From Agromyces sp. H17E-10 (GTDB taxonomy: Bacteria; Actinomycetota; Actinomycetes; Actinomycetales; Microbacteriaceae): 64,000 nucleotides of DNA. The stretch spans positions 1,798,001-1,862,000 of the forward strand of contig NZ_CP095042.1 in NCBI RefSeq assembly GCF_022919715.1, in the 5' to 3' direction. A program made the translations under genes and the position numbers. Positions within the stretch are counted from its first letter, which is position 1; the number at the start of each line of letters is the position of its first letter. Positions 1 to 64,000 of the stretch are shown here, in pieces. The notes beneath the pieces are model-generated. The model was not told the DNA's origin. It made no database searches and saw only the letters and a list, made by a program, of their open reading frames with translations.

Positions 1-602
1 CCGCCGGTGAACTCGCCCGTGGACGCGTCGTAGAGCCGAACGGCCGCTTCGCGCCCGGAGTACATGGCGATGAGCCCGGCCGGCGAGACGCCGACCGCGG
101 TCGCCGCGTAGGTCTCGTCGTCGCCGCCGTCGCCGCGCTCCTCGGCGTAGGGGTCGACGGGGAAGGCGTCGTCGCCGTCGACGCGCCCGGCATGCACGGT
201 GCCGGTGTCGGTGCGGTAGGCGATCCAGTCGCCGGCCGTGACGACGTCGCGCGTGCCGGTCGGCGTCGGGACCGAGCCGCCGCCGTCCTCCGAGACGAGG
301 TCGACGGGGTCGGCCGGGTCGATCGACCATCGCTGGCGCAGGCCCTGGCTGAAGATCGCCGCGGTCGAGCCCGACTGCACGATGGTGCTCGGGTCGTCGA
401 CGTCGCGCACGAGGTCGATCTCGGCGAGGTCGGTGTTGACGCGGGCGTACTGGCCGGCGTCGCGCGTGACCCAGATCGAGGTCTCGAGCTGCGGCACCTC
501 CTGCGCCTCGTAGCCGTTCGCGGTGACCGCGAGGGTCACGACGGTCGCGACGGCGGCGACGCCGGCGATCGCACCGATGATCGCCCCGCGGCGGCGCGCC
601 AT
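1..602 (-). CDS. Membrane-anchored extracytoplasmic protein, N-terminal part (runs off left edge)
   Basis: Only the first 200 residues are in the window. They start MARRRGAI, continue into one hydrophobic segment at about residues 7-27 (signal anchor), and then form an outside domain rich in Asp, Thr and Val with no cysteine. I do not recognise the domain. The ATG overlaps the stop of the upstream kinase gene as TGATG, so the two are probably translated together. In actinobacteria such a kinase is often followed by a long fibronectin-III or Ig-like surface protein; that assignment is inference, because the part that would show repeats is missing. Confidence 0.8.
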   Translation of the reverse strand, partial: MARRRGAIIGAIAGVAAVATVVTLAVTANGYEAQEVPQLETSIWVTRDAGQYARVNTDLAEIDLVRDVDDPSTIVQSGSTAAIFSQGLRQRWSIDPADPVDLVSEDGGGSVPTPTGTRDVVTAGDWIAYRTDTGTVHAGRVDGDDAFPVDPYAEERGDGGDDETYAATAVGVSPAGLIAMYSGREAAVRLYDASTGEFTG

Positions 603-1741
603 CAGATCAGTCCCGACATGACGAGGCCGGCGGCGGCGAGCGCGATCACGACGACCGCGGAGCCGACGCCGATGAGCACGGGCTTCCACGCCCCGCCGCG
701 CGCCCTGGCGGGTGCGAGCCCGCCGTCGTCGATGCGGGGTCCGGCGGGGCGGGCCGCGGCCGTCGCCGCGGCACGGCTCGCGCGACGCGAGTCGGGGTTC
801 ACGGTCGTCACGACCGGGCCTCGCTCCGCGGCATCCGTGAAATCGAGCGGGGCCGCGGCCGCCCACTCGGGTGAGGCGACCTCGAGGCTCGTGGGCGCGA
901 CGCCGAGCTCGTACTGCGCCCAGCGCAGCGCCTCGCCGAATTCGGCCATCGAGCCGTACCGGCGCGCGGGGTCGCGCTGCATCGCCGTCGAGAGCACGGT
1001 GTCGATGCGGGCCGGCACGCCGCGCGGGGCGAGCGGGGTGTACTTCGCGCCGAGCACGCGCCGCGACAGCTGGTCGACGGTGTTGCGGCTGCGATCGGGC
1101 AGCTCGAACGGGCTGTGGCCGGCGAGCAGGGTGTAGAGGGTGGCGCCGAGACTCCAGATCTCGGTGGCCACGGTGCCCGTGGTGCGTTCGCCGAGCACCT
1201 CGGGCGCGCTCCACGGGATCGACATCGCGAACGTGTCGCCGGCGCCGCCGTCGCCGATCGTGCCGGCGATGCCGAAGTCGGCCAGCACGGGCGCGCCGAG
1301 CGAGTTGACGAGCAGGTTCGACGGCTTGATGTCGCGGTGCAGGAGGCCCGAGCGGTGCGCGGTCTCGAGGGCGCCGGCCATGCGGACGCCGATGTCGAGC
1401 ACCTCGCCGACCGGCATCGGACCGCGCTTCGACCGGGCGCCGAGCGACTCGGGGCAGTACTCCATGACGAAGTAGGGCCGCCCGTCGGCCGAGATCGACG
1501 CCTGGTAGATCGTCACGATCGACGGGTGCGCGCTCAGCCGGGCCATCGAGTCGGCCTCGACCGTGAACGCGCGGCGGGCCTCGGGGTCGACGACGTCGAC
1601 GAGCAGCACCTTGACCGCGGTGACGCGGCGGGGCAGGTCCTGTTCGTAGAGGAACACGTCGGCGAACCCGCCCGTGCCGAGCGGGCGGACGTAGCTGTAG
1701 CCCGACAGGACCGGGGGTGCCGAGGGCAGGCGTTTGGCCAC
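602..1741 (-). CDS. Membrane-anchored eukaryote-like serine/threonine protein kinase
   Basis: A Hanks-type kinase of 379 residues that should phosphorylate Ser/Thr of cytoplasmic targets from the inner face of the membrane. Visible elements are the glycine loop GTGGFADV (about residues 22-29), AVKVLL with the ATP-binding Lys, the catalytic loop HRDIKPSN (Asp about 137), DFG (LADFGIAG), the APE motif and one C-terminal transmembrane segment ending ALAAAGLVMSGLI. There are no PASTA repeats, so it is not PknB itself. I chose the GTG at 1741 because AGGAGGGG lies just upstream; the longer frame from 1870 adds only a Pro/Arg-rich stretch that looks non-coding. A TAGGAT box at 1880-1885 would give a leader of about 130 nt. 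Confidence 0.9.
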   Translation of the reverse strand: MAKRLPSAPPVLSGYSYVRPLGTGGFADVFLYEQDLPRRVTAVKVLLVDVVDPEARRAFTVEADSMARLSAHPSIVTIYQASISADGRPYFVMEYCPESLGARSKRGPMPVGEVLDIGVRMAGALETAHRSGLLHRDIKPSNLLVNSLGAPVLADFGIAGTIGDGGAGDTFAMSIPWSAPEVLGERTTGTVATEIWSLGATLYTLLAGHSPFELPDRSRNTVDQLSRRVLGAKYTPLAPRGVPARIDTVLSTAMQRDPARRYGSMAEFGEALRWAQYELGVAPTSLEVASPEWAAAAPLDFTDAAERGPVVTTVNPDSRRASRAAATAAARPAGPRIDDGGLAPARARGGAWKPVLIGVGSAVVVIALAAAGLVMSGLI

Positions 1742-1836
1742 GAGCTGCGCCCCTCCTGCCGGCTGTTCGGGTCGCCGGCGGGGCCGGTCGGGTTCGGGTG
1801 ACGGATGCCTCGCCGGAACCGTCGGCGAAGGCGAAC

Positions 1837-1885
1837 TCCCCCGAGCGGCGGCGCGGCGAAGCCGCGGCATCCGGGGGACATCCTA
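1837..1885 (-). promoter_or_regulatory. Nested hairpin and -10 box ahead of the kinase gene
   Basis: On the minus strand TAGGAT (1880-1885) is followed by a nested inverted repeat. The outer arms are TCCCCCG/CGGGGGA (1837-1843 with 1872-1878) and the inner stem is CGCGGC-gaa-GCCGCG (1852-1866). It may fold in the kinase leader, or it may be the terminator of the small gene at 1947-2327. The sequence does not decide between these. Confidence 0.4.
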
Positions 1886-1946
1886 AACGAGGCCGGTCGT
1901 GCCGCCGAATCGGCCGCCGGCCCGGATGGCGGGGCTGCGGTGCCGG

Positions 1947-2327
1947 TCAGTCGCCGGCGGCGTCGGCCGGGTCGTCGAGGGGGGTCAGCCGCAGCCGGTC
2001 GATGAGCTCGGCGGCGTGGTTGGTGCTGAGGATGATGCGGGCGAACTCGCCGCCCGCGAGCTCGAGCACGACGGCCTGGCGCTTGCCCTTGACGATCACG
2101 AAGTCGCTGCCGCCGTGGTACTTCCACACGCCGACGGCGACGACGAGGGGCACCTCGGTGCCGCGGCGCCGGATGCCGCGGATCCAGATCCACGGATCGT
2201 CGGTGATGGTCGCCGAGCGGATGTCGTCGCGCTGCACGACGAGGTCGTCGGCGCGGAGCGCGAGCGACTTCTCGGCCGCGGTGAGGTGGACCTCGACCCG
2301 GTCGTGATGCACGCGGAGCTTCGCCAT
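1947..2327 (-). CDS. Conserved small soluble protein, PH-like fold suspected
   Basis: A 126-residue protein with no signal peptide, membrane segment or catalytic motif. The pattern of short beta strands (LRVHHDRVEVHL, PLVVAVGVW, DFVIVKGK, AVVLEL) ending in an amphipathic helix (STNHAAELIDRL) resembles small PH-like domains seen in actinobacteria, but the function is unknown to me. The sequence CAGGAT lies six bases before the ATG, which is close to the leaderless-start pattern used elsewhere in this window. It sits between the heme genes and the kinase with no obvious operon partner. Confidence 0.75.
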   Translation of the reverse strand: MAKLRVHHDRVEVHLTAAEKSLALRADDLVVQRDDIRSATITDDPWIWIRGIRRRGTEVPLVVAVGVWKYHGGSDFVIVKGKRQAVVLELAGGEFARIILSTNHAAELIDRLRLTPLDDPADAAGD

Positions 2328-2353
2328 GTACCCATCCTGCCCGAAAACGGGGC

Positions 2354-2391
2354 GGGTTGAGGAGGGAGCGCCAGCGACCGTCTCGAAACCC
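2354..2391. repeat. Dispersed imperfect palindrome, family B copy
   Basis: The copy starts GGGTTGAGGAG and ends GTCTCGAAACCC, so the two ends are inverted repeats of each other. It lies immediately after the hemL stop, where it could serve as a transcription terminator. Related copies lie at 16984-17023 and 43522-43560. Confidence 0.6.
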
Positions 2392-2394
2392 CGG

Positions 2395-3713
2395 CTACGC
2401 CGTCGCCGCAGCCGCCGCCTTCGCCGCCGCCGGCAGCACGTCGACGATGCGCGAGATCACGTCGTCGTCGTGCGCGGCGGTGACGAACCACGCCTCGAAC
2501 ACGCTCGGCGGCAGCGAGACGCCGCCGTCGAGCATCGCGTGGAAGAACGGCGCGTACCGCCATGCCTCCTGCCGCTGCACCGTCGCGTAGTCGCGCACCT
2601 CGGCTCCGGCGAGCTCTTCGCCGAACACGAAGCTGAAGAGGTTGCCGGCTCGCTGCACCCGGTGGGCGACGCCCTCCGCGGAGAGCGCGGCGGAGACGGC
2701 GCCCGAGATGGTCGCGGCCGCGGCATCCAGCTTCGCGTACACCTCGGCGTCGGCGGCGCGCAGCGTCGCGATGCCCGCGGCGACCGCGACCGGGTTCCCC
2801 GAGAGGGTGCCCGCCTGGTACACCGGTCCGAGCGGCGCGAGTCGCTGCATGATCTCGGCGCGGCCGCCGAGGGCGGCGACCGGCATGCCGCCGCCGATGA
2901 CCTTGCCGAAGGTCATGAGGTCGGGGGTGTATGCGGACGCCTCGGCGCGGGCCTCGAGCCCCCACCAGCCGGCCTCCGAGACGCGGAAGCCGGTCAGCAC
3001 CTCGTCGCTGATGACGAGCGAGCCGTTGGCGTGGGCGAGCTCGACGAGCGCGCGGTTGAAGCCCGGCGCGGGCGGCACGACGCCCATGTTCGCGGCCGAC
3101 GCCTCGACGATGACGGCCGCGATGCGGTCGCCGTGCTCGGCGAACACGGCGCGGAGCGCATCGAGGTCGTTGTAGGGCACGACGAGGGTGAGCGCGGCGA
3201 TCTCGGCGGGCACGCCGGCCGAGCCCGGGAGGGCGAACGTCGCGAGGCCCGAACCGGCCTCGGCGAGGAGGCCGTCGGAGTGGCCGTGGTAGTGCCCGGC
3301 GAACTTCACGAGCAGGTCGCGGCCGGTGAAGCCACGGGCGAGGCGGATCGCGCTCATCGTCGCCTCGGTGCCGGTCGAGACGAGCCGCAGCTGCTCGACG
3401 GGGGCGACGCGGCCCTCGACGAGCTCGGCCAGCTCGGTCTCGGCGGGCGTCGACGAGCCGAAGGAGAGGCCCCTGGCCGCGGCATCCTGCACCGCCTCGA
3501 CGACCCGCGGGTCGGCGTGCCCCAGGATCGCGGGCCCCCACCCGGCGACGAGGTCGACGTACTCGCGACCCTCGACGTCGGTGAGGGTCGCACCCTTGGC
3601 GGAGACGAAGAAGCGGGGCGTGCCGCCGACCGAGCGGAAGGCGCGCACCGGCGAGTTCACCCCGCCCGGGATCGCGGCCTGTGCGCGGGCGAACAGCTCG
3701 GCGTTGGTGGCGG

Positions 3714-3717
<4 letters not shown>
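2395..3717 (-). CDS. hemL: Glutamate-1-semialdehyde 2,1-aminomutase
   Basis: A PLP enzyme that converts glutamate-1-semialdehyde into 5-aminolevulinate, the second step of C5-pathway tetrapyrrole synthesis. The 440-residue length fits the family. Visible motifs are the N-terminal [11 protein letters not shown], the GWGPAILGH region and the Schiff-base lysine in [12 protein letters not shown] (Lys272). The start is a GTG at 3717 that overlaps the hemB stop as GTGA; longer readings of the frame only run antisense to other signals. It follows hemB directly, so the pair is probably co-expressed. A dispersed palindrome sits right after the stop codon. Confidence 0.97.
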
Positions 3718-4712
<995 letters not shown>

Positions 4713-4724
4713 CGAACCAGCCTA
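4713..4724 (-). promoter_or_regulatory. -10 box for leaderless hemB
   Basis: Minus-strand TAGGCT at 4719-4724 is followed by six bases and the hemB GTG at 4712. This spacing puts transcription start on or next to the start codon. No clear -35 element is visible. Confidence 0.6.
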
Positions 4725-4782
4725 CGCGCGCCCGGCTGGGCGCACGCCGGGGGTGCCGCCCGCTCCGCCTGATCCGTTCAGA

Positions 4783-4840
4783 GGGTGCTTTTCCGCAAGA
4801 CACCGCCCCGAATCGCGCCCGCGGTTGCGCGAAAGCACCC
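4783..4840. terminator. Long inverted repeat between the EamA gene and hemB
   Basis: Arms GGGTGCTTTTCCGCAA (4783-4798) and TTGCGCGAAAGCACCC (4825-4840) pair over 16 positions with two mismatches around a 26-nt loop. It lies after the EamA stop and before the hemB promoter, which suits a terminator that separates the two transcription units. There is no U-tract, as is usual in high-GC actinobacteria. Confidence 0.5.
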
Positions 4841-4876
4841 CCGAGACGTCAGCGAGCGCGGGCGCGCGAGCGCGGG

Positions 4877-5833
4877 TCAGCGCGCTGCGCGCGGCATCGC
4901 GAAGATCCAGGCGCCGACGAGCACGAGCGCGGTGCCGACCGCGTGCCACACCGTGAACGGCTCGCCGAGCAGCCACACCGCGAAGACGATCGTGATGACG
5001 GGCGAGACGTTGCCGATGACGGCGGTGCGCTCCGAGCCGATCATGCCGATCGCCGCCGAGATGCTGTACGACGGGAGCACCGTCGAGACGAGCCCGATCG
5101 CGATGACGAGCGGCCACGCGTCGGCGGGCACCGCGAGCTCGCCGATCGGATGCGTGAGCGCGAAGTGCACGAAGATCGCGATGCCCGCGCCGCTCATCGC
5201 GATCGACGTGAAGAGCCCGGCACCCATCCGGTCGATGAGCGGCTTCGCGAGGATCTGGTAGACGGCGTACGCGACCGCAGCGCCCAGCACGAGCATCGAT
5301 CCGAAGAGCACGTGCTCGCCCGCGAAGCTCAGGTCGCGCCAGAAGATGACCGCGATGCCGAGGTAGCTGAGCACCTGGCCGACGATCATCACGCGGGTCA
5401 CTCGGCGCCGGAAGAACACCACCCCGAAGAGCACCACGAAGAACGGGTACAACAGCAGGATGAGCCGGTCGAGCTGCGCCGAGATGAACTCGAGCGCCGA
5501 GAAGTCGAGCAGGCTCGCGAGGTAGTAGCCGATCATGCCGACGCCCGCGGCCTGCAGCGCCGACGACACGTCGAGCACCCGCTCCCCGGTCGCGGTGCGT
5601 GCGTCGCGGTGGCGCAGCACGCCGACGATGCCGACGGTCGCGAACACCGGTACGGCGACGATCATGCGCCAGGTCAACGTCGTGAGCGAGTCGATGCCCT
5701 CGGCGAGCGCGAGCTTGACGACGATGCCCTTGGTCGCGAACGCGGCGGCACCGACGATCGCGAGCACGATGCCGAGGGAGCCCGCGATGGGTGCCCACCG
5801 GCGCCGCCTCGGCGATGGTTCGGTGAGCACCAC
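4877..5833 (-). CDS. EamA/DMT-family transporter, ten membrane segments
   Basis: A drug/metabolite superfamily exporter of about 318 residues. It shows the two-repeat hydrophobic architecture of the family, the second half ending in PVITIVFAVWLLGEP followed by a final helix VLVGAWIFAMP, a very typical EamA signature. The substrate is unknown. The open frame extends to a TTG at 5905, but that extension has no ribosome site and reads through a degenerate dispersed repeat. I prefer the GTG pair at 5830/5833, which has CGAGG upstream. It lies just after hemD on the same strand, so it may ride on the heme operon and could move a tetrapyrrole-related compound; that is speculation. Confidence 0.85.
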   Translation of the reverse strand: MVLTEPSPRRRRWAPIAGSLGIVLAIVGAAAFATKGIVVKLALAEGIDSLTTLTWRMIVAVPVFATVGIVGVLRHRDARTATGERVLDVSSALQAAGVGMIGYYLASLLDFSALEFISAQLDRLILLLYPFFVVLFGVVFFRRRVTRVMIVGQVLSYLGIAVIFWRDLSFAGEHVLFGSMLVLGAAVAYAVYQILAKPLIDRMGAGLFTSIAMSGAGIAIFVHFALTHPIGELAVPADAWPLVIAIGLVSTVLPSYSISAAIGMIGSERTAVIGNVSPVITIVFAVWLLGEPFTVWHAVGTALVLVGAWIFAMPRAAR

Positions 5834-5863
5834 GGATGCCTCGGGCGAACCGACCTCGGCCGA

Positions 5864-5880
5864 AGGGGTCTCGATACGCG
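5864..5880. repeat. Partial copy of dispersed repeat family A
   Basis: The sequence GGGGTCTCGATACGC here matches the beginning of the full copy at 24154-24187. The remainder has diverged. It marks the junction between hemD and the EamA gene and is a reason to distrust the longest EamA start. Confidence 0.4.
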
Positions 5881-5918
5881 TCCTCCTGCGTCGGGCGCTG
5901 CTCAAGCGGGCGGAGCGT

Positions 5919-6737
5919 CTACGCCAGCGCGGTCGCGGCGCCGACGACGGCGTCGATGAGCGACTCGGCGCTGCGCTCGCGCGCGATGACGTCGACGCGG
6001 AGGCCGACCTTCGCGGCGTCCTTCTTCGTCTGCGGGCCGATGGCGGCGACGAGCGTCGACTCGGGCAGCGGCCCGAGCTGCTGCTGCACCTGCTCGGCGA
6101 CGCTGCCCGAGGTGACGAGCACGGCGTTCACCCGGCCGGCGCGCACGTCGTCGGCGACCTTCGCCGAGACGGGCACCCCGACGGTGCGGTACGCGACGAC
6201 GGCCTCGACATGGTGGCCCATGCGCTCGAGGCCGATCGAGAGCACCTGCTTCGCGATCGCCGAGCGCAGCGCGAGCACGTGCAGGCCGGTGGCACCGCCG
6301 GTCGCGGCCTCCCATTCCTCGAGCATGCCGCGCGCCGAGTTCTCCTCCGAGGGCACGATGTCGGCGTGATAGCCCGCGGCGACGAGCGCGGCAGCGGTCG
6401 TCTCGCCGACCGCTGCGACCTTCGTCGTCTCGGGGATCACTGCGCCGTACGACGAGAGCACGTCGACGGTCGTCGCGCTCGTGACCGTCAGCCAGTCGAA
6501 GCCGCCCGCGGCGAGCTTCGCGAGCGCGGCCTCGAGCGCCGGCTGGTCGTCGGCGGGCGCGAAGTTGATCAGGGGGGCGATGACCGGGGATGCTCCGCGG
6601 TCGCGAAGTGCGGCGGCGACGCCGTCGCCCCACGGACCGCCGCGCGGCACGAGCACGCGCCACCCGGCGAGCGGCTTGGCACCGCCGGCCGACGCGGGCA
6701 GGTGGATCGCGCCCGTCATCGGTTCGAATTCGCTCAC
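5919..6737 (-). CDS. hemD: Uroporphyrinogen-III synthase
   Basis: Closes and inverts ring D of hydroxymethylbilane to give uroporphyrinogen III. The 272-residue protein shows the two-lobed HemD pattern: WRVLVPRGGPWGDGVAAAL at the start of lobe one, VTSATTVDVLSSYG, KVAAVGETTAAAL, then VLVTSGSVAEQV and VAAIGPQTKKDA in the second half. Sequence conservation in this family is low, but position and motifs agree. The GTG start overlaps the hemC stop as GTGA and has AGAGGAG upstream, so it is coupled to hemC. Confidence 0.95.
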   Translation of the reverse strand: MSEFEPMTGAIHLPASAGGAKPLAGWRVLVPRGGPWGDGVAAALRDRGASPVIAPLINFAPADDQPALEAALAKLAAGGFDWLTVTSATTVDVLSSYGAVIPETTKVAAVGETTAAALVAAGYHADIVPSEENSARGMLEEWEAATGGATGLHVLALRSAIAKQVLSIGLERMGHHVEAVVAYRTVGVPVSAKVADDVRAGRVNAVLVTSGSVAEQVQQQLGPLPESTLVAAIGPQTKKDAAKVGLRVDVIARERSAESLIDAVVGAATALA

Positions 6738-7726
6738 GGCTGCTCCTCTGGGGGAACGAGGGTTGCGGCGCCGTTGCCGAGGAGTTCTTCGACGACGCGG
6801 TCGGCGACGTCGTGGGCTGCGGCCGCAAGATCGGCGGCCGAGTGGCTGTCAGGAGTGGCCGCGTGCGAGCTGGTGAGTCGCCGCGTCCCGTCGGCACTGT
6901 ACACGCTCGCGGTCAGGAACAGAAGTTCGTCCTCGACGAGTGCCGTCGCCCCGACCGGTGCGGCACAGCCCGCCTCGAGCCCGGCGAGCACGAGCCGCTC
7001 GGCGAGCGCGGTCGCCCGCGAGGAGCGGTGGTCGATCGTCTCGAGCGCCCGCTCGAGGTCGCGATCGCCGCGTTCGCGGCGCACCTCGATCGCGAGCGCG
7101 CCCTGACCCGGTGCGGTCGGCCAGTCGCCCAGCGAGAAGTGCTCGGTCGCGGCATCCAGCCGGCCGAGACGACCGAGGCCTGCGGCGGCCAGGATGACCG
7201 CATCGAGGTCGGCAGCCTGCCCTGAGCCTGTCGAAGGGTCGCCGTATACCCGACCGAGCCGGGTGTCGACGTTGCCGCGCAGGTCGACCGCCTCGATGTC
7301 GGGGCGGGCCGCACGCAGCTGCGCGATGCGCCGCGGCGAGCCCGTGCCGACCCGGGCGCCCTCGGGCAGCTCGGCGAGCGTGAGCCCGTCGCGCGCGCAG
7401 AGCACGTCGCGCGCGTCGACCCGCTTCGGCACGGCTCCGAGACGAAGGCCCGGGTGCTCGGCGGTCGGCAGGTCCTTCAGCGAGTGCACGACGAGGTCGC
7501 ACTCCCCGGCGAGCAGCGCCTCGCGGAGGGCGGCCGCGAACACGCCGGTGCCGCCGATCGACGAGAGCGACGCGCGCGACGTATCGCCCTGGGTCGTGAT
7601 CGGCACGAGCTCGATCTCGGCGTTCGCCGCCTTCGCGATGCGCTCGGAGATCTGCTTCGTCTGCGCCATCGCGAGGGCGCTGCCGCGGGTGCCGACCCGG
7701 ATGACGGGACCGCCCTGCCCGCTCAC
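6734..7726 (-). CDS. hemC: Hydroxymethylbilane synthase (porphobilinogen deaminase)
   Basis: Joins four porphobilinogens into hydroxymethylbilane. Clear motifs are VIRVGTRGSALAMAQT, VHSLKDLPT, GTGSPRRIAQL, RGNVDTRL, and GLEAGCAAPVGA, which carries the cysteine (Cys254) that holds the dipyrromethane cofactor. The 330-residue length is close to normal. Between RGNVDTRL and AVILAAAGL the protein contains the unusual stretch GDPSTGSGQAA, encoded by a short dispersed repeat at 7216-7238 inserted in frame. The GTG start at 7726 overlaps the hemH stop as GTGA. Confidence 0.97.
   Translation of the reverse strand: MSGQGGPVIRVGTRGSALAMAQTKQISERIAKAANAEIELVPITTQGDTSRASLSSIGGTGVFAAALREALLAGECDLVVHSLKDLPTAEHPGLRLGAVPKRVDARDVLCARDGLTLAELPEGARVGTGSPRRIAQLRAARPDIEAVDLRGNVDTRLGRVYGDPSTGSGQAADLDAVILAAAGLGRLGRLDAATEHFSLGDWPTAPGQGALAIEVRRERGDRDLERALETIDHRSSRATALAERLVLAGLEAGCAAPVGATALVEDELLFLTASVYSADGTRRLTSSHAATPDSHSAADLAAAAHDVADRVVEELLGNGAATLVPPEEQP
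7216..7238. repeat. Short dispersed repeat (family C) inside hemC
   Basis: The core CCCTGAGCCTGTCGAAGGG resembles a short repeat scattered through many high-GC genomes. Here it sits in frame in hemC and encodes the low-complexity residues DPSTGSGQ, between two conserved motifs of the enzyme. Confidence 0.55.
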
Positions 7727-8964
7727 GGCGCGATCCCGGCCAGCGCCGGGCGGAAGCCGAGGCGCACGTTCTCGCAGCAGCCCGGCCGGCAGACGTCGTA
7801 CCAGGGCCCGAGGTCGGTCATGGCGGGCCGCTCGGCGACCGGAGTGCCGTTCACGCGCTCGAGCACGAGATCGACGAGACCCGCGACGTACGCCGGGTGC
7901 GTGCCGGGCGTGGGCACGCGCACCGCGACCAGCCCGTGCTCCTCGGCGGTCTCGAGGGCCTCGTTGTCGAGGTCCCAGAGCACCTCCATGTGGTCGCTCA
8001 CGAAGCCGAGCGGCACGATCACGACCGCCTTGCGACCTGCCGCCGGCAGCTCGGCGATGGCGTCGTTGATGTCGGGCTCGAGCCACGGCATCGAGGGCGG
8101 GCCGCTCCGCGACTGGTACACGAGCTGCCAGGGCACGTCGGATGCCCCCGCTTCGCGCATGACGACCTCGGCGACCGCGCGGTGCTGGGCCGCGTAGGCG
8201 CCGCCCTCGCCGAACCCGCGCTCAGCGGGCCCCGACTTGGCGGCGTCGGTCGACGGGATCGAGTGCGTGGCGAAGAGCACCTCGAGCTCGGTGACGGGAT
8301 CGAGCCCGGGGGTCGTGGCCACGAGCCCGGCGATGCCGTCGCGCACGCCCTCGATGAAGGGGGCGACGAACCCGGGGTGATCGAAGAACTGGCGCACCTT
8401 GTCGATCTGGATCGCGTGCTCGCCCTCGCCCGTGCCCGTGTCGGCGAGCGCGTCGGCGAAGTCCTCGCGGTACTGGCGGCAGCTCGAGTACGAGCTGTAG
8501 GCGCTCGTCGCGATCGCGATGAGCTTGGTGAACCCGGCCGCCTTCGCCTCGTCGAGCGCGTCGTTGAGGTACGGGTCCCAGTTGCGGTTGCCCCAGAGCA
8601 CGGGCAGGTCGACGCCGCGCGACGCGAGCTCGCGCTCGAGCGCGGCCTTGAGCTGCCGGTTCTGCTCGTTGATGGGGCTGATGCCGCCGAAGTGGCGGTA
8701 GTGGTGGGCGACCTCTTCGAGGCGCTCGTCGGGGATGCCGCGTCCGCTGGTGACGTTGCGGAGGAACGGGATGACGTCGTCCTGGCCTTCGGGCCCGCCG
8801 AAGCCGGCGAGCAGGATCGCGTCGTAGGCGACCGGTTCGGTCACGTGGGGTGCGCCGCCCTGGGCGGCCGGCGTCGCGCCAGGAACGACCGCGCCTGCGA
8901 CGCACGGGGCCGATGCCGCGGGCGCGGGCTTGCGGCCGCGCCCACCGAGGTTCACGGCGGCCAT
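7723..8964 (-). CDS. hemH: Coproporphyrin III ferrochelatase
   Basis: Inserts iron into coproporphyrin III in the route used by Actinobacteria and Firmicutes (also called cpfC). Motifs include LLAGFGGPEGQDDVIPFLRNV, HYRHFGGISP, the SAYSSYSSCRQY segment, FATHSIP and FVSDHMEVLWDLD. Cysteines in SSCRQY and in C-terminal VCRPGCCEN match the [2Fe-2S] ligands of the actinobacterial enzymes. The 413-residue reading has an Ala/Pro-rich N-terminal extension of about 45 residues before the first motif. Its ATG forms a TAATG overlap with the hemQ stop; a later GTG (VTEPVAYD) is possible but has a poorer ribosome site. Confidence 0.95.
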   Translation of the reverse strand: MAAVNLGGRGRKPAPAASAPCVAGAVVPGATPAAQGGAPHVTEPVAYDAILLAGFGGPEGQDDVIPFLRNVTSGRGIPDERLEEVAHHYRHFGGISPINEQNRQLKAALERELASRGVDLPVLWGNRNWDPYLNDALDEAKAAGFTKLIAIATSAYSSYSSCRQYREDFADALADTGTGEGEHAIQIDKVRQFFDHPGFVAPFIEGVRDGIAGLVATTPGLDPVTELEVLFATHSIPSTDAAKSGPAERGFGEGGAYAAQHRAVAEVVMREAGASDVPWQLVYQSRSGPPSMPWLEPDINDAIAELPAAGRKAVVIVPLGFVSDHMEVLWDLDNEALETAEEHGLVAVRVPTPGTHPAYVAGLVDLVLERVNGTPVAERPAMTDLGPWYDVCRPGCCENVRLGFRPALAGIAP

Positions 8965-9701
8965 TACTGCAGCACCTCCACGAGTTCGGCGGTCGAGATG
9001 CGTCGACCGGTGTAGAAGGGCACCTCTTCGCGCACGTGCATGCGGGCGTCGGTGGCGCGGAGCTCGCGCATCATGTCGACGAGCTCGGTGAGTTCGTCGG
9101 ACTCGATCGGCAGCAGCCACTCGTAGTCGCCGAGGGCGAACGCGGCGACCGTGTTCGCGATCGCGCCGCGGAACGAGGCGCCCTTGCGGCCGTGCTCGGC
9201 GAGCATGCGGCTGCGCTCGGCGGGGTCGAGCAGGTACCAGTCGTAGCTGCGCACGAAGGGGTAGACCGTGAGCCAACCCTTCGGCTCGAGGCCGCGGAGG
9301 AACCCGGGCACGTGCGCCTTGTTGAACTCGGCGTCGCGGTGCACGCCCATGGCGTTCCACGTCGGCAGCAGCGCCTTGAGCAGGCGCGCACGGCGGAGCT
9401 CGCGGAGCGCCCACTGCAGCCCCTCGGCGGTCGGGCCGTGCAGCCACAGCATGACGTCGGCGTCGGCGCGCAGGCCGGAGACGTCGTAGATGCCGCGGAG
9501 CGTCACGCCCTCGTTCTCGATCAGCGAGATCACGCCGTCGAGCTCGGACACGACGCGGGGGACGTCGTGGCCGTCGAAGTCGTCGGGACGAGCGGGATCG
9601 CGGCGGAGCACGGCGAAGACCGTGTACCCCTCGAGCGTCTGCGCTGCGTCGGAATCGGAATGGAACGCGTCGGCTGCCGCTTCGGCAGCGGGGGAAGACA
9701 T
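8964..9701 (-). CDS. hemQ: Coproheme decarboxylase, chlorite-dismutase family
   Basis: The last enzyme of the coproporphyrin route (also called chdC): it decarboxylates two propionates of coproheme to give heme b using peroxide. The 245-residue protein shows the family core WNAMGVHRDAEFNKAHVPGFL, the catalytic tyrosine region TVYPFVRSYDWYLL and, after a His in MLAEHGRKG that is the likely proximal ligand, NTVAAFALGDYEWLLP. It begins the hemQ-H-C-D unit, and GGGGGAG precedes the ATG, so it is translated from an ordinary leader. The divergent neighbour starts 74 bases away. Confidence 0.96.
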   Translation of the reverse strand: MSSPAAEAAADAFHSDSDAAQTLEGYTVFAVLRRDPARPDDFDGHDVPRVVSELDGVISLIENEGVTLRGIYDVSGLRADADVMLWLHGPTAEGLQWALRELRRARLLKALLPTWNAMGVHRDAEFNKAHVPGFLRGLEPKGWLTVYPFVRSYDWYLLDPAERSRMLAEHGRKGASFRGAIANTVAAFALGDYEWLLPIESDELTELVDMMRELRATDARMHVREEVPFYTGRRISTAELVEVLQ

Positions 9702-9762
9702 GATTCCAGTCTCCCCCTTTCGGGGCGAACGGCCAAAAGCAGCGACCCTCCCGCCTCGCGCA

Positions 9763-9775
9763 TAGGCTGCCTGCC
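9763..9775 (+). promoter_or_regulatory. -10 box for a leaderless gene (pyrimidine-dimer glycosylase)
   Basis: TAGGCT at 9763-9768, seven bases, then the ATG at 9776. No ribosome site is present. Confidence 0.6.
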
Positions 9776-10240
9776 ATGCGGATCTGGTCGTTGCACCCCC
9801 GATACCTCGACCGGCAGGGCCTCACGGCCTGCTGGCGGGAGGCCCTGCTCGCGCAGGCGGTGCTCGAGGGTGCGACTCGCGGCTACACGCGCCATCCGCA
9901 GCTCGAGCGCTTCCGCGAGTCGGGCCGGCCGCTCGAGGCGATCGGCGACTACCTGGCCGTGGTGGCAGCGGAGGCGGCATCCCGCGGATATCGATTCGAC
10001 GACGCGAAGGTGCACCGCCGCGGGGCGACCGCGCCGATCGAGGTGACGACCGGTCAGCTCGACCTGGAGTGGCGGCACCTGCGGGCGAAGCTCGCCGCGC
10101 GGAGCCCCGAGGTCGCCGAACGCTGGTCGGCGGTCGTGCTCCCCGAACAGCATCCGCTGTTCGCGGTGGTCGACGGGCCGGCCGCATCATGGGAGCGCGC
10201 CATGCTTCCGCCGGGAGGCGCGACCGACGCTCAGGACTGA
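9776..10240 (+). CDS. Pyrimidine dimer DNA glycosylase family protein
   Basis: A 154-residue member of the Pyr_excise family, recognised by its opening MRIWSLHPRYLDRQGLTACWREALLAQAVL and GYTRHPQLERFRES. The family is named after T4 endonuclease V, which cuts the glycosyl bond and then the backbone at UV-induced pyrimidine dimers; activity has been shown for few members, so repair of UV lesions is the likely but unproven role. The Arg/His-rich first 50 residues would hold the active site. The ATG is probably used on a leaderless message. Its last 10 bases overlap the convergent MarR gene. A UV-repair gene next to carotenoid genes makes sense for a light-exposed organism. Confidence 0.85.
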   Translation: MRIWSLHPRYLDRQGLTACWREALLAQAVLEGATRGYTRHPQLERFRESGRPLEAIGDYLAVVAAEAASRGYRFDDAKVHRRGATAPIEVTTGQLDLEWRHLRAKLAARSPEVAERWSAVVLPEQHPLFAVVDGPAASWERAMLPPGGATDAQD

Positions 10241-10830
10241 GGCGGGCCGGCCGGACCTTCGGCCGCAGCGTCGTCGACGTCATCGTCATCGACCTCGGTC
10301 GCGCTGAGCGCGTCGAGGAAGCGGATCACGGTCTCCCGCTCGGCCGATGTGAGTGCCGCTGCCACCGCGAATCGCCGGGCGTGCAGCCGGCCGACCGACT
10401 CGCGCGCCGCGGCCCGGGTCGTGTCGGTCACCGAGATGGCGAGCGCACGCCGGTCGGTGGGGTGCGGTGCGCGCACGATGTGGCCGCCGTGCTCGAGGCG
10501 GTCGAGGAGCTTCGTGGTCGAGGCGCTCGAGATGCCGAGATAGGCGCTGATGGCTCCGGGTGTCGCGATCTCGCCCTGGTTGCGGGCGGCGACGAGGTAC
10601 CGGATGGCGCGCATGTCGGTCTCGTTGAGCTTCATGTAGCGCCGAGACGCCTCGCTCATGCGGCGCTGGGTCTCGTGCCATCCGCGCAGGCTCTGCATCA
10701 CCCGCACGATCTGATCGACCTCGGAATCGTCGAGTCGGGACCGGTCGACGAGGTGCCCCTCACGATCGGAGATGCGGGGGTCGTGCATGCCCCGCGCGAC
10801 CTCCCGCCACGCGGCTGACTCATCTGCCAT
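10231..10830 (-). CDS. MarR-family regulator, probable repressor of the carotenoid operon
   Basis: A 199-residue winged-helix protein. The MarR core runs from about residue 35 to 150: TDMRAIRYLVAARNQGE, the recognition helix ISSASTTKLLDRLEHGGHI and the wing PHPTDRRALAISVTD. An acidic tail (EVDDDDVDDAAAEG) follows. It is transcribed divergently from idi-crtE with 90 bases between, the same arrangement as CrtR of Corynebacterium, which represses carotenoid synthesis and responds to geranylgeranyl diphosphate. The equivalence is inference from position and family. Its ATG lies six bases after TAGAAT, so it is probably leaderless, and the palindrome at 10846-10861 suggests autoregulation. Confidence 0.92.
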   Translation of the reverse strand: MADESAAWREVARGMHDPRISDREGHLVDRSRLDDSEVDQIVRVMQSLRGWHETQRRMSEASRRYMKLNETDMRAIRYLVAARNQGEIATPGAISAYLGISSASTTKLLDRLEHGGHIVRAPHPTDRRALAISVTDTTRAAARESVGRLHARRFAVAAALTSAERETVIRFLDALSATEVDDDDVDDAAAEGPAGPPQS

Positions 10831-10842
10831 GTCGTGATTCTA
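10831..10842 (-). promoter_or_regulatory. -10 box for leaderless marR-type gene
   Basis: Minus-strand TAGAAT at 10837-10842 is followed by six bases and the ATG at 10830. Confidence 0.6.
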
Positions 10843-10845
10843 GCC

Positions 10846-10861
10846 AACTCGGCATATAGTT
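10846..10861. promoter_or_regulatory. Candidate operator between the MarR gene and idi
   Basis: AACTCGGCATATAGTT has four-base inverted ends (AACT/AGTT). Outside it, CTAGC (10840-10844) and GCTAG (10868-10872) form a second pair. The forward strand contains TATAGT (10855-10860), a good -10 box for idi, and the reverse -10 of the MarR gene abuts it. A dimer bound here would cover both promoters. Assignment to the MarR protein is inference. Confidence 0.5.
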
Positions 10862-10920
10862 CGCTAAGCTAGCTTCTTGCCAAGGCAGATAGAAGATGCC
10901 GACCGAACGAGGGAGTCGTC

Positions 10921-11481
10921 ATGACCGTGACCCTGATCGAAGAGGTCGTGCTGCTCGACGCCGACGACCGCCCCATCGGGCGAGCACCGAAGGCGAGCGT
11001 GCACGGAGCCGCCACCGCCCGCCACCTCGCCTTCTCGTGCCACGTGTTCGACGACGCGGGTCGCCTGCTCGTCACCCGCCGAGCGCTCGCGAAGCAGGCG
11101 TGGCCCGGAGTCTGGACCAACTCGTTCTGCGGGCACCCGGCACCGGCCGAGACGCTCATCCATGCGATCCGCCGCCGCGGAGAGTTCGAACTCGGGCTCG
11201 AACTCGACGACCTCGAGCCGGTGCTGCCGTTCTTCCACTACCGAGCCGTCGACGCCTCGGGCATCGTCGAGAACGAGCTCTGCCCCGTCTACACCGCCCG
11301 CACCCGGTCGACGCCCGAGCCGCACCCGAACGAGGTCATGGAGATCGCCTGGGTCGAGCCCGAACGCCTCGCGGCCGCGATCGACGGGGCACCCTGGGCG
11401 TTCAGCCCCTGGCTCGTGCTGCAGGCCCGACTGCTGCCGTTCCTCTCCGGTTCCTCCGAGCCGCGGGTGCTCGCCTCATGA
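10921..11481 (+). CDS. idi: Isopentenyl-diphosphate delta-isomerase, type I
   Basis: Interconverts IPP and DMAPP and so supplies the allylic primer for carotenoid chains. The 186-residue length is typical of the NUDIX-fold type I enzyme. The catalytic cysteine is in TNSFCGHP and the catalytic glutamate in VENELCPVY. GAGGGAG seven bases before the ATG is a strong ribosome site. It is the first gene of the carotenoid operon and its last four bases (ATGA) contain the crtE start, so translation of the two is coupled. Confidence 0.97.
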   Translation: MTVTLIEEVVLLDADDRPIGRAPKASVHGAATARHLAFSCHVFDDAGRLLVTRRALAKQAWPGVWTNSFCGHPAPAETLIHAIRRRGEFELGLELDDLEPVLPFFHYRAVDASGIVENELCPVYTARTRSTPEPHPNEVMEIAWVEPERLAAAIDGAPWAFSPWLVLQARLLPFLSGSSEPRVLAS

Positions 11482-12560
11482 TCGGCGCGGTCCTCGAGCG
11501 GCCCACCCGGCTGGGCACCGCCGACGTCGAGGCGTTCATCGACGCGTTCTTCACCGAGCGTGCGACGCGGGCGTCATCGTGCGGCGACGACTACCTGCGG
11601 CTCTGGGATGCCGCGCGCTCGAGCTCGACGGGCGGCAAGCGCCTGCGACCCGAGCTCGTGCTCGCCGCGCATGCCGCCTACGCGGAGCGCGGCGCCGCGA
11701 CCCAGCGCGGCGACGCCGCGGCGGTGCAGCTCGCCGCCGCGTTCGAGCTCCTGCACACTGCCTTCCTCATGCACGACGACGTGATCGACCACGATCTCGA
11801 GCGGCGGGGCGCGCCGAACGTGACGGCCCGCTTCATGCGCGAGGCGCTCGCCCGCGGCGTCGGCGAGCCCCGCTCGCGCGAGTACGGCGAAGCGGCCGCG
11901 ATCCTCGCCGGCGACCTGCTCATCAGCTCGGCGCACCGCATCGTCGCGGGGCTCGACGCCGCGACGGAGGTGCGCACCGCCCTCCTCGACGTGCTCGACG
12001 AGTGCGTGCTGCTGACCGCGGCCGGCGAGCTCGCCGACGTTCGCCAGTCCACCGCGTCGCCGGGCCCGCACGAGATCGTGGCGATGATCGAGCAGAAGAC
12101 CGCGGCCTACTCGTTCAGCGGGCCGCTGCGGGCGGGCGCGCTCCTCGGCGGCGCACCGGCACCGTCGGTGGCGAGCCTGGGCGAGGTCGGGCGTCACCTG
12201 GGGGTCGCGTTCCAGTTGCGCGACGACGTGCTCGGCGTGTTCGGCAGCGCATCGCTCACGGGCAAGACGGTCACCGGCGACCTGCGCGAGGGCAAGCAGA
12301 CCCTGCTGGTCGCGTTCGCGCGCGAGCACCACGGCTGGGGAGCGGTCGCCGGAGACTTCGGCCGCCCCGACCTCGACGAGGAGGCCGCGGCCCGCCTGCG
12401 CACGGCGATCATCGCGAGCGGCGCTCTCGATCGGGTCGAGACGATGATCGGCGAACGCTGCGCCGAGGCCGTCGCCGCGATCGAGGCGGGCGGCTTCCCC
12501 GAGACGCTCCGCGACGAGCTCGTCGCGACCGCCGGGCGCTGCGTGGAGCGCGTGCGATGA
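11478..12560 (+). CDS. crtE: Polyprenyl (geranylgeranyl) diphosphate synthase
   Basis: Builds the C20 geranylgeranyl diphosphate that crtB condenses. It has 360 residues; the first aspartate-rich motif is MHDDVIDHDLERRG and the second is QLRDDVLGVFGS, where the usual DDxxD is shortened as in other actinobacterial GGPP synthases. GGKRLRPELVLAAH and EQKTAAYSF are also typical. The start ATG overlaps idi and the stop overlaps crtB by ATGA. In C50 producers this enzyme also supplies the C5-extension pathway indirectly, through the same IPP/DMAPP pool. Confidence 0.95.
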   Translation: MIGAVLERPTRLGTADVEAFIDAFFTERATRASSCGDDYLRLWDAARSSSTGGKRLRPELVLAAHAAYAERGAATQRGDAAAVQLAAAFELLHTAFLMHDDVIDHDLERRGAPNVTARFMREALARGVGEPRSREYGEAAAILAGDLLISSAHRIVAGLDAATEVRTALLDVLDECVLLTAAGELADVRQSTASPGPHEIVAMIEQKTAAYSFSGPLRAGALLGGAPAPSVASLGEVGRHLGVAFQLRDDVLGVFGSASLTGKTVTGDLREGKQTLLVAFAREHHGWGAVAGDFGRPDLDEEAAARLRTAIIASGALDRVETMIGERCAEAVAAIEAGGFPETLRDELVATAGRCVERVR

Positions 12561-13501
12561 CGACGACCGGCCTGGCCCTCTACCACCGCACCGCCCGCCT
12601 CGGTTCGGCGCGGGTGATCACCGAGTACTCGACCTCGTTCGGCCTTGCGAGCCGCCTCTGCTCGCGACCGGTGCGCACCCACGTCGCCGCCGTCTACGCG
12701 CTCGTGCGCATCGCCGACGAGATCGTCGACGGACCCGCCGAGGAGGCCGGGCTCGACCGGGGCGAGCGCCTCGCGATGCTCGACGCGCTCGAGGCCGAGA
12801 CCGAGCGTGCGATGCGGTGCGGATACAGCGCGAACCTCGTGGTCGACGCGTTCGCGCAGACGGCGCGCGCCACCGGCTTCGGCGCGGAGCTGACCCGCCC
12901 GTTCTTCGCCTCGATGCGCCGCGACCTCGACCCGATCGACTTCGACGAGGCCGAGCTCGACGCCTACGTCTACGGGTCGGCCGAGGTCGTCGGCCTCATG
13001 TGCCTGCGCGCGTTCAGCGAGGGCCTGCCCGCCGACGCGGCCCGCGACGCACGGTGGCAGCGCGGTGCGCGACACCTCGGCGCCGCCTTCCAGAAGGTGA
13101 ACTTCCTGCGCGACCTCGCCGACGACTTCGGCGAGCGCGGTCGCCGCTACCTGCCGGGGGTCGACCCCGCCCACCTCACCGACGCGCAGCAGGAGCGGGT
13201 GCTCGACGACATCGATCGCGACCTCGCGATCGCGGGCGAGGTGATCCCCGAGCTCCCGGCGGGGTGCCGACGCGCGGTCGCGGCGGCGCACGCGCTCTTC
13301 GCCGAGCTCTCGGCCCGACTCCGGCGCACGCCTGCCGAGCAGCTCGTGCGCGAGCGGGTGAGCGTCCCCGCCGCGAGGAAGCTCGCGCTGCTCGTGCGTG
13401 CGGTCGCGTCCCCGGGGCGCGGGATGCCGCGGCCGAACGCGCACGCCGACGCGCACGCCGACGCGAGCGCCGTCGCAGTCGCCCGGGAGGCGCGCCCGTG
13501 A
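12557..13501 (+). CDS. crtB: Phytoene synthase
   Basis: Condenses two geranylgeranyl diphosphates to phytoene, the first committed carotenoid step. The two aspartate-rich motifs are ALVRIADEIVDGPAEE and VNFLRDLADDFGERGRRYLP. ITEYSTSFGLASRL near the N-terminus fits the family. Length is 314 residues. The last 20 residues contain a short repeated stretch (HADAHADASA) that looks dispensable. ATGA and GTGA overlaps join it to crtE and crtI. Confidence 0.96.
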   Translation: MTTTGLALYHRTARLGSARVITEYSTSFGLASRLCSRPVRTHVAAVYALVRIADEIVDGPAEEAGLDRGERLAMLDALEAETERAMRCGYSANLVVDAFAQTARATGFGAELTRPFFASMRRDLDPIDFDEAELDAYVYGSAEVVGLMCLRAFSEGLPADAARDARWQRGARHLGAAFQKVNFLRDLADDFGERGRRYLPGVDPAHLTDAQQERVLDDIDRDLAIAGEVIPELPAGCRRAVAAAHALFAELSARLRRTPAEQLVRERVSVPAARKLALLVRAVASPGRGMPRPNAHADAHADASAVAVAREARP

Positions 13502-15069
13502 GCCGCGTCGCCGTGATCGGCGCGGGCATCGCGGGGCTCGCCACCGCCGCGCTCCTCGCGCGCGACGGTCACGACGTGACCGTGTACGAGGCGCGCGACG
13601 AGATCGGCGGTCGCGCCGGACGATGGGAGGCCGAGGGCTTCCGCTTCGACACCGGGCCGTCGTGGTACCTCATGCCCGAGGTCTTCGAGCACTTCTTCCG
13701 GCTCATGGGCACGACCACCGAGGAGCAGCTCGAGCTCGTGCGGCTCGCGCCCGGGTACCGGGTGTTCTTCGAGCACGAGCCCGCGCCGCTCGACCTCCAC
13801 GCCGACCGCGACCGCGCAGCGGAGGTCTTCGAATCGATCGAGCCCGGTGCCGGCGACGAGCTCGAGCGGTACCTCGACTCCGCCGCCGAGACCGCACGCC
13901 TCGCCGTCGATCACTTCCTCTACGACGACTTCTCCTCCCCGTCGTCGCTCGTCTCGCGCCCCGTGCTGCGCCACGCCGGCCGCCTGACGCGGCTGCTCGC
14001 CGAGCCGCTCGACCGTCGCATCGCCCGGCGGTTCCGCGATCCGCGGTTGCGGCAGATCCTGGGCTACCCGGCCGTCTTCCTCGGCACCTCGCCGTCGGCG
14101 GCGCCGAGCCTGTACCACCTGATGAGCCACTTCGACCTCGACGACGGCGTGTACTACCCGCAGGGCGGGTTCTCGGGCCTGATCGATCGGGTCGCGGCCC
14201 TCGCCGAGCAGGCCGGCGCCCGGGTGGTGACCGGCGCACGGGTCACCGGCATCGTCGTCGAGGACGGCTCGGCACGAGGCATCCGCATCGCCGACCCGGC
14301 CGGCGGCGAGCGCGTCGCGGCCGCCGACCTCGTCGTCTCGACCGCCGACCTCCACCACACCGAGAACGACCTGCTCGCACCCGAGCACCGCACCCGGTCG
14401 GCGGCGTCGTGGCGACGGGCCGACCCCGGGCCCGGCGCCGTGCTCGTGATGCTCGGCGTGCGCGGGCGGTTGCCGCAGCTCCTCCACCACAACCTCCTGT
14501 TCACCGCCGACTGGCACGAGAACTTCGCGCGCATCTTCGGCCCCGCCCCATCGGTGCCCGACCCGGCGTCGCTCTACGTCTGCATGCCGAGCGCGACCGA
14601 TGCCGCGGTCGCCCCCGCGGGCGACGAGAACCTGTTCGTGCTCGTGCCCGTGCCCGCCGACCCCGCGCTCGGCCGAGGCGGCGTCGACGGCGCGGGCGAC
14701 GAGACCGTCGAGCGGATCGCCGACGCCGCGATCGCCCAGCTCGGCGCCTGGGCGGGCATCGACGACCTGGCCGAGCGCGTCGTGGTGCGGCGCACCGTCG
14801 GCCCGGGCGACTTCGCCGTCGACCTCAACTCGTGGCGGGGTTCGGCGCTCGGCCCGGCCCACGTGCTGCGGCAGAGCGCGTTCCTGCGCGGTCGCACGGT
14901 GTCGAAACGGGTGCGCGGGCTGTTCTTCGCCGGCGCCACGACCGTCCCCGGCATCGGACTGCCGATGTGCCTCATCAGTGCCGAGCTCGTGGCGAAGGCG
15001 GTACGCGGCGCACGCGGCGCGGGGCGGCTGCCCGAGCCCGCACCGCAGGGCGGGATGGTGCCGGCATGA
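13498..15069 (+). CDS. crtI: Phytoene desaturase (lycopene-forming)
   Basis: An FAD-dependent desaturase that makes lycopene from phytoene. The 523-residue protein has the dinucleotide-binding motif VIGAGIAGLATAALLARDGHDVTVYEA at its very start, GGRAGRWEAEGFRFDTGPSW, a middle FDLDDGVYYPQGGF segment, and the C-terminal FFAGATTVPGIGLPMCLISAELV typical of CrtI. It starts with GTG in a GTGA overlap with crtB. With crtEb and crtYe/Yf downstream, lycopene is the branch compound for C50 synthesis. Confidence 0.97.
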   Translation: MSRVAVIGAGIAGLATAALLARDGHDVTVYEARDEIGGRAGRWEAEGFRFDTGPSWYLMPEVFEHFFRLMGTTTEEQLELVRLAPGYRVFFEHEPAPLDLHADRDRAAEVFESIEPGAGDELERYLDSAAETARLAVDHFLYDDFSSPSSLVSRPVLRHAGRLTRLLAEPLDRRIARRFRDPRLRQILGYPAVFLGTSPSAAPSLYHLMSHFDLDDGVYYPQGGFSGLIDRVAALAEQAGARVVTGARVTGIVVEDGSARGIRIADPAGGERVAAADLVVSTADLHHTENDLLAPEHRTRSAASWRRADPGPGAVLVMLGVRGRLPQLLHHNLLFTADWHENFARIFGPAPSVPDPASLYVCMPSATDAAVAPAGDENLFVLVPVPADPALGRGGVDGAGDETVERIADAAIAQLGAWAGIDDLAERVVVRRTVGPGDFAVDLNSWRGSALGPAHVLRQSAFLRGRTVSKRVRGLFFAGATTVPGIGLPMCLISAELVAKAVRGARGAGRLPEPAPQGGMVPA

Positions 15070-15440
15070 GCTTCGCCTACCTCGCCGTGCTCGGCGCGAG
15101 CATCGCCTGCATGGTGCTCGTCGACGTGCGGTTGCGCCTCGTCTTCGCCGTGCCGGGCGGCGCGCGGCGGGCGGCGGTGCTCGTCGCCACCGGGGTTGCG
15201 TTCTTCCTCCTGTGGGACCTCGCGGGCATCGCACTCGGGATCTTCCATCGTGCTGAGAACCCTGTGAGCACCGGCCTGCTGCTCGCCCCCGAGCTGCCGG
15301 TCGAGGAGATCGTGTTCCTCGCGTTCCTGACGTACCTCACGCTCGTGGTCTACGCAGCGATGCGTCGCATCGCGTCGGCGCGGGCGCACACGGCGTCGGT
15401 GCAGGAGCACCTCGCCGCCACGAGGGAGGACGGCCGGTGA
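15066..15440 (+). CDS. crtYe: C50 carotenoid cyclase subunit CrtYe
   Basis: One half of the heterodimeric membrane cyclase that closes the end rings of C50 carotenoids. The 124-residue protein has three predicted membrane segments and the conserved LAPELPVEEIVFLAFLTYLT motif of the CarR/CrtY-type cyclases. It overlaps crtI by ATGA and crtYf by GTGA, and the two halves are expected at equal amounts. Sequence alone does not reveal whether epsilon, gamma or beta rings are made. Confidence 0.92.
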   Translation: MSFAYLAVLGASIACMVLVDVRLRLVFAVPGGARRAAVLVATGVAFFLLWDLAGIALGIFHRAENPVSTGLLLAPELPVEEIVFLAFLTYLTLVVYAAMRRIASARAHTASVQEHLAATREDGR

Positions 15441-15742
15441 CCTACCTCCTGCTCTCCGCGGTCTTCATGACCGTGGCGGTCGTCGTCGCCCTCATCGGGG
15501 CGCGGCGTGCACCCCGGTGGCACTGGGGCGCGGTGGGCGCGACCGCCGGCATCCTCGTCGTGCTGACCGTCGTCTTCGACTCGATCATGATCGCGGCCGG
15601 GCTCTTCGACTACGGCGCGGCGCACATCTGGGGCGTGCGCATCTGGCTCGCCCCGGTCGAGGACCTCGCCTACCCGATCGCCGGGGTCCTGCTGCTCAGC
15701 GGGCTCTGGAACCTCCTCGGAGGGCCGCGTCGTGAGCACTGA
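15437..15742 (+). CDS. crtYf: C50 carotenoid cyclase subunit CrtYf
   Basis: The second cyclase subunit, 101 residues with three membrane segments. DSIMIAAGLFDYG followed by IWGVRIWLAPVEDLAYPIAGVLLL is the conserved core, with the PVEDLAYP motif matching PVEEIVF of the partner. It starts with GTG inside the end of crtYe. The stop lies 11 bases inside crtEb, so the three membrane proteins form a tightly coupled translational block. Confidence 0.92.
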   Translation: MTYLLLSAVFMTVAVVVALIGARRAPRWHWGAVGATAGILVVLTVVFDSIMIAAGLFDYGAAHIWGVRIWLAPVEDLAYPIAGVLLLSGLWNLLGGPRREH

Positions 15743-16619
15743 CGTACGCCGACGCGGCGCGATCGGCGACCTGATCACGGCGTCGCGGCCGCTGAGCTGG
15801 GTGAACACCGCATACCCGTTCGCGGCCGCGTACCTGCTCACCACCCGCGAGATCGACGCAGCCCTCATCGTGGGCACGCTCTTCTTCCTCGTGCCGTACA
15901 ACCTCGCGATGTACGGCATCAACGACGTCTTCGACTACGCCTCGGATGCCGCGAACCCGCGCAAGGGCGGGGCCGAGGGCGCACTCCTCGTGCCTGCCCG
16001 CCACCGGCTGACGATCGTCGCTGCGATCGTCGCCTGCCTGCCGTTCGTCGCCGTGCTCGTGCTCCTCGGGTCTCCGGCGGCGTCGGCCGTGCTCGCCGTC
16101 TGCCTCTTCGCGGTCGCGGCGTACTCGGTGCCGGGGCTCCGTTTCAAGGAGGTGCCGGGCCTCGACTCGATCACCTCGAGCGTGCACTTCGTCGGGCCGG
16201 CCGTCTACGGGCTCGTGCTGGCCGGGGCGTCGTTCACGCCGCCGCTCATCGCCCTGCTGCTCGCCTTCCTCGCGTGGGGCGTCGCAAGCCACGCCTTCGG
16301 CGCCGTGCAAGACGTCGTGCCCGACCGCGCCGGGGGCATCGCCTCGATCGCCACCGCCATGGGCGCGCGCCGCACCGTGCGGTTCGCGATCGCGCTCTGG
16401 GCCGTCGCGGGAGCGCTCATGCTCGTGACCTCGTGGCCGGGCCCGCTCGCGGCGGTGCTCGTCGTGCCCTACATCGTCGCGGCGGCACCGTTCGTCGACG
16501 TCACCGACGCGAGCTCGGGCCGCGCGAACGCGGGGTGGAAGCGGTTCCTCGCGATCAACTACGCGGTCGGCTTCGCCGTGACGATGCTGCTGATCTGGTA
16601 CGCGGCGATCACGGGGTGA
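15732..16619 (+). CDS. crtEb: Lycopene elongase, UbiA-family prenyltransferase
   Basis: Adds C5 prenyl units to both ends of lycopene, which creates the C50 skeleton. The 295-residue protein has eight or nine membrane segments and the UbiA catalytic motif NDVFDYASDAANPRKGG, with a second Asp-containing loop AVQDVVPDRAGGIASIAT. It starts with GTG and overlaps crtYf by 11 bases. Its last 11 bases overlap the convergent GntR gene. No glycosyltransferase follows, so the product is probably the free C50 diol type; that is inference. Confidence 0.94.
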   Translation: MSTDVRRRGAIGDLITASRPLSWVNTAYPFAAAYLLTTREIDAALIVGTLFFLVPYNLAMYGINDVFDYASDAANPRKGGAEGALLVPARHRLTIVAAIVACLPFVAVLVLLGSPAASAVLAVCLFAVAAYSVPGLRFKEVPGLDSITSSVHFVGPAVYGLVLAGASFTPPLIALLLAFLAWGVASHAFGAVQDVVPDRAGGIASIATAMGARRTVRFAIALWAVAGALMLVTSWPGPLAAVLVVPYIVAAAPFVDVTDASSGRANAGWKRFLAINYAVGFAVTMLLIWYAAITG

Positions 16620-17382
16620 CGTCGGTGGCGGTGTCGCCGACGGTATCGGCAGCAGCGTCGGCCTCGGCCTCGGCTTCGGCCTCGCCGAGCAACAGCTCGG
16701 TCGAGTGCACGAGGTGCTCCCGCATCGCCTCGGGGCCGCGCACCTGCACCGCGTCGAGCAGCTCGCGATGCTCGACGATGATCGACTCGAGCGTGTAGTG
16801 CGGCCGCACGTGCAGCAGGAACAGCAGCAGCTCGCTGCCGAGCGCGTCGTGCGTCTCGATGATGCGCGGGCTGGCCGACGCGGCGACGATCGCCCGGTGG
16901 AAGTCGGCGTGGAGCCGCTCGACCTCCAGCCAGTCGACAGCAGGTTGCGGGGACGGCGAAGGGGACGCCTCGAGACCCACCTCGGTTTCGAGACGCTCGC
17001 TGCGCTCGCTCCTCAACCCGCGGAGCCGATCGAGTACCTCCTCGGCGGGCGCGAGCACCTCGGCCGGCCAGGTCTGGCCGTACCGCTCGGCGACGATGCG
17101 CACCGCTTCGCCCTCGAGCGCGGCGCGCAACTGCTGCAGCGCCCGGATCTCGTCGCCGTCGAAGCTCACGACACGCACGCCGCGGTAGGGCTCGGCCTCG
17201 GCGAGCCGCTCGGCCACGAGCCGCTGGAACGCGGAGCGCACCGTGTGCCGCGACACCCCGTGGCGCTCGGCCTGGGCCTCCTCGCGCAACGGCGATCCGA
17301 GGGCGATCGCCCCGCTCAGGATCTCGGAGCGGATCGCATCGGCCACCCGCTCGACGGCGGTGTCCGCGCTCGACGTCGACAC
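16609..17382 (-). CDS. GntR-family (FadR subfamily) transcriptional regulator
   Basis: A 257-residue repressor-type protein. The N-terminal winged helix reads AIRSEILSGAIALGSPLREEAQAERHGVSRHTVRSAFQRL, and the rest is an all-helical FCD ligand domain with EVERLHADFHRAIVAAS. Around residues 120-145 the domain is interrupted by RSERSERLETEVGLEAS, encoded by a dispersed repeat, and by a Ser/Pro run. The C-terminus is an Ala/Glu repeat (EAEAEAEADAAAD). The start is a GTG at 17382 with GAGGGG upstream; the longer frame would overlap the next gene. The target is unknown, and convergence with crtEb does not imply regulation of it. Confidence 0.88.
   Translation of the reverse strand: MSTSSADTAVERVADAIRSEILSGAIALGSPLREEAQAERHGVSRHTVRSAFQRLVAERLAEAEPYRGVRVVSFDGDEIRALQQLRAALEGEAVRIVAERYGQTWPAEVLAPAEEVLDRLRGLRSERSERLETEVGLEASPSPSPQPAVDWLEVERLHADFHRAIVAASASPRIIETHDALGSELLLFLLHVRPHYTLESIIVEHRELLDAVQVRGPEAMREHLVHSTELLLGEAEAEAEADAAADTVGDTATDVTP
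16984..17023. repeat. Dispersed palindromic repeat, family B, inside the GntR gene
   Basis: GGTTTCGAGACGCTCGCTGC begins this copy, and CTCGCTCCTCAACCCGCGG ends it. It is the same element, in opposite orientation, as the intergenic copies at 2354 and 43522. Here it is translated as RSERSERLETE within the ligand-binding domain. Confidence 0.65.
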
Positions 17383-17408
17383 CGAGGCATCCCCTCGCTT
17401 CGACCCGC

Positions 17409-17723
17409 TCAGTCGCCGAGCTTCGATCGCACGACGAGCCACACGAGCCCGCCGACCGCGGCGGCGACGCCGACGGCTGCCGCGATCGCGACGCCCGGCT
17501 GCTCGTCGTAGAACCGCTTGAGCGAGACCTTCGCGCGGTCGACGCGGATGCCGACCTGCTTCGGCACGTTGAGCTTGTCTTCGAGCGCGTCGAGGGTCTT
17601 GGCGAACTCGTCGCGAGCTTGGCGCGAGGCGACCCGGGCCTGCACGCGCGTGAGGTTGCGCTCGCGCTCGGCGTTCTCGCGCTTCGAGGGGCGGGGCGCG
17701 TCAGTAGCGGCGGTCATAGTCAC
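17409..17723 (-). CDS. DUF3618-like envelope protein
   Basis: A 104-residue protein with a charged, helical N-terminal half (SKRENAERERNLTRVQARVA, ARDEFAKTLDALEDKLNVPKQ) and one C-terminal membrane segment (AIAAAVGVAAAVGGLVWLVV). This is the layout of DUF3618 proteins, which in actinobacteria sit beside holin-like and YtxH-like genes. The three probably act together on the cell envelope, but no function is established. It overlaps the end of the upstream gene. Start is GTG 17723 (AAGGG five bases before) or ATG 17717. Confidence 0.8.
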   Translation of the reverse strand: MTMTAATDAPRPSKRENAERERNLTRVQARVASRQARDEFAKTLDALEDKLNVPKQVGIRVDRAKVSLKRFYDEQPGVAIAAAVGVAAAVGGLVWLVVRSKLGD

Positions 17724-18108
17724 CCGTTCCCTTCAGGGCGTCGAGGTCGGCCTTGAGGCTCTCGACCGATTCGAGGGGCTCGGACCCCCGCTGGAAGTTC
17801 ACGATGCCGATCCACACGAGCACGGCGATGATCAGCACGAGCACGCCCGACACGACGAGCGCGGCCGCCCAGGCCGGCATCACGAGCGCGAGGGCGAAGA
17901 TCGCCGCGGCGAGCAGGGTGAAGATCAGGAACGGCAGCACGATGAGCGCCACCACGAAGAACCCCGAACCGATGCCGAAGTGCTTGACCTTGTAGGTGAC
18001 CTCGGCCTTGATCTGGTCGATCTCGGCACGCACGAGGTTCGAGATCGTGTCGGGCAGTTCGCCGATCAGCGTGAACAGCGAGCGGTCGTCGTTCGTCGGT
18101 GCGGCCAT
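17701..18108 (-). CDS. Holin-like (Phage_holin_3_6 type) membrane protein
   Basis: A 135-residue protein with an N-terminal amphipathic helix (SLFTLIGELPDTISNLVRAEIDQIKAEV), two strongly hydrophobic segments (about residues 48-75 and 80-105) and a charged tail. This pattern matches the actinobacterial holin-X/DUF1469 family; despite the name there is no phage context here, and a role in membrane organisation is more likely. GGGAGG lies nine bases before the ATG, and a TAGGAT box at 18140-18145 on the minus strand would give a leader of about 25 nt. Confidence 0.82.
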   Translation of the reverse strand: MAAPTNDDRSLFTLIGELPDTISNLVRAEIDQIKAEVTYKVKHFGIGSGFFVVALIVLPFLIFTLLAAAIFALALVMPAWAAALVVSGVLVLIIAVLVWIGIVNFQRGSEPLESVESLKADLDALKGTGDYDRRY

Positions 18109-18142
18109 CGCGCGGTCGCCTCCCGTCTGTGGTGCCTGAATC

Positions 18143-18607
18143 CTATGAACCGGATGCCGCGGGCTTGGCGCCGCGCGACGTTGAGCGCTTCGGCGCAGGC
18201 TTCGCCTTCGCCGGCTTCGCCGCGTCTTCTGCGACCTCGGCGGCCGAGTCGATCGCGTCGCTCAGGGTATCGGCGACACCGTCGACGGCCGACTTCGCGG
18301 CCTTCGCCCCGTCGGAGACACCGCGCTTCGCCTTCGCGGCAGCGTCGGAGACGTCGCTCCTGGTGGCGCCCGATCCGCGCGTCGCGTTGCCGATGAACGA
18401 CTTCACGCCGTCGAGCACCGAGTCGGAGAGGTCGCCTGCCTTCGCGGCGGCGAAACCCTTCACCTGGTCGACGCCCTGCTGCACGGCCGGCGTGTTCCAC
18501 ACGCCCTCGGCGGCGCGCTTGATCTGCTCGTAGCGCTCGCGTCCGGCGCGCGTGCCGAGCACGTAGCCGACACCGAGCCCCACGACGAAGAGGATCTTGC
18601 CCTTCAT
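18143..18607 (-). CDS. YtxH-like protein with membrane anchor and Lys/Ala-rich tail
   Basis: A 154-residue protein that starts MKGKILFVVGLGVGYVLGTRAGRERYEQIK, the signature of YtxH-like envelope proteins: one N-terminal hydrophobic segment with a GTRAGRERY motif. The remainder is a long helical, repeat-like Ala/Lys/Asp region ending in KPAPKRSTSRGAKPAAS, which resembles DNA- or cell-wall-binding tails. It is first in the three-gene module with the holin-like and DUF3618-like genes. ATG 18607 is preferred over GTG 18613, as the family starts at this methionine. Confidence 0.8.
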   Translation of the reverse strand: MKGKILFVVGLGVGYVLGTRAGRERYEQIKRAAEGVWNTPAVQQGVDQVKGFAAAKAGDLSDSVLDGVKSFIGNATRGSGATRSDVSDAAAKAKRGVSDGAKAAKSAVDGVADTLSDAIDSAAEVAEDAAKPAKAKPAPKRSTSRGAKPAASGS

Positions 18608-18754
18608 GTGCACCCCGTCTTCCCCCGCTGTTCAGCCACAGCGACCTTTCCAGCGTAGACCCCGAGCCGACCCGCGCAAGGGGGTTGCGACGAAATATTC
18701 CGTTTCGGCCATGCATTCCCCGGGCATCAGCGGGACCGTGTCGGCGCCCCCGCC

Positions 18755-18766
18755 TAGACTCCTCGG
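18755..18766 (+). promoter_or_regulatory. -10 box for a leaderless acetyltransferase gene
   Basis: TAGACT at 18755-18760, six bases, then the ATG at 18767. No ribosome site is present. Confidence 0.6.
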
Positions 18767-19327
18767 ATGACCCGACGCACCGCCCGCCTGCTGCTCGACG
18801 AGACGGTCGAGGCCGACCTCGAGCCGCTGCACGAGATCTACGGCGACCCGCGCACATGGGAGCACCTGCCGTCGGGGCGGCACGCCTCGATCGACGACAC
18901 GCAGGCGGTGCTCGACCGCTGGCTCGCCGACTGGCGCGATGCCGGGTTCGGCGCCTGGACGGTGCGCACACTCGCCGATCCGGCGACGGTCATCGGTCAC
19001 GGCGGGTGCGCGATCCGCGGCGCCACGACGCCCACGGGCTCGTTCTGGAACCTCGGGTACCGCTTCCGGCCCGAAGCGCACGGGCACGGCTACGCCACCG
19101 AGCTCTCGCTGACCGCGATCGACGAGGCCCGCGCGCGCCGGCCCGAGCTGCCCGTCGTCGCCTACCTGCTCGAGCACAACCTCGCGTCGGCGCGCGTCGC
19201 CGAGAAGGTCGGCCTCGAGCTGCGGCATCGGGCGCCCGACGCCGGCAACCCCGACCCCGCGGCGATCAGGCTCGTCTACGCCGACCGCGCGCTCACCGAT
19301 GCGCAGCTCGCGGCGACGCTCGCCTGA
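18767..19327 (+). CDS. GNAT acetyltransferase, RimJ/RimL type
   Basis: A 186-residue protein with the GNAT beta-strand/pyrophosphate-loop pattern: the strand-4 region GSFWNLGYRFRPEAHGHGYATEL holds the acetyl-CoA-binding RxxGxG-like loop (here EAHGHGY), and PVVAYLLEHNLASARVAEKVGLE is the usual fourth motif. Such enzymes acetylate ribosomal protein N-termini or small amines; the substrate cannot be told. It stands alone with its own leaderless promoter and converges on hemY, six bases from its stop. Confidence 0.88.
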   Translation: MTRRTARLLLDETVEADLEPLHEIYGDPRTWEHLPSGRHASIDDTQAVLDRWLADWRDAGFGAWTVRTLADPATVIGHGGCAIRGATTPTGSFWNLGYRFRPEAHGHGYATELSLTAIDEARARRPELPVVAYLLEHNLASARVAEKVGLELRHRAPDAGNPDPAAIRLVYADRALTDAQLAATLA

Positions 19328-19333
19328 ACGGCG

Positions 19334-20872
19334 TCAGCCCTGCTCGCGTCGTTGCACGGCGCGGTGGCGGACGCGGGCGGCCGCTTCGCGAGCGTGCGGC
19401 ACGACCGAGGCCAGGCCGGTGCCCGCGACCCACGATCCGGTGACCTCGATGCCCGGCTCGGCGGCGATCGCCTCCTCGAGCGCGTGCACGCGGTCGCGCT
19501 GGCCGATCGCGGCGTGCGACACCGCGTCGCGCCACTCGGTGCGACCCGAGGCCCGCAGCATCGAGGCGTCGAGCGGCACCCCGAGCAGTCGTGAGGCGTC
19601 GGCGAGCGCGAGCGCCGCGACCGCCTCGTCGGTGAGCCCGTCGAGCGGGTTCGGCTGTCCGGCACGGCCGTACGAGAGTCGCACGACGTGCCGGCCGGCA
19701 GCCTGCTCGGCGAGCCACGTCCACTTCGCCGTCGAGTGGGTGAGCGCCTTCGCCGCCACTCCGGCGGTGTCGGCCGCGACGAGCACGCCCGTCCCGCGCG
19801 GTGCGGCATCGAGTGCGGGCGCGTCGAGCACGAGCGTCACGAGCTCGACCGAGGCGGCCTGCGGCCAGTCGGCGGTCGACTCCCAGCCCTCGACCGCCTC
19901 GTCGAGGAGGCGCAGCGAGGAGTGCGCGGGGGCCGCGAGCACGACCTCGGGCGCGATGAGATCGAGCTCCTCCCGTGCCGGCGGGGTCGGCGACGACGGA
20001 GCAGCATCCGCATCGAGGCCCTCGCCACCCGCGGGGTCGACGCCGGGCACCGTCGCACGCACCCGCCAACCGGCGTCGCCGACCCGCTCGAGCGCCGTCG
20101 CGTCGGCGTCCGTCAGCACCGTCACGTCGAACCGTGCGAGCTCGCGCACGAGCGCGTCGACGAGGGTGTGCATGCCGCCGCGGAGGCCCCGCACCGCGCC
20201 GCCCGCCTTGCGCTGCTCGACGAGTTGGCCCACGCCGCCCGAGAGCGAGCCCATGCGGGTCATCGCCTCGTTGAGGCCCGGCGCCACGACGTCGAGGTCG
20301 AGCAGGTTCGGATCGGCCGAGTAGACGCCCGCCGAGATCGGCGTCACGAGCTTGTCGAGCACCGCGTCGCCCATGCGCGAGCGCACGAGCTGTCCGAGGC
20401 TGTGGGCGCGGCCGATGCGCATGATCGGCATGAGCCGGTCGGCATACGCGCGCACTGCGCCGCTCCAGCCGATGATGCGACGCACGTCGTCGCCGAGGGG
20501 GTTCGCGGGAATGCCGAGCACGCCGGTCTTCGGCAGCGGCGCGGCGTCGAGCGCGTCGTTCACGGCACTCCCCCATACGAGCCAGGCACCCGCCCGGTTC
20601 GGGTCGACGACCTCGTCGTCGAGCTTCAGCGAGGTGACCAGCTCGGCGACCGTGTCGCCCCGGGTCGCGAACGACTCGGCACCCGAGTCGAGGGTGAGCC
20701 CGTCGAGCTCGATGCGGCCGACGCATCCGCCGAGCGCGTCGCGCCGCTCGAGCAGCGTGACCCGCAGGCCGATCTTGGCGCACTCGAGGGCCGCGACCAT
20801 ACCCGCGACGCCGCCGCCGATGACGACCACGTCGGTCGTCTCGACGGTGATGTGCGGAGCCTCGTCGGTCAC
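19334..20872 (-). CDS. hemY: Coproporphyrinogen III oxidase, HemY/CgoX type
   Basis: An FAD enzyme that oxidises coproporphyrinogen III to coproporphyrin III in the coproporphyrin-dependent pathway; older annotation calls it protoporphyrinogen oxidase. It has 512 residues. The dinucleotide motif [21 protein letters not shown] and [15 protein letters not shown] lie at the start, followed by [12 protein letters not shown] and, in the middle, [15 protein letters not shown] and [10 protein letters not shown], typical of HemY. The C-terminal [17 protein letters not shown] region closes the FAD site. The GTG start overlaps the hemE stop as GTGA. The presence of hemQ supports the coproporphyrin role. 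Confidence 0.95.
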
Positions 20873-22032
20873 GCCGCGCCCGCCTCGTGCACGAGCTCGA
20901 CGACGCGCGTGAGCACGGTCGGGTCGGTCTCCGGCGGAACGCCGTGGCCGAGGTTGAACACGTGCGCGGGGGCGACGCGGCCCTTCTCGAGCACGTCGCG
21001 CACCGCGGCCTCGAGCACGGGCCAGGGCGCGGCGAGCAGGGCCGGGTCGAGGTTGCCCTGCAGCGGCACACCGGCACCGATGCGCTCGGCGGCGACGTCG
21101 AGCGGCACCCGGTAGTCGACGCCGACGACGTCGACCCCGACCTCCTTCATGGCGCCGAGCAGTTCGCCCGTGCCGACGCCGAAGTGCACGACGGGCACGG
21201 GGCGTGCGGGCTGCGCCTGCCCCGAGGCATCCGTGGTCGCGTACTCGAGGTCGTGCACGAAGCTCAGCGCGCGCGCCGAGGCGGGTGCCACGTGGGTCTC
21301 GTAGTCGGCGAGCGAGAGCGCACCGGCCCACGAGTCGAAGAGCTGCGCGGCCGAGGCGCCGGCGACGATCTGGGTGCGCAGGAATCGACCCGTGAGCTCG
21401 GCCGTCCACTCCATGAGCGCGCGCCACGCACCGGGGTCGGCGTGCATGAGGGTGCGGGCGGCAAGGTGGTCCTTCGAGGGGCCGCCCTCGGCGAGGTAGG
21501 CCGCGAGCGTGAACGGGGCGCCGGCGAAGCCGATGAGCGGGGTGCCGGCGTCGCCCGAGCCGCCCGACGGCGCGGTCGTGTTCAGCTCGGCGATCGTCAG
21601 CGCGACGGCCTCGGCGATCGGGCCCGAGGCCTGGTCGAGCGACGCGGGGTCGATGGCGGTGAGCTCGGCGACGGCCGCGGCATCCGCATAGCCCCTCGAG
21701 AAGACGGGGCCGCGCCCCGGCTGGATCTCGACGTCGACGCCGACGAGCTTCAGCGGCACGACGATGTCGCTGAAGAAGATGCCCGCGTCGACGCCGTGAC
21801 GGCGCACGGGCTGCAGCGTGATCTCGCTCGCCATCGCCGGGTCGAGGCACGCGTCGAGCATGCGCGTGCCGACGCGCAGCTCCCGGTACTCGGGCAGCGA
21901 GCGACCCGCCTGGCGCATGAACCAGACGGGCGTCGTGTCGGCGCGCTCGCCCCGGTAGGCGCGCACGAGGCGCGAGTCGCTGGTCAGGCCGGCAGAGAGG
22001 GGATGCTGCGGGGAGAGGATCACGCCCGACAT
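20869..22032 (-). CDS. hemE: Uroporphyrinogen decarboxylase
   Basis: Removes four acetate carboxyls from uroporphyrinogen III to give coproporphyrinogen III. The 387-residue protein carries [19 protein letters not shown] with the catalytic Arg, [17 protein letters not shown] with the key Asp, [12 protein letters not shown] and the C-terminal [13 protein letters not shown]. It is followed by hemY with a GTGA overlap. The 114 bases upstream hold a hairpin but no clear leaderless box, so it may be read from the membrane-protein operon above it. Confidence 0.97.
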
Positions 22033-22085
22033 TGTCTCGCACGGGGCTGGGAGGGTGGAGCCGGATGCCGACGGGATCGACGCCC

Positions 22086-22108
22086 ATCGGAGTCACGATG
22101 TCTCCGAT
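22086..22108. terminator. Hairpin between the 89-residue gene and hemE
   Basis: Perfect seven-base arms ATCGGAG (22086-22092) and CTCCGAT (22102-22108) surround a nine-base loop. It may partly terminate the upstream membrane-protein operon or tune hemE expression. There is no U-tract. Confidence 0.35.
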
Positions 22109-22146
22109 TCAGGAGAAGTACTTGGCGCGCACCGCTTCGAAAATCG

Positions 22147-22416
22147 CTACCACATCCCGAGGAAGACGATTCGGTGCTTCGTCGCCCTCATCTCGGCGAG
22201 GGGAACCCACTTTGCCTGTGGATCACGGATCACGAGGCGCAGGAGTCCTCGCTGAACGAAGGCGATCAGGTTGAGGTCGAACCACCCGAGACAGGCTCCG
22301 AGGGAAGCGTTCGTCATCGGGCCGAGCACCATCCACGAGAGAACTCCGGCCGGCACCATGACCCAGAGCAGGATCCCTCGGATGACCAGCAGAAGGAGCT
22401 GCGCGACCTCACTCAT
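22147..22416 (-). CDS. Small membrane protein of unknown function
   Basis: An 89-residue protein whose N-terminal half is one or two hydrophobic segments (LLLLVIRGILLWVMVPAGVL, SWMVLGP) and whose second half is a basic tail (VQRGLLRLVIRDPQAKWVPL). I recognise no family. The ATG at 22416 overlaps the stop of a 21-codon ORF as ATGA, and that ORF in turn overlaps the membrane protein above, so all three look like one translationally coupled operon. Confidence 0.65.
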   Translation of the reverse strand: MSEVAQLLLLVIRGILLWVMVPAGVLSWMVLGPMTNASLGACLGWFDLNLIAFVQRGLLRLVIRDPQAKWVPLAEMRATKHRIVFLGMW

Positions 22417-22478
22417 GCGAGCGCTGGTCCGACGATCGGCACGACCGCGACCGCGTCGTAGTACAGAAAGCGAATCAT
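22413..22478 (-). CDS. 21-residue coupled mini-ORF
   Basis: A tiny ORF that encodes MIRFLYYDAVAVVPIVGPAL and one more residue. Its ATG forms ATGA with the stop of the 223-residue gene and its TGA forms ATGA with the start of the 89-residue gene. Exact coupling on both sides argues that it is translated. The product is hydrophobic and could insert in the membrane as a small subunit, or the ORF may exist only to pass ribosomes on. It may also be the relic of an N-terminal piece of the 89-residue protein. Confidence 0.5.
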   Translation of the reverse strand: MIRFLYYDAVAVVPIVGPALA

Positions 22479-23146
22479 GGGCTTCGCACTCCCCCATCCG
22501 CGGCGCGGTCGTCGACTTCTGCCGCGCGTGAGATTTCGTCGAGCGCGGCGATGTACTCGGCGGCCCGTGCAACGTGCACACCCAGCCAGTGCCTCCACTC
22601 CATGACGACGATCGATGTCCGGAGGTCGCTGTCGAGGGTCAGGTCGATTGCGCGCTCGGTCGACATCTTCAGGCGAGCAACCCCGGGGGCGACGTCCTTC
22701 ACCTGGCTGAGTTCGATCGAGCAAGCTTCGGCGGGGTGCTGCAGGTCCTCCCAGAAACCGACTCGACCGTCGTCCAACGTGACCGCCATGTAGGGCGGCG
22801 GGTAGGGCCGCTCCGACAGCGCGAACGTCTCGTCGACGGCGTCGAGGAACGCGACGAGCTCCTTCGTTCTCCGAACGAGCAGGGGGCGCGGCGCTCCGGC
22901 TCGCTCGACGGCGTCGACCAGTCGGCGCGCGCGCCATTCGTCTCGGACGACCCGCACGGGCACGAGGAGCACAACACCCGCCAGCCCGATCGCACACGCA
23001 GTCAGGACAAGAGGGATTCCGTCGCCGGAAGGCGAACGCAACAACATCAGGATCTGCGACACGGCGAGCACAAGGAACGGCACGGTCCAAGCCCAGCGAT
23101 GACGCACCCTGGGCGGGAGGTGACCATCACCGCTGAGATTGCCCAT
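22475..23146 (-). CDS. Two-segment membrane protein with C-terminal cytoplasmic domain
   Basis: A 223-residue protein with two hydrophobic segments at about residues 20-35 and 45-65, then a soluble domain (PPYMAVTLDDGRVGFWEDL, ACSIELSQVKDVAPGVARL) and a Trp-rich helix VVMEWRHWLGVHVARAAEY. The plan resembles the divergently transcribed 240-residue protein (GVAFWNGG, FFPWREVRNIRAD), and I suspect they are distant paralogues with a PH-like domain. No known function. The ATG lies six bases after TAGTTT, so the operon is probably leaderless. Confidence 0.7.
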   Translation of the reverse strand: MGNLSGDGHLPPRVRHRWAWTVPFLVLAVSQILMLLRSPSGDGIPLVLTACAIGLAGVVLLVPVRVVRDEWRARRLVDAVERAGAPRPLLVRRTKELVAFLDAVDETFALSERPYPPPYMAVTLDDGRVGFWEDLQHPAEACSIELSQVKDVAPGVARLKMSTERAIDLTLDSDLRTSIVVMEWRHWLGVHVARAAEYIAALDEISRAAEVDDRAADGGVRSP

Positions 23147-23158
23147 GCACCGAAACTA
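23147..23158 (-). promoter_or_regulatory. -10 box for the leaderless membrane-protein operon
   Basis: Minus-strand TAGTTT at 23153-23158 is followed by six bases and the ATG at 23146. The 200 bases beyond, up to the plus-strand mini-ORF at 23358, must hold the divergent promoter, but I see no convincing hexamers there. Confidence 0.5.
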
Positions 23159-23357
23159 GTGGCCTGACGTCGTGCTGATGAGACGTCGACGCCACCGATT
23201 CTCTCCGCCGTCGCACTGAACGTGGAGTCAGGGAAGGGAACCTCACCTCGCCCTTCCGCTCGCGACTCGCGCCACGCTAAGGTCGGAGTCGTTGTGCGCC
23301 ACCCACGCGCGACGACGCGCCGCCCGACGGCGCGCCTCCGCCCCCACGGAGATTCGC

Positions 23358-23435
23358 ATGTCCCGAACGATGACGTCCACCCGTACCGTCGCGCAGCTTC
23401 GCCGCGCCATCGACCTCGCACGAGGCATCCGATGA
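23358..23435 (+). CDS. 25-residue coupled leader ORF
   Basis: A short ORF that encodes MSRTMTSTRTVAQLRRAIDL plus five more residues ending in RGIR. GGAG lies seven bases before its ATG, a better ribosome site than most genes here have. Its TGA overlaps the ATG of the 240-residue membrane protein as ATGA. The peptide is basic, rich in Arg and Thr, and forms a plausible amphipathic helix. It could be a coupling leader or a small protein; nothing identifies its function. Confidence 0.5.
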   Translation: MSRTMTSTRTVAQLRRAIDLARGIR

Positions 23436-24154
23436 ACGAAGCCGCACCCCATCGCACCAAGCTCACCGTGCTCGTCGCACTGTTCGCGGCACTCGTCGTC
23501 GCCGGGCTCGTCGTGGGCGCGGCCCGTGTCGAGGAGGTCGTGCCCCGACTGCCGACCGTGCCCGGTGGCAGGGCGACCCTGGCTGTGATCGCCGTTGCGG
23601 CACTCGTGTGCGCGATCCTGATCCTCGTCCGGCTGGCCCGGGCCGGCCGGTGCCGTGCGCGACGCCGGGCGCTCGAGGCCAGCGTGCGCGGCCAGGTGAG
23701 CTGCGGCATCCGCACCAGCATGCTCGTCAGCGCACTCAACGAGGTGCGCGTCGACGAGCCGCACGCGATCCGTCTCGCGGCCCGCTACTCGATGGTGGCC
23801 GACGAGCTCGGCGTCGCCTTCTGGAACGGCGGCCACCGACCGCGTCGCGCGGTGTTCTTCCCCTGGCGGGAGGTGCGTAACATCCGCGCCGACTCGATGG
23901 TCATCGGCGGCACGCTCGTCTCCGTGCTCGTGCTGCGGGTGCGCCGCGGCGGCACCAGTGCCGAGCTGCCGATCGTGTTCAGCGCTCCGCGCGTCGGCGC
24001 GTACGCACTCGGCGACGCGCCCTTCTACGCGCTCGTGCGCAGCTGGAAGGCGCTGCACCGCGAAGCGCTCAAGGCCGAGGGCATCGAGCCGCCGCCCGTC
24101 ACCGGGGCGATTCCGGTGATCAGGCCGGGGATGGCGTACGCGGGGGCTCGGTAG
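23432..24154 (+). CDS. Two-segment membrane protein with PH-like domain
   Basis: A 240-residue protein with two hydrophobic segments (about residues 10-30 and 48-68), a basic loop (RAGRCRARRRALE) and a soluble C-terminal domain containing ELGVAFWNGGHRPRRAVFFPWREVRNIRAD and SVLVLRVRRGG, strand-rich and PH-like. The longer frame from 23222 is replaced by this ATG, which overlaps the 25-residue leader ORF by ATGA. It lies between hemE and hemA and diverges from a similar protein at 22475, so the pair may share a role, but none is known. Confidence 0.7.
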   Translation: MNEAAPHRTKLTVLVALFAALVVAGLVVGAARVEEVVPRLPTVPGGRATLAVIAVAALVCAILILVRLARAGRCRARRRALEASVRGQVSCGIRTSMLVSALNEVRVDEPHAIRLAARYSMVADELGVAFWNGGHRPRRAVFFPWREVRNIRADSMVIGGTLVSVLVLRVRRGGTSAELPIVFSAPRVGAYALGDAPFYALVRSWKALHREALKAEGIEPPPVTGAIPVIRPGMAYAGAR

Positions 24155-24210
24155 GGGTCTCGATACGCTTCGCTACTCGACCACCGGGGCGCGCGCTACT
24201 CGACCACCGG
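24154..24210. repeat. Dispersed repeat family A, one full and one partial copy
   Basis: The full copy runs 24154-24187, begins GGGGTCTCGATACGCTTCGC and ends ACTCGACCACCGG. A truncated second copy, GCGCTACTCGACCACCGG, follows at 24193-24210. It lies between the 240-residue gene and the hemA promoter. Confidence 0.65.
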
Positions 24211-24251
24211 GGGCTGTTGCGCCCCGAGTCATCCTCGCTTTCGACGGCGGG

Positions 24252-24263
24252 TAGAATCGTCGG
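24252..24263 (+). promoter_or_regulatory. -10 box for leaderless hemA
   Basis: TAGAAT at 24252-24257 is followed by six bases and the hemA GTG. This is among the best -10 boxes in the window. No Shine-Dalgarno sequence fits in the gap. Confidence 0.65.
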
Positions 24264-25682
24264 GTGCTCATCTGCCTGACCGCGAGCCACAAGAACGCCG
24301 CATTCGACACCCTCGAACGGCTTTCGGCGCACGCGGAATCCGCCGCGCCGCGCATCCTCGACCGTCATGACTCGCTCCAGGGCGCGGTCGTCGTCGCGAC
24401 CTGCAACCGCTTCGAGGCCTACCTCGACCTCGACACCGCCGAGGGCGACTCGCCCGTTCCCGCCGTGCACGAGGCGATCCGCGCGGTGGGCGACGCCGCC
24501 GGCCTCGAGCCCGACGAGCTGCGCTCGACGTTCGGCTTCGTGCACGGCAACGCCGTCGCCGGCCACCTCTTCTCCGTCGCATCCGGTCTCGAATCGGTCG
24601 TCGTCGGCGAGGGCGAGATCGCTGGCCAGGTGCGCCGATCGCTCGAGCGCGCCCGTGCCGAGGGCACCACGACTCCCGAGCTCGAGCGCCTCTTCCAGCG
24701 CGCCTCGCAGACCTCGCGCCGGGTGAAGAACGAGACGGGCATCGGCGGCGCCGGCCGCTCGCTCGTGCGCCTCGCGCTCGAACTCGCGTCGAGCCGCGTC
24801 ACTGACTGGTCGGCCGCGCGCGTGCTGCTCGTCGGCACCGGCCAGTACGCCGGCGCGACGCTCGCGGCGCTGCGCGACCGCGGCGCGAACGACGTGCGCG
24901 TCTACTCCCCCTCGGGCCGGGCCGCGAAGTTCGCCCGCAACCACGACATCACCGCCGTCTCCCACGCGGGCTACGCGATCGCCGCGGCGGCCGCCGACGT
25001 CATCATCACCTGCACGACCGCCGAGCACCACGTCGTCGACCGGGTGCTGCTCGAGGGCGGGCGCGCGACGCTCGCCTCCTCCCACTCGGCCCTCGCCGCC
25101 CCTGCGGCGGGCTCCGGGGTGGCCGGCTCAGCGACGACCGAACCGGATGCCTCGGCCACTGCGCCCTCCGACGCCGGCGTGCTCGCCGAGTTCCGTGCCT
25201 GGTGCCCCGTGCCCGAAGCCGCACTGGGCGCCCGCCAGCTCGTGATCGACCTCGGCATGCCGCGCAACGTCGCGACCGACGTCGTCGACGTCGACGGGGT
25301 CGAGCTGCTCGACCTCGAGACGATCCGCCGCCACGCGCCGCTCGAAGAGCTCGGCGCCTCCGACGACGCCCGCGTGCTCATCGAACGTGCGGCCCGCAAC
25401 TTCGGCGCGGTCGGCGAAGAGCTCGACCTGGCCCCCTCGGTCGTCGCGCTCCGCGCGCACGTGCAGGGAGTGCTCGAGGCCGAGATCACCCGCGCCCGGT
25501 CGCGCGGCACGGGCGACGAGGCCGCCGACGAGCGCGTCGAGGCCGCACTTCGGCACATGGCCGGCGTGCTGCTGCACACGCCCATGGTGCGCTCGCGCGA
25601 GTACGCCCGAGCGGGCGACCAGCGCGCGTGGATCGACGGCCTCGAGGCCGTGTTCGGCGTGCGCGCCGACGAGGCGCACTAG
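24264..25682 (+). CDS. hemA: Glutamyl-tRNA reductase
   Basis: The first enzyme of C5 tetrapyrrole synthesis: it reduces the glutamate of Glu-tRNA to the semialdehyde used by HemL. The 472-residue protein has the catalytic cysteine in VVATCNRFEAYLD (Cys47), the specificity segment ESVVVGEGEIAGQVRRSL, the NADPH site VLLVGTGQYAGATLAAL and VIDLGMPRNVATDV. Between residues of about 275 and 310 it carries an Ala/Ser/Gly-rich insertion (SGVAGSATTEPDASATAPS) absent from most homologues. It is the only heme gene on the plus strand and appears leaderless, so its dose can be controlled apart from the rest. Confidence 0.97.
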   Translation: MLICLTASHKNAAFDTLERLSAHAESAAPRILDRHDSLQGAVVVATCNRFEAYLDLDTAEGDSPVPAVHEAIRAVGDAAGLEPDELRSTFGFVHGNAVAGHLFSVASGLESVVVGEGEIAGQVRRSLERARAEGTTTPELERLFQRASQTSRRVKNETGIGGAGRSLVRLALELASSRVTDWSAARVLLVGTGQYAGATLAALRDRGANDVRVYSPSGRAAKFARNHDITAVSHAGYAIAAAAADVIITCTTAEHHVVDRVLLEGGRATLASSHSALAAPAAGSGVAGSATTEPDASATAPSDAGVLAEFRAWCPVPEAALGARQLVIDLGMPRNVATDVVDVDGVELLDLETIRRHAPLEELGASDDARVLIERAARNFGAVGEELDLAPSVVALRAHVQGVLEAEITRARSRGTGDEAADERVEAALRHMAGVLLHTPMVRSREYARAGDQRAWIDGLEAVFGVRADEAH

Positions 25683-25705
25683 GCACGGCACCGCGGACCG
25701 ACGGG

Positions 25706-26674
25706 TCAGTCGCGCGATTCGCCGACCGACGCACGTCGTACTGCGTCGCGCTGGTCGGCGGACAGCCGGTCCTGGCGCGGCTCGAGCCGGTAGCCGACAT
25801 GATCTTCGGTCAGGGTGAAGGGGTCGCCGAGGGCGGGCTGTTCGCGGAGCCGGCCGATCGCATCGTCGAGGCGGTGCTGCGGCCATCCGAGCACAGTGCC
25901 GAGCTGTTGCGCGGTCATCGGCTGTCGGGCGTGGCCGAGGGCGGCGACCGCGGTCATGGCGTCGTCGATGCCGGGGTCGGCGAGGCCGCTGCCGCGGAGC
26001 TGCCGGGTGAGGTCGCCGAAGAACGTGGCCATCCGGGAGAGGTGGATGCCCGCAGGCGTTCCCGCGCCGAAGAGCACGACCCCGCGCTGTGCCGCGTCGG
26101 CGACGGCGGCGTGCGCGCTGGAGTCGGTCCTGACGGCCCGCGTCCAGATGTCGTCGCCGATCGAATACCGCTCCCTGCGGCTGCGAGGATCGGGTCGTCG
26201 TTCGACGAGTTCCATGCTCTCGAGGTAGCCGATGGCCTTCGACACGGACGCCGGACTCACGCGGAGCTCGGACACGAGTTCGACCGAGGTGCGACTGCCG
26301 GTCGGCGAGGTGATCAGGCCTGCGAACACACGTGAGGCCATGCGAGGCATCCCGGTGCCGGCGAGGAGCGCGGTGAGCTCGTCGACGAACTCGCGGGCAG
26401 GACCCGCGGACTCGCCTCGCGCGTCGTGAGTCGCACTCCTTCGGCCCCTGCGGCGGGTCGCCTGCTGCGCGCGGTCTGCCGCGTACCGACCGTGCCCGTT
26501 GCGGGCGACCTCGCGACTGATCGTCGAGGTCGGTCGCCCGATCCGTCGCGCGATCTCCGCGTACGACAGCCCGTCACCGATTCCGGCGGCGATGGCTCGG
26601 CGGTCGTCCATGGTCAGTCTGCCCCCGGCCACCCCGCCCCCTCCACTCAAGCTCGTCGCTCGCTGCACCGCCAT
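25706..26674 (-). CDS. Double-HTH transcriptional regulator (IS30-type HTH plus GbsR/MarR-type winged helix)
   Basis: A 322-residue protein with an unusual order of domains. Residues of about 20-60 (LTMDDRRAIAAGIGDGLSYA, EIARRIGRPTSTISREVARN) match the helix-turn-helix found in IS30-type transposases. The middle (about 95-170) is a GbsR/MarR winged helix (RTSVELVSELRVSPASVSKA, LVERRPDPRSRRERYSIGD), and the C-terminus has a further winged-helix-like pattern. No transposase catalytic residues follow, so it is a regulator. It diverges from the small gene at 26789 and a serine hydrolase; a palindrome over their promoter is a likely binding site. Confidence 0.82.
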   Translation of the reverse strand: MAVQRATSLSGGGGVAGGRLTMDDRRAIAAGIGDGLSYAEIARRIGRPTSTISREVARNGHGRYAADRAQQATRRRGRRSATHDARGESAGPAREFVDELTALLAGTGMPRMASRVFAGLITSPTGSRTSVELVSELRVSPASVSKAIGYLESMELVERRPDPRSRRERYSIGDDIWTRAVRTDSSAHAAVADAAQRGVVLFGAGTPAGIHLSRMATFFGDLTRQLRGSGLADPGIDDAMTAVAALGHARQPMTAQQLGTVLGWPQHRLDDAIGRLREQPALGDPFTLTEDHVGYRLEPRQDRLSADQRDAVRRASVGESRD

Positions 26675-26731
26675 TCGGTTGCGTTTACGAACATCTCCGC
26701 GCAACGATTCGTGTATTTCAAGGAGTTTACG

Positions 26732-26763
26732 TTGCCGATTTTTGAAACGCAACGTAGCGTTTC
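26732..26763 (+). promoter_or_regulatory. Promoter with overlapping palindromic operator
   Basis: TTGCCG (26732-26737) and TAGCGT (26755-26760) are spaced by 17 bases and face the gene at 26789. GAAACGC-aacgta-GCGTTTC (26744-26763), a perfect seven-base inverted repeat, covers the -10 box. The region is clearly more AT-rich than its surroundings. Binding by the divergent double-HTH protein is the simplest reading. Confidence 0.55.
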
Positions 26764-26788
26764 GTGAACTGAGAACAGGGAGGACATC

Positions 26789-27046
26789 ATGCACGTCTTG
26801 GCGATCTCGACGGTGAGCGACAGCGACCGGTTCTGGGGCGGGTTGAAGAAGGCGTACGGCCGGCTGCCCGTCGGCGCGACGTGGGTGCTCGCGCTCGCGA
26901 GCTCGGACGGGACCCGGGCGGTGAACGTGATCCGGCACGACTCGATCGGCGCCGTGCGGGAGTTCCTCGACGGATACGCCGGCGCGGCGGCGGTGACGGA
27001 GTACCTCGAGGCCGATGCGGCGAACGCCGTCGGACTCGTCGCCTAG
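26789..27046 (+). CDS. Small protein of unknown function
   Basis: An 85-residue soluble protein that starts MHVLAISTVSDSDRFWGGLK and ends EADAANAVGLVA. The alternation of short strands and helices (WVLALASSDGTRAVNVIR, VREFLDGYAGAAAVTEYLEA) suggests a ferredoxin-like alpha/beta fold, as in small monooxygenase- or DUF-type proteins, but I do not recognise it. GGGAGG seven bases before the ATG is a strong ribosome site. It is followed nine bases later by a serine hydrolase, and both should be controlled by the palindrome upstream. Confidence 0.75.
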   Translation: MHVLAISTVSDSDRFWGGLKKAYGRLPVGATWVLALASSDGTRAVNVIRHDSIGAVREFLDGYAGAAAVTEYLEADAANAVGLVA

Positions 27047-27055
27047 GCCGCGCAC

Positions 27056-28429
27056 ATGAACCGGCTGACCGACCTGGAGCCTCGCATCGCGCAGGTGCTC
27101 GCCGAGTATCAGACGCCAGGCGCCGCGGTCGGTATCGTGCACGACGGCGAGATCACCGAGCTCGCCTTCGGCGTGGAGGACGTCACCACCGGGCGACCGG
27201 TGACGACCGACACCGTCTTCCAGTGCGGGTCGCTGACGAAGTCATGGACGGCGCTGGCCTTCATGCAGCTCGTCGACGAGGGCGGGCTCGATCTGGATGA
27301 ACCGGTGCGGCGCCTCCTTCCGCGGTTCGAGGTGGCCGACGCGAGGGCGAGCGCGCGGGTGACGCCGCGGCACCTCCTCGATCACACCAGCGGGATCGAG
27401 GAGGCGTACGGCGACCCCGGCGAAGGCGACGACGTCTACTCGCGCATGGTCGATGCGATCGTCGACGCCCCGCAGGTGAGCCCGCTCGGCGCTGTTCACG
27501 GCTACAGTGCCGCGCTCGGCTACGCCATCCTCGCCCGGATCATGGAGGTCGCCGACGACAAGCCGTGGCACCTGATCATGGCCGACCGTCTCTTCACCCC
27601 GATGGGGCTGCGCAGCACCGCCGCCCGCCCGGAGGACGTCGACCCGGACCGCGCCGCGCGGGGCCACCTCATCCGCTCGCTCGAGGAGGGGCCGTTCCCC
27701 ACCCCGGTGGACCACCTCCCCCGCGCCTACGGACCCGGCGGCGCCATCACCTCCACCGCTCGTGAGGTGCTCGCCCTCGCCCACGTCTTCCTGCACGCTG
27801 GACTCGCGCCGAACGGGCGCCGCATCGTCTCGGCGGCGTCCATCACGGAGATGCTGACCTCGCGCGTGCCGATCCCCGATCCGTACACCCTCGGCCACGC
27901 GTGGGCACTCGGCATGGTCGTCAGCGATTGGCACGGCCGCACCGTGTACGGGCACGACGGCAGCACGATCGGGCAGAACGCCCGGATGCGGATCCTCCCC
28001 GACGACGACCTCGCGCTGGTCCTCCTCAGCAACGGCGATCCACGAGAGGGCCGCCACAGGCGCGTCTTCGACCTCATCCTCGAGCAGCTCGGCATGGCCG
28101 GGATCCCGCACCTGCCCGAGGCCGACCCGGCACTCGCCCTCGACCCCGCGCGCTACGTCGGGATCTACGAACGCCCCGGAACCCGCTTCGAGGTGACCGC
28201 CGCCGGCGGCGGCCTGCAACTGCACCACGACGTGGACCCGGTGCACGCCGCGATCATGGGCACGCCCGACCGCATCACCCACGACCTCCTCCCCATCGAC
28301 GACACCCACTTCCTCATGGCGGCTGCAGGCCCGCTCGAAGAGACCCAGACGCTCGCACTCTTCGACTTCCGCGACGGTGCCGCCCGCTTCCTCCACACCA
28401 ACGCACGCCTGCACCCACGGCGCGCGTAG
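27056..28429 (+). CDS. Serine hydrolase, beta-lactamase class C/esterase family
   Basis: A 457-residue protein of the family that includes class C beta-lactamases, DD-peptidases and EstB-type esterases. The nucleophile motif SxxK is in CGSLTKSWTALAFMQL, the YxN-like tyrosine in HGYSAALGYAIL and the third motif HxG in VYGHDGSTIGQNARM. A C-terminal lipocalin-like region (ARYVGIYERPGTRFEVTA) follows. There is no signal peptide, so it acts in the cytoplasm and an esterase or peptidase role is likelier than antibiotic resistance. It is cotranscribed with the 85-residue protein. Confidence 0.88.
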   Translation: MNRLTDLEPRIAQVLAEYQTPGAAVGIVHDGEITELAFGVEDVTTGRPVTTDTVFQCGSLTKSWTALAFMQLVDEGGLDLDEPVRRLLPRFEVADARASARVTPRHLLDHTSGIEEAYGDPGEGDDVYSRMVDAIVDAPQVSPLGAVHGYSAALGYAILARIMEVADDKPWHLIMADRLFTPMGLRSTAARPEDVDPDRAARGHLIRSLEEGPFPTPVDHLPRAYGPGGAITSTAREVLALAHVFLHAGLAPNGRRIVSAASITEMLTSRVPIPDPYTLGHAWALGMVVSDWHGRTVYGHDGSTIGQNARMRILPDDDLALVLLSNGDPREGRHRRVFDLILEQLGMAGIPHLPEADPALALDPARYVGIYERPGTRFEVTAAGGGLQLHHDVDPVHAAIMGTPDRITHDLLPIDDTHFLMAAAGPLEETQTLALFDFRDGAARFLHTNARLHPRRA

Positions 28430-28514
28430 CAGTCGACGCGGCGGGAGAACTCCGCAGGGGTCGGCGGCCCTCTCGCACGAGAGCCGCCACGACCCCTCGC
28501 ATCGGGCGAAACGG

Positions 28515-28526
28515 TAGGTTCGCAGC
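28515..28526 (+). promoter_or_regulatory. -10 box for a leaderless acetyltransferase gene
   Basis: TAGGTT at 28515-28520, six bases, then the ATG at 28527. Confidence 0.55.
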
Positions 28527-29180
28527 ATGAACGCGTCGACCGCTTCGGACACGCCTGCACTCGCCGTGCCGTTCGACATCGGCAGCGTCGAGGCCGATCC
28601 GCCGCAGACCGACCGCCTCATCCTGCGCCCGATCCGCGCCGACGACAGCGACGACATCTGGGAGTACCAGCGCCTGCCGGAGGTGCTGCGGTACATCCCC
28701 TGGCCCCGGCGCACGCGCGAGGAGGCGCACGACCACACCCTCAGACGCGCCGAGCGTCGGCGCCTCGCCGAGGATGGCGACGCCACGCACTTCGCCCTGG
28801 TGCTGCGCGGCGAACCCTCGGTCGGAGGCGGCGCCGAACCGGCGGCACCCGGTCGCGATCGCGTCATCGGGGATGTGATGATGCGCGTCACGAGCGTCGA
28901 GTGGGCGCAGATCGAGCTCGGCTGGGCACTGCACCCCGACTTCCAGGGGCGCGGTCTCGCCTACGAGGGCACCGCACGCGTGCTGCGCTTCACGTTCGAG
29001 ACCCTCCGCGCCCACCGCGTGCACGCGAGCCTCGACGTGCGCAACACGGCGTCGGCCGCTCTCTGCGAGCGTCTGGGCATGCGTCACGAGGGCACGCTCC
29101 TGGAGGACGAGTACGACGACGGCTGGCAGGACAGCGCAATGTACGCCATCCTCCGCCGCGAGTGGGAGGGACGCGGCTGA
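28527..29180 (+). CDS. GNAT acetyltransferase, RimJ/RimL type (paralogue of the gene at 40881)
   Basis: A 217-residue GNAT enzyme with TDRLILRPIRADDSDDIWEY, the CoA-loop region WALHPDFQGRGLAYEGTARV (Q/RxxGxG) and LDVRNTASAALCERLGMRHEG. It shares long identical runs (VWEYQRLPEVLRYIPWP-type; LDVRNTASAALC) with the protein at 40881-41621, so the two are recent paralogues. The first 28 residues are poorly conserved. Substrate unknown; proteins of this type often acetylate ribosomal or small-molecule amines. Confidence 0.88.
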   Translation: MNASTASDTPALAVPFDIGSVEADPPQTDRLILRPIRADDSDDIWEYQRLPEVLRYIPWPRRTREEAHDHTLRRAERRRLAEDGDATHFALVLRGEPSVGGGAEPAAPGRDRVIGDVMMRVTSVEWAQIELGWALHPDFQGRGLAYEGTARVLRFTFETLRAHRVHASLDVRNTASAALCERLGMRHEGTLLEDEYDDGWQDSAMYAILRREWEGRG

Positions 29181-29244
29181 ACGGCCTCGGCCCCGCCGAG
29201 TTCCGCAAGCGGCACCGCCGCTGAGCCGACACCGTCGCCGACGA

Positions 29245-29880
29245 CTACGCCTCGTCGTCGCGCCAGACGGCACGGGGCTCGGGCAGCGCATTGAGGTGCG
29301 CGGCGTCGAGCTCGAACCGGAGCTCGGGCACACCGAGGTCACTCCACTCGAGCACGAGCGTCGTCGGGGCAGCCAGCCCGTCGGGAGCCCAGATCCAGCC
29401 CGTGAACCCGCCGCGATACTCGCGCTCGTCGCCTCCGCCGCCCGAGTGGTTCGCGCAGAGCGTCGGCGGCTTCGGCGAGTACGGGTCCGAGCTCGAAGCT
29501 GCGGCTGCGTCCAGTGCGACTGCGTCGAACCCGATCGGGTAGACCGCGGCGCCGTCCGCGAGGAGCAGGCCGAGCTGGACGCCACCCGAGCCGGATGTCG
29601 GCGGCTCGTGCATTCGTCGCCTCAGCAGGTCGTCCCACTCGCGCCGGTCGAGCCCGTCGCGGCGCAGCATCCAGCCGAGCCGAACCTCGTACCCGTTCGA
29701 GAATCGACGCAGCTCCCGCAGCACGACCACGAGCCGCCGGTCGCGGTGCAGGATCTCGTCGAGGACCGTCCTTCCGGGCAGTTCGCCGGAGGGCGGCTGC
29801 CACCACGGCGGCATCGGCGGTGGCGCCTCGGGCTCGGGCGGGTGCGGCACGCGATCGAAGAATCCACCCTCGGAGTGCAT
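29245..29880 (-). CDS. Protein of unknown function, Pro-rich N-terminus
   Basis: A 211-residue soluble protein. It begins MHSEGGFFDRVPHPPEPEAP followed by a proline/tryptophan-rich stretch, then strands such as RRLVVVLRELRRFSNGYEVRLGWML and a C-terminal TTLVLEWSDLGVPELRFELDAA. The alternating strand pattern and acidic end suggest a single beta-rich domain. I recognise no family or catalytic motif. The ATG lies six bases after TAGCCT, the leaderless arrangement. Confidence 0.65.
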   Translation of the reverse strand: MHSEGGFFDRVPHPPEPEAPPPMPPWWQPPSGELPGRTVLDEILHRDRRLVVVLRELRRFSNGYEVRLGWMLRRDGLDRREWDDLLRRRMHEPPTSGSGGVQLGLLLADGAAVYPIGFDAVALDAAAASSSDPYSPKPPTLCANHSGGGGDEREYRGGFTGWIWAPDGLAAPTTLVLEWSDLGVPELRFELDAAHLNALPEPRAVWRDDEA

Positions 29881-29892
29881 GACGACAGGCTA
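29881..29892 (-). promoter_or_regulatory. -10 box for a leaderless gene of unknown function
   Basis: Minus-strand TAGCCT at 29887-29892 is followed by six bases and the ATG at 29880. It lies immediately downstream of the terminator hairpin of the GH101 gene. Confidence 0.5.
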
Positions 29893-29896
29893 GACG

Positions 29897-29936
29897 CACG
29901 AACACCCCCGCGGTGAGGATCGCGGGGGTGTTCGTG
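29897..29936 (-). terminator. Strong terminator hairpin of the glycan-use operon
   Basis: Perfect 16-base arms CACGAACACCCCCGCG (29897-29912) and CGCGGGGGTGTTCGTG (29921-29936) around an eight-base loop. It lies 44 bases past the GH101 stop and is the most stable hairpin I saw in the window. There is no U-tract, as is common in this phylum. Confidence 0.8.
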
Positions 29937-29980
29937 CCGGTGGCGCCGGGGCGGTCAACCGCCCGCCCCGGCGCGGCCCA

Positions 29981-32900
29981 TCACTCGGTGCCGAAGAAGT
30001 CGAGCTCGCCGATGGCCGCCCAGGGCTGGCCGTTGTGCGAGCTGAGCGCGACGACCTTCACGTAGCGGCCCTCGGCCGGCTGCGCGAACATGACCGCCTG
30101 GGCACCGCCGGTCGCGGCGAGCGTGCCCGCGGCGACCGGGTCACCCCAGGCCTCGCCGTCGGCGCTCACGTACACCTCGAACTGCTTGATGCGGCCGTTG
30201 GGCTCGGTGCCCGGTCGCTGCTGGATCGAGATGCCCCGCAGTTCGTTCGCCTCGCCGAGGTCGACCGTGAGGTGGTGCGGGAAGGCGGGCGACCCGCCGA
30301 GCCACTGCGTGTGCCAGTAGGTCGCGGTGTCGCCGTCGATGGCGTTGGCGGCCGCGCCGTCCTCGCCCTCGATCTCCTCCGAGTCGACGTCGGCCACCGT
30401 CATGCCCTCCTTGGGCAGCGGGGTCGGCGCCGCCTGGCGGGTGCCCCAGACGTTGAGCTCGCCGGCGCCGGCGAAGGCCGCACCGTTGATCGCGTTGAGG
30501 CCCACGAGCTTCACGTAGCGGGCGCTCGTCGCGGGCAGTGCGAGGTGCTGCACGTCGGTCGTCGACGCGAACGCGCCCTGCTTCACCGGGGTGCCCCAGT
30601 TCACGCCGTCGCTCGAGAGGTAGAGCTCGTAGTCCTTGATCGACCCGTTGCCGCGGCGCACTTGGTAGTCGAACCCGTCGACGTTGTAGGTGTCGCCGAG
30701 GTCGAGCGCGATCCAGTGCGGGTAGGGCGTGTCGGGGTTCACCTGCGACCAGGCCGAGTGCCACATCGTCGCCGTGTTGCCGTCGATCGCCGCACCGGCG
30801 CTGCCGTCGCCGGTGCCCGGCTCGGCGTCGCTCACGCCCGCGATCGACAGGCGCGACTGCGGGATGAGGCCGGCGGGCAGGGTCGGCACGCTCGTGGATG
30901 CCTCGACCGTGCGCTCACCGCCCGTGACCGTGTACGCGGCCGACGCCGACACCGGGTAGCGCCCGGGCTCGAGGCCGGCCGGCGCGGTCACCCGCCAGGT
31001 GGTCTTGACCGTGGCGCCAGGCGCGACGGAGGCGAACTCGGCCGCGCTCGACGCCTTCGCCGTCCAGCCTTCGGGCACCTCGATCGAGGTCGACACCGCG
31101 GTCGCGGCCTCGGCCTCGTGGTTGGTGAACGAGGTCGTGAAGGCGTTGGCCTCGCCGGGCACGAGACCCGACGGCCCGACCACGTCGAGCTTGGCGCACG
31201 CGGCCGCCTCGGTGCTCTCGCCGAGGTCGACGATGCGCACGTCGTCGACGATGAGGTCGGCGCCGGTGCCGCCGACGGCGTTGCGACGCACCCCCACGTA
31301 CGGGGTGCCGCATGTCGCGCCGTCGAACTCGTACGAGAACTCGGCCGTCGAGAGCTGCTCGCCGAAGGGCGTCGACGTGAGCTCGACGGGCTTCGAGGCA
31401 TCGCCGGTCGACTGGTCGACCCCCGAGACGAACGAGTACGCCCCGGCGACACCACTCTGGTAGTCGAACGTCACCCGGTAGCGGTGCCCAGCTTCGAACG
31501 GAACGGTGTACTCCGACGTGCGGTACACGAGCCCGCGGTTCTCCTCGTGCGCCATGAGCGAGTAGTCGCCGCCGAGCACCATGTCGAACTTGCGACCGTT
31601 CCAGCCCTGTTGGGTGAAGGGCTCGTTGCGCTTGGCGATGTGGGTGCGCGGGTCGGTCGTGCCGCCGGCGTCGCCCTTGAAGAACGGGCCCCAGCCCTGG
31701 TCGACCTGCTCGAAGTCCTCGTCGACGAGGACCCGTTCACCGTCGCCGGCGGGGCCGGCCGTCGGGTCGTCGGTCGCGACGACGCGCACGTTGTCGACCC
31801 GCACCGTCGCGTCGCCGTCGGCGGCCGAGACCGTGAGCGTCGGACGCGCGCCGTCGGCGGGGACGGTGATGTAGGTGCGGACGCGCTGGAGGTTGGTGCC
31901 GCTCCACTCGTCGGCCGCGACCGCGTTGCGGATGGTTGAGCGCTCGACGGTCGTCGAGGAGCCCTCGCCACCCGGCACCTCGACCGAGATCGTGGTCTCG
32001 CGGGCGGCACCGTCGGCGATGCCGAGGTCGGCCGACACCGCGTACGTGCCGGGCTCGAGCTCGCCGAGTCGCTGGCTGATCGACGCAGCACCGGCACCGA
32101 GCACGGCCGCGCGCCGGCCCAGGTCGTCGCGTTCGACGCTCGCGGCGCCCGTCGCGTTCCAGCCCTCGAGGTCGGCGGCGTTGAAGCCGGGGTCGACGAC
32201 CGGGGTGCCCTGGCCGAAGGAGACCTTCTTCGGCAGCGTCGTGGCGCCCGTCGCCTTCTTGCCGGGCACGAGCACGTAGGCCTGGCCGGCCTGGGCGTCG
32301 ATGGTGACGGCGCCGCCCGTCACGGGCAGGTCGGCGACCTTCGTGCGGCCCTCGTCACCGAGCGCGAAGAGCTGCAGCGACGCGGCATCCGCGAAGCCGT
32401 CGGTGAGCTGCCAGGTGGTCTGGCCGCCCGCCGGGTTGAGGTGGTAGAGCTTGTCGGCGGTCTTGCCCGCCTTCGACGACCACGGCAGCAGGTAGGTACC
32501 GCCGCGCAGCACCTCGGTGCCGTCGACGGTGATGGTGCGGTCGGCGGCCGTCGTGCCGGTGACGCTCACGCCGTCCTCGAGGTCGATGCGCTCGGGAGTC
32601 CAGCGCATGATCTCGTGATGCTGCAGGAACTTCGCGGGCACGTTCGCCGTCCACACGTTCTCGAGGAACGCCGGGAAGTCGTTCTGCCCGGTCCAGCCCT
32701 CGAACTCGACGATGTGGCTCGTGCCGAGCTTGACGTCGGGGTTCCAGACGTCGGCCTCCGTGTTGTTGACGAAGCGCAGGATCTGCGAGTTCACGCCCTT
32801 GTTGGAGGAGCCGCCGTAGTTCTCGTCGTTCGCCCAGTGCGACCACGTGTTGTTCTCGGCGAGCTTGTCGGCCCACTCCGACCCGACGCGGAACCCGTGC

Positions 32901-34348
32901 TTCACGAGCGAGTCCTGCAGGGTCTGCGCGAGCCAGCCGTGCTCGTAGTAGACGTCGATGTATGCGAAGTCGAGGTTGTCGTCGGTCGCGTCGGCCAGTT
33001 CGCCGATGCGCTTGTCGAGCTCGCCCGAGACCCGGTCGTAGCGCTGATCGATGTAGTACGACTGGTCGAGCCAGTTCCAGCCCTTCGAGTTCTCGTTCGC
33101 GATCTCGTCGCTGAACGAGTTCGCCTCGGGGTAGATCTCGGTGGCGTTCATGTGCACGCCGAACGAGGCGTTCCACTTCTTGCCGGCCTTGACGGCCTCG
33201 TTGAGCTCGTCGAGTCCGCCGGCGCGTTCGTTGAAGTTGTCGCCGTAGTCGGTGTTCGCCGAGTCGTGACCCTCACTCGTGTAGCCCTTCAGCATCGCGA
33301 CCTGACCGAGGCCGTCGGTGTTGAGCGCGATGCGCTTGACGTCGTCGAGCGTGCGCAGGAACGGGTGCGTCGCCTGCGAGGCGAAGTTGAACGGGATGTG
33401 CGTGATCACGTTCTCGGGAGTCTGGTCGCCCTTGTTCGGGGCGACGCGGATGCCGCGCATCGCGATCGCGCCGTCCTGCCAGTCGACGACGTCGTCGCCG
33501 TTGGCGTCGGGCGTGATCGCGACCTTGACCCACGGCAGCTCCTCGGTCGCGTCCGAACCCTGGGCGCGGTAGAGCCACGGGCCCGAGGCGATGCCGACCT
33601 CGACGCCGCCGTCGGCGGCGACGGCCTGGCGCCAGAAGTTGCCCGCATCCTTCTGCGAGGGCCCTGACGAGGTGTCGTAGAGGGCGTTCGTCGCGAACGC
33701 CGCGGCGAGCTCGCCGGTGTTGGCGATGATCGCGTTCGAGCCCTTCGGCGCGGCATCGAGGGGCGTCGACGCCGTCACGGGGATGAAGACGTCGCCCGAG
33801 GCCCCGCGGTCGACCGACAGGTTCGCCGCGGCGACTGCGGCTCCCGCCTCGCCCGACGAGACCGTGACGAGCCGGTGGTCGGGGATCTGCAGCGTCTTCA
33901 CGACGCCATCGGGGTCGGTGATCTTCGTCACGCGGATCGTGACGACGTTGTGCTTCACCGAGAGCTGCGCCTCGATCGAGACACCGGCGAGCGCGGTCGG
34001 CGTGAGCACGTACAGCGCCTCGCCGTCGTCGAGGCGCGAGGCGACCTCGACGGGCTCGGCCTTGCCGTTGATCGTGATCGACGAGATCGTCGCGTCGTTG
34101 CCGTGCATCGTCGCGCCCGAGTCGCGGTCGGTGTACGCAACGACCTGCGGGAAGCCCGCCGACGCGGTCACCCGGAGGTCGCGGCTCTGCAGGGCGAACG
34201 TCTCGCCCGCGGCGGCGACCGCGAACCCGTCGGGCACGAGCGGTGCGGCGTGCACCGGCATCGCGCCGAGCGGGGCGATCACGCCGCCCGCGATGGCGCA
34301 TCCCAGTCCGAGTCGCCAGAGGCGACCCGGGGGTCGTGATGAAGGCAT
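29981..34348 (-). CDS. Secreted endo-alpha-N-acetylgalactosaminidase, GH101
   Basis: A 1455-residue extracellular enzyme that should release Gal-beta-1,3-GalNAc (core 1) from Ser/Thr of mucin-type glycoproteins. Residues 1-34 are a signal peptide (cleavage after VHA). Then come an N-terminal beta-sandwich (about 40-330), the catalytic barrel with NLDFAYIDVYYEHGW (nucleophile Asp465) and RVGSEWADKL (acid/base Glu491), beta domains, GH101-typical HEENRGLVYRTSEYTVPF, a NEW3-like segment (about 1040-1140) and two F5/8-type carbohydrate-binding domains (about 1160-1300 and 1313-1455). It has no cell-wall sorting signal. ATG 34348 has GGAG six bases upstream, which decides the start. It is the last gene of the operon. 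Confidence 0.9.
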   Translation of the reverse strand: MPSSRPPGRLWRLGLGCAIAGGVIAPLGAMPVHAAPLVPDGFAVAAAGETFALQSRDLRVTASAGFPQVVAYTDRDSGATMHGNDATISSITINGKAEPVEVASRLDDGEALYVLTPTALAGVSIEAQLSVKHNVVTIRVTKITDPDGVVKTLQIPDHRLVTVSSGEAGAAVAAANLSVDRGASGDVFIPVTASTPLDAAPKGSNAIIANTGELAAAFATNALYDTSSGPSQKDAGNFWRQAVAADGGVEVGIASGPWLYRAQGSDATEELPWVKVAITPDANGDDVVDWQDGAIAMRGIRVAPNKGDQTPENVITHIPFNFASQATHPFLRTLDDVKRIALNTDGLGQVAMLKGYTSEGHDSANTDYGDNFNERAGGLDELNEAVKAGKKWNASFGVHMNATEIYPEANSFSDEIANENSKGWNWLDQSYYIDQRYDRVSGELDKRIGELADATDDNLDFAYIDVYYEHGWLAQTLQDSLVKHGFRVGSEWADKLAENNTWSHWANDENYGGSSNKGVNSQILRFVNNTEADVWNPDVKLGTSHIVEFEGWTGQNDFPAFLENVWTANVPAKFLQHHEIMRWTPERIDLEDGVSVTGTTAADRTITVDGTEVLRGGTYLLPWSSKAGKTADKLYHLNPAGGQTTWQLTDGFADAASLQLFALGDEGRTKVADLPVTGGAVTIDAQAGQAYVLVPGKKATGATTLPKKVSFGQGTPVVDPGFNAADLEGWNATGAASVERDDLGRRAAVLGAGAASISQRLGELEPGTYAVSADLGIADGAARETTISVEVPGGEGSSTTVERSTIRNAVAADEWSGTNLQRVRTYITVPADGARPTLTVSAADGDATVRVDNVRVVATDDPTAGPAGDGERVLVDEDFEQVDQGWGPFFKGDAGGTTDPRTHIAKRNEPFTQQGWNGRKFDMVLGGDYSLMAHEENRGLVYRTSEYTVPFEAGHRYRVTFDYQSGVAGAYSFVSGVDQSTGDASKPVELTSTPFGEQLSTAEFSYEFDGATCGTPYVGVRRNAVGGTGADLIVDDVRIVDLGESTEAAACAKLDVVGPSGLVPGEANAFTTSFTNHEAEAATAVSTSIEVPEGWTAKASSAAEFASVAPGATVKTTWRVTAPAGLEPGRYPVSASAAYTVTGGERTVEASTSVPTLPAGLIPQSRLSIAGVSDAEPGTGDGSAGAAIDGNTATMWHSAWSQVNPDTPYPHWIALDLGDTYNVDGFDYQVRRGNGSIKDYELYLSSDGVNWGTPVKQGAFASTTDVQHLALPATSARYVKLVGLNAINGAAFAGAGELNVWGTRQAAPTPLPKEGMTVADVDSEEIEGEDGAAANAIDGDTATYWHTQWLGGSPAFPHHLTVDLGEANELRGISIQQRPGTEPNGRIKQFEVYVSADGEAWGDPVAAGTLAATGGAQAVMFAQPAEGRYVKVVALSSHNGQPWAAIGELDFFGTE

Positions 34349-34363
34349 CTTCGTCTCCATTCC

Positions 34364-34380
34364 CGCGTCGTGTCGACGCG
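34364..34380. other. Intercistronic hairpin before GH101
   Basis: CGCGTCG-tgt-CGACGCG, a perfect seven-base inverted repeat, lies 16 bases before the GH101 start. It may tune ribosome access or RNA processing between GH35 and GH101. Confidence 0.35.
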
Positions 34381-34392
34381 TCCACATCGACC

Positions 34393-34407
34393 TGCGCCGA
34401 CGGCGCA
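34393..34407. other. Intercistronic hairpin after GH35
   Basis: TGCGCC-gac-GGCGCA lies two bases past the GH35 stop. With the hairpin at 34364 it fills most of the 61-base gap between the two glycosidase genes. Confidence 0.35.
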
Positions 34408-34409
34408 GC

Positions 34410-36218
34410 TCAGTCGAAGGTCTCGATGTACTCCTGCTCGGGGCCGAGCTCCGCGTGCTCGCGCAGCTCGACGACGTCGCCGAGGCGCTCGAGCTCGAGC
34501 ACCGCGATCGTGTTCTCACCGGCCCGCAGCAGCGGCGCCGGAACGTAGTAGGTCTGCTGCGGCCCGATCTCCCAGTACCGGCCGAGCAGGAACCCGTTCA
34601 CCCACACGAACCCCTTGCCGAAGCCGGGGAAGGCGAGGAACGCGTCGGCCGGCTCGTCGACCGTCAGCGTCGCCGTGGCGAGCCCGTCGAGGTCTCGCTC
34701 GCTCCACTCGTCGAGCGGCAGCGCCCGCGCCGTCCAGCGCTGCACGAGGCGACGGTCGAGCTGCACCCCGCCGAGGATGCCCTTGCCCTCGCCGAGCAAC
34801 GGCCCGTAGTTGATGCGGCCCTGGTTCTCGACGACGATCTCGAGCACGACGGCCCGGCCCTCGCCCGCGAGCCGCACGCCGGCCAGAGCCTGTTCTGCAT
34901 CGAGCACCGCGACGCGCTCACCGTCGACGAACACGAGCGCTCGGTCGCGCAGCCCCCGGATGGTGAGGAGCGCACCCCCCGTCGGCACGATCGGCCGCGC
35001 CTCGTAGAGCACGAGGCCCGCGTCGAGCCCGAGCTCCTCGAAGGTCGGCGGGGTCGCTGCGCGAACGGGCTCGCCCGCCGCGCGCAGCACGTCGAGCAGG
35101 TCGCGGCCGGGCCGGACGGGCAACGTCGCAGCCGGCAGCACGGGCGGGGTCGGGGATGCCGCGGGCGGCGTCTGCCCCGTGGCATCCTGCAGCACGTCGC
35201 GGATGCGACGGAACTTCTCGGTGATCGCGCCGTTCTCGGCGATCGGGGCGTGCGAGTCGTAGCTCGTCTGGGTCGGCTGCAGGCGCACGCCGTCGTGGTT
35301 CGCCCCCGACCAGAGCCCGAAGTTCGTGCCGCCGTGCGCCATGTAGAGGCTCAGCGACCCGTCCTCGGCGACGATGTCGGCGACCACACCGGCCGCCCCC
35401 TCGGGCGTGCGCACGTGGTGCGGGTCGCCCCAGTGGTCGAACCAGCCGTTCCAGAGCTCGGCGCACATGAACGGCTCGCCCGAGCGGCGCTCGCGCAGCA
35501 TCGACGCGGCCTGCGCGGCGCGCGAGCCGAACGTCGCGGTCGCGACGACGCCCGGCACGCTGCCGCCGTCCTGCATGAGCTCGGTCGGGCCGTCGGCCGT
35601 GTAGACGAGCTCGGTGACCCCGCCCGCGACGAGGCGGTCGTGCAGCCAGGCGAGGTAGTCGGCGTCGTCGCCGTAGCTGCCGAACTCGTTCTCGAGCTGC
35701 ACGGCGACGATCGGTCCGCCGTGGGCCGCCTGGAGCGGCACGAGCCGCGGCAGCAGCTCGTCGAACCAGGTGCCGACGGCGTCGAGGTAGGCCGGGTCGC
35801 TCGACCGCAGGCGCAGCCCGGGGGTGCCCGAGAGCCAGGCCGGGAACCCGCCGTTGTCCCACTCGGCGCAGATGTACGGGCCCGGCCGCACGATCGCGTC
35901 GAGGCCGACCTCGGCGGCGAGCGCGAGGAAGCCCTCGAGGTCGCGCCAGCCGGTGAAGTCGATCTCGCCCCGGCGACGCTCGTGGAAGTTCCACGCGACG
36001 TAGGTGTCGACGGTGTTGAGCCCGAGCGCGAGCATGCGCTCGAGCCGGTCGCGCCACTGCGCCGGGTGCACGCGGAAGTAGTGCAGCGACCCCGAGAGGA
36101 TGCGATGCGGGCGGCCCTGGCGCAGGAACGCGCCGTCGGCGACGGTGAGGACGGGTCGGGGATGCGACGGCGCCGGCCCCGAGGCATCCGGACGCGTCGT
36201 CGTCGTGTACCCGGTCAC
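34410..36218 (-). CDS. Cytoplasmic beta-galactosidase, GH35
   Basis: A 602-residue GH35 enzyme without signal peptide. The hallmark segments are ILSGSLHYFRVHPAQWRDRL, TVDTYVAWNFHE, IVRPGPYICAEWDNGGFPAWL, the acid/base in VQLENEFGSYG (Glu178) and the nucleophile in CAELWNGWFDHWG (Glu254), then MAHGGTNFGLWSGA and a C-terminal jelly-roll region ending WEIGPQQTYYVP. Related bacterial enzymes (BgaC type) prefer beta-1,3-linked galactose, so hydrolysis of imported Gal-beta-1,3-GalNAc is the likely job. The GTG start overlaps the permease stop as GTGA. Confidence 0.94.
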   Translation of the reverse strand: MTGYTTTTRPDASGPAPSHPRPVLTVADGAFLRQGRPHRILSGSLHYFRVHPAQWRDRLERMLALGLNTVDTYVAWNFHERRRGEIDFTGWRDLEGFLALAAEVGLDAIVRPGPYICAEWDNGGFPAWLSGTPGLRLRSSDPAYLDAVGTWFDELLPRLVPLQAAHGGPIVAVQLENEFGSYGDDADYLAWLHDRLVAGGVTELVYTADGPTELMQDGGSVPGVVATATFGSRAAQAASMLRERRSGEPFMCAELWNGWFDHWGDPHHVRTPEGAAGVVADIVAEDGSLSLYMAHGGTNFGLWSGANHDGVRLQPTQTSYDSHAPIAENGAITEKFRRIRDVLQDATGQTPPAASPTPPVLPAATLPVRPGRDLLDVLRAAGEPVRAATPPTFEELGLDAGLVLYEARPIVPTGGALLTIRGLRDRALVFVDGERVAVLDAEQALAGVRLAGEGRAVVLEIVVENQGRINYGPLLGEGKGILGGVQLDRRLVQRWTARALPLDEWSERDLDGLATATLTVDEPADAFLAFPGFGKGFVWVNGFLLGRYWEIGPQQTYYVPAPLLRAGENTIAVLELERLGDVVELREHAELGPEQEYIETFD

Positions 36219-37129
36219 TTCACGGCCCCCGCGGTCAGGCCCGCACGCCAGAAGCGCTGCAGGCTGAGGAACGCGATGATGAGCGGAACGACCGAGAGCA
36301 GCGCGGCGACCACGACGGTGCCGGCAGGCACCTGCCCGTTGCTGCCCGCCCAGCCGACGAGGCCGACCGTCACGGGCTGCAGCGAGCTGTCGTTGAGCAC
36401 CATGAGCGGCAGCAGGAAGTTGTTCCAGACCTCGACGAACTGGAACAGGAAGATCGTCACGAGCGCGGGCGACATGATGCGCACACCGATCGAGAAGAAG
36501 ATGCGGAACTCCCCCGCGCCGTCGATGCGGCCCGCCTCGATGAGCTCGTCGGGCACCGACTGGGCCGCGAACACGCGGGCGAGGTAGACGCCGAACGGGC
36601 TCACGACGCTCGGCAGCAGCACCGCGAGCGGGTTGTTCAAGAGGCCCACCTGGTTGAAGAGCAGGAACAGCGGCAGCGTGAACATGACCTTCGGGATGAG
36701 CACGGCCGCGAGGATGACGCCGAACACGACGCCCCGGCCGCGGAACTCGTACTTCGCGAGCGCGTACCCGGCCATGGCCGAGAGCAGCGTGCCGACGAGC
36801 GCAGACGTGCCCGCGTAGAAGACGCTGTTGAGCATCCACCGGCCGAAGATGCCGTCGGACTCGGCGAACACGAGCGCGATGTTGTCGAACAGCCCGAAGC
36901 CGTCGAACCAGAGGCCGGGCTCGGAGAACTGGTGCCCGGCGGGCTTCGTCGACGCGACGACGAGCCACCAGATGGGCACGATGAAGTAGAGGGCCGACAG
37001 GCCGAGCAGGGCGAAGACGCCCAGGCGGCTCGCGAGGTTCGCCTCGCGCCGCGAACGGCGTGGGCGCGCGGCATCCGGCCGGTCCGACCGGGGCGGCCGC
37101 TCGGCCGACACGAGGGTGGGGGCGCTCAT
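36215..37129 (-). CDS. ABC sugar transporter permease, MalG type
   Basis: A 304-residue inner-membrane permease of the carbohydrate-uptake type 1 family with six membrane segments after a charged N-terminus. The EAA loop that docks the ATPase reads VPDELIEAGRIDGAGEFRIFF. It starts with ATG in an ATGA overlap with the MalF-type gene, and its stop overlaps GH35. No ATPase gene lies in the locus; actinobacterial sugar importers commonly share one MsiK-type ATPase encoded elsewhere, which is probably the case here. Confidence 0.93.
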   Translation of the reverse strand: MSAPTLVSAERPPRSDRPDAARPRRSRREANLASRLGVFALLGLSALYFIVPIWWLVVASTKPAGHQFSEPGLWFDGFGLFDNIALVFAESDGIFGRWMLNSVFYAGTSALVGTLLSAMAGYALAKYEFRGRGVVFGVILAAVLIPKVMFTLPLFLLFNQVGLLNNPLAVLLPSVVSPFGVYLARVFAAQSVPDELIEAGRIDGAGEFRIFFSIGVRIMSPALVTIFLFQFVEVWNNFLLPLMVLNDSSLQPVTVGLVGWAGSNGQVPAGTVVVAALLSVVPLIIAFLSLQRFWRAGLTAGAVK

Positions 37130-38127
37130 CGCTCGCCTCGATTCATGAGCTTGAAGAACGTGAACGAGAGCACGCCGACGATGAGGGCGAGCACGACCGA
37201 CTGCGCCGCCGCGTACGTATAGTTCTGCGCGGTGACCTGCGCCTGCGCGGCCATGAGCGGCGTGAAGGTGTTGCTGATCGCGCCGCCCGAGATGGTCTGC
37301 AGCACCTTGGGCTCGTTGTAGAGCTGGGCCGAGCCGATGATCGAGAAGACGGCGGTGAGCACGATCGCCGGGCGCACCATGGGGATCTTGATGTTCCACG
37401 CGATGCGCCACGGGCCGGCGCCGTCGAGGCGCGCCGCCTCGATGGTCTCGGCCGGGATCGTCTGCAGCGACGAGTAGATGATCAGCATGTTGTAGCCCGT
37501 CCAGCCCCAGGTCACGATGTTCGCGACGGCCCACAGCACGATCTCGGGTGCGAAGAAGGGGATGCCGGTACCCACGACCCGCTCGAGCAGCGTGTTGATC
37601 GGGCTCGTCACGGGCGAGTAGAGGAACGACCACATGACCGCGGCGATGACGCCGGGCACGGCGTAGGGCAGGAACGCGGAGAGGCGGAAGAAGCCCTTGC
37701 CCCGTGCCGACCGCGAGTCGAGCAGCAGGGCGAGGCCGAGCGCGAGGCCGAGCATCACGGGCACCTGCACGAGGCCGAAGAGGCCCACGCGGCCGAGCGA
37801 GGCCATGAAGTCGGCGTCGCCGAAGAGGCGCACGTAGTTCGCGAGCGGCGTGAACTCGAGGGTGGGCGCCTCGAGGCCGAGCCCCGAGCGCTGCAGGGTG
37901 AACAGGCTCTGCACGAACGCGAAGACGATCGGCACGAGGTACATCGCGACGAAGAGCACGCCGAACGGCAGCAGGAAGAGCAGCGGGATGCGCCAGCGGC
38001 CGCCGCCGCGGCGCGAGGCGCGGCCGCCGGGGGCCGGAGCGTCGGGCCCGGGGCGGCCGACGCCGCCCGAGCGCCCGGGGCGCGCGGTGTCGGCGGCGGT
38101 GACCGCGCGAGTCGATGAGGTGAGCAT
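37126..38127 (-). CDS. ABC sugar transporter permease, MalF type
   Basis: A 333-residue permease with a disordered Gly/Arg/Pro-rich N-terminus (about 45 residues) and six membrane segments. The EAA loop is IPAETIEAARLDGAGPWRIAWNIKIP. It pairs with the MalG-type permease downstream. A 146-base gap separates it from the binding-protein gene, and a strong hairpin in that gap should lower expression relative to the binding protein, as is usual in these operons. Confidence 0.93.
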   Translation of the reverse strand: MLTSSTRAVTAADTARPGRSGGVGRPGPDAPAPGGRASRRGGGRWRIPLLFLLPFGVLFVAMYLVPIVFAFVQSLFTLQRSGLGLEAPTLEFTPLANYVRLFGDADFMASLGRVGLFGLVQVPVMLGLALGLALLLDSRSARGKGFFRLSAFLPYAVPGVIAAVMWSFLYSPVTSPINTLLERVVGTGIPFFAPEIVLWAVANIVTWGWTGYNMLIIYSSLQTIPAETIEAARLDGAGPWRIAWNIKIPMVRPAIVLTAVFSIIGSAQLYNEPKVLQTISGGAISNTFTPLMAAQAQVTAQNYTYAAAQSVVLALIVGVLSFTFFKLMNRGER

Positions 38128-38217
38128 GTCGTCCTGCGTGGGTGTGGTGCGTGGGTGGGGTGCTGTGCGGATCGCGGCGCCTGCGGCTGCGGCTGCGCCG
38201 CGAGCGTCTCGGGGTGC

Positions 38218-38250
38218 GGACCGGGGCGGGATCCTCGCCCGCCCCGGTCC
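38218..38250 (-). terminator. Hairpin between binding protein and permease genes (attenuator)
   Basis: Arms GGACCGGGGCGGG (38218-38230) and CCCGCCCCGGTCC (38238-38250) pair perfectly over 13 bases around a seven-base loop. Its place 23 bases past the binding-protein stop fits partial termination or 3-prime protection, so that more binding protein than permease is made. Confidence 0.65.
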
Positions 38251-38273
38251 GGGTCTCGCGGGGCTGCTCCGAG

Positions 38274-39560
38274 CTACTCCGAGACGGAGAGGCCCTGGGC
38301 CTCGAGGGCGTCGACGGTCTGCTGCTGGGTGCTCTTCAGCGCGTCGGCGAAGGTGCCCTGCTTCGACCAGGCCTTGCCCAGGCCGTCGTCGAGGAAGCCA
38401 ACGGTCTCGGGCATGTTCGGGCCCCAGGTCCAGCCGGTGGTGACGTTCGGCGAGGCCTCGGCGAACACGTCGAAGATGACCTGGTCGCCGAAGTACGGGT
38501 CGGGCTCGGTGAGCGCCGGCAGGTCGAGCAGGTCGGTCGCCGCCGGGTAGAGCGCGGCGGCCTCGATGAGGCCCGTGTAGATGTCGGGGTCGGTGCTCAT
38601 GGCGTGCGCGAACGTCCATGCCGCCTCGGGGTTGTCGCAGCCCTTCAGCACGGCCGTGGCCGAGCCGCCGACGTTGCCGACCTTGTTCTCGCCGGCCTCC
38701 CACTGCGGCATCGGGGCGACGGCCCACTTGCCGGCGCCGTCGGGGGCGCTTCCCTTCAGGATGCCCGCGATCCACACCGCGCCGACGTGCGTCGCGATCG
38801 AGCCGTCACCGAGGCCGGTGTACCAGGACTGGTCCCACATGGGGGCCTGGCTGATGAGGCCGGCGTCGGTGAGACCCTGCCAGTAGTCGGCGACCTTCTG
38901 GCCCTCGGGCGAGTCGATCGAGACGTCCCAGCTGTCGCCGTCGACCGAGAACCACGGGGCCTCGGCCTGCCAGTCGAAGCCGGCGTAGTCGTAGTTGAGG
39001 TAGCTCGCCGAGAGCGACTTGCCGGCGGCCTTGAGCTTCTCGCCGGCGGCCTGGTACTCGGCCCAGGTCGTCGGCACGGCGATGCCGAGCTGGTCGAACA
39101 CCTCCTTGTTGTAGAAGAGCGCCATCGGGCCCTGGTCGACGGGTGCGCCGTAGACGGCGTCGCCGATCGAGACGGCCGACCACGTGGCCGGGGTGAACTC
39201 GTCCTCGTTCGCGTTCGCGAACTCGGAGACGTCTTCGAGGGCGCCCTGGGCCGCGAAGCTCGTGAGGGTCTCGTAGCCGACCTGCGCGAGGCACGGGGCG
39301 TTGCCCGCCGTCACGGCGTTGAGCATCTTGTCGTAGCCGCCCTTGGCGCCGGGCGCGACCTCTTCGTACTTCACGACCACGTCGCCCTGCGACGCGTTGA
39401 ACGCGTCGACGGCGTCGGCGTAGCCCGGGGCCCAGCCCCAGAACGTGACCTCGGCCGGGCCGGATGCCTCGGGCTGCGCGGCCCCGGCACAGCCGGCGAG
39501 CGCCAGGCCGATGCCGATCGCGCCGGTGATGCCCACCGTGCGCATGACTGTCTTCTTCAC
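38274..39560 (-). CDS. Lipoprotein sugar-binding protein of the ABC importer
   Basis: A 428-residue extracytoplasmic binding protein (family 1, MalE-like). The signal peptide ends in the lipobox LALAGCAG, so Cys is lipidated and the protein is tethered outside. Typical segments are EVTFWGWAPGYADAVDAFN, YDKMLNAVTAGNAPCLAQVG and APVDQGPMALFYNKEVFDQL; several Trp residues (TGWTWGPNMPE) suggest stacking on sugar rings. The likely ligand is Gal-beta-1,3-GalNAc, inferred from the GH101 and GH35 neighbours. The GTG start at 39560 has AAAGGAG upstream. It is the first gene of the operon. Confidence 0.94.
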   Translation of the reverse strand: MKKTVMRTVGITGAIGIGLALAGCAGAAQPEASGPAEVTFWGWAPGYADAVDAFNASQGDVVVKYEEVAPGAKGGYDKMLNAVTAGNAPCLAQVGYETLTSFAAQGALEDVSEFANANEDEFTPATWSAVSIGDAVYGAPVDQGPMALFYNKEVFDQLGIAVPTTWAEYQAAGEKLKAAGKSLSASYLNYDYAGFDWQAEAPWFSVDGDSWDVSIDSPEGQKVADYWQGLTDAGLISQAPMWDQSWYTGLGDGSIATHVGAVWIAGILKGSAPDGAGKWAVAPMPQWEAGENKVGNVGGSATAVLKGCDNPEAAWTFAHAMSTDPDIYTGLIEAAALYPAATDLLDLPALTEPDPYFGDQVIFDVFAEASPNVTTGWTWGPNMPETVGFLDDGLGKAWSKQGTFADALKSTQQQTVDALEAQGLSVSE

Positions 39561-39665
39561 TGCTGCCTCTCCTTTGAATGAGCTCGGAATGCGTCGTGCA
39601 ACGAACCGGGCCCGCGCGGTCTCGGGTGCGGGTTCCGCGGGGCGTGCTCCCGATGGTGCCACAAG

Positions 39666-39681
39666 TTGTTATCGATAACAA
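39666..39681. promoter_or_regulatory. LacI-type operator between the repressor and the glycan-use operon
   Basis: TTGTTATCGATAACAA is a perfect 16-base palindrome with a central CG, the classic form of a LacI-family operator. It lies 105 bases before the binding-protein GTG and 111 bases before the repressor ATG. TTGTTA on the minus strand could also act as the -35 element of the operon. Its AT-richness stands out in this genome. Confidence 0.75.
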
Positions 39682-39792
39682 GCACGGAATCCTGACGAAT
39701 GGATGCCGCATCCGGCCGCCTCGCAGGGTTAGCATGTTTTCGCTAGCATGACGATGGTGCATGCTGCAGGGGCAATGGCGAAGGGGCATGAG

Positions 39793-40830
39793 ATGAGCAC
39801 GACCCGGCGACTCGACGCGAACGGACGCACGCGCACGCCGAGCATGGCCGACGTCGCCGCCCACGCCGGGGTCTCGGCCCAGACGGTGTCGCGCGTGCTG
39901 AGCGGGCACCCCAACGTGCAGCCCGCCACGCGCGACCGCGTGCTCACCTCGGTCGAGCAGCTCGGCTACCGCATGAACAACGCCGCGCGCTCGCTCTCGT
40001 CGGGCCGCACGCGCACGATCGGCGTCGTCGTGCTGCCGACCGTCGACTACTCGGGCTCGGCCGTCACGCACGGCGTCGAGTCGGCCGCCCGCCGGGCCGG
40101 CTACGCCGTCAACATCTCGACCGCGAGCTCCCCCGACCCCGCCGCGATCGCCGCCGCGATGACCAGGCTCGACCGGCAGTCGGTCGAGGGCATCGTGCTC
40201 GTCGTGCCCGTGCCGACCGGCACCGACGAGGTCGAGACGATCGCCCGTCGCATCCCGACCGTCACCATCGACGGCTCGCGCACGATGTCGAGCGAGGTCG
40301 TCGCGATCGACCAGTTCGAGGTCGGCCGGCTCGCGACCGAGCACCTGCTCGGGCTCGGCCACCCGACCGTGTGGCACGTCGCCGGCCCCGACGAATGGCT
40401 CGACTCCACCGGTCGCGCGGCGGGCTGGCGTGCCGCGCTCGAGGCCGCCGGGCGCGAGGTGCCGCCGCTCCTGCACGGCGACTGGTCGCCCGAGTCGGGC
40501 TACCAGGCGGGGCTCCTGCTCGGCCGCATCCCCGAAGCCACAGCCGTGTTCGTCGCGAGCGACGAGATGGCGTTCGGCGTGATCCGCGCGCTGCACGAGC
40601 TCGGCCGCCGCGTGCCCGAGGACCTCTCGGTCGTCGGCGTCGACGACATCGCCCTCGCCGCGTACTGCAGCCCCGCGCTCACGACCGTCGCCCAGCCGTT
40701 CGGCGACATCGCCGCCCTCGCGGTCGAGCACCTGCTGCGGCGCATCGACGACCCGAGCGCGCCGCCCGCGTCGACCGAGGTCGCCGCCGAGCTCGTGATC
40801 CGGTCGAGCACGGCGGCCTACGCGGGCTGA
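39793..40830 (+). CDS. LacI-family repressor of the glycan-use operon
   Basis: A 345-residue regulator. The headpiece is SMADVAAHAGVSAQTVSRVLSGHPNV, followed by the hinge LGYRMNNAARSLSSGRTRTIGV and a periplasmic-binding-protein-like effector domain (IVLVVPVPTGTDE, WHVAGPDEWLDSTGRAAGWRAAL, LSVVGVDDIALAAYCSPALTTVAQP). It is divergent from the ABC/GH operon, with the 16-bp palindrome between, so it should sense an imported sugar. The start ATG 39793 has AAGGGG eight bases upstream; two upstream in-frame ATGs lack a site. Confidence 0.94.
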   Translation: MSTTRRLDANGRTRTPSMADVAAHAGVSAQTVSRVLSGHPNVQPATRDRVLTSVEQLGYRMNNAARSLSSGRTRTIGVVVLPTVDYSGSAVTHGVESAARRAGYAVNISTASSPDPAAIAAAMTRLDRQSVEGIVLVVPVPTGTDEVETIARRIPTVTIDGSRTMSSEVVAIDQFEVGRLATEHLLGLGHPTVWHVAGPDEWLDSTGRAAGWRAALEAAGREVPPLLHGDWSPESGYQAGLLLGRIPEATAVFVASDEMAFGVIRALHELGRRVPEDLSVVGVDDIALAAYCSPALTTVAQPFGDIAALAVEHLLRRIDDPSAPPASTEVAAELVIRSSTAAYAG

Positions 40831-40832
40831 GC

Positions 40833-40868
40833 GGTGGAACCGGTGGAGCGGGTGGAGCCGGTGGAGCA
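40833..40868. repeat. Tandem 9-bp repeat, four units
   Basis: GGTGGAACC, GGTGGAGCG, GGTGGAGCC and GGTGGAGCA lie head to tail between the convergent LacI and acetyltransferase genes. It is a minisatellite that may vary in copy number between strains. Confidence 0.7.
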
Positions 40869-40880
40869 TCGCGCGCGGCT

Positions 40881-41621
40881 TCAGCCCCGAGGCATCCATT
40901 CGCGCCGCAGGATCGCGTAGAGCTCGCTGTCCTGCCAGCCGTCGTCCTCGAGGATCTCCTCGAGCATCGTGCCCTCGAGGCGCATCCCGAGCCGTCGGCA
41001 GAGCGCCGCCGATGCCGTGTTGCGCACGTCGAGGTGGGCGAACACCCGGTGCGCGCCGATCACCTCGAACGCGAAGCGCAGCACCTCGGCGGCCGCCTCG
41101 TGCGCGAGCCCGCGCCCCTGGAACGCCGGGTGCAGCACCCAGCCGATCTCGACCTGCGCGCTGTCGATGCTGCCCACGCGCAGCATGACGTCGCCCACGA
41201 CGCGATCACGACGGGCGGATGCCTCGGGGCCGGCGCCGTCCGCACCGCTCGACGCGCGCCCGCCGCGCTTGCCGGGGCCGCCCATCGCGACCGACGGCTC
41301 GCCGTGCAGCACCATCGCGAAGTGCGTCGCGTCGCCGTCGGCGGCGAGCACGCGCATGCCGGCCCGCTTGAGCGTGTGCACGTGCGCGTCCTCGCGGCTG
41401 CGCGCCGGCCACGGGATGTAGCGCAGCACCTCGGGCAGGCGCTGGTACTCCCAGACGTCGTCGCTGTCGTCGGGCGCGATCGGGCGCAGCGTCATGCGCG
41501 CGGTCTCGAGCGGGGCATCCTCGATCGACGCGATGTCGAACGGGAACGCGGCGCCCGAAGCACGCGGTGCAGTCCCCGACCCGACCGGGCCGCCCGGCCC
41601 GGCGGCGCCGGCCGCGCCCAC
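40881..41621 (-). CDS. GNAT acetyltransferase, RimJ/RimL type (paralogue of the gene at 28527)
   Basis: A GNAT enzyme of about 246 residues with ETARMTLRPIAPDDSDDVWE, WVLHPAFQGRGLAHEAAAEV (CoA loop) and LDVRNTASAALCRRLGMRLEG. It has a Gly/Pro/Ala-rich N-terminus and an inserted Gly/Arg-rich stretch (GKRGGRASSGADGAGPEASA) near residue 115 that its paralogue lacks. The GTG start lies four bases after the glyS stop, so it is probably cotranscribed with glyS; no good ribosome site is visible and the true start may be further in. Confidence 0.82.
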   Translation of the reverse strand: MGAAGAAGPGGPVGSGTAPRASGAAFPFDIASIEDAPLETARMTLRPIAPDDSDDVWEYQRLPEVLRYIPWPARSREDAHVHTLKRAGMRVLAADGDATHFAMVLHGEPSVAMGGPGKRGGRASSGADGAGPEASARRDRVVGDVMLRVGSIDSAQVEIGWVLHPAFQGRGLAHEAAAEVLRFAFEVIGAHRVFAHLDVRNTASAALCRRLGMRLEGTMLEEILEDDGWQDSELYAILRREWMPRG

Positions 41622-41625
41622 GCCC

Positions 41626-43011
41626 CTACGCCCCGACGAGCCGCGCCGCGAGGAAGCCCTCGAGCTCGGCGAGCGGCACGCGCTGCTGCTCCATGGTGTC
41701 GCGGTCGCGCACCGTCACGGCGTCGTCGTCGAGCGAGTCGAAGTCGACCGTGATGCAGAACGGGGTGCCGATCTCGTCCTGGCGGCGGTAGCGGCGGCCG
41801 ATCGCACCGGCGTCGTCGAAGTCGACGTTCCAGTGCTGGCGCAGCGATGCGGCGACCTCGCGCGCGAGCGGCGAGAGCTTCTCGTTGCGGCTGAGCGGCA
41901 GCACGGCGGCCTTGACCGGCGCGAGGCGCGGGTCGAGCTTCAGCACGGTGCGGGTGTCGGTGCCGCCCTTCGCGTTCGGCACCTCCTCGACGTGGTACGC
42001 GTCGACGAGGAACGCCATGAGCGAGCGGGTGAGACCAGCCGCGGGCTCGATCACGTAGGGGATCCAGCGCTCGTTCTTCGACTGGTCGAAGTAGCTGAGC
42101 TCCTTGCCCGAGTGCTCGGAGTGGGTCGAGAGGTCGAAGTCGGTGCGGTTCGCGACGCCCTCGAGCTCACCCCACTCGCCGCCGGTGAAGCCGAAGCGGT
42201 ACTCGATGTCGACGGTGCGCTTCGAGTAGTGGCTGAGCTTCTCCTGCGGGTGCTCGAAGAGGCGCAGGTTCTCGGGGTCGACGCCGAGGTCGACGTACCA
42301 GTTCCAGCGGTAGTCGAGCCAGAACTGGAACCACTCGTCGTCGGTGCCGGGCTCGACGAAGAACTCGAGCTCCATCTGCTCGAACTCGCGCGTGCGGAAG
42401 ATGAAGTTGCCGGGCGTGATCTCGTTGCGGAACGACTTGCCGATCTGGCCGATGCCGAACGGCGGCTTCATGCGGGCCGCCTGCAGCACGTTGGCGAAGT
42501 TCGTGAAGATGCCCTGCGCCGTCTCGGGGCGGAGGTAGTGCAGGCCGCTCTCGTCCTGCACCGGGCCGAGGTAGGTCTGCAGCATCATGTTGAAGTCGCG
42601 GGGCGGGGTCCACTCGCCGCGGGTGCCGCAGTTCGGGCAGGCGATGTCGCCCATGCCGTTCTCGGGGGCGCGGCCCTTCTTCTCCTCGTAGGCCTCGAGC
42701 AGGTGGTCCTCGCGGAAGCGCTTGTGGCAGTGCAGGCACTCGACGAGCGGGTCGGTGAAGACGCCCACGTGGCCCGAGGCGACCCACACCTGCTTCGGCA
42801 GGATCACGCTCGAGTCGAGGCCGACCACGTCGTCGCGGCGGGTGACCATGTACCGCCACCACTGCCGCTTGATGTTCTCCTTCAGCTCGACGCCGAGGGG
42901 GCCGTAGTCCCACGCCGACCGTGATCCGCCGTAGATCTCGCCGGCCTGGAAGACGAACCCCCGGTGCTGGGCGAGGGCGATGACGGACTCGAGACGGCTG
43001 GGCGCGGCCAC
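41626..43011 (-). CDS. glyS: Glycyl-tRNA synthetase, homodimeric class II
   Basis: Charges tRNA-Gly. The 461-residue protein is the eukaryote/archaea-like alpha2 form used by actinobacteria. Motifs: [24 protein letters not shown] at the start, zinc ligands CLHCHKRF and CPNCGTRG, motif 2 [25 protein letters not shown], and motif 3 [18 protein letters not shown] chose the GTG at 43011 with GGAG five bases upstream; the ATG of the longer frame (43071) sits inside the -10 box TAGGAT on the minus strand (43070-43075), so it cannot be the start. The leader is about 50 nt. Confidence 0.96.
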
Positions 43012-43069
43012 GGTGGCTCCAATGGTCGAAGGGTGGAGATTCGCGGGCGGACAGCCCGGCGGTGCCACC

Positions 43070-43075
43070 ATCCTA
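43070..43075 (-). promoter_or_regulatory. -10 box for glyS
   Basis: Minus-strand TAGGAT. Transcription would begin near 43063 and give a short leader with a GGAG ribosome site. The -10 of the divergent NUDIX gene is only 15 bases away. Confidence 0.5.
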
Positions 43076-43090
43076 CGGGCGCGGGCGCTC

Positions 43091-43103
43091 TAGGCTGGAA
43101 CGG
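43091..43103 (+). promoter_or_regulatory. -10 box for a leaderless NUDIX gene
   Basis: TAGGCT at 43091-43096, seven bases, then the ATG at 43104. Confidence 0.6.
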
Positions 43104-43511
43104 ATGCCCCAGCTGCCCGACCTCCTCGTCTCGGCGATCGCGCTCGTGCGCGACCGCCGCGTGCTCATGGTCACGGCGCGCGGCCGCGAGGTCTACTACA
43201 TGCCCGGCGGCAAGATCGACGCGGGCGAGACCGCCGCCGAGGCAGCTGCCCGCGAGGCGTTCGAAGAGGTCGCCCTCGAGCTCGACCCCGCCTCGCTCGA
43301 CGAACTGTTCGAGGTCGTCACCCAGGCCCACGGCGAACCCGACGGCCGGCTCGTGCGCATGCGCGTCTTCAAGACCGAGACGGATGCCGCGCCGGCACCG
43401 TCCGCAGAGGTCGGGAGCCTGCACTGGGTGACCACGGCCGACCTCGACCGCTGCCCGCCCGCGGGCCGCGAGGTGCTCACCCGCCTCGCCGCGACCGGCC
43501 TCATCGACTGA
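43104..43511 (+). CDS. NUDIX hydrolase
   Basis: A 135-residue NUDIX-fold enzyme. The NUDIX box is GGKIDAGETAAEAAAREAFEEV, close to the consensus GX5EX7REUXEEXGU with Val in the last part, so it should hydrolyse a nucleoside diphosphate linked to another group with Mg. Short, single-domain proteins like this are often house-cleaning pyrophosphatases of MutT type; the substrate is unknown. The start chosen lies seven bases after TAGGCT; the earlier in-frame codon at 43062 falls in the glyS promoter. Confidence 0.9.
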   Translation: MPQLPDLLVSAIALVRDRRVLMVTARGREVYYMPGGKIDAGETAAEAAAREAFEEVALELDPASLDELFEVVTQAHGEPDGRLVRMRVFKTETDAAPAPSAEVGSLHWVTTADLDRCPPAGREVLTRLAATGLID

Positions 43512-43521
43512 CCGACCCCGT

Positions 43522-43560
43522 GGGTTGAGGAGCCCGACGGAGGAGGGCGTCTCGAAACCC
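43522..43560. repeat. Dispersed imperfect palindrome, family B copy
   Basis: It starts GGGTTGAGGAG and ends GTCTCGAAACCC, the same ends as the copy at 2354, but the middle (CCCGACGGAGGAGGG) differs. It lies between the NUDIX stop and the next promoter and may terminate transcription. Confidence 0.6.
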
Positions 43561-43580
43561 TGATGCGAGCAACTCGCCCC

Positions 43581-43592
43581 TAGACTTCGGGC
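43581..43592 (+). promoter_or_regulatory. -10 box for a leaderless hydrolase gene
   Basis: TAGACT at 43581-43586, six bases, then the ATG at 43593. Confidence 0.6.
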
Positions 43593-45131
43593 ATGGCGAC
43601 GACTCGCGACTTCCGCAGCGGTGGCCGCGTGACGCGCATCACCCGCAGCGGTCGCGACGACGGCCCCGGTTACGTGCTCGTGCACGGCATCGGCATGGCG
43701 CACGAGTACTGGTCCGGCGTCGCGACGGAGCTCGGGCGCAGCGGCACCGTCTACGCCCTCGACCTGCCGGGGTTCGGCGATGCGCCGCAACCCGACGAAC
43801 CGCTCACGATGCGCGGCGCGGGCGACCTGCTCGCCGACCTCGTGCGCGCGGAGGGCATCGCCGAACCGGTGCTCGTGGGCCATAGTGCCGGAGCCCAGGC
43901 CGTGGCGGAGGCGGCGGCGTGGCATCCCGAACTCTTCGACCGCATCGTGCTCATCGGGCCGACGGTGAACCCGCGCGAGCGCACCGCGCGCAAGCAGGCA
44001 CTGCGGCTGCTGCAGGACCTCTCGCTCACCCGGCCCAAGGTGCTCGGCCTCGGCATCGTCTCGTACGCGAAGGCCGGTATCGGCTGGTACCTCGAGAGCC
44101 TTCCGCCCGTCATGGAGCACCGGATGGAGCTGACGCTGCCGAGGGTGGCTGCGCGCACCCTCGTCATCCGCGGCCAGCACGACCGGCTCGTGCCCCGCGA
44201 CTGGGCCGAGCGCGTCGCGCGGCTCGTGCCCGACGGCCGCTACGCGGAGGTGCCGGGGCGCGGGCACGAGACGATGATCACCGCGGGAGCGCGCGTCGCC
44301 GACCTCATCGCGCGTCACGCGAGGGGCGAGGAGGCCGGGCGCGTCCTGCCCCCCGACGACGGTGCCGTGGTCGTCCCTGCGCGCCCCCTGCCCCCACTGC
44401 CCAAGATGCTCCGCTGGTGGGCGCTCGACTACGTCTACGCCGGCTGGCGCCAGCTCGCGGTGCTCGGCGCGTGGAAGGTTCCCGCGGCGTGGTCGCGCGG
44501 CGACGCCGCCCGGCCGACGATCGTGCTGCTGCCGGGCGTGTACGAGCACTGGTCCTTCCTGCGGCTGCTCGGCGACGAGCTCAACGCGCGCGGACACCGC
44601 ATCCGGGTCGTGCACGGCCTCGGCGCGAACCTGCTCGACATCCCAGAGACCGCCGCCCGCGTGGCGCGCGCACTCGCACGGGTGTCCGTTCCCGAAGCCG
44701 GCCAGGTGCTCGTCGCCCACTCGAAGGGCGGGCTCGTTGCGAAGCGCATGCTCCTCCGCGACGACGCCGACGAGCTCGGGCTGCTCGGCATGGTCGCGAT
44801 CGCCACGCCGTTCGGCGGGTCGATCTTCTCGCGCTTCATGCTCGACCGGGCACTGCGCGAGTTCGACCCCGACGGACCGATCATCGTCGAACTCGCCGAC
44901 GGGGTCTCGGTGAACTCGCACATCGTTTCGGTGTTCGGCCCGTTCGACCCGCACGTGCCCGAGGGCAGCGCGCTCGACGGCGCGACGAACGTGCAGGTGC
45001 CGGTCGCCGGCCACTTCCGCGTGCTCGGCGCACGCGAGACGGTCGACGCCGTGCTCACCGGCATCGGGCAGCTCGCCGACGGCGGGGCGACCGTCGACTC
45101 GGCTCAGAGCTCGTCGAACGGCGCCGCGTAG
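43593..45131 (+). CDS. Tandem two-domain alpha/beta hydrolase
   Basis: A 512-residue protein that appears to hold two alpha/beta-hydrolase domains. The first (about 25-255) has VLVHGIGMAHEYW (oxyanion region), nucleophile elbow VGHSAGAQ (Ser98), RGQHDRLVP with the acid, and GRGHE with the catalytic His. The second (about 300-500) has IVLLPGVYEHWSFL, VVHGLGANLLDIPE and the lipase-like elbow VAHSKGGLVAKRM, then PVAGHFRVLG with a possible His. Both triads look intact, so it could hydrolyse two bonds or be a lipase with a helper domain. No signal peptide. Its last 28 bases overlap the convergent acetyltransferase gene. Confidence 0.85.
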   Translation: MATTRDFRSGGRVTRITRSGRDDGPGYVLVHGIGMAHEYWSGVATELGRSGTVYALDLPGFGDAPQPDEPLTMRGAGDLLADLVRAEGIAEPVLVGHSAGAQAVAEAAAWHPELFDRIVLIGPTVNPRERTARKQALRLLQDLSLTRPKVLGLGIVSYAKAGIGWYLESLPPVMEHRMELTLPRVAARTLVIRGQHDRLVPRDWAERVARLVPDGRYAEVPGRGHETMITAGARVADLIARHARGEEAGRVLPPDDGAVVVPARPLPPLPKMLRWWALDYVYAGWRQLAVLGAWKVPAAWSRGDAARPTIVLLPGVYEHWSFLRLLGDELNARGHRIRVVHGLGANLLDIPETAARVARALARVSVPEAGQVLVAHSKGGLVAKRMLLRDDADELGLLGMVAIATPFGGSIFSRFMLDRALREFDPDGPIIVELADGVSVNSHIVSVFGPFDPHVPEGSALDGATNVQVPVAGHFRVLGARETVDAVLTGIGQLADGGATVDSAQSSSNGAA

Positions 45132-45640
45132 CGGAACGCGCCCGCCGGCCCGGCGCCGTCGCCCAAGCGGACCGCCTGGAAGTACGCACCCCAGGCCGGC
45201 TCGGGCGCATCGATGCCGAGGTCGGTGCCCGGCACGAAGCCGAACCGGCCGTAGTAGGCGGGGGCGCCGAGCAGCGCGACGACCCGCTCACCGTGCTCGG
45301 CGGCGAGGCGCAGCGTCTCGCGCACGAGCGCCGACCCGATGCCGCGGCCCTGCACCGCCGGGTCGACCCCGATCGGGCCGAGCCCCAGTGCCGGCTCGTC
45401 GCCGACCCACCCTCGTGTCGTGATGCAGTACCCGGCCACGGCGCCGTCGACCTCCGCGACGAGCGCGAGCTGCGGCAGGAACTCGACCGAGTCGAGCAGC
45501 GCCGTGTTGAGCACGACCTCGATCGGCGGCGACGCGGCGGGCGAGCCGTCGGGCTGCGGTCCCGAGAACGCCTCGGCGAGCAGCGCGTCGACCGCCGCGC
45601 GGTCGTCGACCGCGAACTCCCGGATCAGCACTGCGCCCAT
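45104..45640 (-). CDS. GNAT N-acetyltransferase
   Basis: A 178-residue GNAT protein: AVLIREFAVDDRAAVDALLAEAF at the start, GPIGVDPAVQGRGIGSALVRETL with the acetyl-CoA QxxGxG/A loop, and VVALLGAPAYYGRFGFVPG as the C-terminal motif, the form seen in YhbS-like acetyltransferases. The ATG overlaps the stop of the beta-lactamase-like gene as TGATG, so the two are coupled. The substrate is unknown. Confidence 0.88.
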   Translation of the reverse strand: MGAVLIREFAVDDRAAVDALLAEAFSGPQPDGSPAASPPIEVVLNTALLDSVEFLPQLALVAEVDGAVAGYCITTRGWVGDEPALGLGPIGVDPAVQGRGIGSALVRETLRLAAEHGERVVALLGAPAYYGRFGFVPGTDLGIDAPEPAWGAYFQAVRLGDGAGPAGAFRYAAPFDEL

Positions 45641-46548
45641 CAGTGCACGAACTCGAGCAGGTCCATGCCGACCTGGCGCATGCCGTCGAGCACCGCGAGG
45701 CGCGACGAGAGCATGGTGTCGGCGTAGTACATCGAGACCGCGTAGGCGACGCTCGCGCGCGGGCCGCGCAGCACGCCGACCTCGCTGCGCACGCCGCCGT
45801 CGGTGCCGGTCTTGTTCATGAGCAGGATGCCGTGGTCGGGCGTGCGGTGCGAGAGCGGGTCGAGCCCGAACGCGGAGGCGACCATCGACAGGTCGGCGTT
45901 GAGCGACAGCCAGCCGACGACCCGCTGCGACACCTCGGGCGACACGATCTCGCCGCGGGCGAGCGACGCGAAGAGCCACGTGAGCTCCTTCGCCGAGCCG
46001 ATCGAGAGCTGGGGCGCGTCATCGGGTCCACGATGGTCGCGCACGAGGTCGAGCAGCGCGGTGCGCGTGAGGCCGAGCGTCTCGGTGCGCGAGCGCACGG
46101 CCTCGAGCCCGATGTGGCGGATGAGCACGTTGGTGGCGAGGTTGTCGCTCGTCGCGCCGACGAGTGCGGCGAGGTCGGCGATGGGCAGCGACGGCGACTG
46201 CAGGTGCTGCCAGATGCCCGAGTCGCCGGCGGCGTCGCGCGGCGCGCGGTCGAGCACCGTGAACGTCTCGGCGCTCGCCCCGACGAGCCGCGAGGCGACC
46301 TCGACGAGCAGCAGCACCTTGCCGATCGAGGCCGTCGGCATCACGACGTGGTCGTCGACGGAGAACAGCACCTTGCCGGTCGCGAGGTCGGTCGCACGCG
46401 CCGACACCTGCACCCCGGCGAGCGCGAGCTCGCCGAGCGCGGCGAACCCGCGGGCGAAGTTCTCGTTCGGCTCCTCGGTGCGGTGCTTGCCCTTGCGCAG
46501 GTCGGCATGACGCGCACGTCGCTCGGATCCCTGCGACGACGTCACCAC
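45640..46548 (-). CDS. Class A beta-lactamase-like serine hydrolase without signal peptide
   Basis: A protein of about 302 residues with all three class A motifs: SxxK in MPTASIGKVLLLVEV, SDN in GATSDNLATNVLIRHIG, and KTG in LMNKTGTDGGVRSEVG. The usual omega-loop Glu166 context is not evident. No export signal precedes the domain, only a charged, Arg/Lys-rich N-terminus, so a periplasm-type resistance role is doubtful. It may act on cytoplasmic muropeptides or be an unrelated amidase. The start is uncertain: GTG 46548, 46545 or 46590. Confidence 0.82.
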   Translation of the reverse strand: MVTSSQGSERRARHADLRKGKHRTEEPNENFARGFAALGELALAGVQVSARATDLATGKVLFSVDDHVVMPTASIGKVLLLVEVASRLVGASAETFTVLDRAPRDAAGDSGIWQHLQSPSLPIADLAALVGATSDNLATNVLIRHIGLEAVRSRTETLGLTRTALLDLVRDHRGPDDAPQLSIGSAKELTWLFASLARGEIVSPEVSQRVVGWLSLNADLSMVASAFGLDPLSHRTPDHGILLMNKTGTDGGVRSEVGVLRGPRASVAYAVSMYYADTMLSSRLAVLDGMRQVGMDLLEFVH

Positions 46549-46643
46549 GGTGCTTGCACGCTCTTTCTCTGGCGCTCGGCGTTCCCCCACCGCAGGCCGC
46601 GGCGCGCTCGAGGTGTTCGGATGTTCGGGTCTCGGATCGGCGA

Positions 46644-48710
46644 CTACCAGATGGTCACCCGCTCGGCAGGGTCGAGCCAGAGGGTGTCGTCTTCAGTCAC
46701 TCCGAAGCCAGTGTAGAACTCATCGATGTTGCGGACGATCTGGTTGCACCGGAACTCGTTCGGCGAGTGCGGGTCGATCGCGAGCAGGCGCGTGACCTCC
46801 TCGTCGCGGGCCTTCTGCTGCCAGGCCTGCGCCCACGAGAGGAAGAAGCGCTGCACCGCCGTGTAGCCGTCGATCTCGGGGGCGCCGTCGACGTCGCCGC
46901 CCTGCGAGAGCACGTACGCCTTCCACGCGATCGAGAGTCCGCCGAGGTCGCCGATGTTCTCGCCGATCGTGAGCGCCCCGTTCACGTGCGGCGCGCCGGT
47001 CGCTGCGGCTTCGCCCTCCCCCTCGCCTTCGGCTTCGCCCGCTGCGGATGCCTCGGCCGAGGCATCCCCGTCGGCCAGCTGCGCCGGCACGAGCGCGTCG
47101 TACTGCTCGATGAGCGCCTTGGTGCGCTCCTCGAAGCCGGCGCGGTCGTCGGCCGTCCACCAGTCGGTGAGGCGGCCGTCGCCATCGAACTTCGAGCCCT
47201 GGTCGTCGAAGCCGTGCCCGATCTCGTGCCCGATGACGGCGCCGATCGCGCCGTAGTTCGCGGCCGCGTCGCGCCCCGCGTCGAAGAAGGGGAACTGCAG
47301 GATCGCCGCCGGGAACACGATCTCGTTGAACCCCGGGTTGTAGTACGCGTTGATCGTCTGCGGCGTCATGAACCACTCGTCGCGGTCGATCGGCTTGCCG
47401 ATCTTGCCGAGCTCGCGGTTGAACTCGAACTCGGCCGTCGCCCGCACGTTGCCGACGAGGTCGGCGGCGTCGATCTCGAGCGACGAGTAGTCGCGCCACT
47501 TGACCGGGTACCCGATCTTCGGGGTGAACTTCGAGAGCTTGTCGAGCGCCTTCTGCTTGGTCGCCTCGCCCATCCAGTCGAGCCCCTCGATCGACTCGCG
47601 ATACGCGAGCACGAGGTTCGCGACGAGCTCGTCCATCGCCTCCTTCGCCGCGGGCGGGAAGTGCCGCTCGACGTAGATGCGGCCGACGGCCTCGCCCATG
47701 GCGCCCTCGACGAGCGAGACGCCCCGCTTCCACCGCTCGCGCATCTGCGGGGTGCCCGTGAGGGTGCGGCCGTAGAAGTCGAAGTTCGCCTCGACGAGGT
47801 CGCTCGACAGGTAGGCCGCCGACGAACGCACGACCTGCCACGCGAGCCAGTCGCGCCACGCCGGCAGGCGGTCGTCGGTGAGCAGCGCGCCGAGCCCCTG
47901 CACGAACGACGGCTGGCGAACGACGAGCTCGTCGAACGCGCCGGCCGGCACGCCCATCGCGTCGCGCCACACCGAGAGCCCCGATGAGGCCGGCTCGGCG
48001 CCCGGGAACGCCAGCGCCGAGGCATCCGCCCAGCTCTTCAGGTTGTAGGTCTTCTCGGTGTCGCGCGAGTCGACGTTGTTCCAGTGCGACTTCGCGATCT
48101 CGGTCTCGAGCTCGAAGACCCGCGCCGCGCGCTCGGCCGCGTCGTCGAGCTGCGCGAGCCGCAGCATGCGTTCGAGGTGCGCCCGGTACGCCTCGCGGAT
48201 GGGCTGGAACCGCTCCTCGCGGAAGTAGCTCTCGTCGGGCAGCCCGATGCCGCCCTGCTCGACGAACACGAGGTAGCGCTCGGGGTCGCCCGGATCGTTG
48301 TCGACGTAGAGCTGCGCGAAGCCCGAGACGCCCTGCCGTTCGAGCCGGCCGAGGGTCTCGACGAAGCTGCCGATCGAGTTCACGAGCGAGACCTCGAGCA
48401 GCTGGCCCGCGATCGGCGTGACGCCGAGCAGCTCGGCCCGCTCCTCGTTCAGGAAGCTCGCGTAGAGGTCGCCGACCTTGCGCGCCTCGGTGCCGGGCTC
48501 GGCCTGCTGCGACTCGACGATGATGTCGCGCACCGCCTCCTCGGCCGCTTCGTGCAGCACGTAGAACGAGCCGTAGCGGGCCTTGTCGGCGGGGATGTCG
48601 GTGCGTTCGATCCACTTGCCGTTGACGTGCCGGAACAGGTCGTCCTGCGGGCGCACGCCCTCGTCGAGTTCGTCAAGCGTGATTCCTGAGGGCAGCGCGA
48701 CGTCGGTCAT
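46644..48710 (-). CDS. M13-family (neprilysin-like) zinc metallopeptidase
   Basis: A 688-residue oligopeptidase. The zinc motif is AVIGHEIGHGFDDQGSKFD (HExxH), the third ligand Glu is in LTIGENIGDLGGLSIAWKAY, and the C-terminal end ERVTIW matches the CxxW-type ending of the family. No signal peptide, so it is probably intracellular, like other actinobacterial PepO-type enzymes. Just before the GENIGDLGG motif there is a repeat-like acidic insertion (SAEASAAGEAEGEGEGEAAA) not seen in most homologues. The ATG lies seven bases after TAGGCT, so the gene is probably leaderless. Confidence 0.94.
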   Translation of the reverse strand: MTDVALPSGITLDELDEGVRPQDDLFRHVNGKWIERTDIPADKARYGSFYVLHEAAEEAVRDIIVESQQAEPGTEARKVGDLYASFLNEERAELLGVTPIAGQLLEVSLVNSIGSFVETLGRLERQGVSGFAQLYVDNDPGDPERYLVFVEQGGIGLPDESYFREERFQPIREAYRAHLERMLRLAQLDDAAERAARVFELETEIAKSHWNNVDSRDTEKTYNLKSWADASALAFPGAEPASSGLSVWRDAMGVPAGAFDELVVRQPSFVQGLGALLTDDRLPAWRDWLAWQVVRSSAAYLSSDLVEANFDFYGRTLTGTPQMRERWKRGVSLVEGAMGEAVGRIYVERHFPPAAKEAMDELVANLVLAYRESIEGLDWMGEATKQKALDKLSKFTPKIGYPVKWRDYSSLEIDAADLVGNVRATAEFEFNRELGKIGKPIDRDEWFMTPQTINAYYNPGFNEIVFPAAILQFPFFDAGRDAAANYGAIGAVIGHEIGHGFDDQGSKFDGDGRLTDWWTADDRAGFEERTKALIEQYDALVPAQLADGDASAEASAAGEAEGEGEGEAAATGAPHVNGALTIGENIGDLGGLSIAWKAYVLSQGGDVDGAPEIDGYTAVQRFFLSWAQAWQQKARDEEVTRLLAIDPHSPNEFRCNQIVRNIDEFYTGFGVTEDDTLWLDPAERVTIW

Positions 48711-48723
48711 GCGCACCAGCCTA
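48711..48723 (-). promoter_or_regulatory. -10 box for the leaderless M13 peptidase gene
   Basis: Minus-strand TAGGCT at 48718-48723 is followed by seven bases and the ATG at 48710. Confidence 0.6.
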
Positions 48724-48787
48724 AGCGCGGGCACCGCCGCGGAGGCTGAACGTCGGCAGGAAGAACCGCGGATGGCACACTAGCCCC

Positions 48788-50518
48788 ATGGCCTCGGACT
48801 GGTCGGCGCCGCCGCTCGCACGATCGCTCGGTGCAGCGCTCACGCTCATGATGGTGCTCGGCGTGCTGTTCGCCGCCCTCGAGCTCGCACTGCTCCTGCC
48901 GATCCCGCCCGAGCTGTGGGTGATCGCCCTGTTCCCGGCGGTCGCGCTCGTGTGGTTCGTCGCCGGCACGATCGCCTGGCGGCGGCGGCCGAGCAGTCGC
49001 ACGGGTCTGCTCCTCCAGGTCGGCGGCATCGCGTTGCTCGCGAGCGGCCTGCTGAACACCGGCATCGAGTTCGGCATCGTCGTCGGCAGCGTCTTCGCCA
49101 CCGTCATCGTCGCGGTCATCATGCACCTGCTGCTCGCATTCCCCTCGGGCCGGCTGCCCGACGCGATCTCGCGCACGCTCGTGGTCGCCGGGTACGTCAT
49201 CGCGCTCGTGCTGCAGACCCCGATCTACGTGTGGGGCTTCGGCGTGTTCTCGCCCGCGATCCCGGCGAACGCCGAACTCGCGGCGATCGGCGGCGAGGTG
49301 CAGCGGTGGGCTGGGTTCGTGGTCGTCGTCGCGACGGCGATCGTGCTCGGCACGCGCCTGCGCGCCGCGTCGCCCGGGCGCCGGCGCGTGCTCGCCCCGC
49401 TCTACGGCTACGGCATGGCGTCGGTCGTGCTGATCCCCGCGAGCTCGGCCCTCGCCTTCGCCCTGCCCGGCACGGTCATCGCCGGGATCCAGCTCGCGCT
49501 CATCGCGGGCGTCGCGGTCGCCTTCACCGTCGGCGTCCTCGTCGGCGGGTTCGAACGCACCGCCGAGCTCGAGGAGCTCGCGGCGTGGCTCGGCACCGAG
49601 ACCGGACGCGAGCCGTTGCGGTCGGCGATCGCCCGGGCGCTCGGCGACCCGAGCGTCGAGCTCGTGTACTGGCTGCCCGTGCGCGAGGGGTTCGTCGACG
49701 AGCAGGGCGTCGGCGTCGACCCGCCCGACTCCCCCGACCGCGGCTTCGTCGTCATCGAGTCGGGCGACTCGCCCGCCGGTGCGATCGTCTACGACGCGAG
49801 GCTCGTCGGCGATGCCAAACGGGTGCAGGCCGTCGGCCGCGTCGCCGCGATCGCCATCGCCCGCGAACGGCTCACGACCGAGTTGCGGGCGAGCCAGACG
49901 GCGCTCCGGCACTCGCGCGTTCGACTCGTGGAGGCGGCCGACCGCGAACGGGCCCGCATCGCGAAAGACCTGCACGACGGCCTGCAGGTGCAGCTCGTGC
50001 TGTTGGCGCTCGAGGCCGGTCGCATCCACGACGAGGCGGTCCGCGACGCCGTCCGGGACCGGGCGCTGCATCTCCGGCAGGGCATCGAGGAGGCCGCCGA
50101 CGAACTGCGCAGGCTCGTGCACGAGGTCATGCCGTCGGCGCTCGTCGAACGCGGGCTGGTGCTCGCCGCCGAGGACCTGGTCGACCGCATGCCGATTCCC
50201 ACGACGCTCACGGCCGACGGGCTCGACGCGCCGTTGCCGCACACGGTCGTGAACGTCGCCTACTTCGTCGTCGCCGAGGGGCTCGCGAACACGGCCAAGC
50301 ATGCGCGCGCGGCATCCGCCTCGGTGCGCCTCGCCCGCGACGGCGACGTGCTGACGATCGAGATCGCCGACGACGGCGTCGGCGGCACCGGCATCCACCG
50401 GGGTCGCGGACTCGCGGGCCTCGCCGACCGCATCGACGCGATCGGGGGCCGGATGACGCTGCACAACGCCCCCGGCGACGGAACCAGGCTCACGGCGGAA
50501 CTGCCATGCGCGTCGTGA
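48788..50518 (+). CDS. Membrane sensor histidine kinase, NarL/LiaS-type
   Basis: A 576-residue sensor with about eight hydrophobic segments in the first 270 residues, no large outside domain, a GAF-like middle region, then a HisKA_3 domain with the phospho-His in RERARIAKDLHDGLQVQLVL (His396) and an ATPase domain (AEGLANTAKHARAAS, IEIADDGVGGTGIHRGRGLAGLADR). Such intramembrane sensors usually detect envelope stress or lipophilic compounds; the signal here is unknown. The last 13 bases overlap the response regulator gene. Confidence 0.93.
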   Translation: MASDWSAPPLARSLGAALTLMMVLGVLFAALELALLLPIPPELWVIALFPAVALVWFVAGTIAWRRRPSSRTGLLLQVGGIALLASGLLNTGIEFGIVVGSVFATVIVAVIMHLLLAFPSGRLPDAISRTLVVAGYVIALVLQTPIYVWGFGVFSPAIPANAELAAIGGEVQRWAGFVVVVATAIVLGTRLRAASPGRRRVLAPLYGYGMASVVLIPASSALAFALPGTVIAGIQLALIAGVAVAFTVGVLVGGFERTAELEELAAWLGTETGREPLRSAIARALGDPSVELVYWLPVREGFVDEQGVGVDPPDSPDRGFVVIESGDSPAGAIVYDARLVGDAKRVQAVGRVAAIAIARERLTTELRASQTALRHSRVRLVEAADRERARIAKDLHDGLQVQLVLLALEAGRIHDEAVRDAVRDRALHLRQGIEEAADELRRLVHEVMPSALVERGLVLAAEDLVDRMPIPTTLTADGLDAPLPHTVVNVAYFVVAEGLANTAKHARAASASVRLARDGDVLTIEIADDGVGGTGIHRGRGLAGLADRIDAIGGRMTLHNAPGDGTRLTAELPCAS

Positions 50519-51162
50519 TCGCCGAGGACGAGACCCTGCTGCGGCAGGGTCTCAGGCTGCTGCTCGAGGAGGGCGGGTTCGAGGTCGTCGCCGCAGCCGG
50601 CGACGCCGAGGAGTTGCTCGACGCGGTCGCCGCGCACCGTCCCGAGCTCGTGATCACCGACATCCGCATGCCGCCGACGCACACCGACGAGGGGCTGCGG
50701 GCGGCCCTCCGGATCCGCCACGAGCACCCCGAGGTCGCGATCGTCGTGCTCTCGCAGTACGTGCAGCGACGCTACGCCCTCGAGCTGCTCGGCGGTGAGG
50801 CATCCAAGGTCGGGTACCTGCTCAAGCAGCGCATCGCCGACGTCGGCGCGTTCCGCGACGACCTGCGCCGTGTCGCCGCGGGCGGCACGGCACTCGACCC
50901 CGAGGTGGTCGCCGTGCTCATCTCGCGGGCCGGGCGCGGCGACGGGGTCGTGCGCCGGCTGACCCGACGTCAGCGCGAGGTGCTCGCCTACATGGCCGAG
51001 GGCCGCAGCAACGCCTGGATCGGGCAGCGGCTCGTGCTCACCGAGAAGGCCATCGTGCAGCACACCTCGGGCATCTACGACGCGCTCGGCCTGCCGGTCA
51101 CGGCCGACGACCACCGGCGGGTGCTCGCCGTGATCCGCTACCTCGACGGCGCGGCCGACTGA
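50506..51162 (+). CDS. Response regulator, NarL/FixJ family
   Basis: A 218-residue regulator paired with the kinase above. The receiver domain has the acidic pair in VVIAEDETLLRQG, phospho-acceptor Asp52 in LVITDIRMPPTHTD, and the Lys in VGYLLKQRIADV. The output domain is a LuxR-type helix-turn-helix (LTRRQREVLAYMAEGRSNAW, LTEKAIVQHTSGIYDALGL). The ATG lies inside the end of the kinase gene. The palindrome 63 bases downstream of its stop may be one of its targets. Confidence 0.94.
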   Translation: MRVVIAEDETLLRQGLRLLLEEGGFEVVAAAGDAEELLDAVAAHRPELVITDIRMPPTHTDEGLRAALRIRHEHPEVAIVVLSQYVQRRYALELLGGEASKVGYLLKQRIADVGAFRDDLRRVAAGGTALDPEVVAVLISRAGRGDGVVRRLTRRQREVLAYMAEGRSNAWIGQRLVLTEKAIVQHTSGIYDALGLPVTADDHRRVLAVIRYLDGAAD

Positions 51163-51224
51163 CGCCCCCGCTCTCCGAGCGAACGAGACCCCCCCGTTCT
51201 GGGTGCCTCCGCGCGCCCGAATGA

Positions 51225-51242
51225 CGACATGGGTCCATGTCG
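51225..51242. promoter_or_regulatory. 18-bp palindrome ahead of the alpha/beta hydrolase gene
   Basis: CGACATGG-gt-CCATGTCG has perfect eight-base arms. It lies between the response-regulator stop and the ATG at 51313, 71 bases before that start, and looks like an operator for a dimeric regulator. The adjacent NarL-type regulator is the obvious candidate, though this is inference. Confidence 0.5.
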
Positions 51243-51312
51243 GCGACGAGCGCCCGCGGCCAGAGTGAACCCTGCGCCCCTACGCGAGCCGTCGCTTGGA
51301 AAGGAACACCCC

Positions 51313-52233
51313 ATGGCTCTGACGACCTCCGTCACGATGACGAACGCCGCGCTCGGCGCGGTGCGCACCGCCGACCACGTCTCGCACGCACTCGCCGCGA
51401 GCATCGCCGGCCCCATGTTCGAACGCACCCGCCCCTCCCGCGAGGTGAAGCCGAGCGAACAACCCGTGCACCTCGCCGCCGAACGCCGCCCGCTGCCGCT
51501 GCCGCACGGCGACGGCGTGCTCTACGAGTGGGGCACCGGGCCGCGCACCGTGCTGCTCGTGCACGGCTGGCGCGGGCGCGCCTCGCAGTTCGCGCCCATC
51601 ATCCGCGAGCTGCGCTCCGCCGGGTACCACCTCGTCGCGTTCGATGCGCCCGCGCACGGCGATTCGGGCGGGCGGCACACCGACATCCGCTCCTGGGTCG
51701 AGGCGATCAACCGGCTGCACCTCAAGTACGGCCGCTTCGAGGCGATCATCGGCCACTCGCTCGGCGCCCTCTCGACGATGACCGCCGTGCGCGACGGCGT
51801 CTCGACGCGCGGTGTCGTGGGCATCGCGCCGATGGCCTCCGGGCGCTACCTCTTCGACGCGTTCGCCCACGGGGTCGGCCTCAGCGCCCGTGCCGCGGAG
51901 CTCCAGCGCAAGCACTACACGCGCCGGGTCTTCCCCGACAGCGCCGACCCGTGGCGCCGCTTCGACACGATCGCCGCACCGCTGCCCTCGTCGGTCGAGC
52001 TGCTGCTCCTGCACGACCGCGAGGACCGCGAGATCGACGCGGCGCAGAGCGAGCTGCTGCACGCGGCCCACGGCGACCGGTCGAGGATGCTGCTCTCGAC
52101 CGGGTCCGGACATGCGAGGCTGCTCTCGACCGACCGGACCCTCGACGCGGTCACCGCATTCGTCGGCGGCGGCGTCGCGGCCGTCGACCGCGTCGAGCGG
52201 GGCGAGGAGAAGGGCGTGCGCACCGCCGTGTGA
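51313..52233 (+). CDS. Alpha/beta hydrolase
   Basis: A 306-residue cytoplasmic hydrolase. After an unusual 50-residue N-terminus come TVLLVHGWRGRASQFAPI (oxyanion loop), FDAPAHGDSGG, the nucleophile elbow IIGHSLGALSTM, LLLLHDREDREI with the acid and GSGHARLL with the catalytic His. The substrate is unknown. AAGGAA six bases before the ATG is the ribosome site. A perfect 18-bp palindrome lies upstream, so it may be under specific control, possibly by the two-component pair just before it. Confidence 0.88.
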   Translation: MALTTSVTMTNAALGAVRTADHVSHALAASIAGPMFERTRPSREVKPSEQPVHLAAERRPLPLPHGDGVLYEWGTGPRTVLLVHGWRGRASQFAPIIRELRSAGYHLVAFDAPAHGDSGGRHTDIRSWVEAINRLHLKYGRFEAIIGHSLGALSTMTAVRDGVSTRGVVGIAPMASGRYLFDAFAHGVGLSARAAELQRKHYTRRVFPDSADPWRRFDTIAAPLPSSVELLLLHDREDREIDAAQSELLHAAHGDRSRMLLSTGSGHARLLSTDRTLDAVTAFVGGGVAAVDRVERGEEKGVRTAV

Positions 52234-52342
52234 GGCCGGGCCGGCGCGAACCCGACGCGCCGCGTCCCGAAGCCGACCGGATGCCGGGCAGCCCGGCCGG
52301 CATCCGGTCGTGTCGCCGGGCCGCCGTAGGCTCGAGGGGCAC

Positions 52343-53719
52343 ATGAACTCCCCCGAGACCTCCGAGAACGCGGCGACGCGGTCGGTCGACCGTGCCGTCG
52401 GCCGCGCCGTCGACCGCGACATCCTGCGACTCGCGATCCCCGCGCTCGGCGCGCTCATCGCCGAGCCGCTGTTCCTGCTCGCCGACACGGCCATGGTCGG
52501 TCACCTCGGCGCCGATCCGCTCGCGGGTCTCGGGCTCGCGAGCGCCGTGCTGCAGACGATCATCGGGCTCATGGTGTTCCTCGCCTACGCGACGACGCCG
52601 GCCGTCGCCCGCCGGCTCGGCACCGGCGACCTGCGCGGCGCGGTCGCGTCGGGCATCGACGGACTCTGGCTGGCGCTCGGCATCGGCGTCGTGCTCGCGG
52701 TCGCGGGCTGGTTCGCCGCGCCGTGGCTCGTGGGGCTCTTCGGGGCGACCGCCGAGGTCAGCGCCGAGGCATCCGCCTATCTCTCGATCTCGATGGCCGG
52801 GCTGCCCGCCATGCTGATCGTCTTCGCGGCGACGGGCCTGCTGCGCGGCCTGCAGGACACGAAGACCCCGCTGTGGGTCGCCGGCATCGGCTTCGCCGTG
52901 AACATCGCGCTCAACTACGTGTTCATCTACGTCGCAGGTTGGGGCATCGCGGGCTCGGCGGTCGGCACCGTCATCGCGCAGTGGGGCATGGTCGTCGTCT
53001 ACCTCGTCGTCGTCGCGACCCATGCTCGTCGGGCGGGCGCGAGCCCGTGGCCGCATCACGCCGGGGTTCTGCGCGGTGCGGCGTCGGGCGGCTGGCTGTT
53101 CATCCGCACGGCGAGCCTGCGCGTCGCACTGCTGCTCGCCACGTGGGCGGCGACCTCGCTCGGTTCGAACGAGCTCGCGGCGTTCCAGGTCGCGATGACG
53201 ATCTACTTCACGCTCGGCTTCGCGCTCGACGCCCTCGCGATCGCCGCCCAGGCGCTCATCGGGCGCGGGCTCGGCGCGGGCGACGTCGCGGCCGTCCGAC
53301 GAGTGCTGCGCCGCTGCGTCGAGTGGGGCATCGGCTCGGGCGCGGTCATCGGCGCCCTGCTCATCGCGACCGCCTGGGTGCTGCCGGGCCTCTTCACGAG
53401 CTCGGCCGAGGTCGCCGCCCTGCTGCCGCCGTCGCTCGTCGTGCTCGGCCTGTCGGCGCCGCTCGGCGGTCTCGTGTTCGTGCTCGACGGCGTGCTCATC
53501 GGTGCCGGCGACGCCCGCTACCTCGCATGGACCGGCGTCGTGAACCTCGCGGTCTTCGTTCCGCTCGCACTCGGCGTCGTCGCGATCGCGCCGCCGGGTG
53601 CCGCCGGGCCCGCGTGGCTCATGGCCACGTTCGCGATCGGCTACCTCGCCGCGCGGGCGGTCACGCTCTCGCTGCGCGCCCGCGGCACCCGATGGATGGT
53701 CACGGGCGCGCCGGCGTAG
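52343..53719 (+). CDS. MATE-family efflux transporter, DinF-like
   Basis: A 458-residue membrane protein with twelve hydrophobic segments and MATE signature stretches: ALIAEPLFLLADTAMVGHLGADPLAGLGLA in the first helices and FALDALAIAAQALIGRGLGAG in the second half. It should export cationic or other organic compounds using Na or proton gradients. TAGGCT lies ten bases before the ATG with GAGGGG between, so the leader is very short. Its stop is four bases from that of the convergent M20 gene. Confidence 0.93.
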   Translation: MNSPETSENAATRSVDRAVGRAVDRDILRLAIPALGALIAEPLFLLADTAMVGHLGADPLAGLGLASAVLQTIIGLMVFLAYATTPAVARRLGTGDLRGAVASGIDGLWLALGIGVVLAVAGWFAAPWLVGLFGATAEVSAEASAYLSISMAGLPAMLIVFAATGLLRGLQDTKTPLWVAGIGFAVNIALNYVFIYVAGWGIAGSAVGTVIAQWGMVVVYLVVVATHARRAGASPWPHHAGVLRGAASGGWLFIRTASLRVALLLATWAATSLGSNELAAFQVAMTIYFTLGFALDALAIAAQALIGRGLGAGDVAAVRRVLRRCVEWGIGSGAVIGALLIATAWVLPGLFTSSAEVAALLPPSLVVLGLSAPLGGLVFVLDGVLIGAGDARYLAWTGVVNLAVFVPLALGVVAIAPPGAAGPAWLMATFAIGYLAARAVTLSLRARGTRWMVTGAPA

Positions 53720-53723
53720 CGGT

Positions 53724-54953
53724 TCAGGCCTGCGGCGCCCCGAGCCACTCGCGAGCGGCGGCGACGAGCGCGGTCACCCCGGTCGAGAGCGTCGGGTCGA
53801 TGACCGGCGCGAACTTCGGCGAGTGGTTCGACGGCAGGTCCTGCGGCATCCCGCCGGCGGCGAGCACGGCGGGATCGAACAGCGACGGGTCGAACCCGCC
53901 GAGGAACCAGTACACGAGCGGCACCCCGGCCGCGGTCGCGAACACGCCGACGTCCTCGCTGCCCGAGACCACGCCCGGGTCGAAGACGCGCCCTTGGCCG
54001 AGTGCGCCGCGCAGTGCCGCCGCGGTCCGCTCCGAGGCATCCGGATCGTTCACCGTCGCCGGGAAGCGGTCGATGTAGTCGAAGTCGGGTTCGCGGGGTG
54101 CGCCCGAGGCTGCGGCCTCGCCCTTCGCGATGCGCTCGATGGCGGTGAGCACCGTCGTGCGCACCCCGTCGTCGAAGCTGCGCACGTTGATGCCGAGCAT
54201 CGCCTCCGACGGGATGATGTTGTGCTTCGTACCGGCGTGCAGCTGCCCGACCGTGACGACGGCGGCGTCGGTGGGCGCGACCTCGCGGGCGACGACGCCC
54301 TGCAACCGCACCGTGATCGCCGCGGCGAGCAGCACCGGGTCGACCCCGGCCTCGGGCCGCGACCCGTGGCCGCCGACGCCGTGCACGCGCACCGTCAGCG
54401 AGTCGGCGGCCGCCATCGCGACGCCGGGATGCAGCCCCGCGAAGCCCGCCGGGAGCGGGGCGACGTGCTGGCCGAGCACGATCTCGGGCTTCGGCACCCG
54501 GTCGTACAGGCCCGCGGCGATCACCGACTCGGCGCCGCCGCCGAGCTCCTCGGCGGGCTGGAACACGACGACGAGCGTGCCCGACCACGCGCCGCGCTCG
54601 TCGGCCATCCGCTCGGCGGCGCCGAGCAGGCACGTGACGTGGACATCGTGCCCGCAAGCGTGCATGACGGGTACGTCGTTGCCGTCGGGGTCGGTGCCGC
54701 GCACCGAGCTCGCATAGGGCAGGCCCGTGTCCTCGAGGACGGGCAGCGCGTCCATGTCGGCGCGCAGCAGCACCGTCGGACCGTCGCCGTTCGCGAGCAC
54801 GCCCGCGACGCCCGTGACACCGAGCCCGGTGATCACGTCGAAGCCGAGGCCCGTGAGTGTGTCGGCGACGATGCCGGCGGTGCGGTGCTCCTGGAACGAG
54901 AGTTCGGGGTTGGCGTGCAGGTCGCGGTAGATCGCGGCGAGGTCGAGGCTCAT
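53724..54953 (-). CDS. M20-family metal-dependent amidohydrolase
   Basis: A 409-residue hydrolase of the IAA-amino-acid/N-acyl-amino-acid type. Motifs: DLHANPELSFQEHRTA, VLLRADMDALPVLEDTGL, MHACGHDVHVTCLLGAA with metal ligands Cys/His/His, VFQPAEELGGGAESVI, and HNIIPSEAMLGINVRSFDD of the dimerisation domain. It cleaves the amide of an N-acyl amino acid; the exact substrate is unknown. Its own TAGGCT box six bases before the ATG makes it leaderless, although the LacI-type gene lies just upstream on the same strand. Confidence 0.92.
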   Translation of the reverse strand: MSLDLAAIYRDLHANPELSFQEHRTAGIVADTLTGLGFDVITGLGVTGVAGVLANGDGPTVLLRADMDALPVLEDTGLPYASSVRGTDPDGNDVPVMHACGHDVHVTCLLGAAERMADERGAWSGTLVVVFQPAEELGGGAESVIAAGLYDRVPKPEIVLGQHVAPLPAGFAGLHPGVAMAAADSLTVRVHGVGGHGSRPEAGVDPVLLAAAITVRLQGVVAREVAPTDAAVVTVGQLHAGTKHNIIPSEAMLGINVRSFDDGVRTTVLTAIERIAKGEAAASGAPREPDFDYIDRFPATVNDPDASERTAAALRGALGQGRVFDPGVVSGSEDVGVFATAAGVPLVYWFLGGFDPSLFDPAVLAAGGMPQDLPSNHSPKFAPVIDPTLSTGVTALVAAAREWLGAPQA

Positions 54954-54965
54954 GCGGTCAGCCTA
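54954..54965 (-). promoter_or_regulatory. -10 box for the leaderless amidohydrolase gene
   Basis: Minus-strand TAGGCT at 54960-54965 is followed by six bases and the ATG at 54953. Confidence 0.55.
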
Positions 54966-54979
54966 GGTCGCCGACCTCG

Positions 54980-56062
54980 TCAGCGGGCGGGCGGCGGGGC
55001 CGTCGTGTCGCCGACGTGCAGGGTGCTCGTGAAGCAGACCGACTTCGGCGACTCGCCGGCGAGCAGGCCGACGACCGCCTCGCCGGCGGCTCGGCCCTTC
55101 GCGACCGACGGCTGCGAGAGCGTCGTGAGGTCGTGCTGCAGGCCGTCGACACGGATGCCGTCGAACCCGATGACGCTGAGCTCGGCCGGCACGGCGATGC
55201 CGAGCTCCTCGGCCGCACGGATGACGCCCGCGGCGAGCAGGTCGCTCTGCGCGATGACCGCCGTCGGGCGGGTCTCGGGGTCGGCGAGCAGCGCCCGCGC
55301 CGCTTCCAGCCCCTCCTCGATCGAGCTCGCACCGGCGACCTGGCCGCCGATGCCGGGGAACACCTCGCGCGCCCCGGCGAGCCGCTCGCGCGCGGTGGCC
55401 GCGGTGCCCGTGCGCTCGAGCTCGGGGGTGAGGGGGCCGCGGGTGCGCGCGGCGTCGAACGGGAGGGTCACGAGCGCGACCTCGGTGTGTCCGAGCTCGC
55501 GCAGGTACTCGGCGCCGCGGCGTGTGGCCTGGTGGTTGTCGATCGAGATCTCGGGCAGGTCCTCGCCGGTGTCGCCTTCGATGGCGACGGCGGGGATGCC
55601 CCTGCGCCGTAGCGCCTCGATCGAGACCGCGAGCCTCGGGCTGCAGCCGATGAGCACGACTGCGTCGACGGGCGCGCTCTCGATGTTCACCGCGTTCTCG
55701 CCGGGTTCGCCCGTGTCGGTGAGCAGCAGCAGCCCGGCACCGAGCGGGGCGATGCCCTCGGTGATGCCGTCGAGCATCTGGATCTTCACCGGATCGAGGA
55801 ACGCCGCCCGCACGCGCTCCTCGAGCACGACGCCGACGATGCCCGACCGACCGCGGCGCAGCGATCGGGCCCGCGGGTCGGGCCCGCCGTAGCCGAGCGC
55901 GGCGGCGGCGTCGAGCACGCGTTGCTTCGTCGCATCCGACACCGGGCCCGAGCCGCTGAACGCGAGCGAGGCGGTCGATGCCGACACGCCGGCCTTCGCG
56001 GCGACGTCGGCGAGCGTCGGCCTCGACGCGGGCGACGCGGGTGCTGCGGGTTCGGGCTGCAT
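54980..56062 (-). CDS. LacI-family transcriptional regulator
   Basis: A 360-residue repressor-type protein with headpiece TLADVAAKAGVSASTASLAFSGSGPVSD, hinge LGYGGPDPRARSLRRGRSGIVG and a sugar-binding-type effector domain (VDAVVLIGCSPRLAVSIEAL, PAVAIEGDT, LSVIGFDGIRVDGLQHDLTTLSQP). No sugar genes are adjacent; the M20 amidohydrolase follows 26 bases later. A CGAAACGATTCG element sits right behind the -10 box, so it probably represses itself. The ATG lies seven bases after TAGAAT. Confidence 0.92.
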   Translation of the reverse strand: MQPEPAAPASPASRPTLADVAAKAGVSASTASLAFSGSGPVSDATKQRVLDAAAALGYGGPDPRARSLRRGRSGIVGVVLEERVRAAFLDPVKIQMLDGITEGIAPLGAGLLLLTDTGEPGENAVNIESAPVDAVVLIGCSPRLAVSIEALRRRGIPAVAIEGDTGEDLPEISIDNHQATRRGAEYLRELGHTEVALVTLPFDAARTRGPLTPELERTGTAATARERLAGAREVFPGIGGQVAGASSIEEGLEAARALLADPETRPTAVIAQSDLLAAGVIRAAEELGIAVPAELSVIGFDGIRVDGLQHDLTTLSQPSVAKGRAAGEAVVGLLAGESPKSVCFTSTLHVGDTTAPPPAR

Positions 56063-56075
56063 GCGCCCGATTCTA
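56063..56075 (-). promoter_or_regulatory. -10 box for a leaderless LacI-type gene
   Basis: Minus-strand TAGAAT at 56070-56075 is followed by seven bases and the ATG at 56062. Confidence 0.6.
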
Positions 56076-56078
56076 GGC

Positions 56079-56090
56079 CGAATCGTTTCG
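56079..56090. promoter_or_regulatory. Candidate autoregulatory operator of the LacI-type gene
   Basis: CGAATCGTTTCG has inverted ends CGAA/TTCG and resembles LacI-family sites of the AAACGNTT type. It lies three bases upstream of the -10 box, inside the promoter spacer, where a bound repressor would block polymerase. Confidence 0.45.
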
Positions 56091-56110
56091 ACATCGGCCG
56101 TCCGGCCACA

Positions 56111-56542
56111 TCACGCGCGCTCCGCGATCTCCTTCACCTTCGCGACCAGCGAGTCCCACATCCCCGCCGAGTGCCGCATGGCCTCCTCGGTCGGGTTGTT
56201 GTCCTGGGTGAGCGTCAGCACGGTCGAGCCGCCGACGTCGTCGAGGGTCCAGGTCAGGGTGTGGTGGTGCTCGGGCACGTCGGCCTGGCCGCTCAGCGGG
56301 CTGAAGTGGGTGTTGACGAGCCGCCCGGGCGGCGAGAACTCGAGCACCACGCCGTGGTCCTCGTAGGGCTCGCCCTCCCAGACGCCGCGCCAGTGGATCG
56401 GGCCGCCGACGGACCAGTCCGTCACGAGCTCGGTGCGGAACATGAACTCGCGCGCGGACACCGGATCGGTGATGACCGCCCACACGCGCTCGCGCGGCGC
56501 GTCGATCGTGATGCTCGAGACCGCATCGAACTGCTCGGTCAT
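56111..56542 (-). CDS. SRPBCC (AHSA1/START-like) protein
   Basis: A 143-residue single-domain protein of the Bet v1-like fold: SSITIDAPRERVWAVITDPVSAREFM at the start, GVWEGEPYEDHGVVLEFSPPGRLV in the middle strands and the C-terminal helix MWDSLVAKVKEIAERA. AHSA1-type members bind hydrophobic ligands in a central cavity and often act as toxin or stress-response helpers; the function here is unknown. GAGGAGG nine bases before the ATG is a strong ribosome site. Confidence 0.9.
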   Translation of the reverse strand: MTEQFDAVSSITIDAPRERVWAVITDPVSAREFMFRTELVTDWSVGGPIHWRGVWEGEPYEDHGVVLEFSPPGRLVNTHFSPLSGQADVPEHHHTLTWTLDDVGGSTVLTLTQDNNPTEEAMRHSAGMWDSLVAKVKEIAERA

Positions 56543-56623
56543 GATCGTCCTCCTCGCTGCATCGCGGATCGCGACGCCTCCTCGGAGGCTACGCCGAGCG
56601 CCCGGCGGCGTCTTGAACGAACG

Positions 56624-56657
56624 CGACGGCCCCGGAGCCGCTGCCCCGGAGCCGTCG
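56624..56657 (-). terminator. Probable terminator of the PKD-protein gene
   Basis: CGACGGC (56624-56630) and GCCGTCG (56651-56657) are inverted repeats that enclose two direct copies of CCCCGGAGCCG. The structure lies 11 bases past the stop of the gene at 56668. Confidence 0.45.
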
Positions 56658-56667
56658 GCTTCGCTCC

Positions 56668-58716
56668 CTACTTCTTGTTGAGGCTGAACTGCAGCGTCAC
56701 CGAGTCGCCGAGGTAGCGCCCGGCGTCACCCGCCCACGAGACGGTGAGCGGGTAGAACCCCGGCTTCTGCACCAGCTTGAGCTGCGCCGTGGCGATACCC
56801 GACGACGCGGTCGTCGCGCTCACCTGCTGCGATCCGATCACGAACGTCACGGTCCGGCCGGCGAGCGGGCGGCCGAGGGCGTCGACGAGCTTCGCCGAGA
56901 CCGTGACCGCCTTGTTCGGCGAGCCCTTCAGCCCGCCCGTGTAGGTGAGCTCCGACGCCATCGCCGACACCGCGAACGGGTCGCCGGTGGTCGCCGAGGC
57001 CTCGAACTTCGACGGGTTCCCCACGTAGCTCGCCGACACCGTGTGGGCGCCTGCGAGCTTCACGACCGGGTAGTCGAGCCGCGCCCGCCCCGAGGCATCC
57101 GTCATCGCCGTGCCGACCGGTGAGCCGTCGACGGCGAAGGCGACCGGCGCCCCGTTGAGCGGCGTGCCGAACTCGTCGACGAGCGACGCCGTGAGCGGCG
57201 CGATCGAACTGTGATCGGCGGCCTGCGGGCCGGTGTACGACAGCTCCGTCGCGTGCTTGCGCACGTGCACGGTGAACTGCTTCACGGTGCAGGCGCCGTC
57301 CTTGTCGCAGACCGTGACCGTCGGCGATGGGTCGCCGATGACCGACCAGGAGTGCGTCGCAGAGGTGCCGCCGTTGTCGATCGAGTCTCCGTCGCCGAAC
57401 GCCCAGTCGTAGGTGAGCGTCGACTGGTCGGCCGCGCCGGGATCGACCGCCTGCGCCTTCAGCGTGAGCGGCTTGCCCCACGGAACGGTGACCGGCGCGC
57501 CGGGCACCACCGTGACGTTCGGTGCCGCGTTCGCCACGTGCACCGTGAAGTCGGCGGTGTCGGTCAGTCCGGTCTCGTCGGTCACGACGACCTGCCCGGT
57601 CCACACTCCGTCGTCGGCGTAGACGTGCTGCGGGGTCGCGGTATGGCCGGGGCCCGAGCCGTCGCCGAAGTCCCAGCTGTACGTCGCGCCGGCCGCACAC
57701 GGCCCCGTCGCGCTCGTCGAGAACTGGATCGGCGTGCCCTCGGTGCCGTCGGGCGCCGAGACCGCACCGAGCGTCGGCGGGATGTTGTTCGCCTGGATGG
57801 CGCCGAGCCCGATCGTTCCGCCCGGACCGCTCATGTCGAGCGAGGCATCGCTGGTCGCGACCTCGACGGTGTCGGAGTACACCTCGATCCTGACGCCGAA
57901 CGGGGTCGGCGGGATCGGCGGGCTCACGAACCCGGCCTCGATGCCGACGCTCGAGACGACGTGCAGCCCCGGAGTCGATGCAAGGTCGCCGAGCCCGTAG
58001 CTCAGCTGGTCGCCGACGGGAACCCGGCAGTCGATCGTCATCGGGTCGACCTGCGGCCCCTCGCCGAGCGACAGCGGGCCGCTCGCGAGGTCCTGGCTCG
58101 CGGTGCTCGCCGTGCGCAACGTGTCGAGTGCGTGCGAGGTGACCGTCACGTCGGAGACCATCTTGAGGTTCAGGTACGGGAAGCCGGTCGCGATGAGCGG
58201 CGGGTCCAGCACGCCGACGTCGCTGCTCTCGAGGTGGCAGCTGTACGTGCTGCCGTCGGCGAGCAGGTTGCAGGCTCCGCTGGCCGTGATCGACGGGTGC
58301 ACGTCGATCGTGAGGTCGCCGAAGGGATCGGTCGCGAGCGTGAGCGACGCATCGATCTGGTAGGTGATGCTCATGGTGCCCGAGACGGGGCGCGTGAGCT
58401 CGACGGTCGGGTCGAGCGCTCGGCCCTGCCGGACCTCGTCGGGATCCCAGTCGACCGACACGACGGCCGGCTGCGACCACGAGCCGTTGGCGCTGAACGT
58501 CGCCTGGCCCGAGAGCGCACCCTCCGTGAACGAGTAGGTCTCGTGACCGATCTCGCCGGCGCCCGAGAGCGTCGTGGCGATGGTTCCGGAGTCGGCGAAG
58601 GCGGCGGTGGAGCCGACGGCGAGACCGCCGAGGGCGAGCGCGACGCCGGCGGCTAGACCGACGGCGGCGCGACGACCGGTCGACCCGCGGGTGACCGGTG
58701 AGACGGGCTTGATCAT
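56668..58716 (-). CDS. Secreted PKD/Ig-like domain protein
   Basis: A 682-residue extracellular protein. A signal peptide occupies about residues 1-41 (basic start, hydrophobic core ending VGSTAAFA). An N-terminal unknown domain (about 45-320) with a Cys pair follows. Then come two PKD domains (YSWDFGDGSGPGHTATPQHVY; YDWAFGDGDSIDNGG) and two bacterial Ig-like domains (LSYTGPQAADHSSIAPLTASL; LTYTGGLKGSPNKAVTVSAKL). There is no transmembrane tail or sorting motif, so it is released or bound non-covalently. An adhesive or matrix role is plausible. The ATG 58716 begins the signal peptide; the longer frame is spurious. Confidence 0.9.
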   Translation of the reverse strand: MIKPVSPVTRGSTGRRAAVGLAAGVALALGGLAVGSTAAFADSGTIATTLSGAGEIGHETYSFTEGALSGQATFSANGSWSQPAVVSVDWDPDEVRQGRALDPTVELTRPVSGTMSITYQIDASLTLATDPFGDLTIDVHPSITASGACNLLADGSTYSCHLESSDVGVLDPPLIATGFPYLNLKMVSDVTVTSHALDTLRTASTASQDLASGPLSLGEGPQVDPMTIDCRVPVGDQLSYGLGDLASTPGLHVVSSVGIEAGFVSPPIPPTPFGVRIEVYSDTVEVATSDASLDMSGPGGTIGLGAIQANNIPPTLGAVSAPDGTEGTPIQFSTSATGPCAAGATYSWDFGDGSGPGHTATPQHVYADDGVWTGQVVVTDETGLTDTADFTVHVANAAPNVTVVPGAPVTVPWGKPLTLKAQAVDPGAADQSTLTYDWAFGDGDSIDNGGTSATHSWSVIGDPSPTVTVCDKDGACTVKQFTVHVRKHATELSYTGPQAADHSSIAPLTASLVDEFGTPLNGAPVAFAVDGSPVGTAMTDASGRARLDYPVVKLAGAHTVSASYVGNPSKFEASATTGDPFAVSAMASELTYTGGLKGSPNKAVTVSAKLVDALGRPLAGRTVTFVIGSQQVSATTASSGIATAQLKLVQKPGFYPLTVSWAGDAGRYLGDSVTLQFSLNKK

Positions 58717-58956
58717 TTCGGATGACCCTTCCCACGTGCGGGTGCACGCTCGCGCGACCCGCGAGGAGTTGAAGACGCCGAGCGCGAGGAGCCCGGCACG
58801 TGGGGAAATCCCTGTACCCCGGAAGGCCAAGGCGAGCACCGGGCGTCAACCCGGCATGAACCGTGGGAGCCCCGGAAGGGCGGGCCTCGCGGCACACGCT
58901 ACGCGCGCGGCGTGTACCGCGGCGACCCCAGTTCGGGCGGTAGCGGGGGTGGCCGT
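58717..58956 (-). promoter_or_regulatory. Upstream region of the PKD-protein gene, possibly structured leader
   Basis: This 240-base gap holds, on the minus strand, several short hairpins: ACACGCC...GCGTGT (near 58894-58915), CCGGG-ttgacg-CCCGG (near 58840-58855) and GGGG-tacagggattt-CCCC (near 58803-58821), plus two direct copies of CCTTCCGGGG. The density suggests a structured RNA leader. I could not match it to a known riboswitch class. AAGGG precedes the start codon by 11 bases. Confidence 0.35.
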
Positions 58957-60138
<1,182 letters not shown>

Positions 60139-60153
60139 CGGATGCTCCGTTTC

Positions 60154-61197
60154 TCAGACCTGGGTCCAGTCGAGGATGACCTTGCCGACGCCGCCCGAGG
60201 CGGCCACGTCGAAGGCCTCGCGCCAGTCGCGCGCGGCGAACCGGTCGCTGATGATGGATGCCACGCGCGAGCGCAGCTCGCTCGAGGTCTGCAGCATCGC
60301 CGACATCGAGTTCCAGGTCTCGAACATCTCGCGGCCGTAGATGCCCTTGAGCGTGAGCATGTGGGTGACGACCTTGCCCCAGTCGATCGCGTACGGCTCG
60401 CTCGGAAGGCCCAGCATCGCGATGCGGCCGCCGTGGTTCATGTTCTCGATCATCTCGGGCAGCGCCTTCGGCGACCCGCTCATCTCGAAGCCGACGTCGA
60501 AGCCCTCGCGCATGCCGAGCCGCTGCTGCACGTCGCGCACCCGCTCCTGCGAGACGTCGACGACGGCGTCCGCGCCCATCTCCAGCGCGAGCGCGAGACG
60601 CGACGGCGAGACATCCGAGGCGACGATGAACCGCGCGCCGACGTGCCGGGCGACCGCGATCGACATGAGCCCGATCGGCCCGCACCCGGTGACCAGCACG
60701 TCCTCACCGACGACCGAGAAGGCGAGCGCCGTGTGCACCGCGTTGCCGAACGGGTCGAAGATCGCGCCGACCTCGGGGTCGACGGGCGAGTGGTGCACCC
60801 AGACGTTCTCGCCGGGAATCACGACGTACTCGGCGAACGCGCCGTCGCGGTGCAGGCCCACGCCCTGCGTGCGGATGCACATCTGGCGGCGGCCGGCCCG
60901 GCAGTTGCGACACATGCCGCAGACGACGTGCCCTTCACCCGACACGTGATCGCCGACGGCGACGTCGTGCACGAGCGAGCCCACCTCGACGACCTCGCCA
61001 TAGAACTCGTGACCCGGGATGAGCGGGGTGCGGATCTCGGACGCGGCCCAGTCGTCCCACTTCTCGATGTGCAGGTCGGTGCCGCAGATGCCGGTGCGCA
61101 GGACGCGGATCTTGACGTCGGCGGGGCCCGGCTCGGGCTCGGGCCGTTCGACGAACTCGAAACCGGCGCCGGGGGCGGCTTTGTAGAGGGCCTTCAT
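60154..61197 (-). CDS. tdh: L-threonine 3-dehydrogenase
   Basis: A zinc-dependent medium-chain dehydrogenase that oxidises threonine to 2-amino-3-ketobutyrate with NAD. The 347-residue protein shows the catalytic zinc site ([30 protein letters not shown]), structural zinc cysteines [15 protein letters not shown], and the nucleotide motif [21 protein letters not shown]. The adjacent kbl makes the assignment firm, since other dehydrogenases of this family look similar. The start ATG 61197 opens the family-typical [13 protein letters not shown]. Confidence 0.96.
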
Positions 61198-61324
61198 CGC
61201 TCGAGAAACTCCGTTGTTCGGCGCACGAACCGCTGGGTGCGGCGGCTCATGCGAATGGTCCGGTGGGTGCGCCGGATGACTCAGCCATCGTACCGGCGCG
61301 GGCGGTCGTCGGCAGCGGGATGCC

Positions 61325-62515
61325 TCAGGCCGGCGTCGCGGCAGGCTCGACCTGCCCGGCCTCGAAATAGGCGACGAGCGCGGGGTCGAGCGGCGGCACC
61401 TCGAGGGTCTCGCCGGAGCCGCGCAGCGACTCGGTCGCCCGGATGCCGACCGCGACCGCCTCGCGCGCGGCGACGGGCGACGTCTCGGTGAGGCCGCCGT
61501 CGCGCACGAACCGCAGGAACTCGGCAACGAGCAGCGCGTCGGCGCCGTCGTGCCCGACGTCCTCGGGCGACTCGGGCACGATGAACGTCTCGTCGGCGGG
61601 CGCCGCACCCTGGTGGCGCCGGTTCCACAGGCCGACCTCGGAGCCCGACACGTCGCCGAAGTTCTCGATGCGCCCCTCGGTGCCGATCACGGTGTAGTTG
61701 CGCCAGTAGTCGGGCGTGAAGTGGCACTGCTGGTAGCTCGCGAGCACGCCGTTGCCGAGGCGCATGTTCACCATCGAGATGTCCTCGACGTCGATGACCG
61801 GGTTGAGGCCCGTCTGCGCGGTCGGCGGCCAGTTGTCGAGGCTGAACCAGTCGCGCATGCGCTCGCCCGAGCGGTCGCGGCGGTCGTCGATGTCGCCGTA
61901 GACGCTGAGCGACCCCATCGCCTGCACGTCGGTCGTGTACGCACCCGCGAGCCAGTGGATGACGTCGAGGTCGTGCGCGCCCTTCTGCAGCAGCAGGCCC
62001 GTCGTCTTCTCGCGCTCGGCGTGCCAGTCCTTGAAGTAGAAGTCGCCGCCGTTGCCGACGAAGTGGCGGCACCAGATCGCCTTCACCTCGCCGATGCGCC
62101 CCTCGAGGATGAGCCGACGCATGAGCAGCACGACCGACATGTGGCGCATGTTGTGGCCGACGTAGAGCCGGGTGCCCGTTCGGCGTGCGGTCTCGAGGAT
62201 CGCGTCGGCGTCTTCGACCGTGACGGCGAGCGGTTTCTCGCAGAAGACCGGCACGCCCGCCTCGAGCGCGGCGATCGCGACGGGCGCGTGCTGGTGGTCG
62301 GGCGTCAGCACCATGACGGCGTCGACGCCGCTCGCGAGCAACTCGTCGATCGACGAGGTCACGGATGCCTCGGGCAGTGCCGCACGCGCCTCCTCGCGCG
62401 AGCGCTCGGAGAGGTCGCAGACGGCGGTCACGCGCGAGCCGCGGCCGGGGCGGTGCGCCTCCTTGGCGAGGGTCGAGCGCGCGCCGAAGCCGACGATGCC
62501 GATGTTCAGATCCAC
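61325..62515 (-). CDS. Gfo/Idh/MocA-family oxidoreductase
   Basis: A 396-residue NAD(P)-dependent dehydrogenase acting on a sugar, inositol or similar polyol. The Rossmann start is [21 protein letters not shown], the family EKP motif is [17 protein letters not shown], and the second domain carries [12 protein letters not shown] and [17 protein letters not shown] with the likely catalytic His/Asp. It begins with GTG at 62515, with GAAGGAG upstream, 40 bases after a LacI-type gene. With the ABC permease above, it probably processes an imported sugar of unknown type. Confidence 0.92.
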
Positions 62516-62555
62516 GGGGTGGTGCTCCTTCAGAGGTGTCCTGCATCCGCAGGGA

Positions 62556-63656
62556 TTACGGCGTGCGCGCGCCGCGGGGCGGCGCGTCGAGATCGGTCGA
62601 GCCGCCCGGGACGAGCGACCAGGGGAATTCGTGCAGGCGGGGCTCGCTCGCACCCGAGTCGAGGGCTCGGGCGACGATGATCTCGGCCTGCCGGCGGTAG
62701 AAGTCGGTCGGGCCGACGGTGGTCAGCGTCGGTGCGATCGACTGGGCGTCGGGCGTGTTGCCCACGCCGATCACGGCGACGTCGTGCGGAACCCTGAGGC
62801 CGAGCATGTGCGCCGCGTTGATCGCGGCGATCGCCGCGAAGTCGGTCGTCGCGTAGATCGCGGTCGGCCGGTCGTCGCGCGAGAGCAGGGCGACGGCCGC
62901 CGCGAAGGCGCTGGCCTGCGTGTTCGCGTACGTCGCAGTGTGCTCGGGCAGGATCGGCAGGCCGCGCTGGCGCATCCGCTCGAGATACGGGGTGTACCTC
63001 GAGCGCTCGGGTGCTTTCACGGCGTCGCCGGCCGCGAGGCATCCGATCGCGGTGTGCCGCTCGAGCAGGTGGTCCATCGCCAGGTAGCAACCCGGGATCG
63101 CGTCGGACCGGATCACGTCGTAGCCGTCGGGCTCGAGCGTCTCGCTGAAGACCACGAGCCGCTGGCCGCGCTCGGCGAGCGCGAGCAGCTTTCGCCGCAC
63201 CTCGTCGCTGCCGACGGCGGCGTCGAGGTAGGCGACGTCGCTCTCGACCCGGTCGAGCGCCGCATACCAGTCGCCGTCGGCGAGGATGAGCGTGGTCAGC
63301 CCGTGCCGGTTCGCCTCCTCGTTGACGGCCGCGGCGACGGCGAGCGACCACGGGTCGCTCAGCATGTGCAGCGAGAGCTGCACGGTGTCGCTGCGGCCGG
63401 TCCGCATGGTGCGGGCGGCGCGGTTCGGCCGGTAGTTGAGCTGTTCGGCCGCGTCGAGCACGCGCTTGGCCGTGGCGTCGGCGACCCCGGACCCGCCGCC
63501 CGAGCGCCCGGAGAACACGTACGACACCGTCGCCGTCGAGACGCCTGCGAGCTCGGCGACCATCCGCAGCGTGGGGCGGCGGCGCGCGTGGTTGCCGCCG
63601 GCCGGACCACCGTGAGCGCCGTGCGCCGTCGAGCCCCCAGCATTCGACCGCACCAT
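62556..63656 (-). CDS. LacI-family transcriptional regulator
   Basis: A 366-residue regulator with a headpiece TLRMVAELAGVSTATVSYVFSGRSGGGSG, in which the turn after the recognition helix is lengthened by Gly/Ser, then LNYRPNRAARTMRTGRSDTVQL and an effector domain (YAALDRVESDVAYLDAAVGS, IYATTDFAAIAAINAAHMLG). It lies between the ABC permease and the Gfo/Idh/MocA gene on the same strand, so it likely controls this sugar unit and its own synthesis. AAGGGG seven bases before ATG 63656 decides the start; the permease stop is only 5 bases above. Confidence 0.92.
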   Translation of the reverse strand: MVRSNAGGSTAHGAHGGPAGGNHARRRPTLRMVAELAGVSTATVSYVFSGRSGGGSGVADATAKRVLDAAEQLNYRPNRAARTMRTGRSDTVQLSLHMLSDPWSLAVAAAVNEEANRHGLTTLILADGDWYAALDRVESDVAYLDAAVGSDEVRRKLLALAERGQRLVVFSETLEPDGYDVIRSDAIPGCYLAMDHLLERHTAIGCLAAGDAVKAPERSRYTPYLERMRQRGLPILPEHTATYANTQASAFAAAVALLSRDDRPTAIYATTDFAAIAAINAAHMLGLRVPHDVAVIGVGNTPDAQSIAPTLTTVGPTDFYRRQAEIIVARALDSGASEPRLHEFPWSLVPGGSTDLDAPPRGARTP

Positions 63657-63660
63657 CACG

Positions 63661-64000
63661 TCACCCCTTCGTCCCAGAGAAGGCGATGCCCTGGATGAAC
63701 TGCTTCTGCAGGATCATGAACGTGACCAGCATGGGCAGCGTCGCCAGCAGGGCGCCCGCCATCAGCACAGGGTAGTCAGTGCCGTGGAGGCCGACGAGCT
63801 GCGACAGGCCCACCGAGAGCGGCATCTTCTCGGGGTCGGTCGTGACGACGAGGGGCCACAGCAGGTCGTTCCACGACCACAGCACCGTGAAGACGGTGAG
63901 TGCGACGATGCCGGGCTTCGCGAGCGGCACCATCACCCGCCAGAAGGTCTGCCACGGGTTCGCCCCGTCGATGCGAGCGGCCTCCTCGAGCTCGGCGGGC
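63661..64000 (-). CDS. ABC sugar transporter permease, MalG type, C-terminal part (runs off right edge)
   Basis: About 112 C-terminal residues are present. They begin within the EAA docking loop (PAELEEAARIDGANPWQTFW, then RVMVPLAKPG), continue through two membrane segments (VALTVFTVLWSWNDLLWPLV, VLMAGALLATLPMLVTFMIL) and end in KQFIQGIAFSGTKG, the classic MalG-type terminus. The N-terminal part lies beyond the window. It heads the permease-LacI-Gfo/Idh/MocA unit. The first ATG inside the frame (63936) is an internal Met, not the start. Confidence 0.93.
   Translation of the reverse strand, partial: PAELEEAARIDGANPWQTFWRVMVPLAKPGIVALTVFTVLWSWNDLLWPLVVTTDPEKMPLSVGLSQLVGLHGTDYPVLMAGALLATLPMLVTFMILQKQFIQGIAFSGTKG

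Follow-up and report, generated by a model that had tools for sequence, protein, structure and literature searches.

We analyzed a window of 64,000 nucleotides from Agromyces sp. H17E-10 (contig NZ_CP095042.1, positions 1,798,001 to 1,862,000), in which the region from 29981 to 40830 is likely a LacI-controlled operon for the use of mucin-type core-1 O-glycans. Its gene set probably clips the core disaccharide off animal-type glycoproteins, imports it intact, and splits it inside the cell; the most likely reading is a galacto-N-biose (GNB) pathway in which an ABC transporter imports the disaccharide and GH35 hydrolyzes it. On balance, we slightly favor a fuller proposal, a third core-1 O-glycan route that would combine a secreted GH101, ABC import of unphosphorylated GNB, cytoplasmic GH35 hydrolysis, and a non-AgaS SIS-family galactosamine-6-phosphate deaminase. 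In this route, a dedicated LacI regulon would tie release, import, and hydrolysis together, intact even across split loci, in several actinobacterial families that are probably free-living.

The genes lie in the order LacI, palindromic operator, and then SBP-permease-permease-GH35-GH101. The divergent LacI-family regulator is on the plus strand (39793 to 40830, with the ORF open from 39748; PF00356 and PF13377). The other genes are on the minus strand: a lipoprotein substrate-binding protein (SBP) with the lipobox LAGC (38274 to 39560), two ABC sugar permeases with PF00528 that are, by position, MalF-like (37126 to 38127) and MalG-like (36215 to 37129), a BgaC-like GH35 beta-galactosidase (34410 to 36218), and a GH101 endo-alpha-N-acetylgalactosaminidase of 1459 aa (29981 to 34360). 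The set of a GH35, two permeases, a lipoprotein binding protein, and a divergent LacI, as listed in the initial annotation, was recovered by a Pfam scan and the lipobox. The intergenic gaps from the SBP gene to the GH101 gene are 146, -4, -4, and 49 bp, the MalG-like permease gene overlapping the GH35 start by 4 bp, and these genes therefore fit one operon.

The GH101 ORF scored 379 bits against PF12905 (cut-off, 25) in the Pfam scan, with the further domains PF18080, PF17451, PF17974, PF10633, and two PF00754 stretches, which are C-terminal F5/8C (CBM32-like) domains. It did not reach NF040533, the full-length SpGH101 model (505 versus 2900). Alignment with the solved chain 2zxq places the catalytic pair, D469 and E495 when numbered from METKMP, in the family motifs; counted from the second Met, the same residues are D465 and E491. 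We take the Asp to be the nucleophile and the Glu to be the acid/base. The N terminus is signal-peptide-like by hydropathy, the C terminus is the end of an F5/8C domain without an anchor, and the enzyme is predicted to be secreted. The initial annotation had described a signal-peptide GH101 with D465/E491 and two F5/8 domains, and the Pfam scan, hydropathy, and the alignment to 2zxq agreed with it. It had also named GH101 homologues lacking the catalytic pair as a possible refutation; the pair was invariant across 10 aligned GH101 sequences, as were the tryptophans W428 and W430. This invariance, together with a downstream beta-1,3-type galactosidase that suits core 1, argues against a drift of the enzyme to another substrate, such as core 3, GalNAc-Ser, or a bacterial O-glycan. 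We consider such a drift very improbable, even though identity to the GH101s of two loci from another family of the order (L024 and L025) is 41 and 40%, and a few GH101 enzymes accept core 3, core 2, or sialylated core 1, according to the available part of PMC11861894. GH101 relatives were encoded in 263 of the stretches of genome contigs searched, and the best 80 of these 263 were all actinobacterial; GH101 is widespread in actinobacterial genomes. In a GH101 tree built by a quick method, with long branches flagged, the GH35-linked loci fell on several branches.

The GH35 product scored 369 bits against PF01301, above the cut-off, and has no signal peptide or hydrophobic N terminus. Its best solved match was 4mad (506 bits; runner-up, 418), in which the Glu of the E-x-W-x-G-W motif is aligned. 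The residues for beta-1,3 specificity in pneumococcal BgaC are presumably W240, W243, and Y455. An alignment to 4e8c showed that their equivalents are all kept in the Agromyces enzyme, but they are kept in 8fa5 too and are therefore not diagnostic of this specificity. The nucleophile of BgaC is given as E233 in the accessible part of PMC9027921, and by chain numbering it would correspond to the Glu of the motif. A GH35 gene was inside the fetched flanks of 16 of the 80 GH101 loci, many of these flanks being truncated, and this low count weighs against the pathway that we prefer. With regard to GH112, a first search gave 0/33 while its controls were silent too; hence, it was repeated with three control genomes from another family, among which G062 and G095 gave matches and G079 gave none. 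No GH112 was found in the 11 GH101-positive Agromyces genomes by this second search, and a GH112 gene hidden elsewhere was thus rejected.

The SBP (110 bits against PF01547) is a predicted GNB binder. Its closest solved relatives bind GNB or beta-galactobiose. By phmmer, the best match among solved chains was 2z8d, GL-BP (173 bits), followed by 6h0h/6q5g (171 to 172 bits); by profile, 6q5g and 6h0h came first (232.8 and 232.5 bits) and GL-BP third (227.5 bits). We take 6q5g/6h0h to be the beta-1,6-galactobiose binder Bal6GBP. In the available part of a review (PMC8106489), Trp63 of Bal6GBP is equivalent to Arg49 in GL-BP, a difference linked to the altered position 2. The SBP has Trp at both candidate positions, W42 and W44, one of which would be equivalent to Trp63, and no Arg49-type residue. 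This marker speaks against a GL-BP-type site, and the protein was therefore not filed as GL-BP. Both the closer profile match to 6q5g/6h0h and the retained Trp count against GNB import and leave a place, albeit an unlikely one, for another function: the transporter/GH35 module would import beta-galactosides of plant or microbial origin (arabinogalactan-derived beta-1,3- or beta-1,6-galactobiose), and the co-regulation of GH101 would reflect its release of a chemically similar disaccharide or its action on another alpha-GalNAc glycan. A beta-1,3-galactosidase could indeed accept beta-1,3-galactobiose as well. However, a close SBP orthologue (73 to 100% identity) was present in 10 of the 11 GH101-positive Agromyces genomes searched and in none of the 22 GH101-negative ones, where the best match had 46% identity (Fisher P = 1.2e-7, with kinship not corrected for). 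Besides, GH35 is found near GH101 without this SBP-permease transporter in Microbacterium, Janibacter, and Nocardioides loci. The exception among the GH101-positive genomes is G036, which lacks the orthologous module, and it counts against the pathway that we prefer.

The arrangement and regulation of related loci also bear on this choice. A synteny search in related genomes, as suggested in the initial annotation, found the six-gene order in 5 other Agromyces, three Oerskovia (L063, L064, and L081), and one Isoptericola (L067); LacI was 89 to 97% identical in the 5 syntenic Agromyces. Four further Agromyces have GH101 apart from a separate LacI-SBP-permF-permG-GH35 module. The predicted LacI-family operator is a perfect 16-bp palindrome at 39666 to 39681, between the LacI and SBP genes, and is the one site at 3 or fewer mismatches in the whole 4.25-Mb genome. 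Across 480 kb in 25 Agromyces stretches, retrieved from the surroundings of these loci, the same threshold gave 14 sites, all of them 14 to 155 bp upstream of GH101, SBP, or LacI. A shuffle control of the operator search, which kept single-base composition only, gave 0. Operator-like sites also precede unlinked GH101s: all four split genomes had a site at both the GH101 and the transporter/GH35 loci, with 2 to 5 sites genome-wide. A common operator at GH101 and the transporter module, even if unlinked, argues against a module dedicated to other beta-galactosides. Operator-like sites at 2 to 3 mismatches in GH101-negative genomes count against the proposed regulon. Synteny, co-occurrence, the common operator, and the GH112 result together backed the core-1 reading with GH35 in the place of GH112.

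No GalNAc-processing gene was found among 31 different window proteins by Pfam or NCBIfam scan, in line with the initial annotation. The locus had also been called complete, which did not hold, as a predicted GalNAc module (NagA, DeoR, aldolase, PfkB, ROK, and SIS) sits 1.2 Mb away in the same genome. With the SIS gene and its cluster found there, a missing GalNAc step was rejected. The NagA-type deacetylase scored 236 against TIGR00221 (cut-off, 225.65), a model that cannot tell NagA from AgaA, and the SIS protein is not a canonical AgaS (23.8 versus 529 bits for TIGR02815). Whether this cluster acts on GalNAc at all can be questioned: it could serve other amino sugars (GlcNAc or galactosamine), with GH101 and GH35 supplying galactose only or access to protein. 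The NagA is the only one over the cut-off in the genome, and a NagB-like gene is 8 kb from it (233.6 bits, just under the 236.9 cut-off), so this NagA may serve GlcNAc. The SIS gene also occurs in 16 of the 22 GH101-negative Agromyces genomes searched, and its association with GH101 inside Agromyces is weak (P = 0.08), which counts against a GalNAc role. We nevertheless hold this alternative to be improbable. PfkB and a class II aldolase are unneeded for the NagB route and needed after tagatose-6-phosphate; SIS, ROK, and PfkB are in the GH101 flank at 15 of the 80 named loci, with GH35 there as well in three, and follow GH101 directly in L067 and L073; and G036 has another SBP-permease-GH35-LacI set about 6 kb from its SIS cluster.

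In the GNB pathway that we propose, the lipoprotein SBP and the two permeases would import the intact disaccharide using an ATPase encoded outside the locus. The cytoplasmic GH35, instead of a GH112 phosphorylase, would then hydrolyze it to galactose and GalNAc. Galactose would enter via galactokinase, for which galK is present in the genome. GalNAc would be processed by the unlinked cluster, through the putative ROK kinase, NagA-type deacetylase, and SIS deaminase/isomerase and then the putative PfkB tagatose-6-phosphate kinase and class II aldolase, encoded beside a DeoR/AgaR-like regulator. LacI may repress through the palindrome, whose role as an operator is backed by conservation and position, until an inducer appears. 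No PF13088 sialidase was over the cut-off in this genome; therefore, this bacterium might be unable to use sialylated glycans. If the pathway is true, animal-derived O-glycoprotein (for example, unsialylated invertebrate material) would be an underrated environmental carbon source. The SIS protein emerges as a candidate galactosamine-6-phosphate deaminase distinct from AgaS. These bacteria are also a new source from which O-glycanases, and perhaps GNB-binding proteins, can be drawn, and the split-locus operator offers a means of tracing the regulon in further genomes.

The O-glycan foraging literature that we found concerns gut bacteria or pathogens, and here a whole pathway and regulon become testable in other actinobacteria. 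The view that the combination is little described stood insofar as a literature search found no paper on the pathway of this lineage; it has to be qualified because GH101 is common in actinobacterial genomes and a hydrolytic GNB variant is not new in principle, since GH35 hydrolysis of GNB is known with PTS import. The Bifidobacterium GNB/LNB pathway consists of the GH101 EngBF, GltABC with GL-BP, a GH112 phosphorylase, and NahK/GalT/GalE. Agromyces resembles it in extracellular GH101 and in ABC import of the intact disaccharide with a related SBP (accessible parts of PMC6109692 and PMC8106489) but has GH35 where GH112 would stand, GH101 inside the transport operon, and probably a 6-phosphate/tagatose route for GalNAc. 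The Lactobacillus casei gnb operon (PTS-Gnb, the GH35 GnbG, GnbE, and GnbF) shares an intracellular GH35 beta-1,3-galactosidase acting on GNB and a route through a deacetylase and an isomerizing deaminase; GnbG hydrolyzes GNB, probably as the phosphate, in the account available from PMC6109692. Unlike in Agromyces, its PTS yields a phosphorylated disaccharide, likely the true GnbG substrate, and L. casei depends on other microbes to release GNB. The import genes within the Agromyces operon are those of an SBP and two ABC permeases, not a PTS. In the Streptococcus pneumoniae aga operon (the GH35 gene bgaC, a PTS, agaS, and galM), GH35 is likewise grouped with sugar uptake and GalNAc genes, but a PTS and the GntR-type AgaR take the place of ABC import and LacI, AgaS is named, and BgaC is called surface-exposed (available part of PMC5018945). 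The Bacteroides thetaiotaomicron PUL BT4240-50 is similar in core-1 disaccharide binding, a beta-1,3-galactosidase, and GalNAc metabolism and differs in SusCD-type uptake, a GH2 galactosidase, and a genome without GH101, as far as the accessible text of PMC11992087 describes it. Each part of the Agromyces system is familiar, but none of the gut-bacterial versions that we found described has the same combination.

The genome carrying the GH101 locus was a single contig of 4.25 Mb. All the genes named in the initial annotation were present. A LacI regulator gene (window 39793-40830, plus strand) was divergent from a minus-strand operon comprising the gene of the lipoprotein substrate-binding protein (SBP; 38274-39560), two permease genes, a GH35 gene and the GH101 gene (29981-34360), with gaps of 146, -4, -4 and 49 bp from SBP to GH101. 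A perfect 16-bp palindrome (39666-39681) lay between LacI and SBP, and no ATPase gene was found within the locus. GH101 had a signal-peptide-like N terminus and, besides its GH101 domains, two F5/8C domains; there was no C-terminal anchor. When it was aligned to 2zxq, the catalytic pair proposed initially as D465/E491 was borne out as D469/E495 (the former numbers count from the second Met). These residues, which we take to be the nucleophile and the acid-base, were unchanged in ten of ten aligned GH101s, so that no homologue lacking the pair was found there. W428 and W430 in the aligned loop, presumably the stacking tryptophans, were likewise invariant in the ten. In EngBF (2ZXQ), two tryptophans stack onto galacto-N-biose (GNB), according to a review (PMC8106489). 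Two similar GNAT acetyltransferase genes flanked the operon (28527-29180 and 40881-41621), and both matched one single GNAT gene nearby in each of five syntenic loci. The left part of the window (3714-9701 and 20869-25682) held haem synthesis genes, namely those for porphobilinogen synthase, HemD, a chlorite-dismutase-family (HemQ-like) protein, HemE and glutamyl-tRNA reductase.

GH101 was found in 11 of the 60 Agromyces genomes searched, our own included. The GH101-GH35-SBP synteny that the initial annotation proposed to look for was recovered in relatives: the six-gene order was kept in five other Agromyces (L018-L022) and, at 50-65% identity, in Oerskovia (L063, L064 and L081) and Isoptericola L067. 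Isoptericola L069 had LacI-GH35-GH101 with no transporter, and GH35 lay near GH101 in Microbacterium, Janibacter and Nocardioides. Among the 80 named GH101 loci (the best 80 of 263), at least 16 had a GH35 match in the fetched flank, one of them weak (L100, Streptomyces; a partial match of 44% where the locus ends), and at least 7, including three Agromyces already counted, had all six genes; both are lower bounds because many fetched flanks were short. Within the limits of the script, 53 of the 84 rows of the GH101 tree, mostly Streptomyces and Kribbella, had no GH35, SBP or SIS gene in the flank. Early purification of an endo-GalNAc-ase activity from a soil-dwelling Streptomyces has been reported. 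In the GH101 tree, L054, recorded as Streptomyces sp. SID13031, grouped among Kribbella, possibly reflecting a mislabelled genome or transfer. The flanks of two Microbacterium GH101 loci contained NAGLU (GH89), alpha-L-fucosidase (GH29) and GH95 genes (L031:7047-9788 and 17281-18564; L057:6445-9702 and 17019-20555), perhaps forming a wider host-glycan cluster.

In four Agromyces genomes (G052, G020, G043 and G033), the LacI-SBP-permease-permease-GH35 module (L140-L143, respectively) was placed apart from GH101 (L023, L015, L017 and L016). SBP was surveyed in 33 of the 60 genomes, namely all 11 GH101-positive ones and 22 of the 49 negative ones, hand-picked and mostly more complete assemblies. 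An SBP with 73-100% identity was present in 10 of the 11 positives and in none of the 22 negatives, whose best match reached 46% (Fisher p = 1.2e-7, uncorrected for kinship). The exception, G036, had GH101 and lacked the orthologous module; it carried another SBP-permease-permease set with GH35 (54%) and LacI (51%) (L151:3033-9231), roughly 6 kb away from the GalNAc cluster of that genome.

The palindrome is a predicted LacI operator. It had one site at ≤3 mismatches in the whole of our own genome, and all 14 such sites in 25 Agromyces stretches fetched around these loci (480 kb, window excluded) preceded GH101, SBP or LacI by 14-155 bp. In each of the four split genomes, the module and GH101 each had a site of their own, out of 5 (G020), 3 (G033), 3 (G043) and 2 (G052) sites genome-wide. 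In each of the five Oerskovia and Isoptericola loci (L063, L064, L067, L069 and L081), a site with 2-3 mismatches lay in the LacI-operon interval. Directly upstream of GH101, a site at ≤3 mismatches was found in 11 of 92 rows; dropping three duplicate loci leaves 8, made up of the four split Agromyces plus two loci each of Microbacterium and Arthrobacter. Against this pattern, GH101-negative genomes too contained sites with 2-3 mismatches, as a LacI-type palindrome of general form would lead one to expect; those at 0-1 mismatch were found in 7 of 11 positive versus 0 of 22 negative genomes. G036 had only 4-mismatch sites upstream of GH101 and none at ≤4 mismatches at its alternative set.

The initial annotation noted no GalNAc-processing genes in the window; none was found among the 31 different window proteins scanned with Pfam or NCBIfam, and a predicted cluster of this kind is present elsewhere in the genome. 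In Isoptericola L067 and Nocardioides L073, GH101 was followed by SIS, ROK kinase, PfkB and class II aldolase genes, and in L073 also by a DeoR/AgaR-like gene. The SIS query had a 54% match in our own genome (L136:9483-10340; contig C1, about 3065.5-3066.3 kb), clustered with ROK, PfkB, aldolase, DeoR and, searched for in this genome, a NagA over the cut-off, and divergent from another ABC transporter. SIS, ROK, PfkB, aldolase and DeoR occurred together in all 11 GH101-positive Agromyces. SIS was also found in 16 of the 22 negatives (one at 42% identity; p = 0.08), so the link inside Agromyces is weak. SIS, ROK and PfkB were in the flank of 15 of the best 80 of 263 loci, mostly Arthrobacter and Paenarthrobacter. 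The L136 SIS protein fell far below the AgaS model (24 versus 529 bits), and that of L073 (L073:14741-15622) did not match it. The SIS protein in the AgaS position is a candidate for a new type of galactosamine-6-P deaminase, and its identity is one of the two weakest links of our reading. A NagB-like gene (233.6 versus a cut-off of 236.9), NagA and galK lay within about 32 kb; given this proximity to the NagB-like gene, NagA may serve both amino sugars.

Among solved structures, GH35 best matched 4mad, presumably Bacillus circulans BgaC (506 bits; next, 418). The tryptophans and tyrosine taken as beta-1,3 specificity residues of 4e8c, presumably pneumococcal BgaC, were present in GH35; since 8fa5 has them too, they are not decisive for beta-1,3 specificity. 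B. circulans BgaC was turned into a beta-3-galactosynthase via its nucleophile E233 (PMC9027921). In a single-sequence search, the SBP matched the Bifidobacterium GNB/LNB-binding protein GL-BP (2z8d) first, at 173 bits, with 6h0h/6q5g at 171-172. With an 11-SBP profile, the 6h0h/6q5g chains, which we take to be the beta-1,6-galactobiose binder Bal6GBP, came ahead (232.8 and 232.5 versus 227.5 bits). The review describes galactosyl binding at subsite 1 as conserved in both proteins and Trp63 of Bal6GBP as equivalent to Arg49 of GL-BP (PMC8106489). Numbering assumed to include the signal peptide leaves only two candidates for Trp63 in the printed Bal6GBP chain; both positions were Trp in 11 of 11 SBPs (W42 and W44), which counts against filing the SBP as a GL-BP. 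From sequence, the prediction covers the Gal half of the ligand and leaves out the second sugar, for which the SBP specificity is the other weakest link.

GH112 was found in none of the 11 GH101-positive Agromyces, versus two of three control genomes from a different family within the order. No sialidase (PF13088) exceeded the cut-off in our own genome; of the genomes searched, 3 of 11 positives and none of 12 negatives had one. In the available parts of the literature compared (PMC6109692, PMC5018945, PMC5583593, PMC11992087, PMC12345172, PMC8106489, PMC11861894, PMC7674204, PMC9027921 and PMC6265309), ABC import, GH35 and GH101 in one operon were not described. Nor was such a pathway found in the titles and abstract openings listed on Streptomyces, Arthrobacter and Agromyces, most subscription papers lying outside the set searched; Cellulomonas gave no papers. 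These texts report GNB hydrolysis by an intracellular GH35 with PTS import in L. casei (PMC6109692); as systems for GNB, they name GnbPTS together with GnbG, and LnbABC together with the LnbP phosphorylase (PMC5583593). The locus shares with L. casei GnbG the GH35 hydrolysis of GNB, predicted here, but differs in its ABC import, as opposed to PTS.
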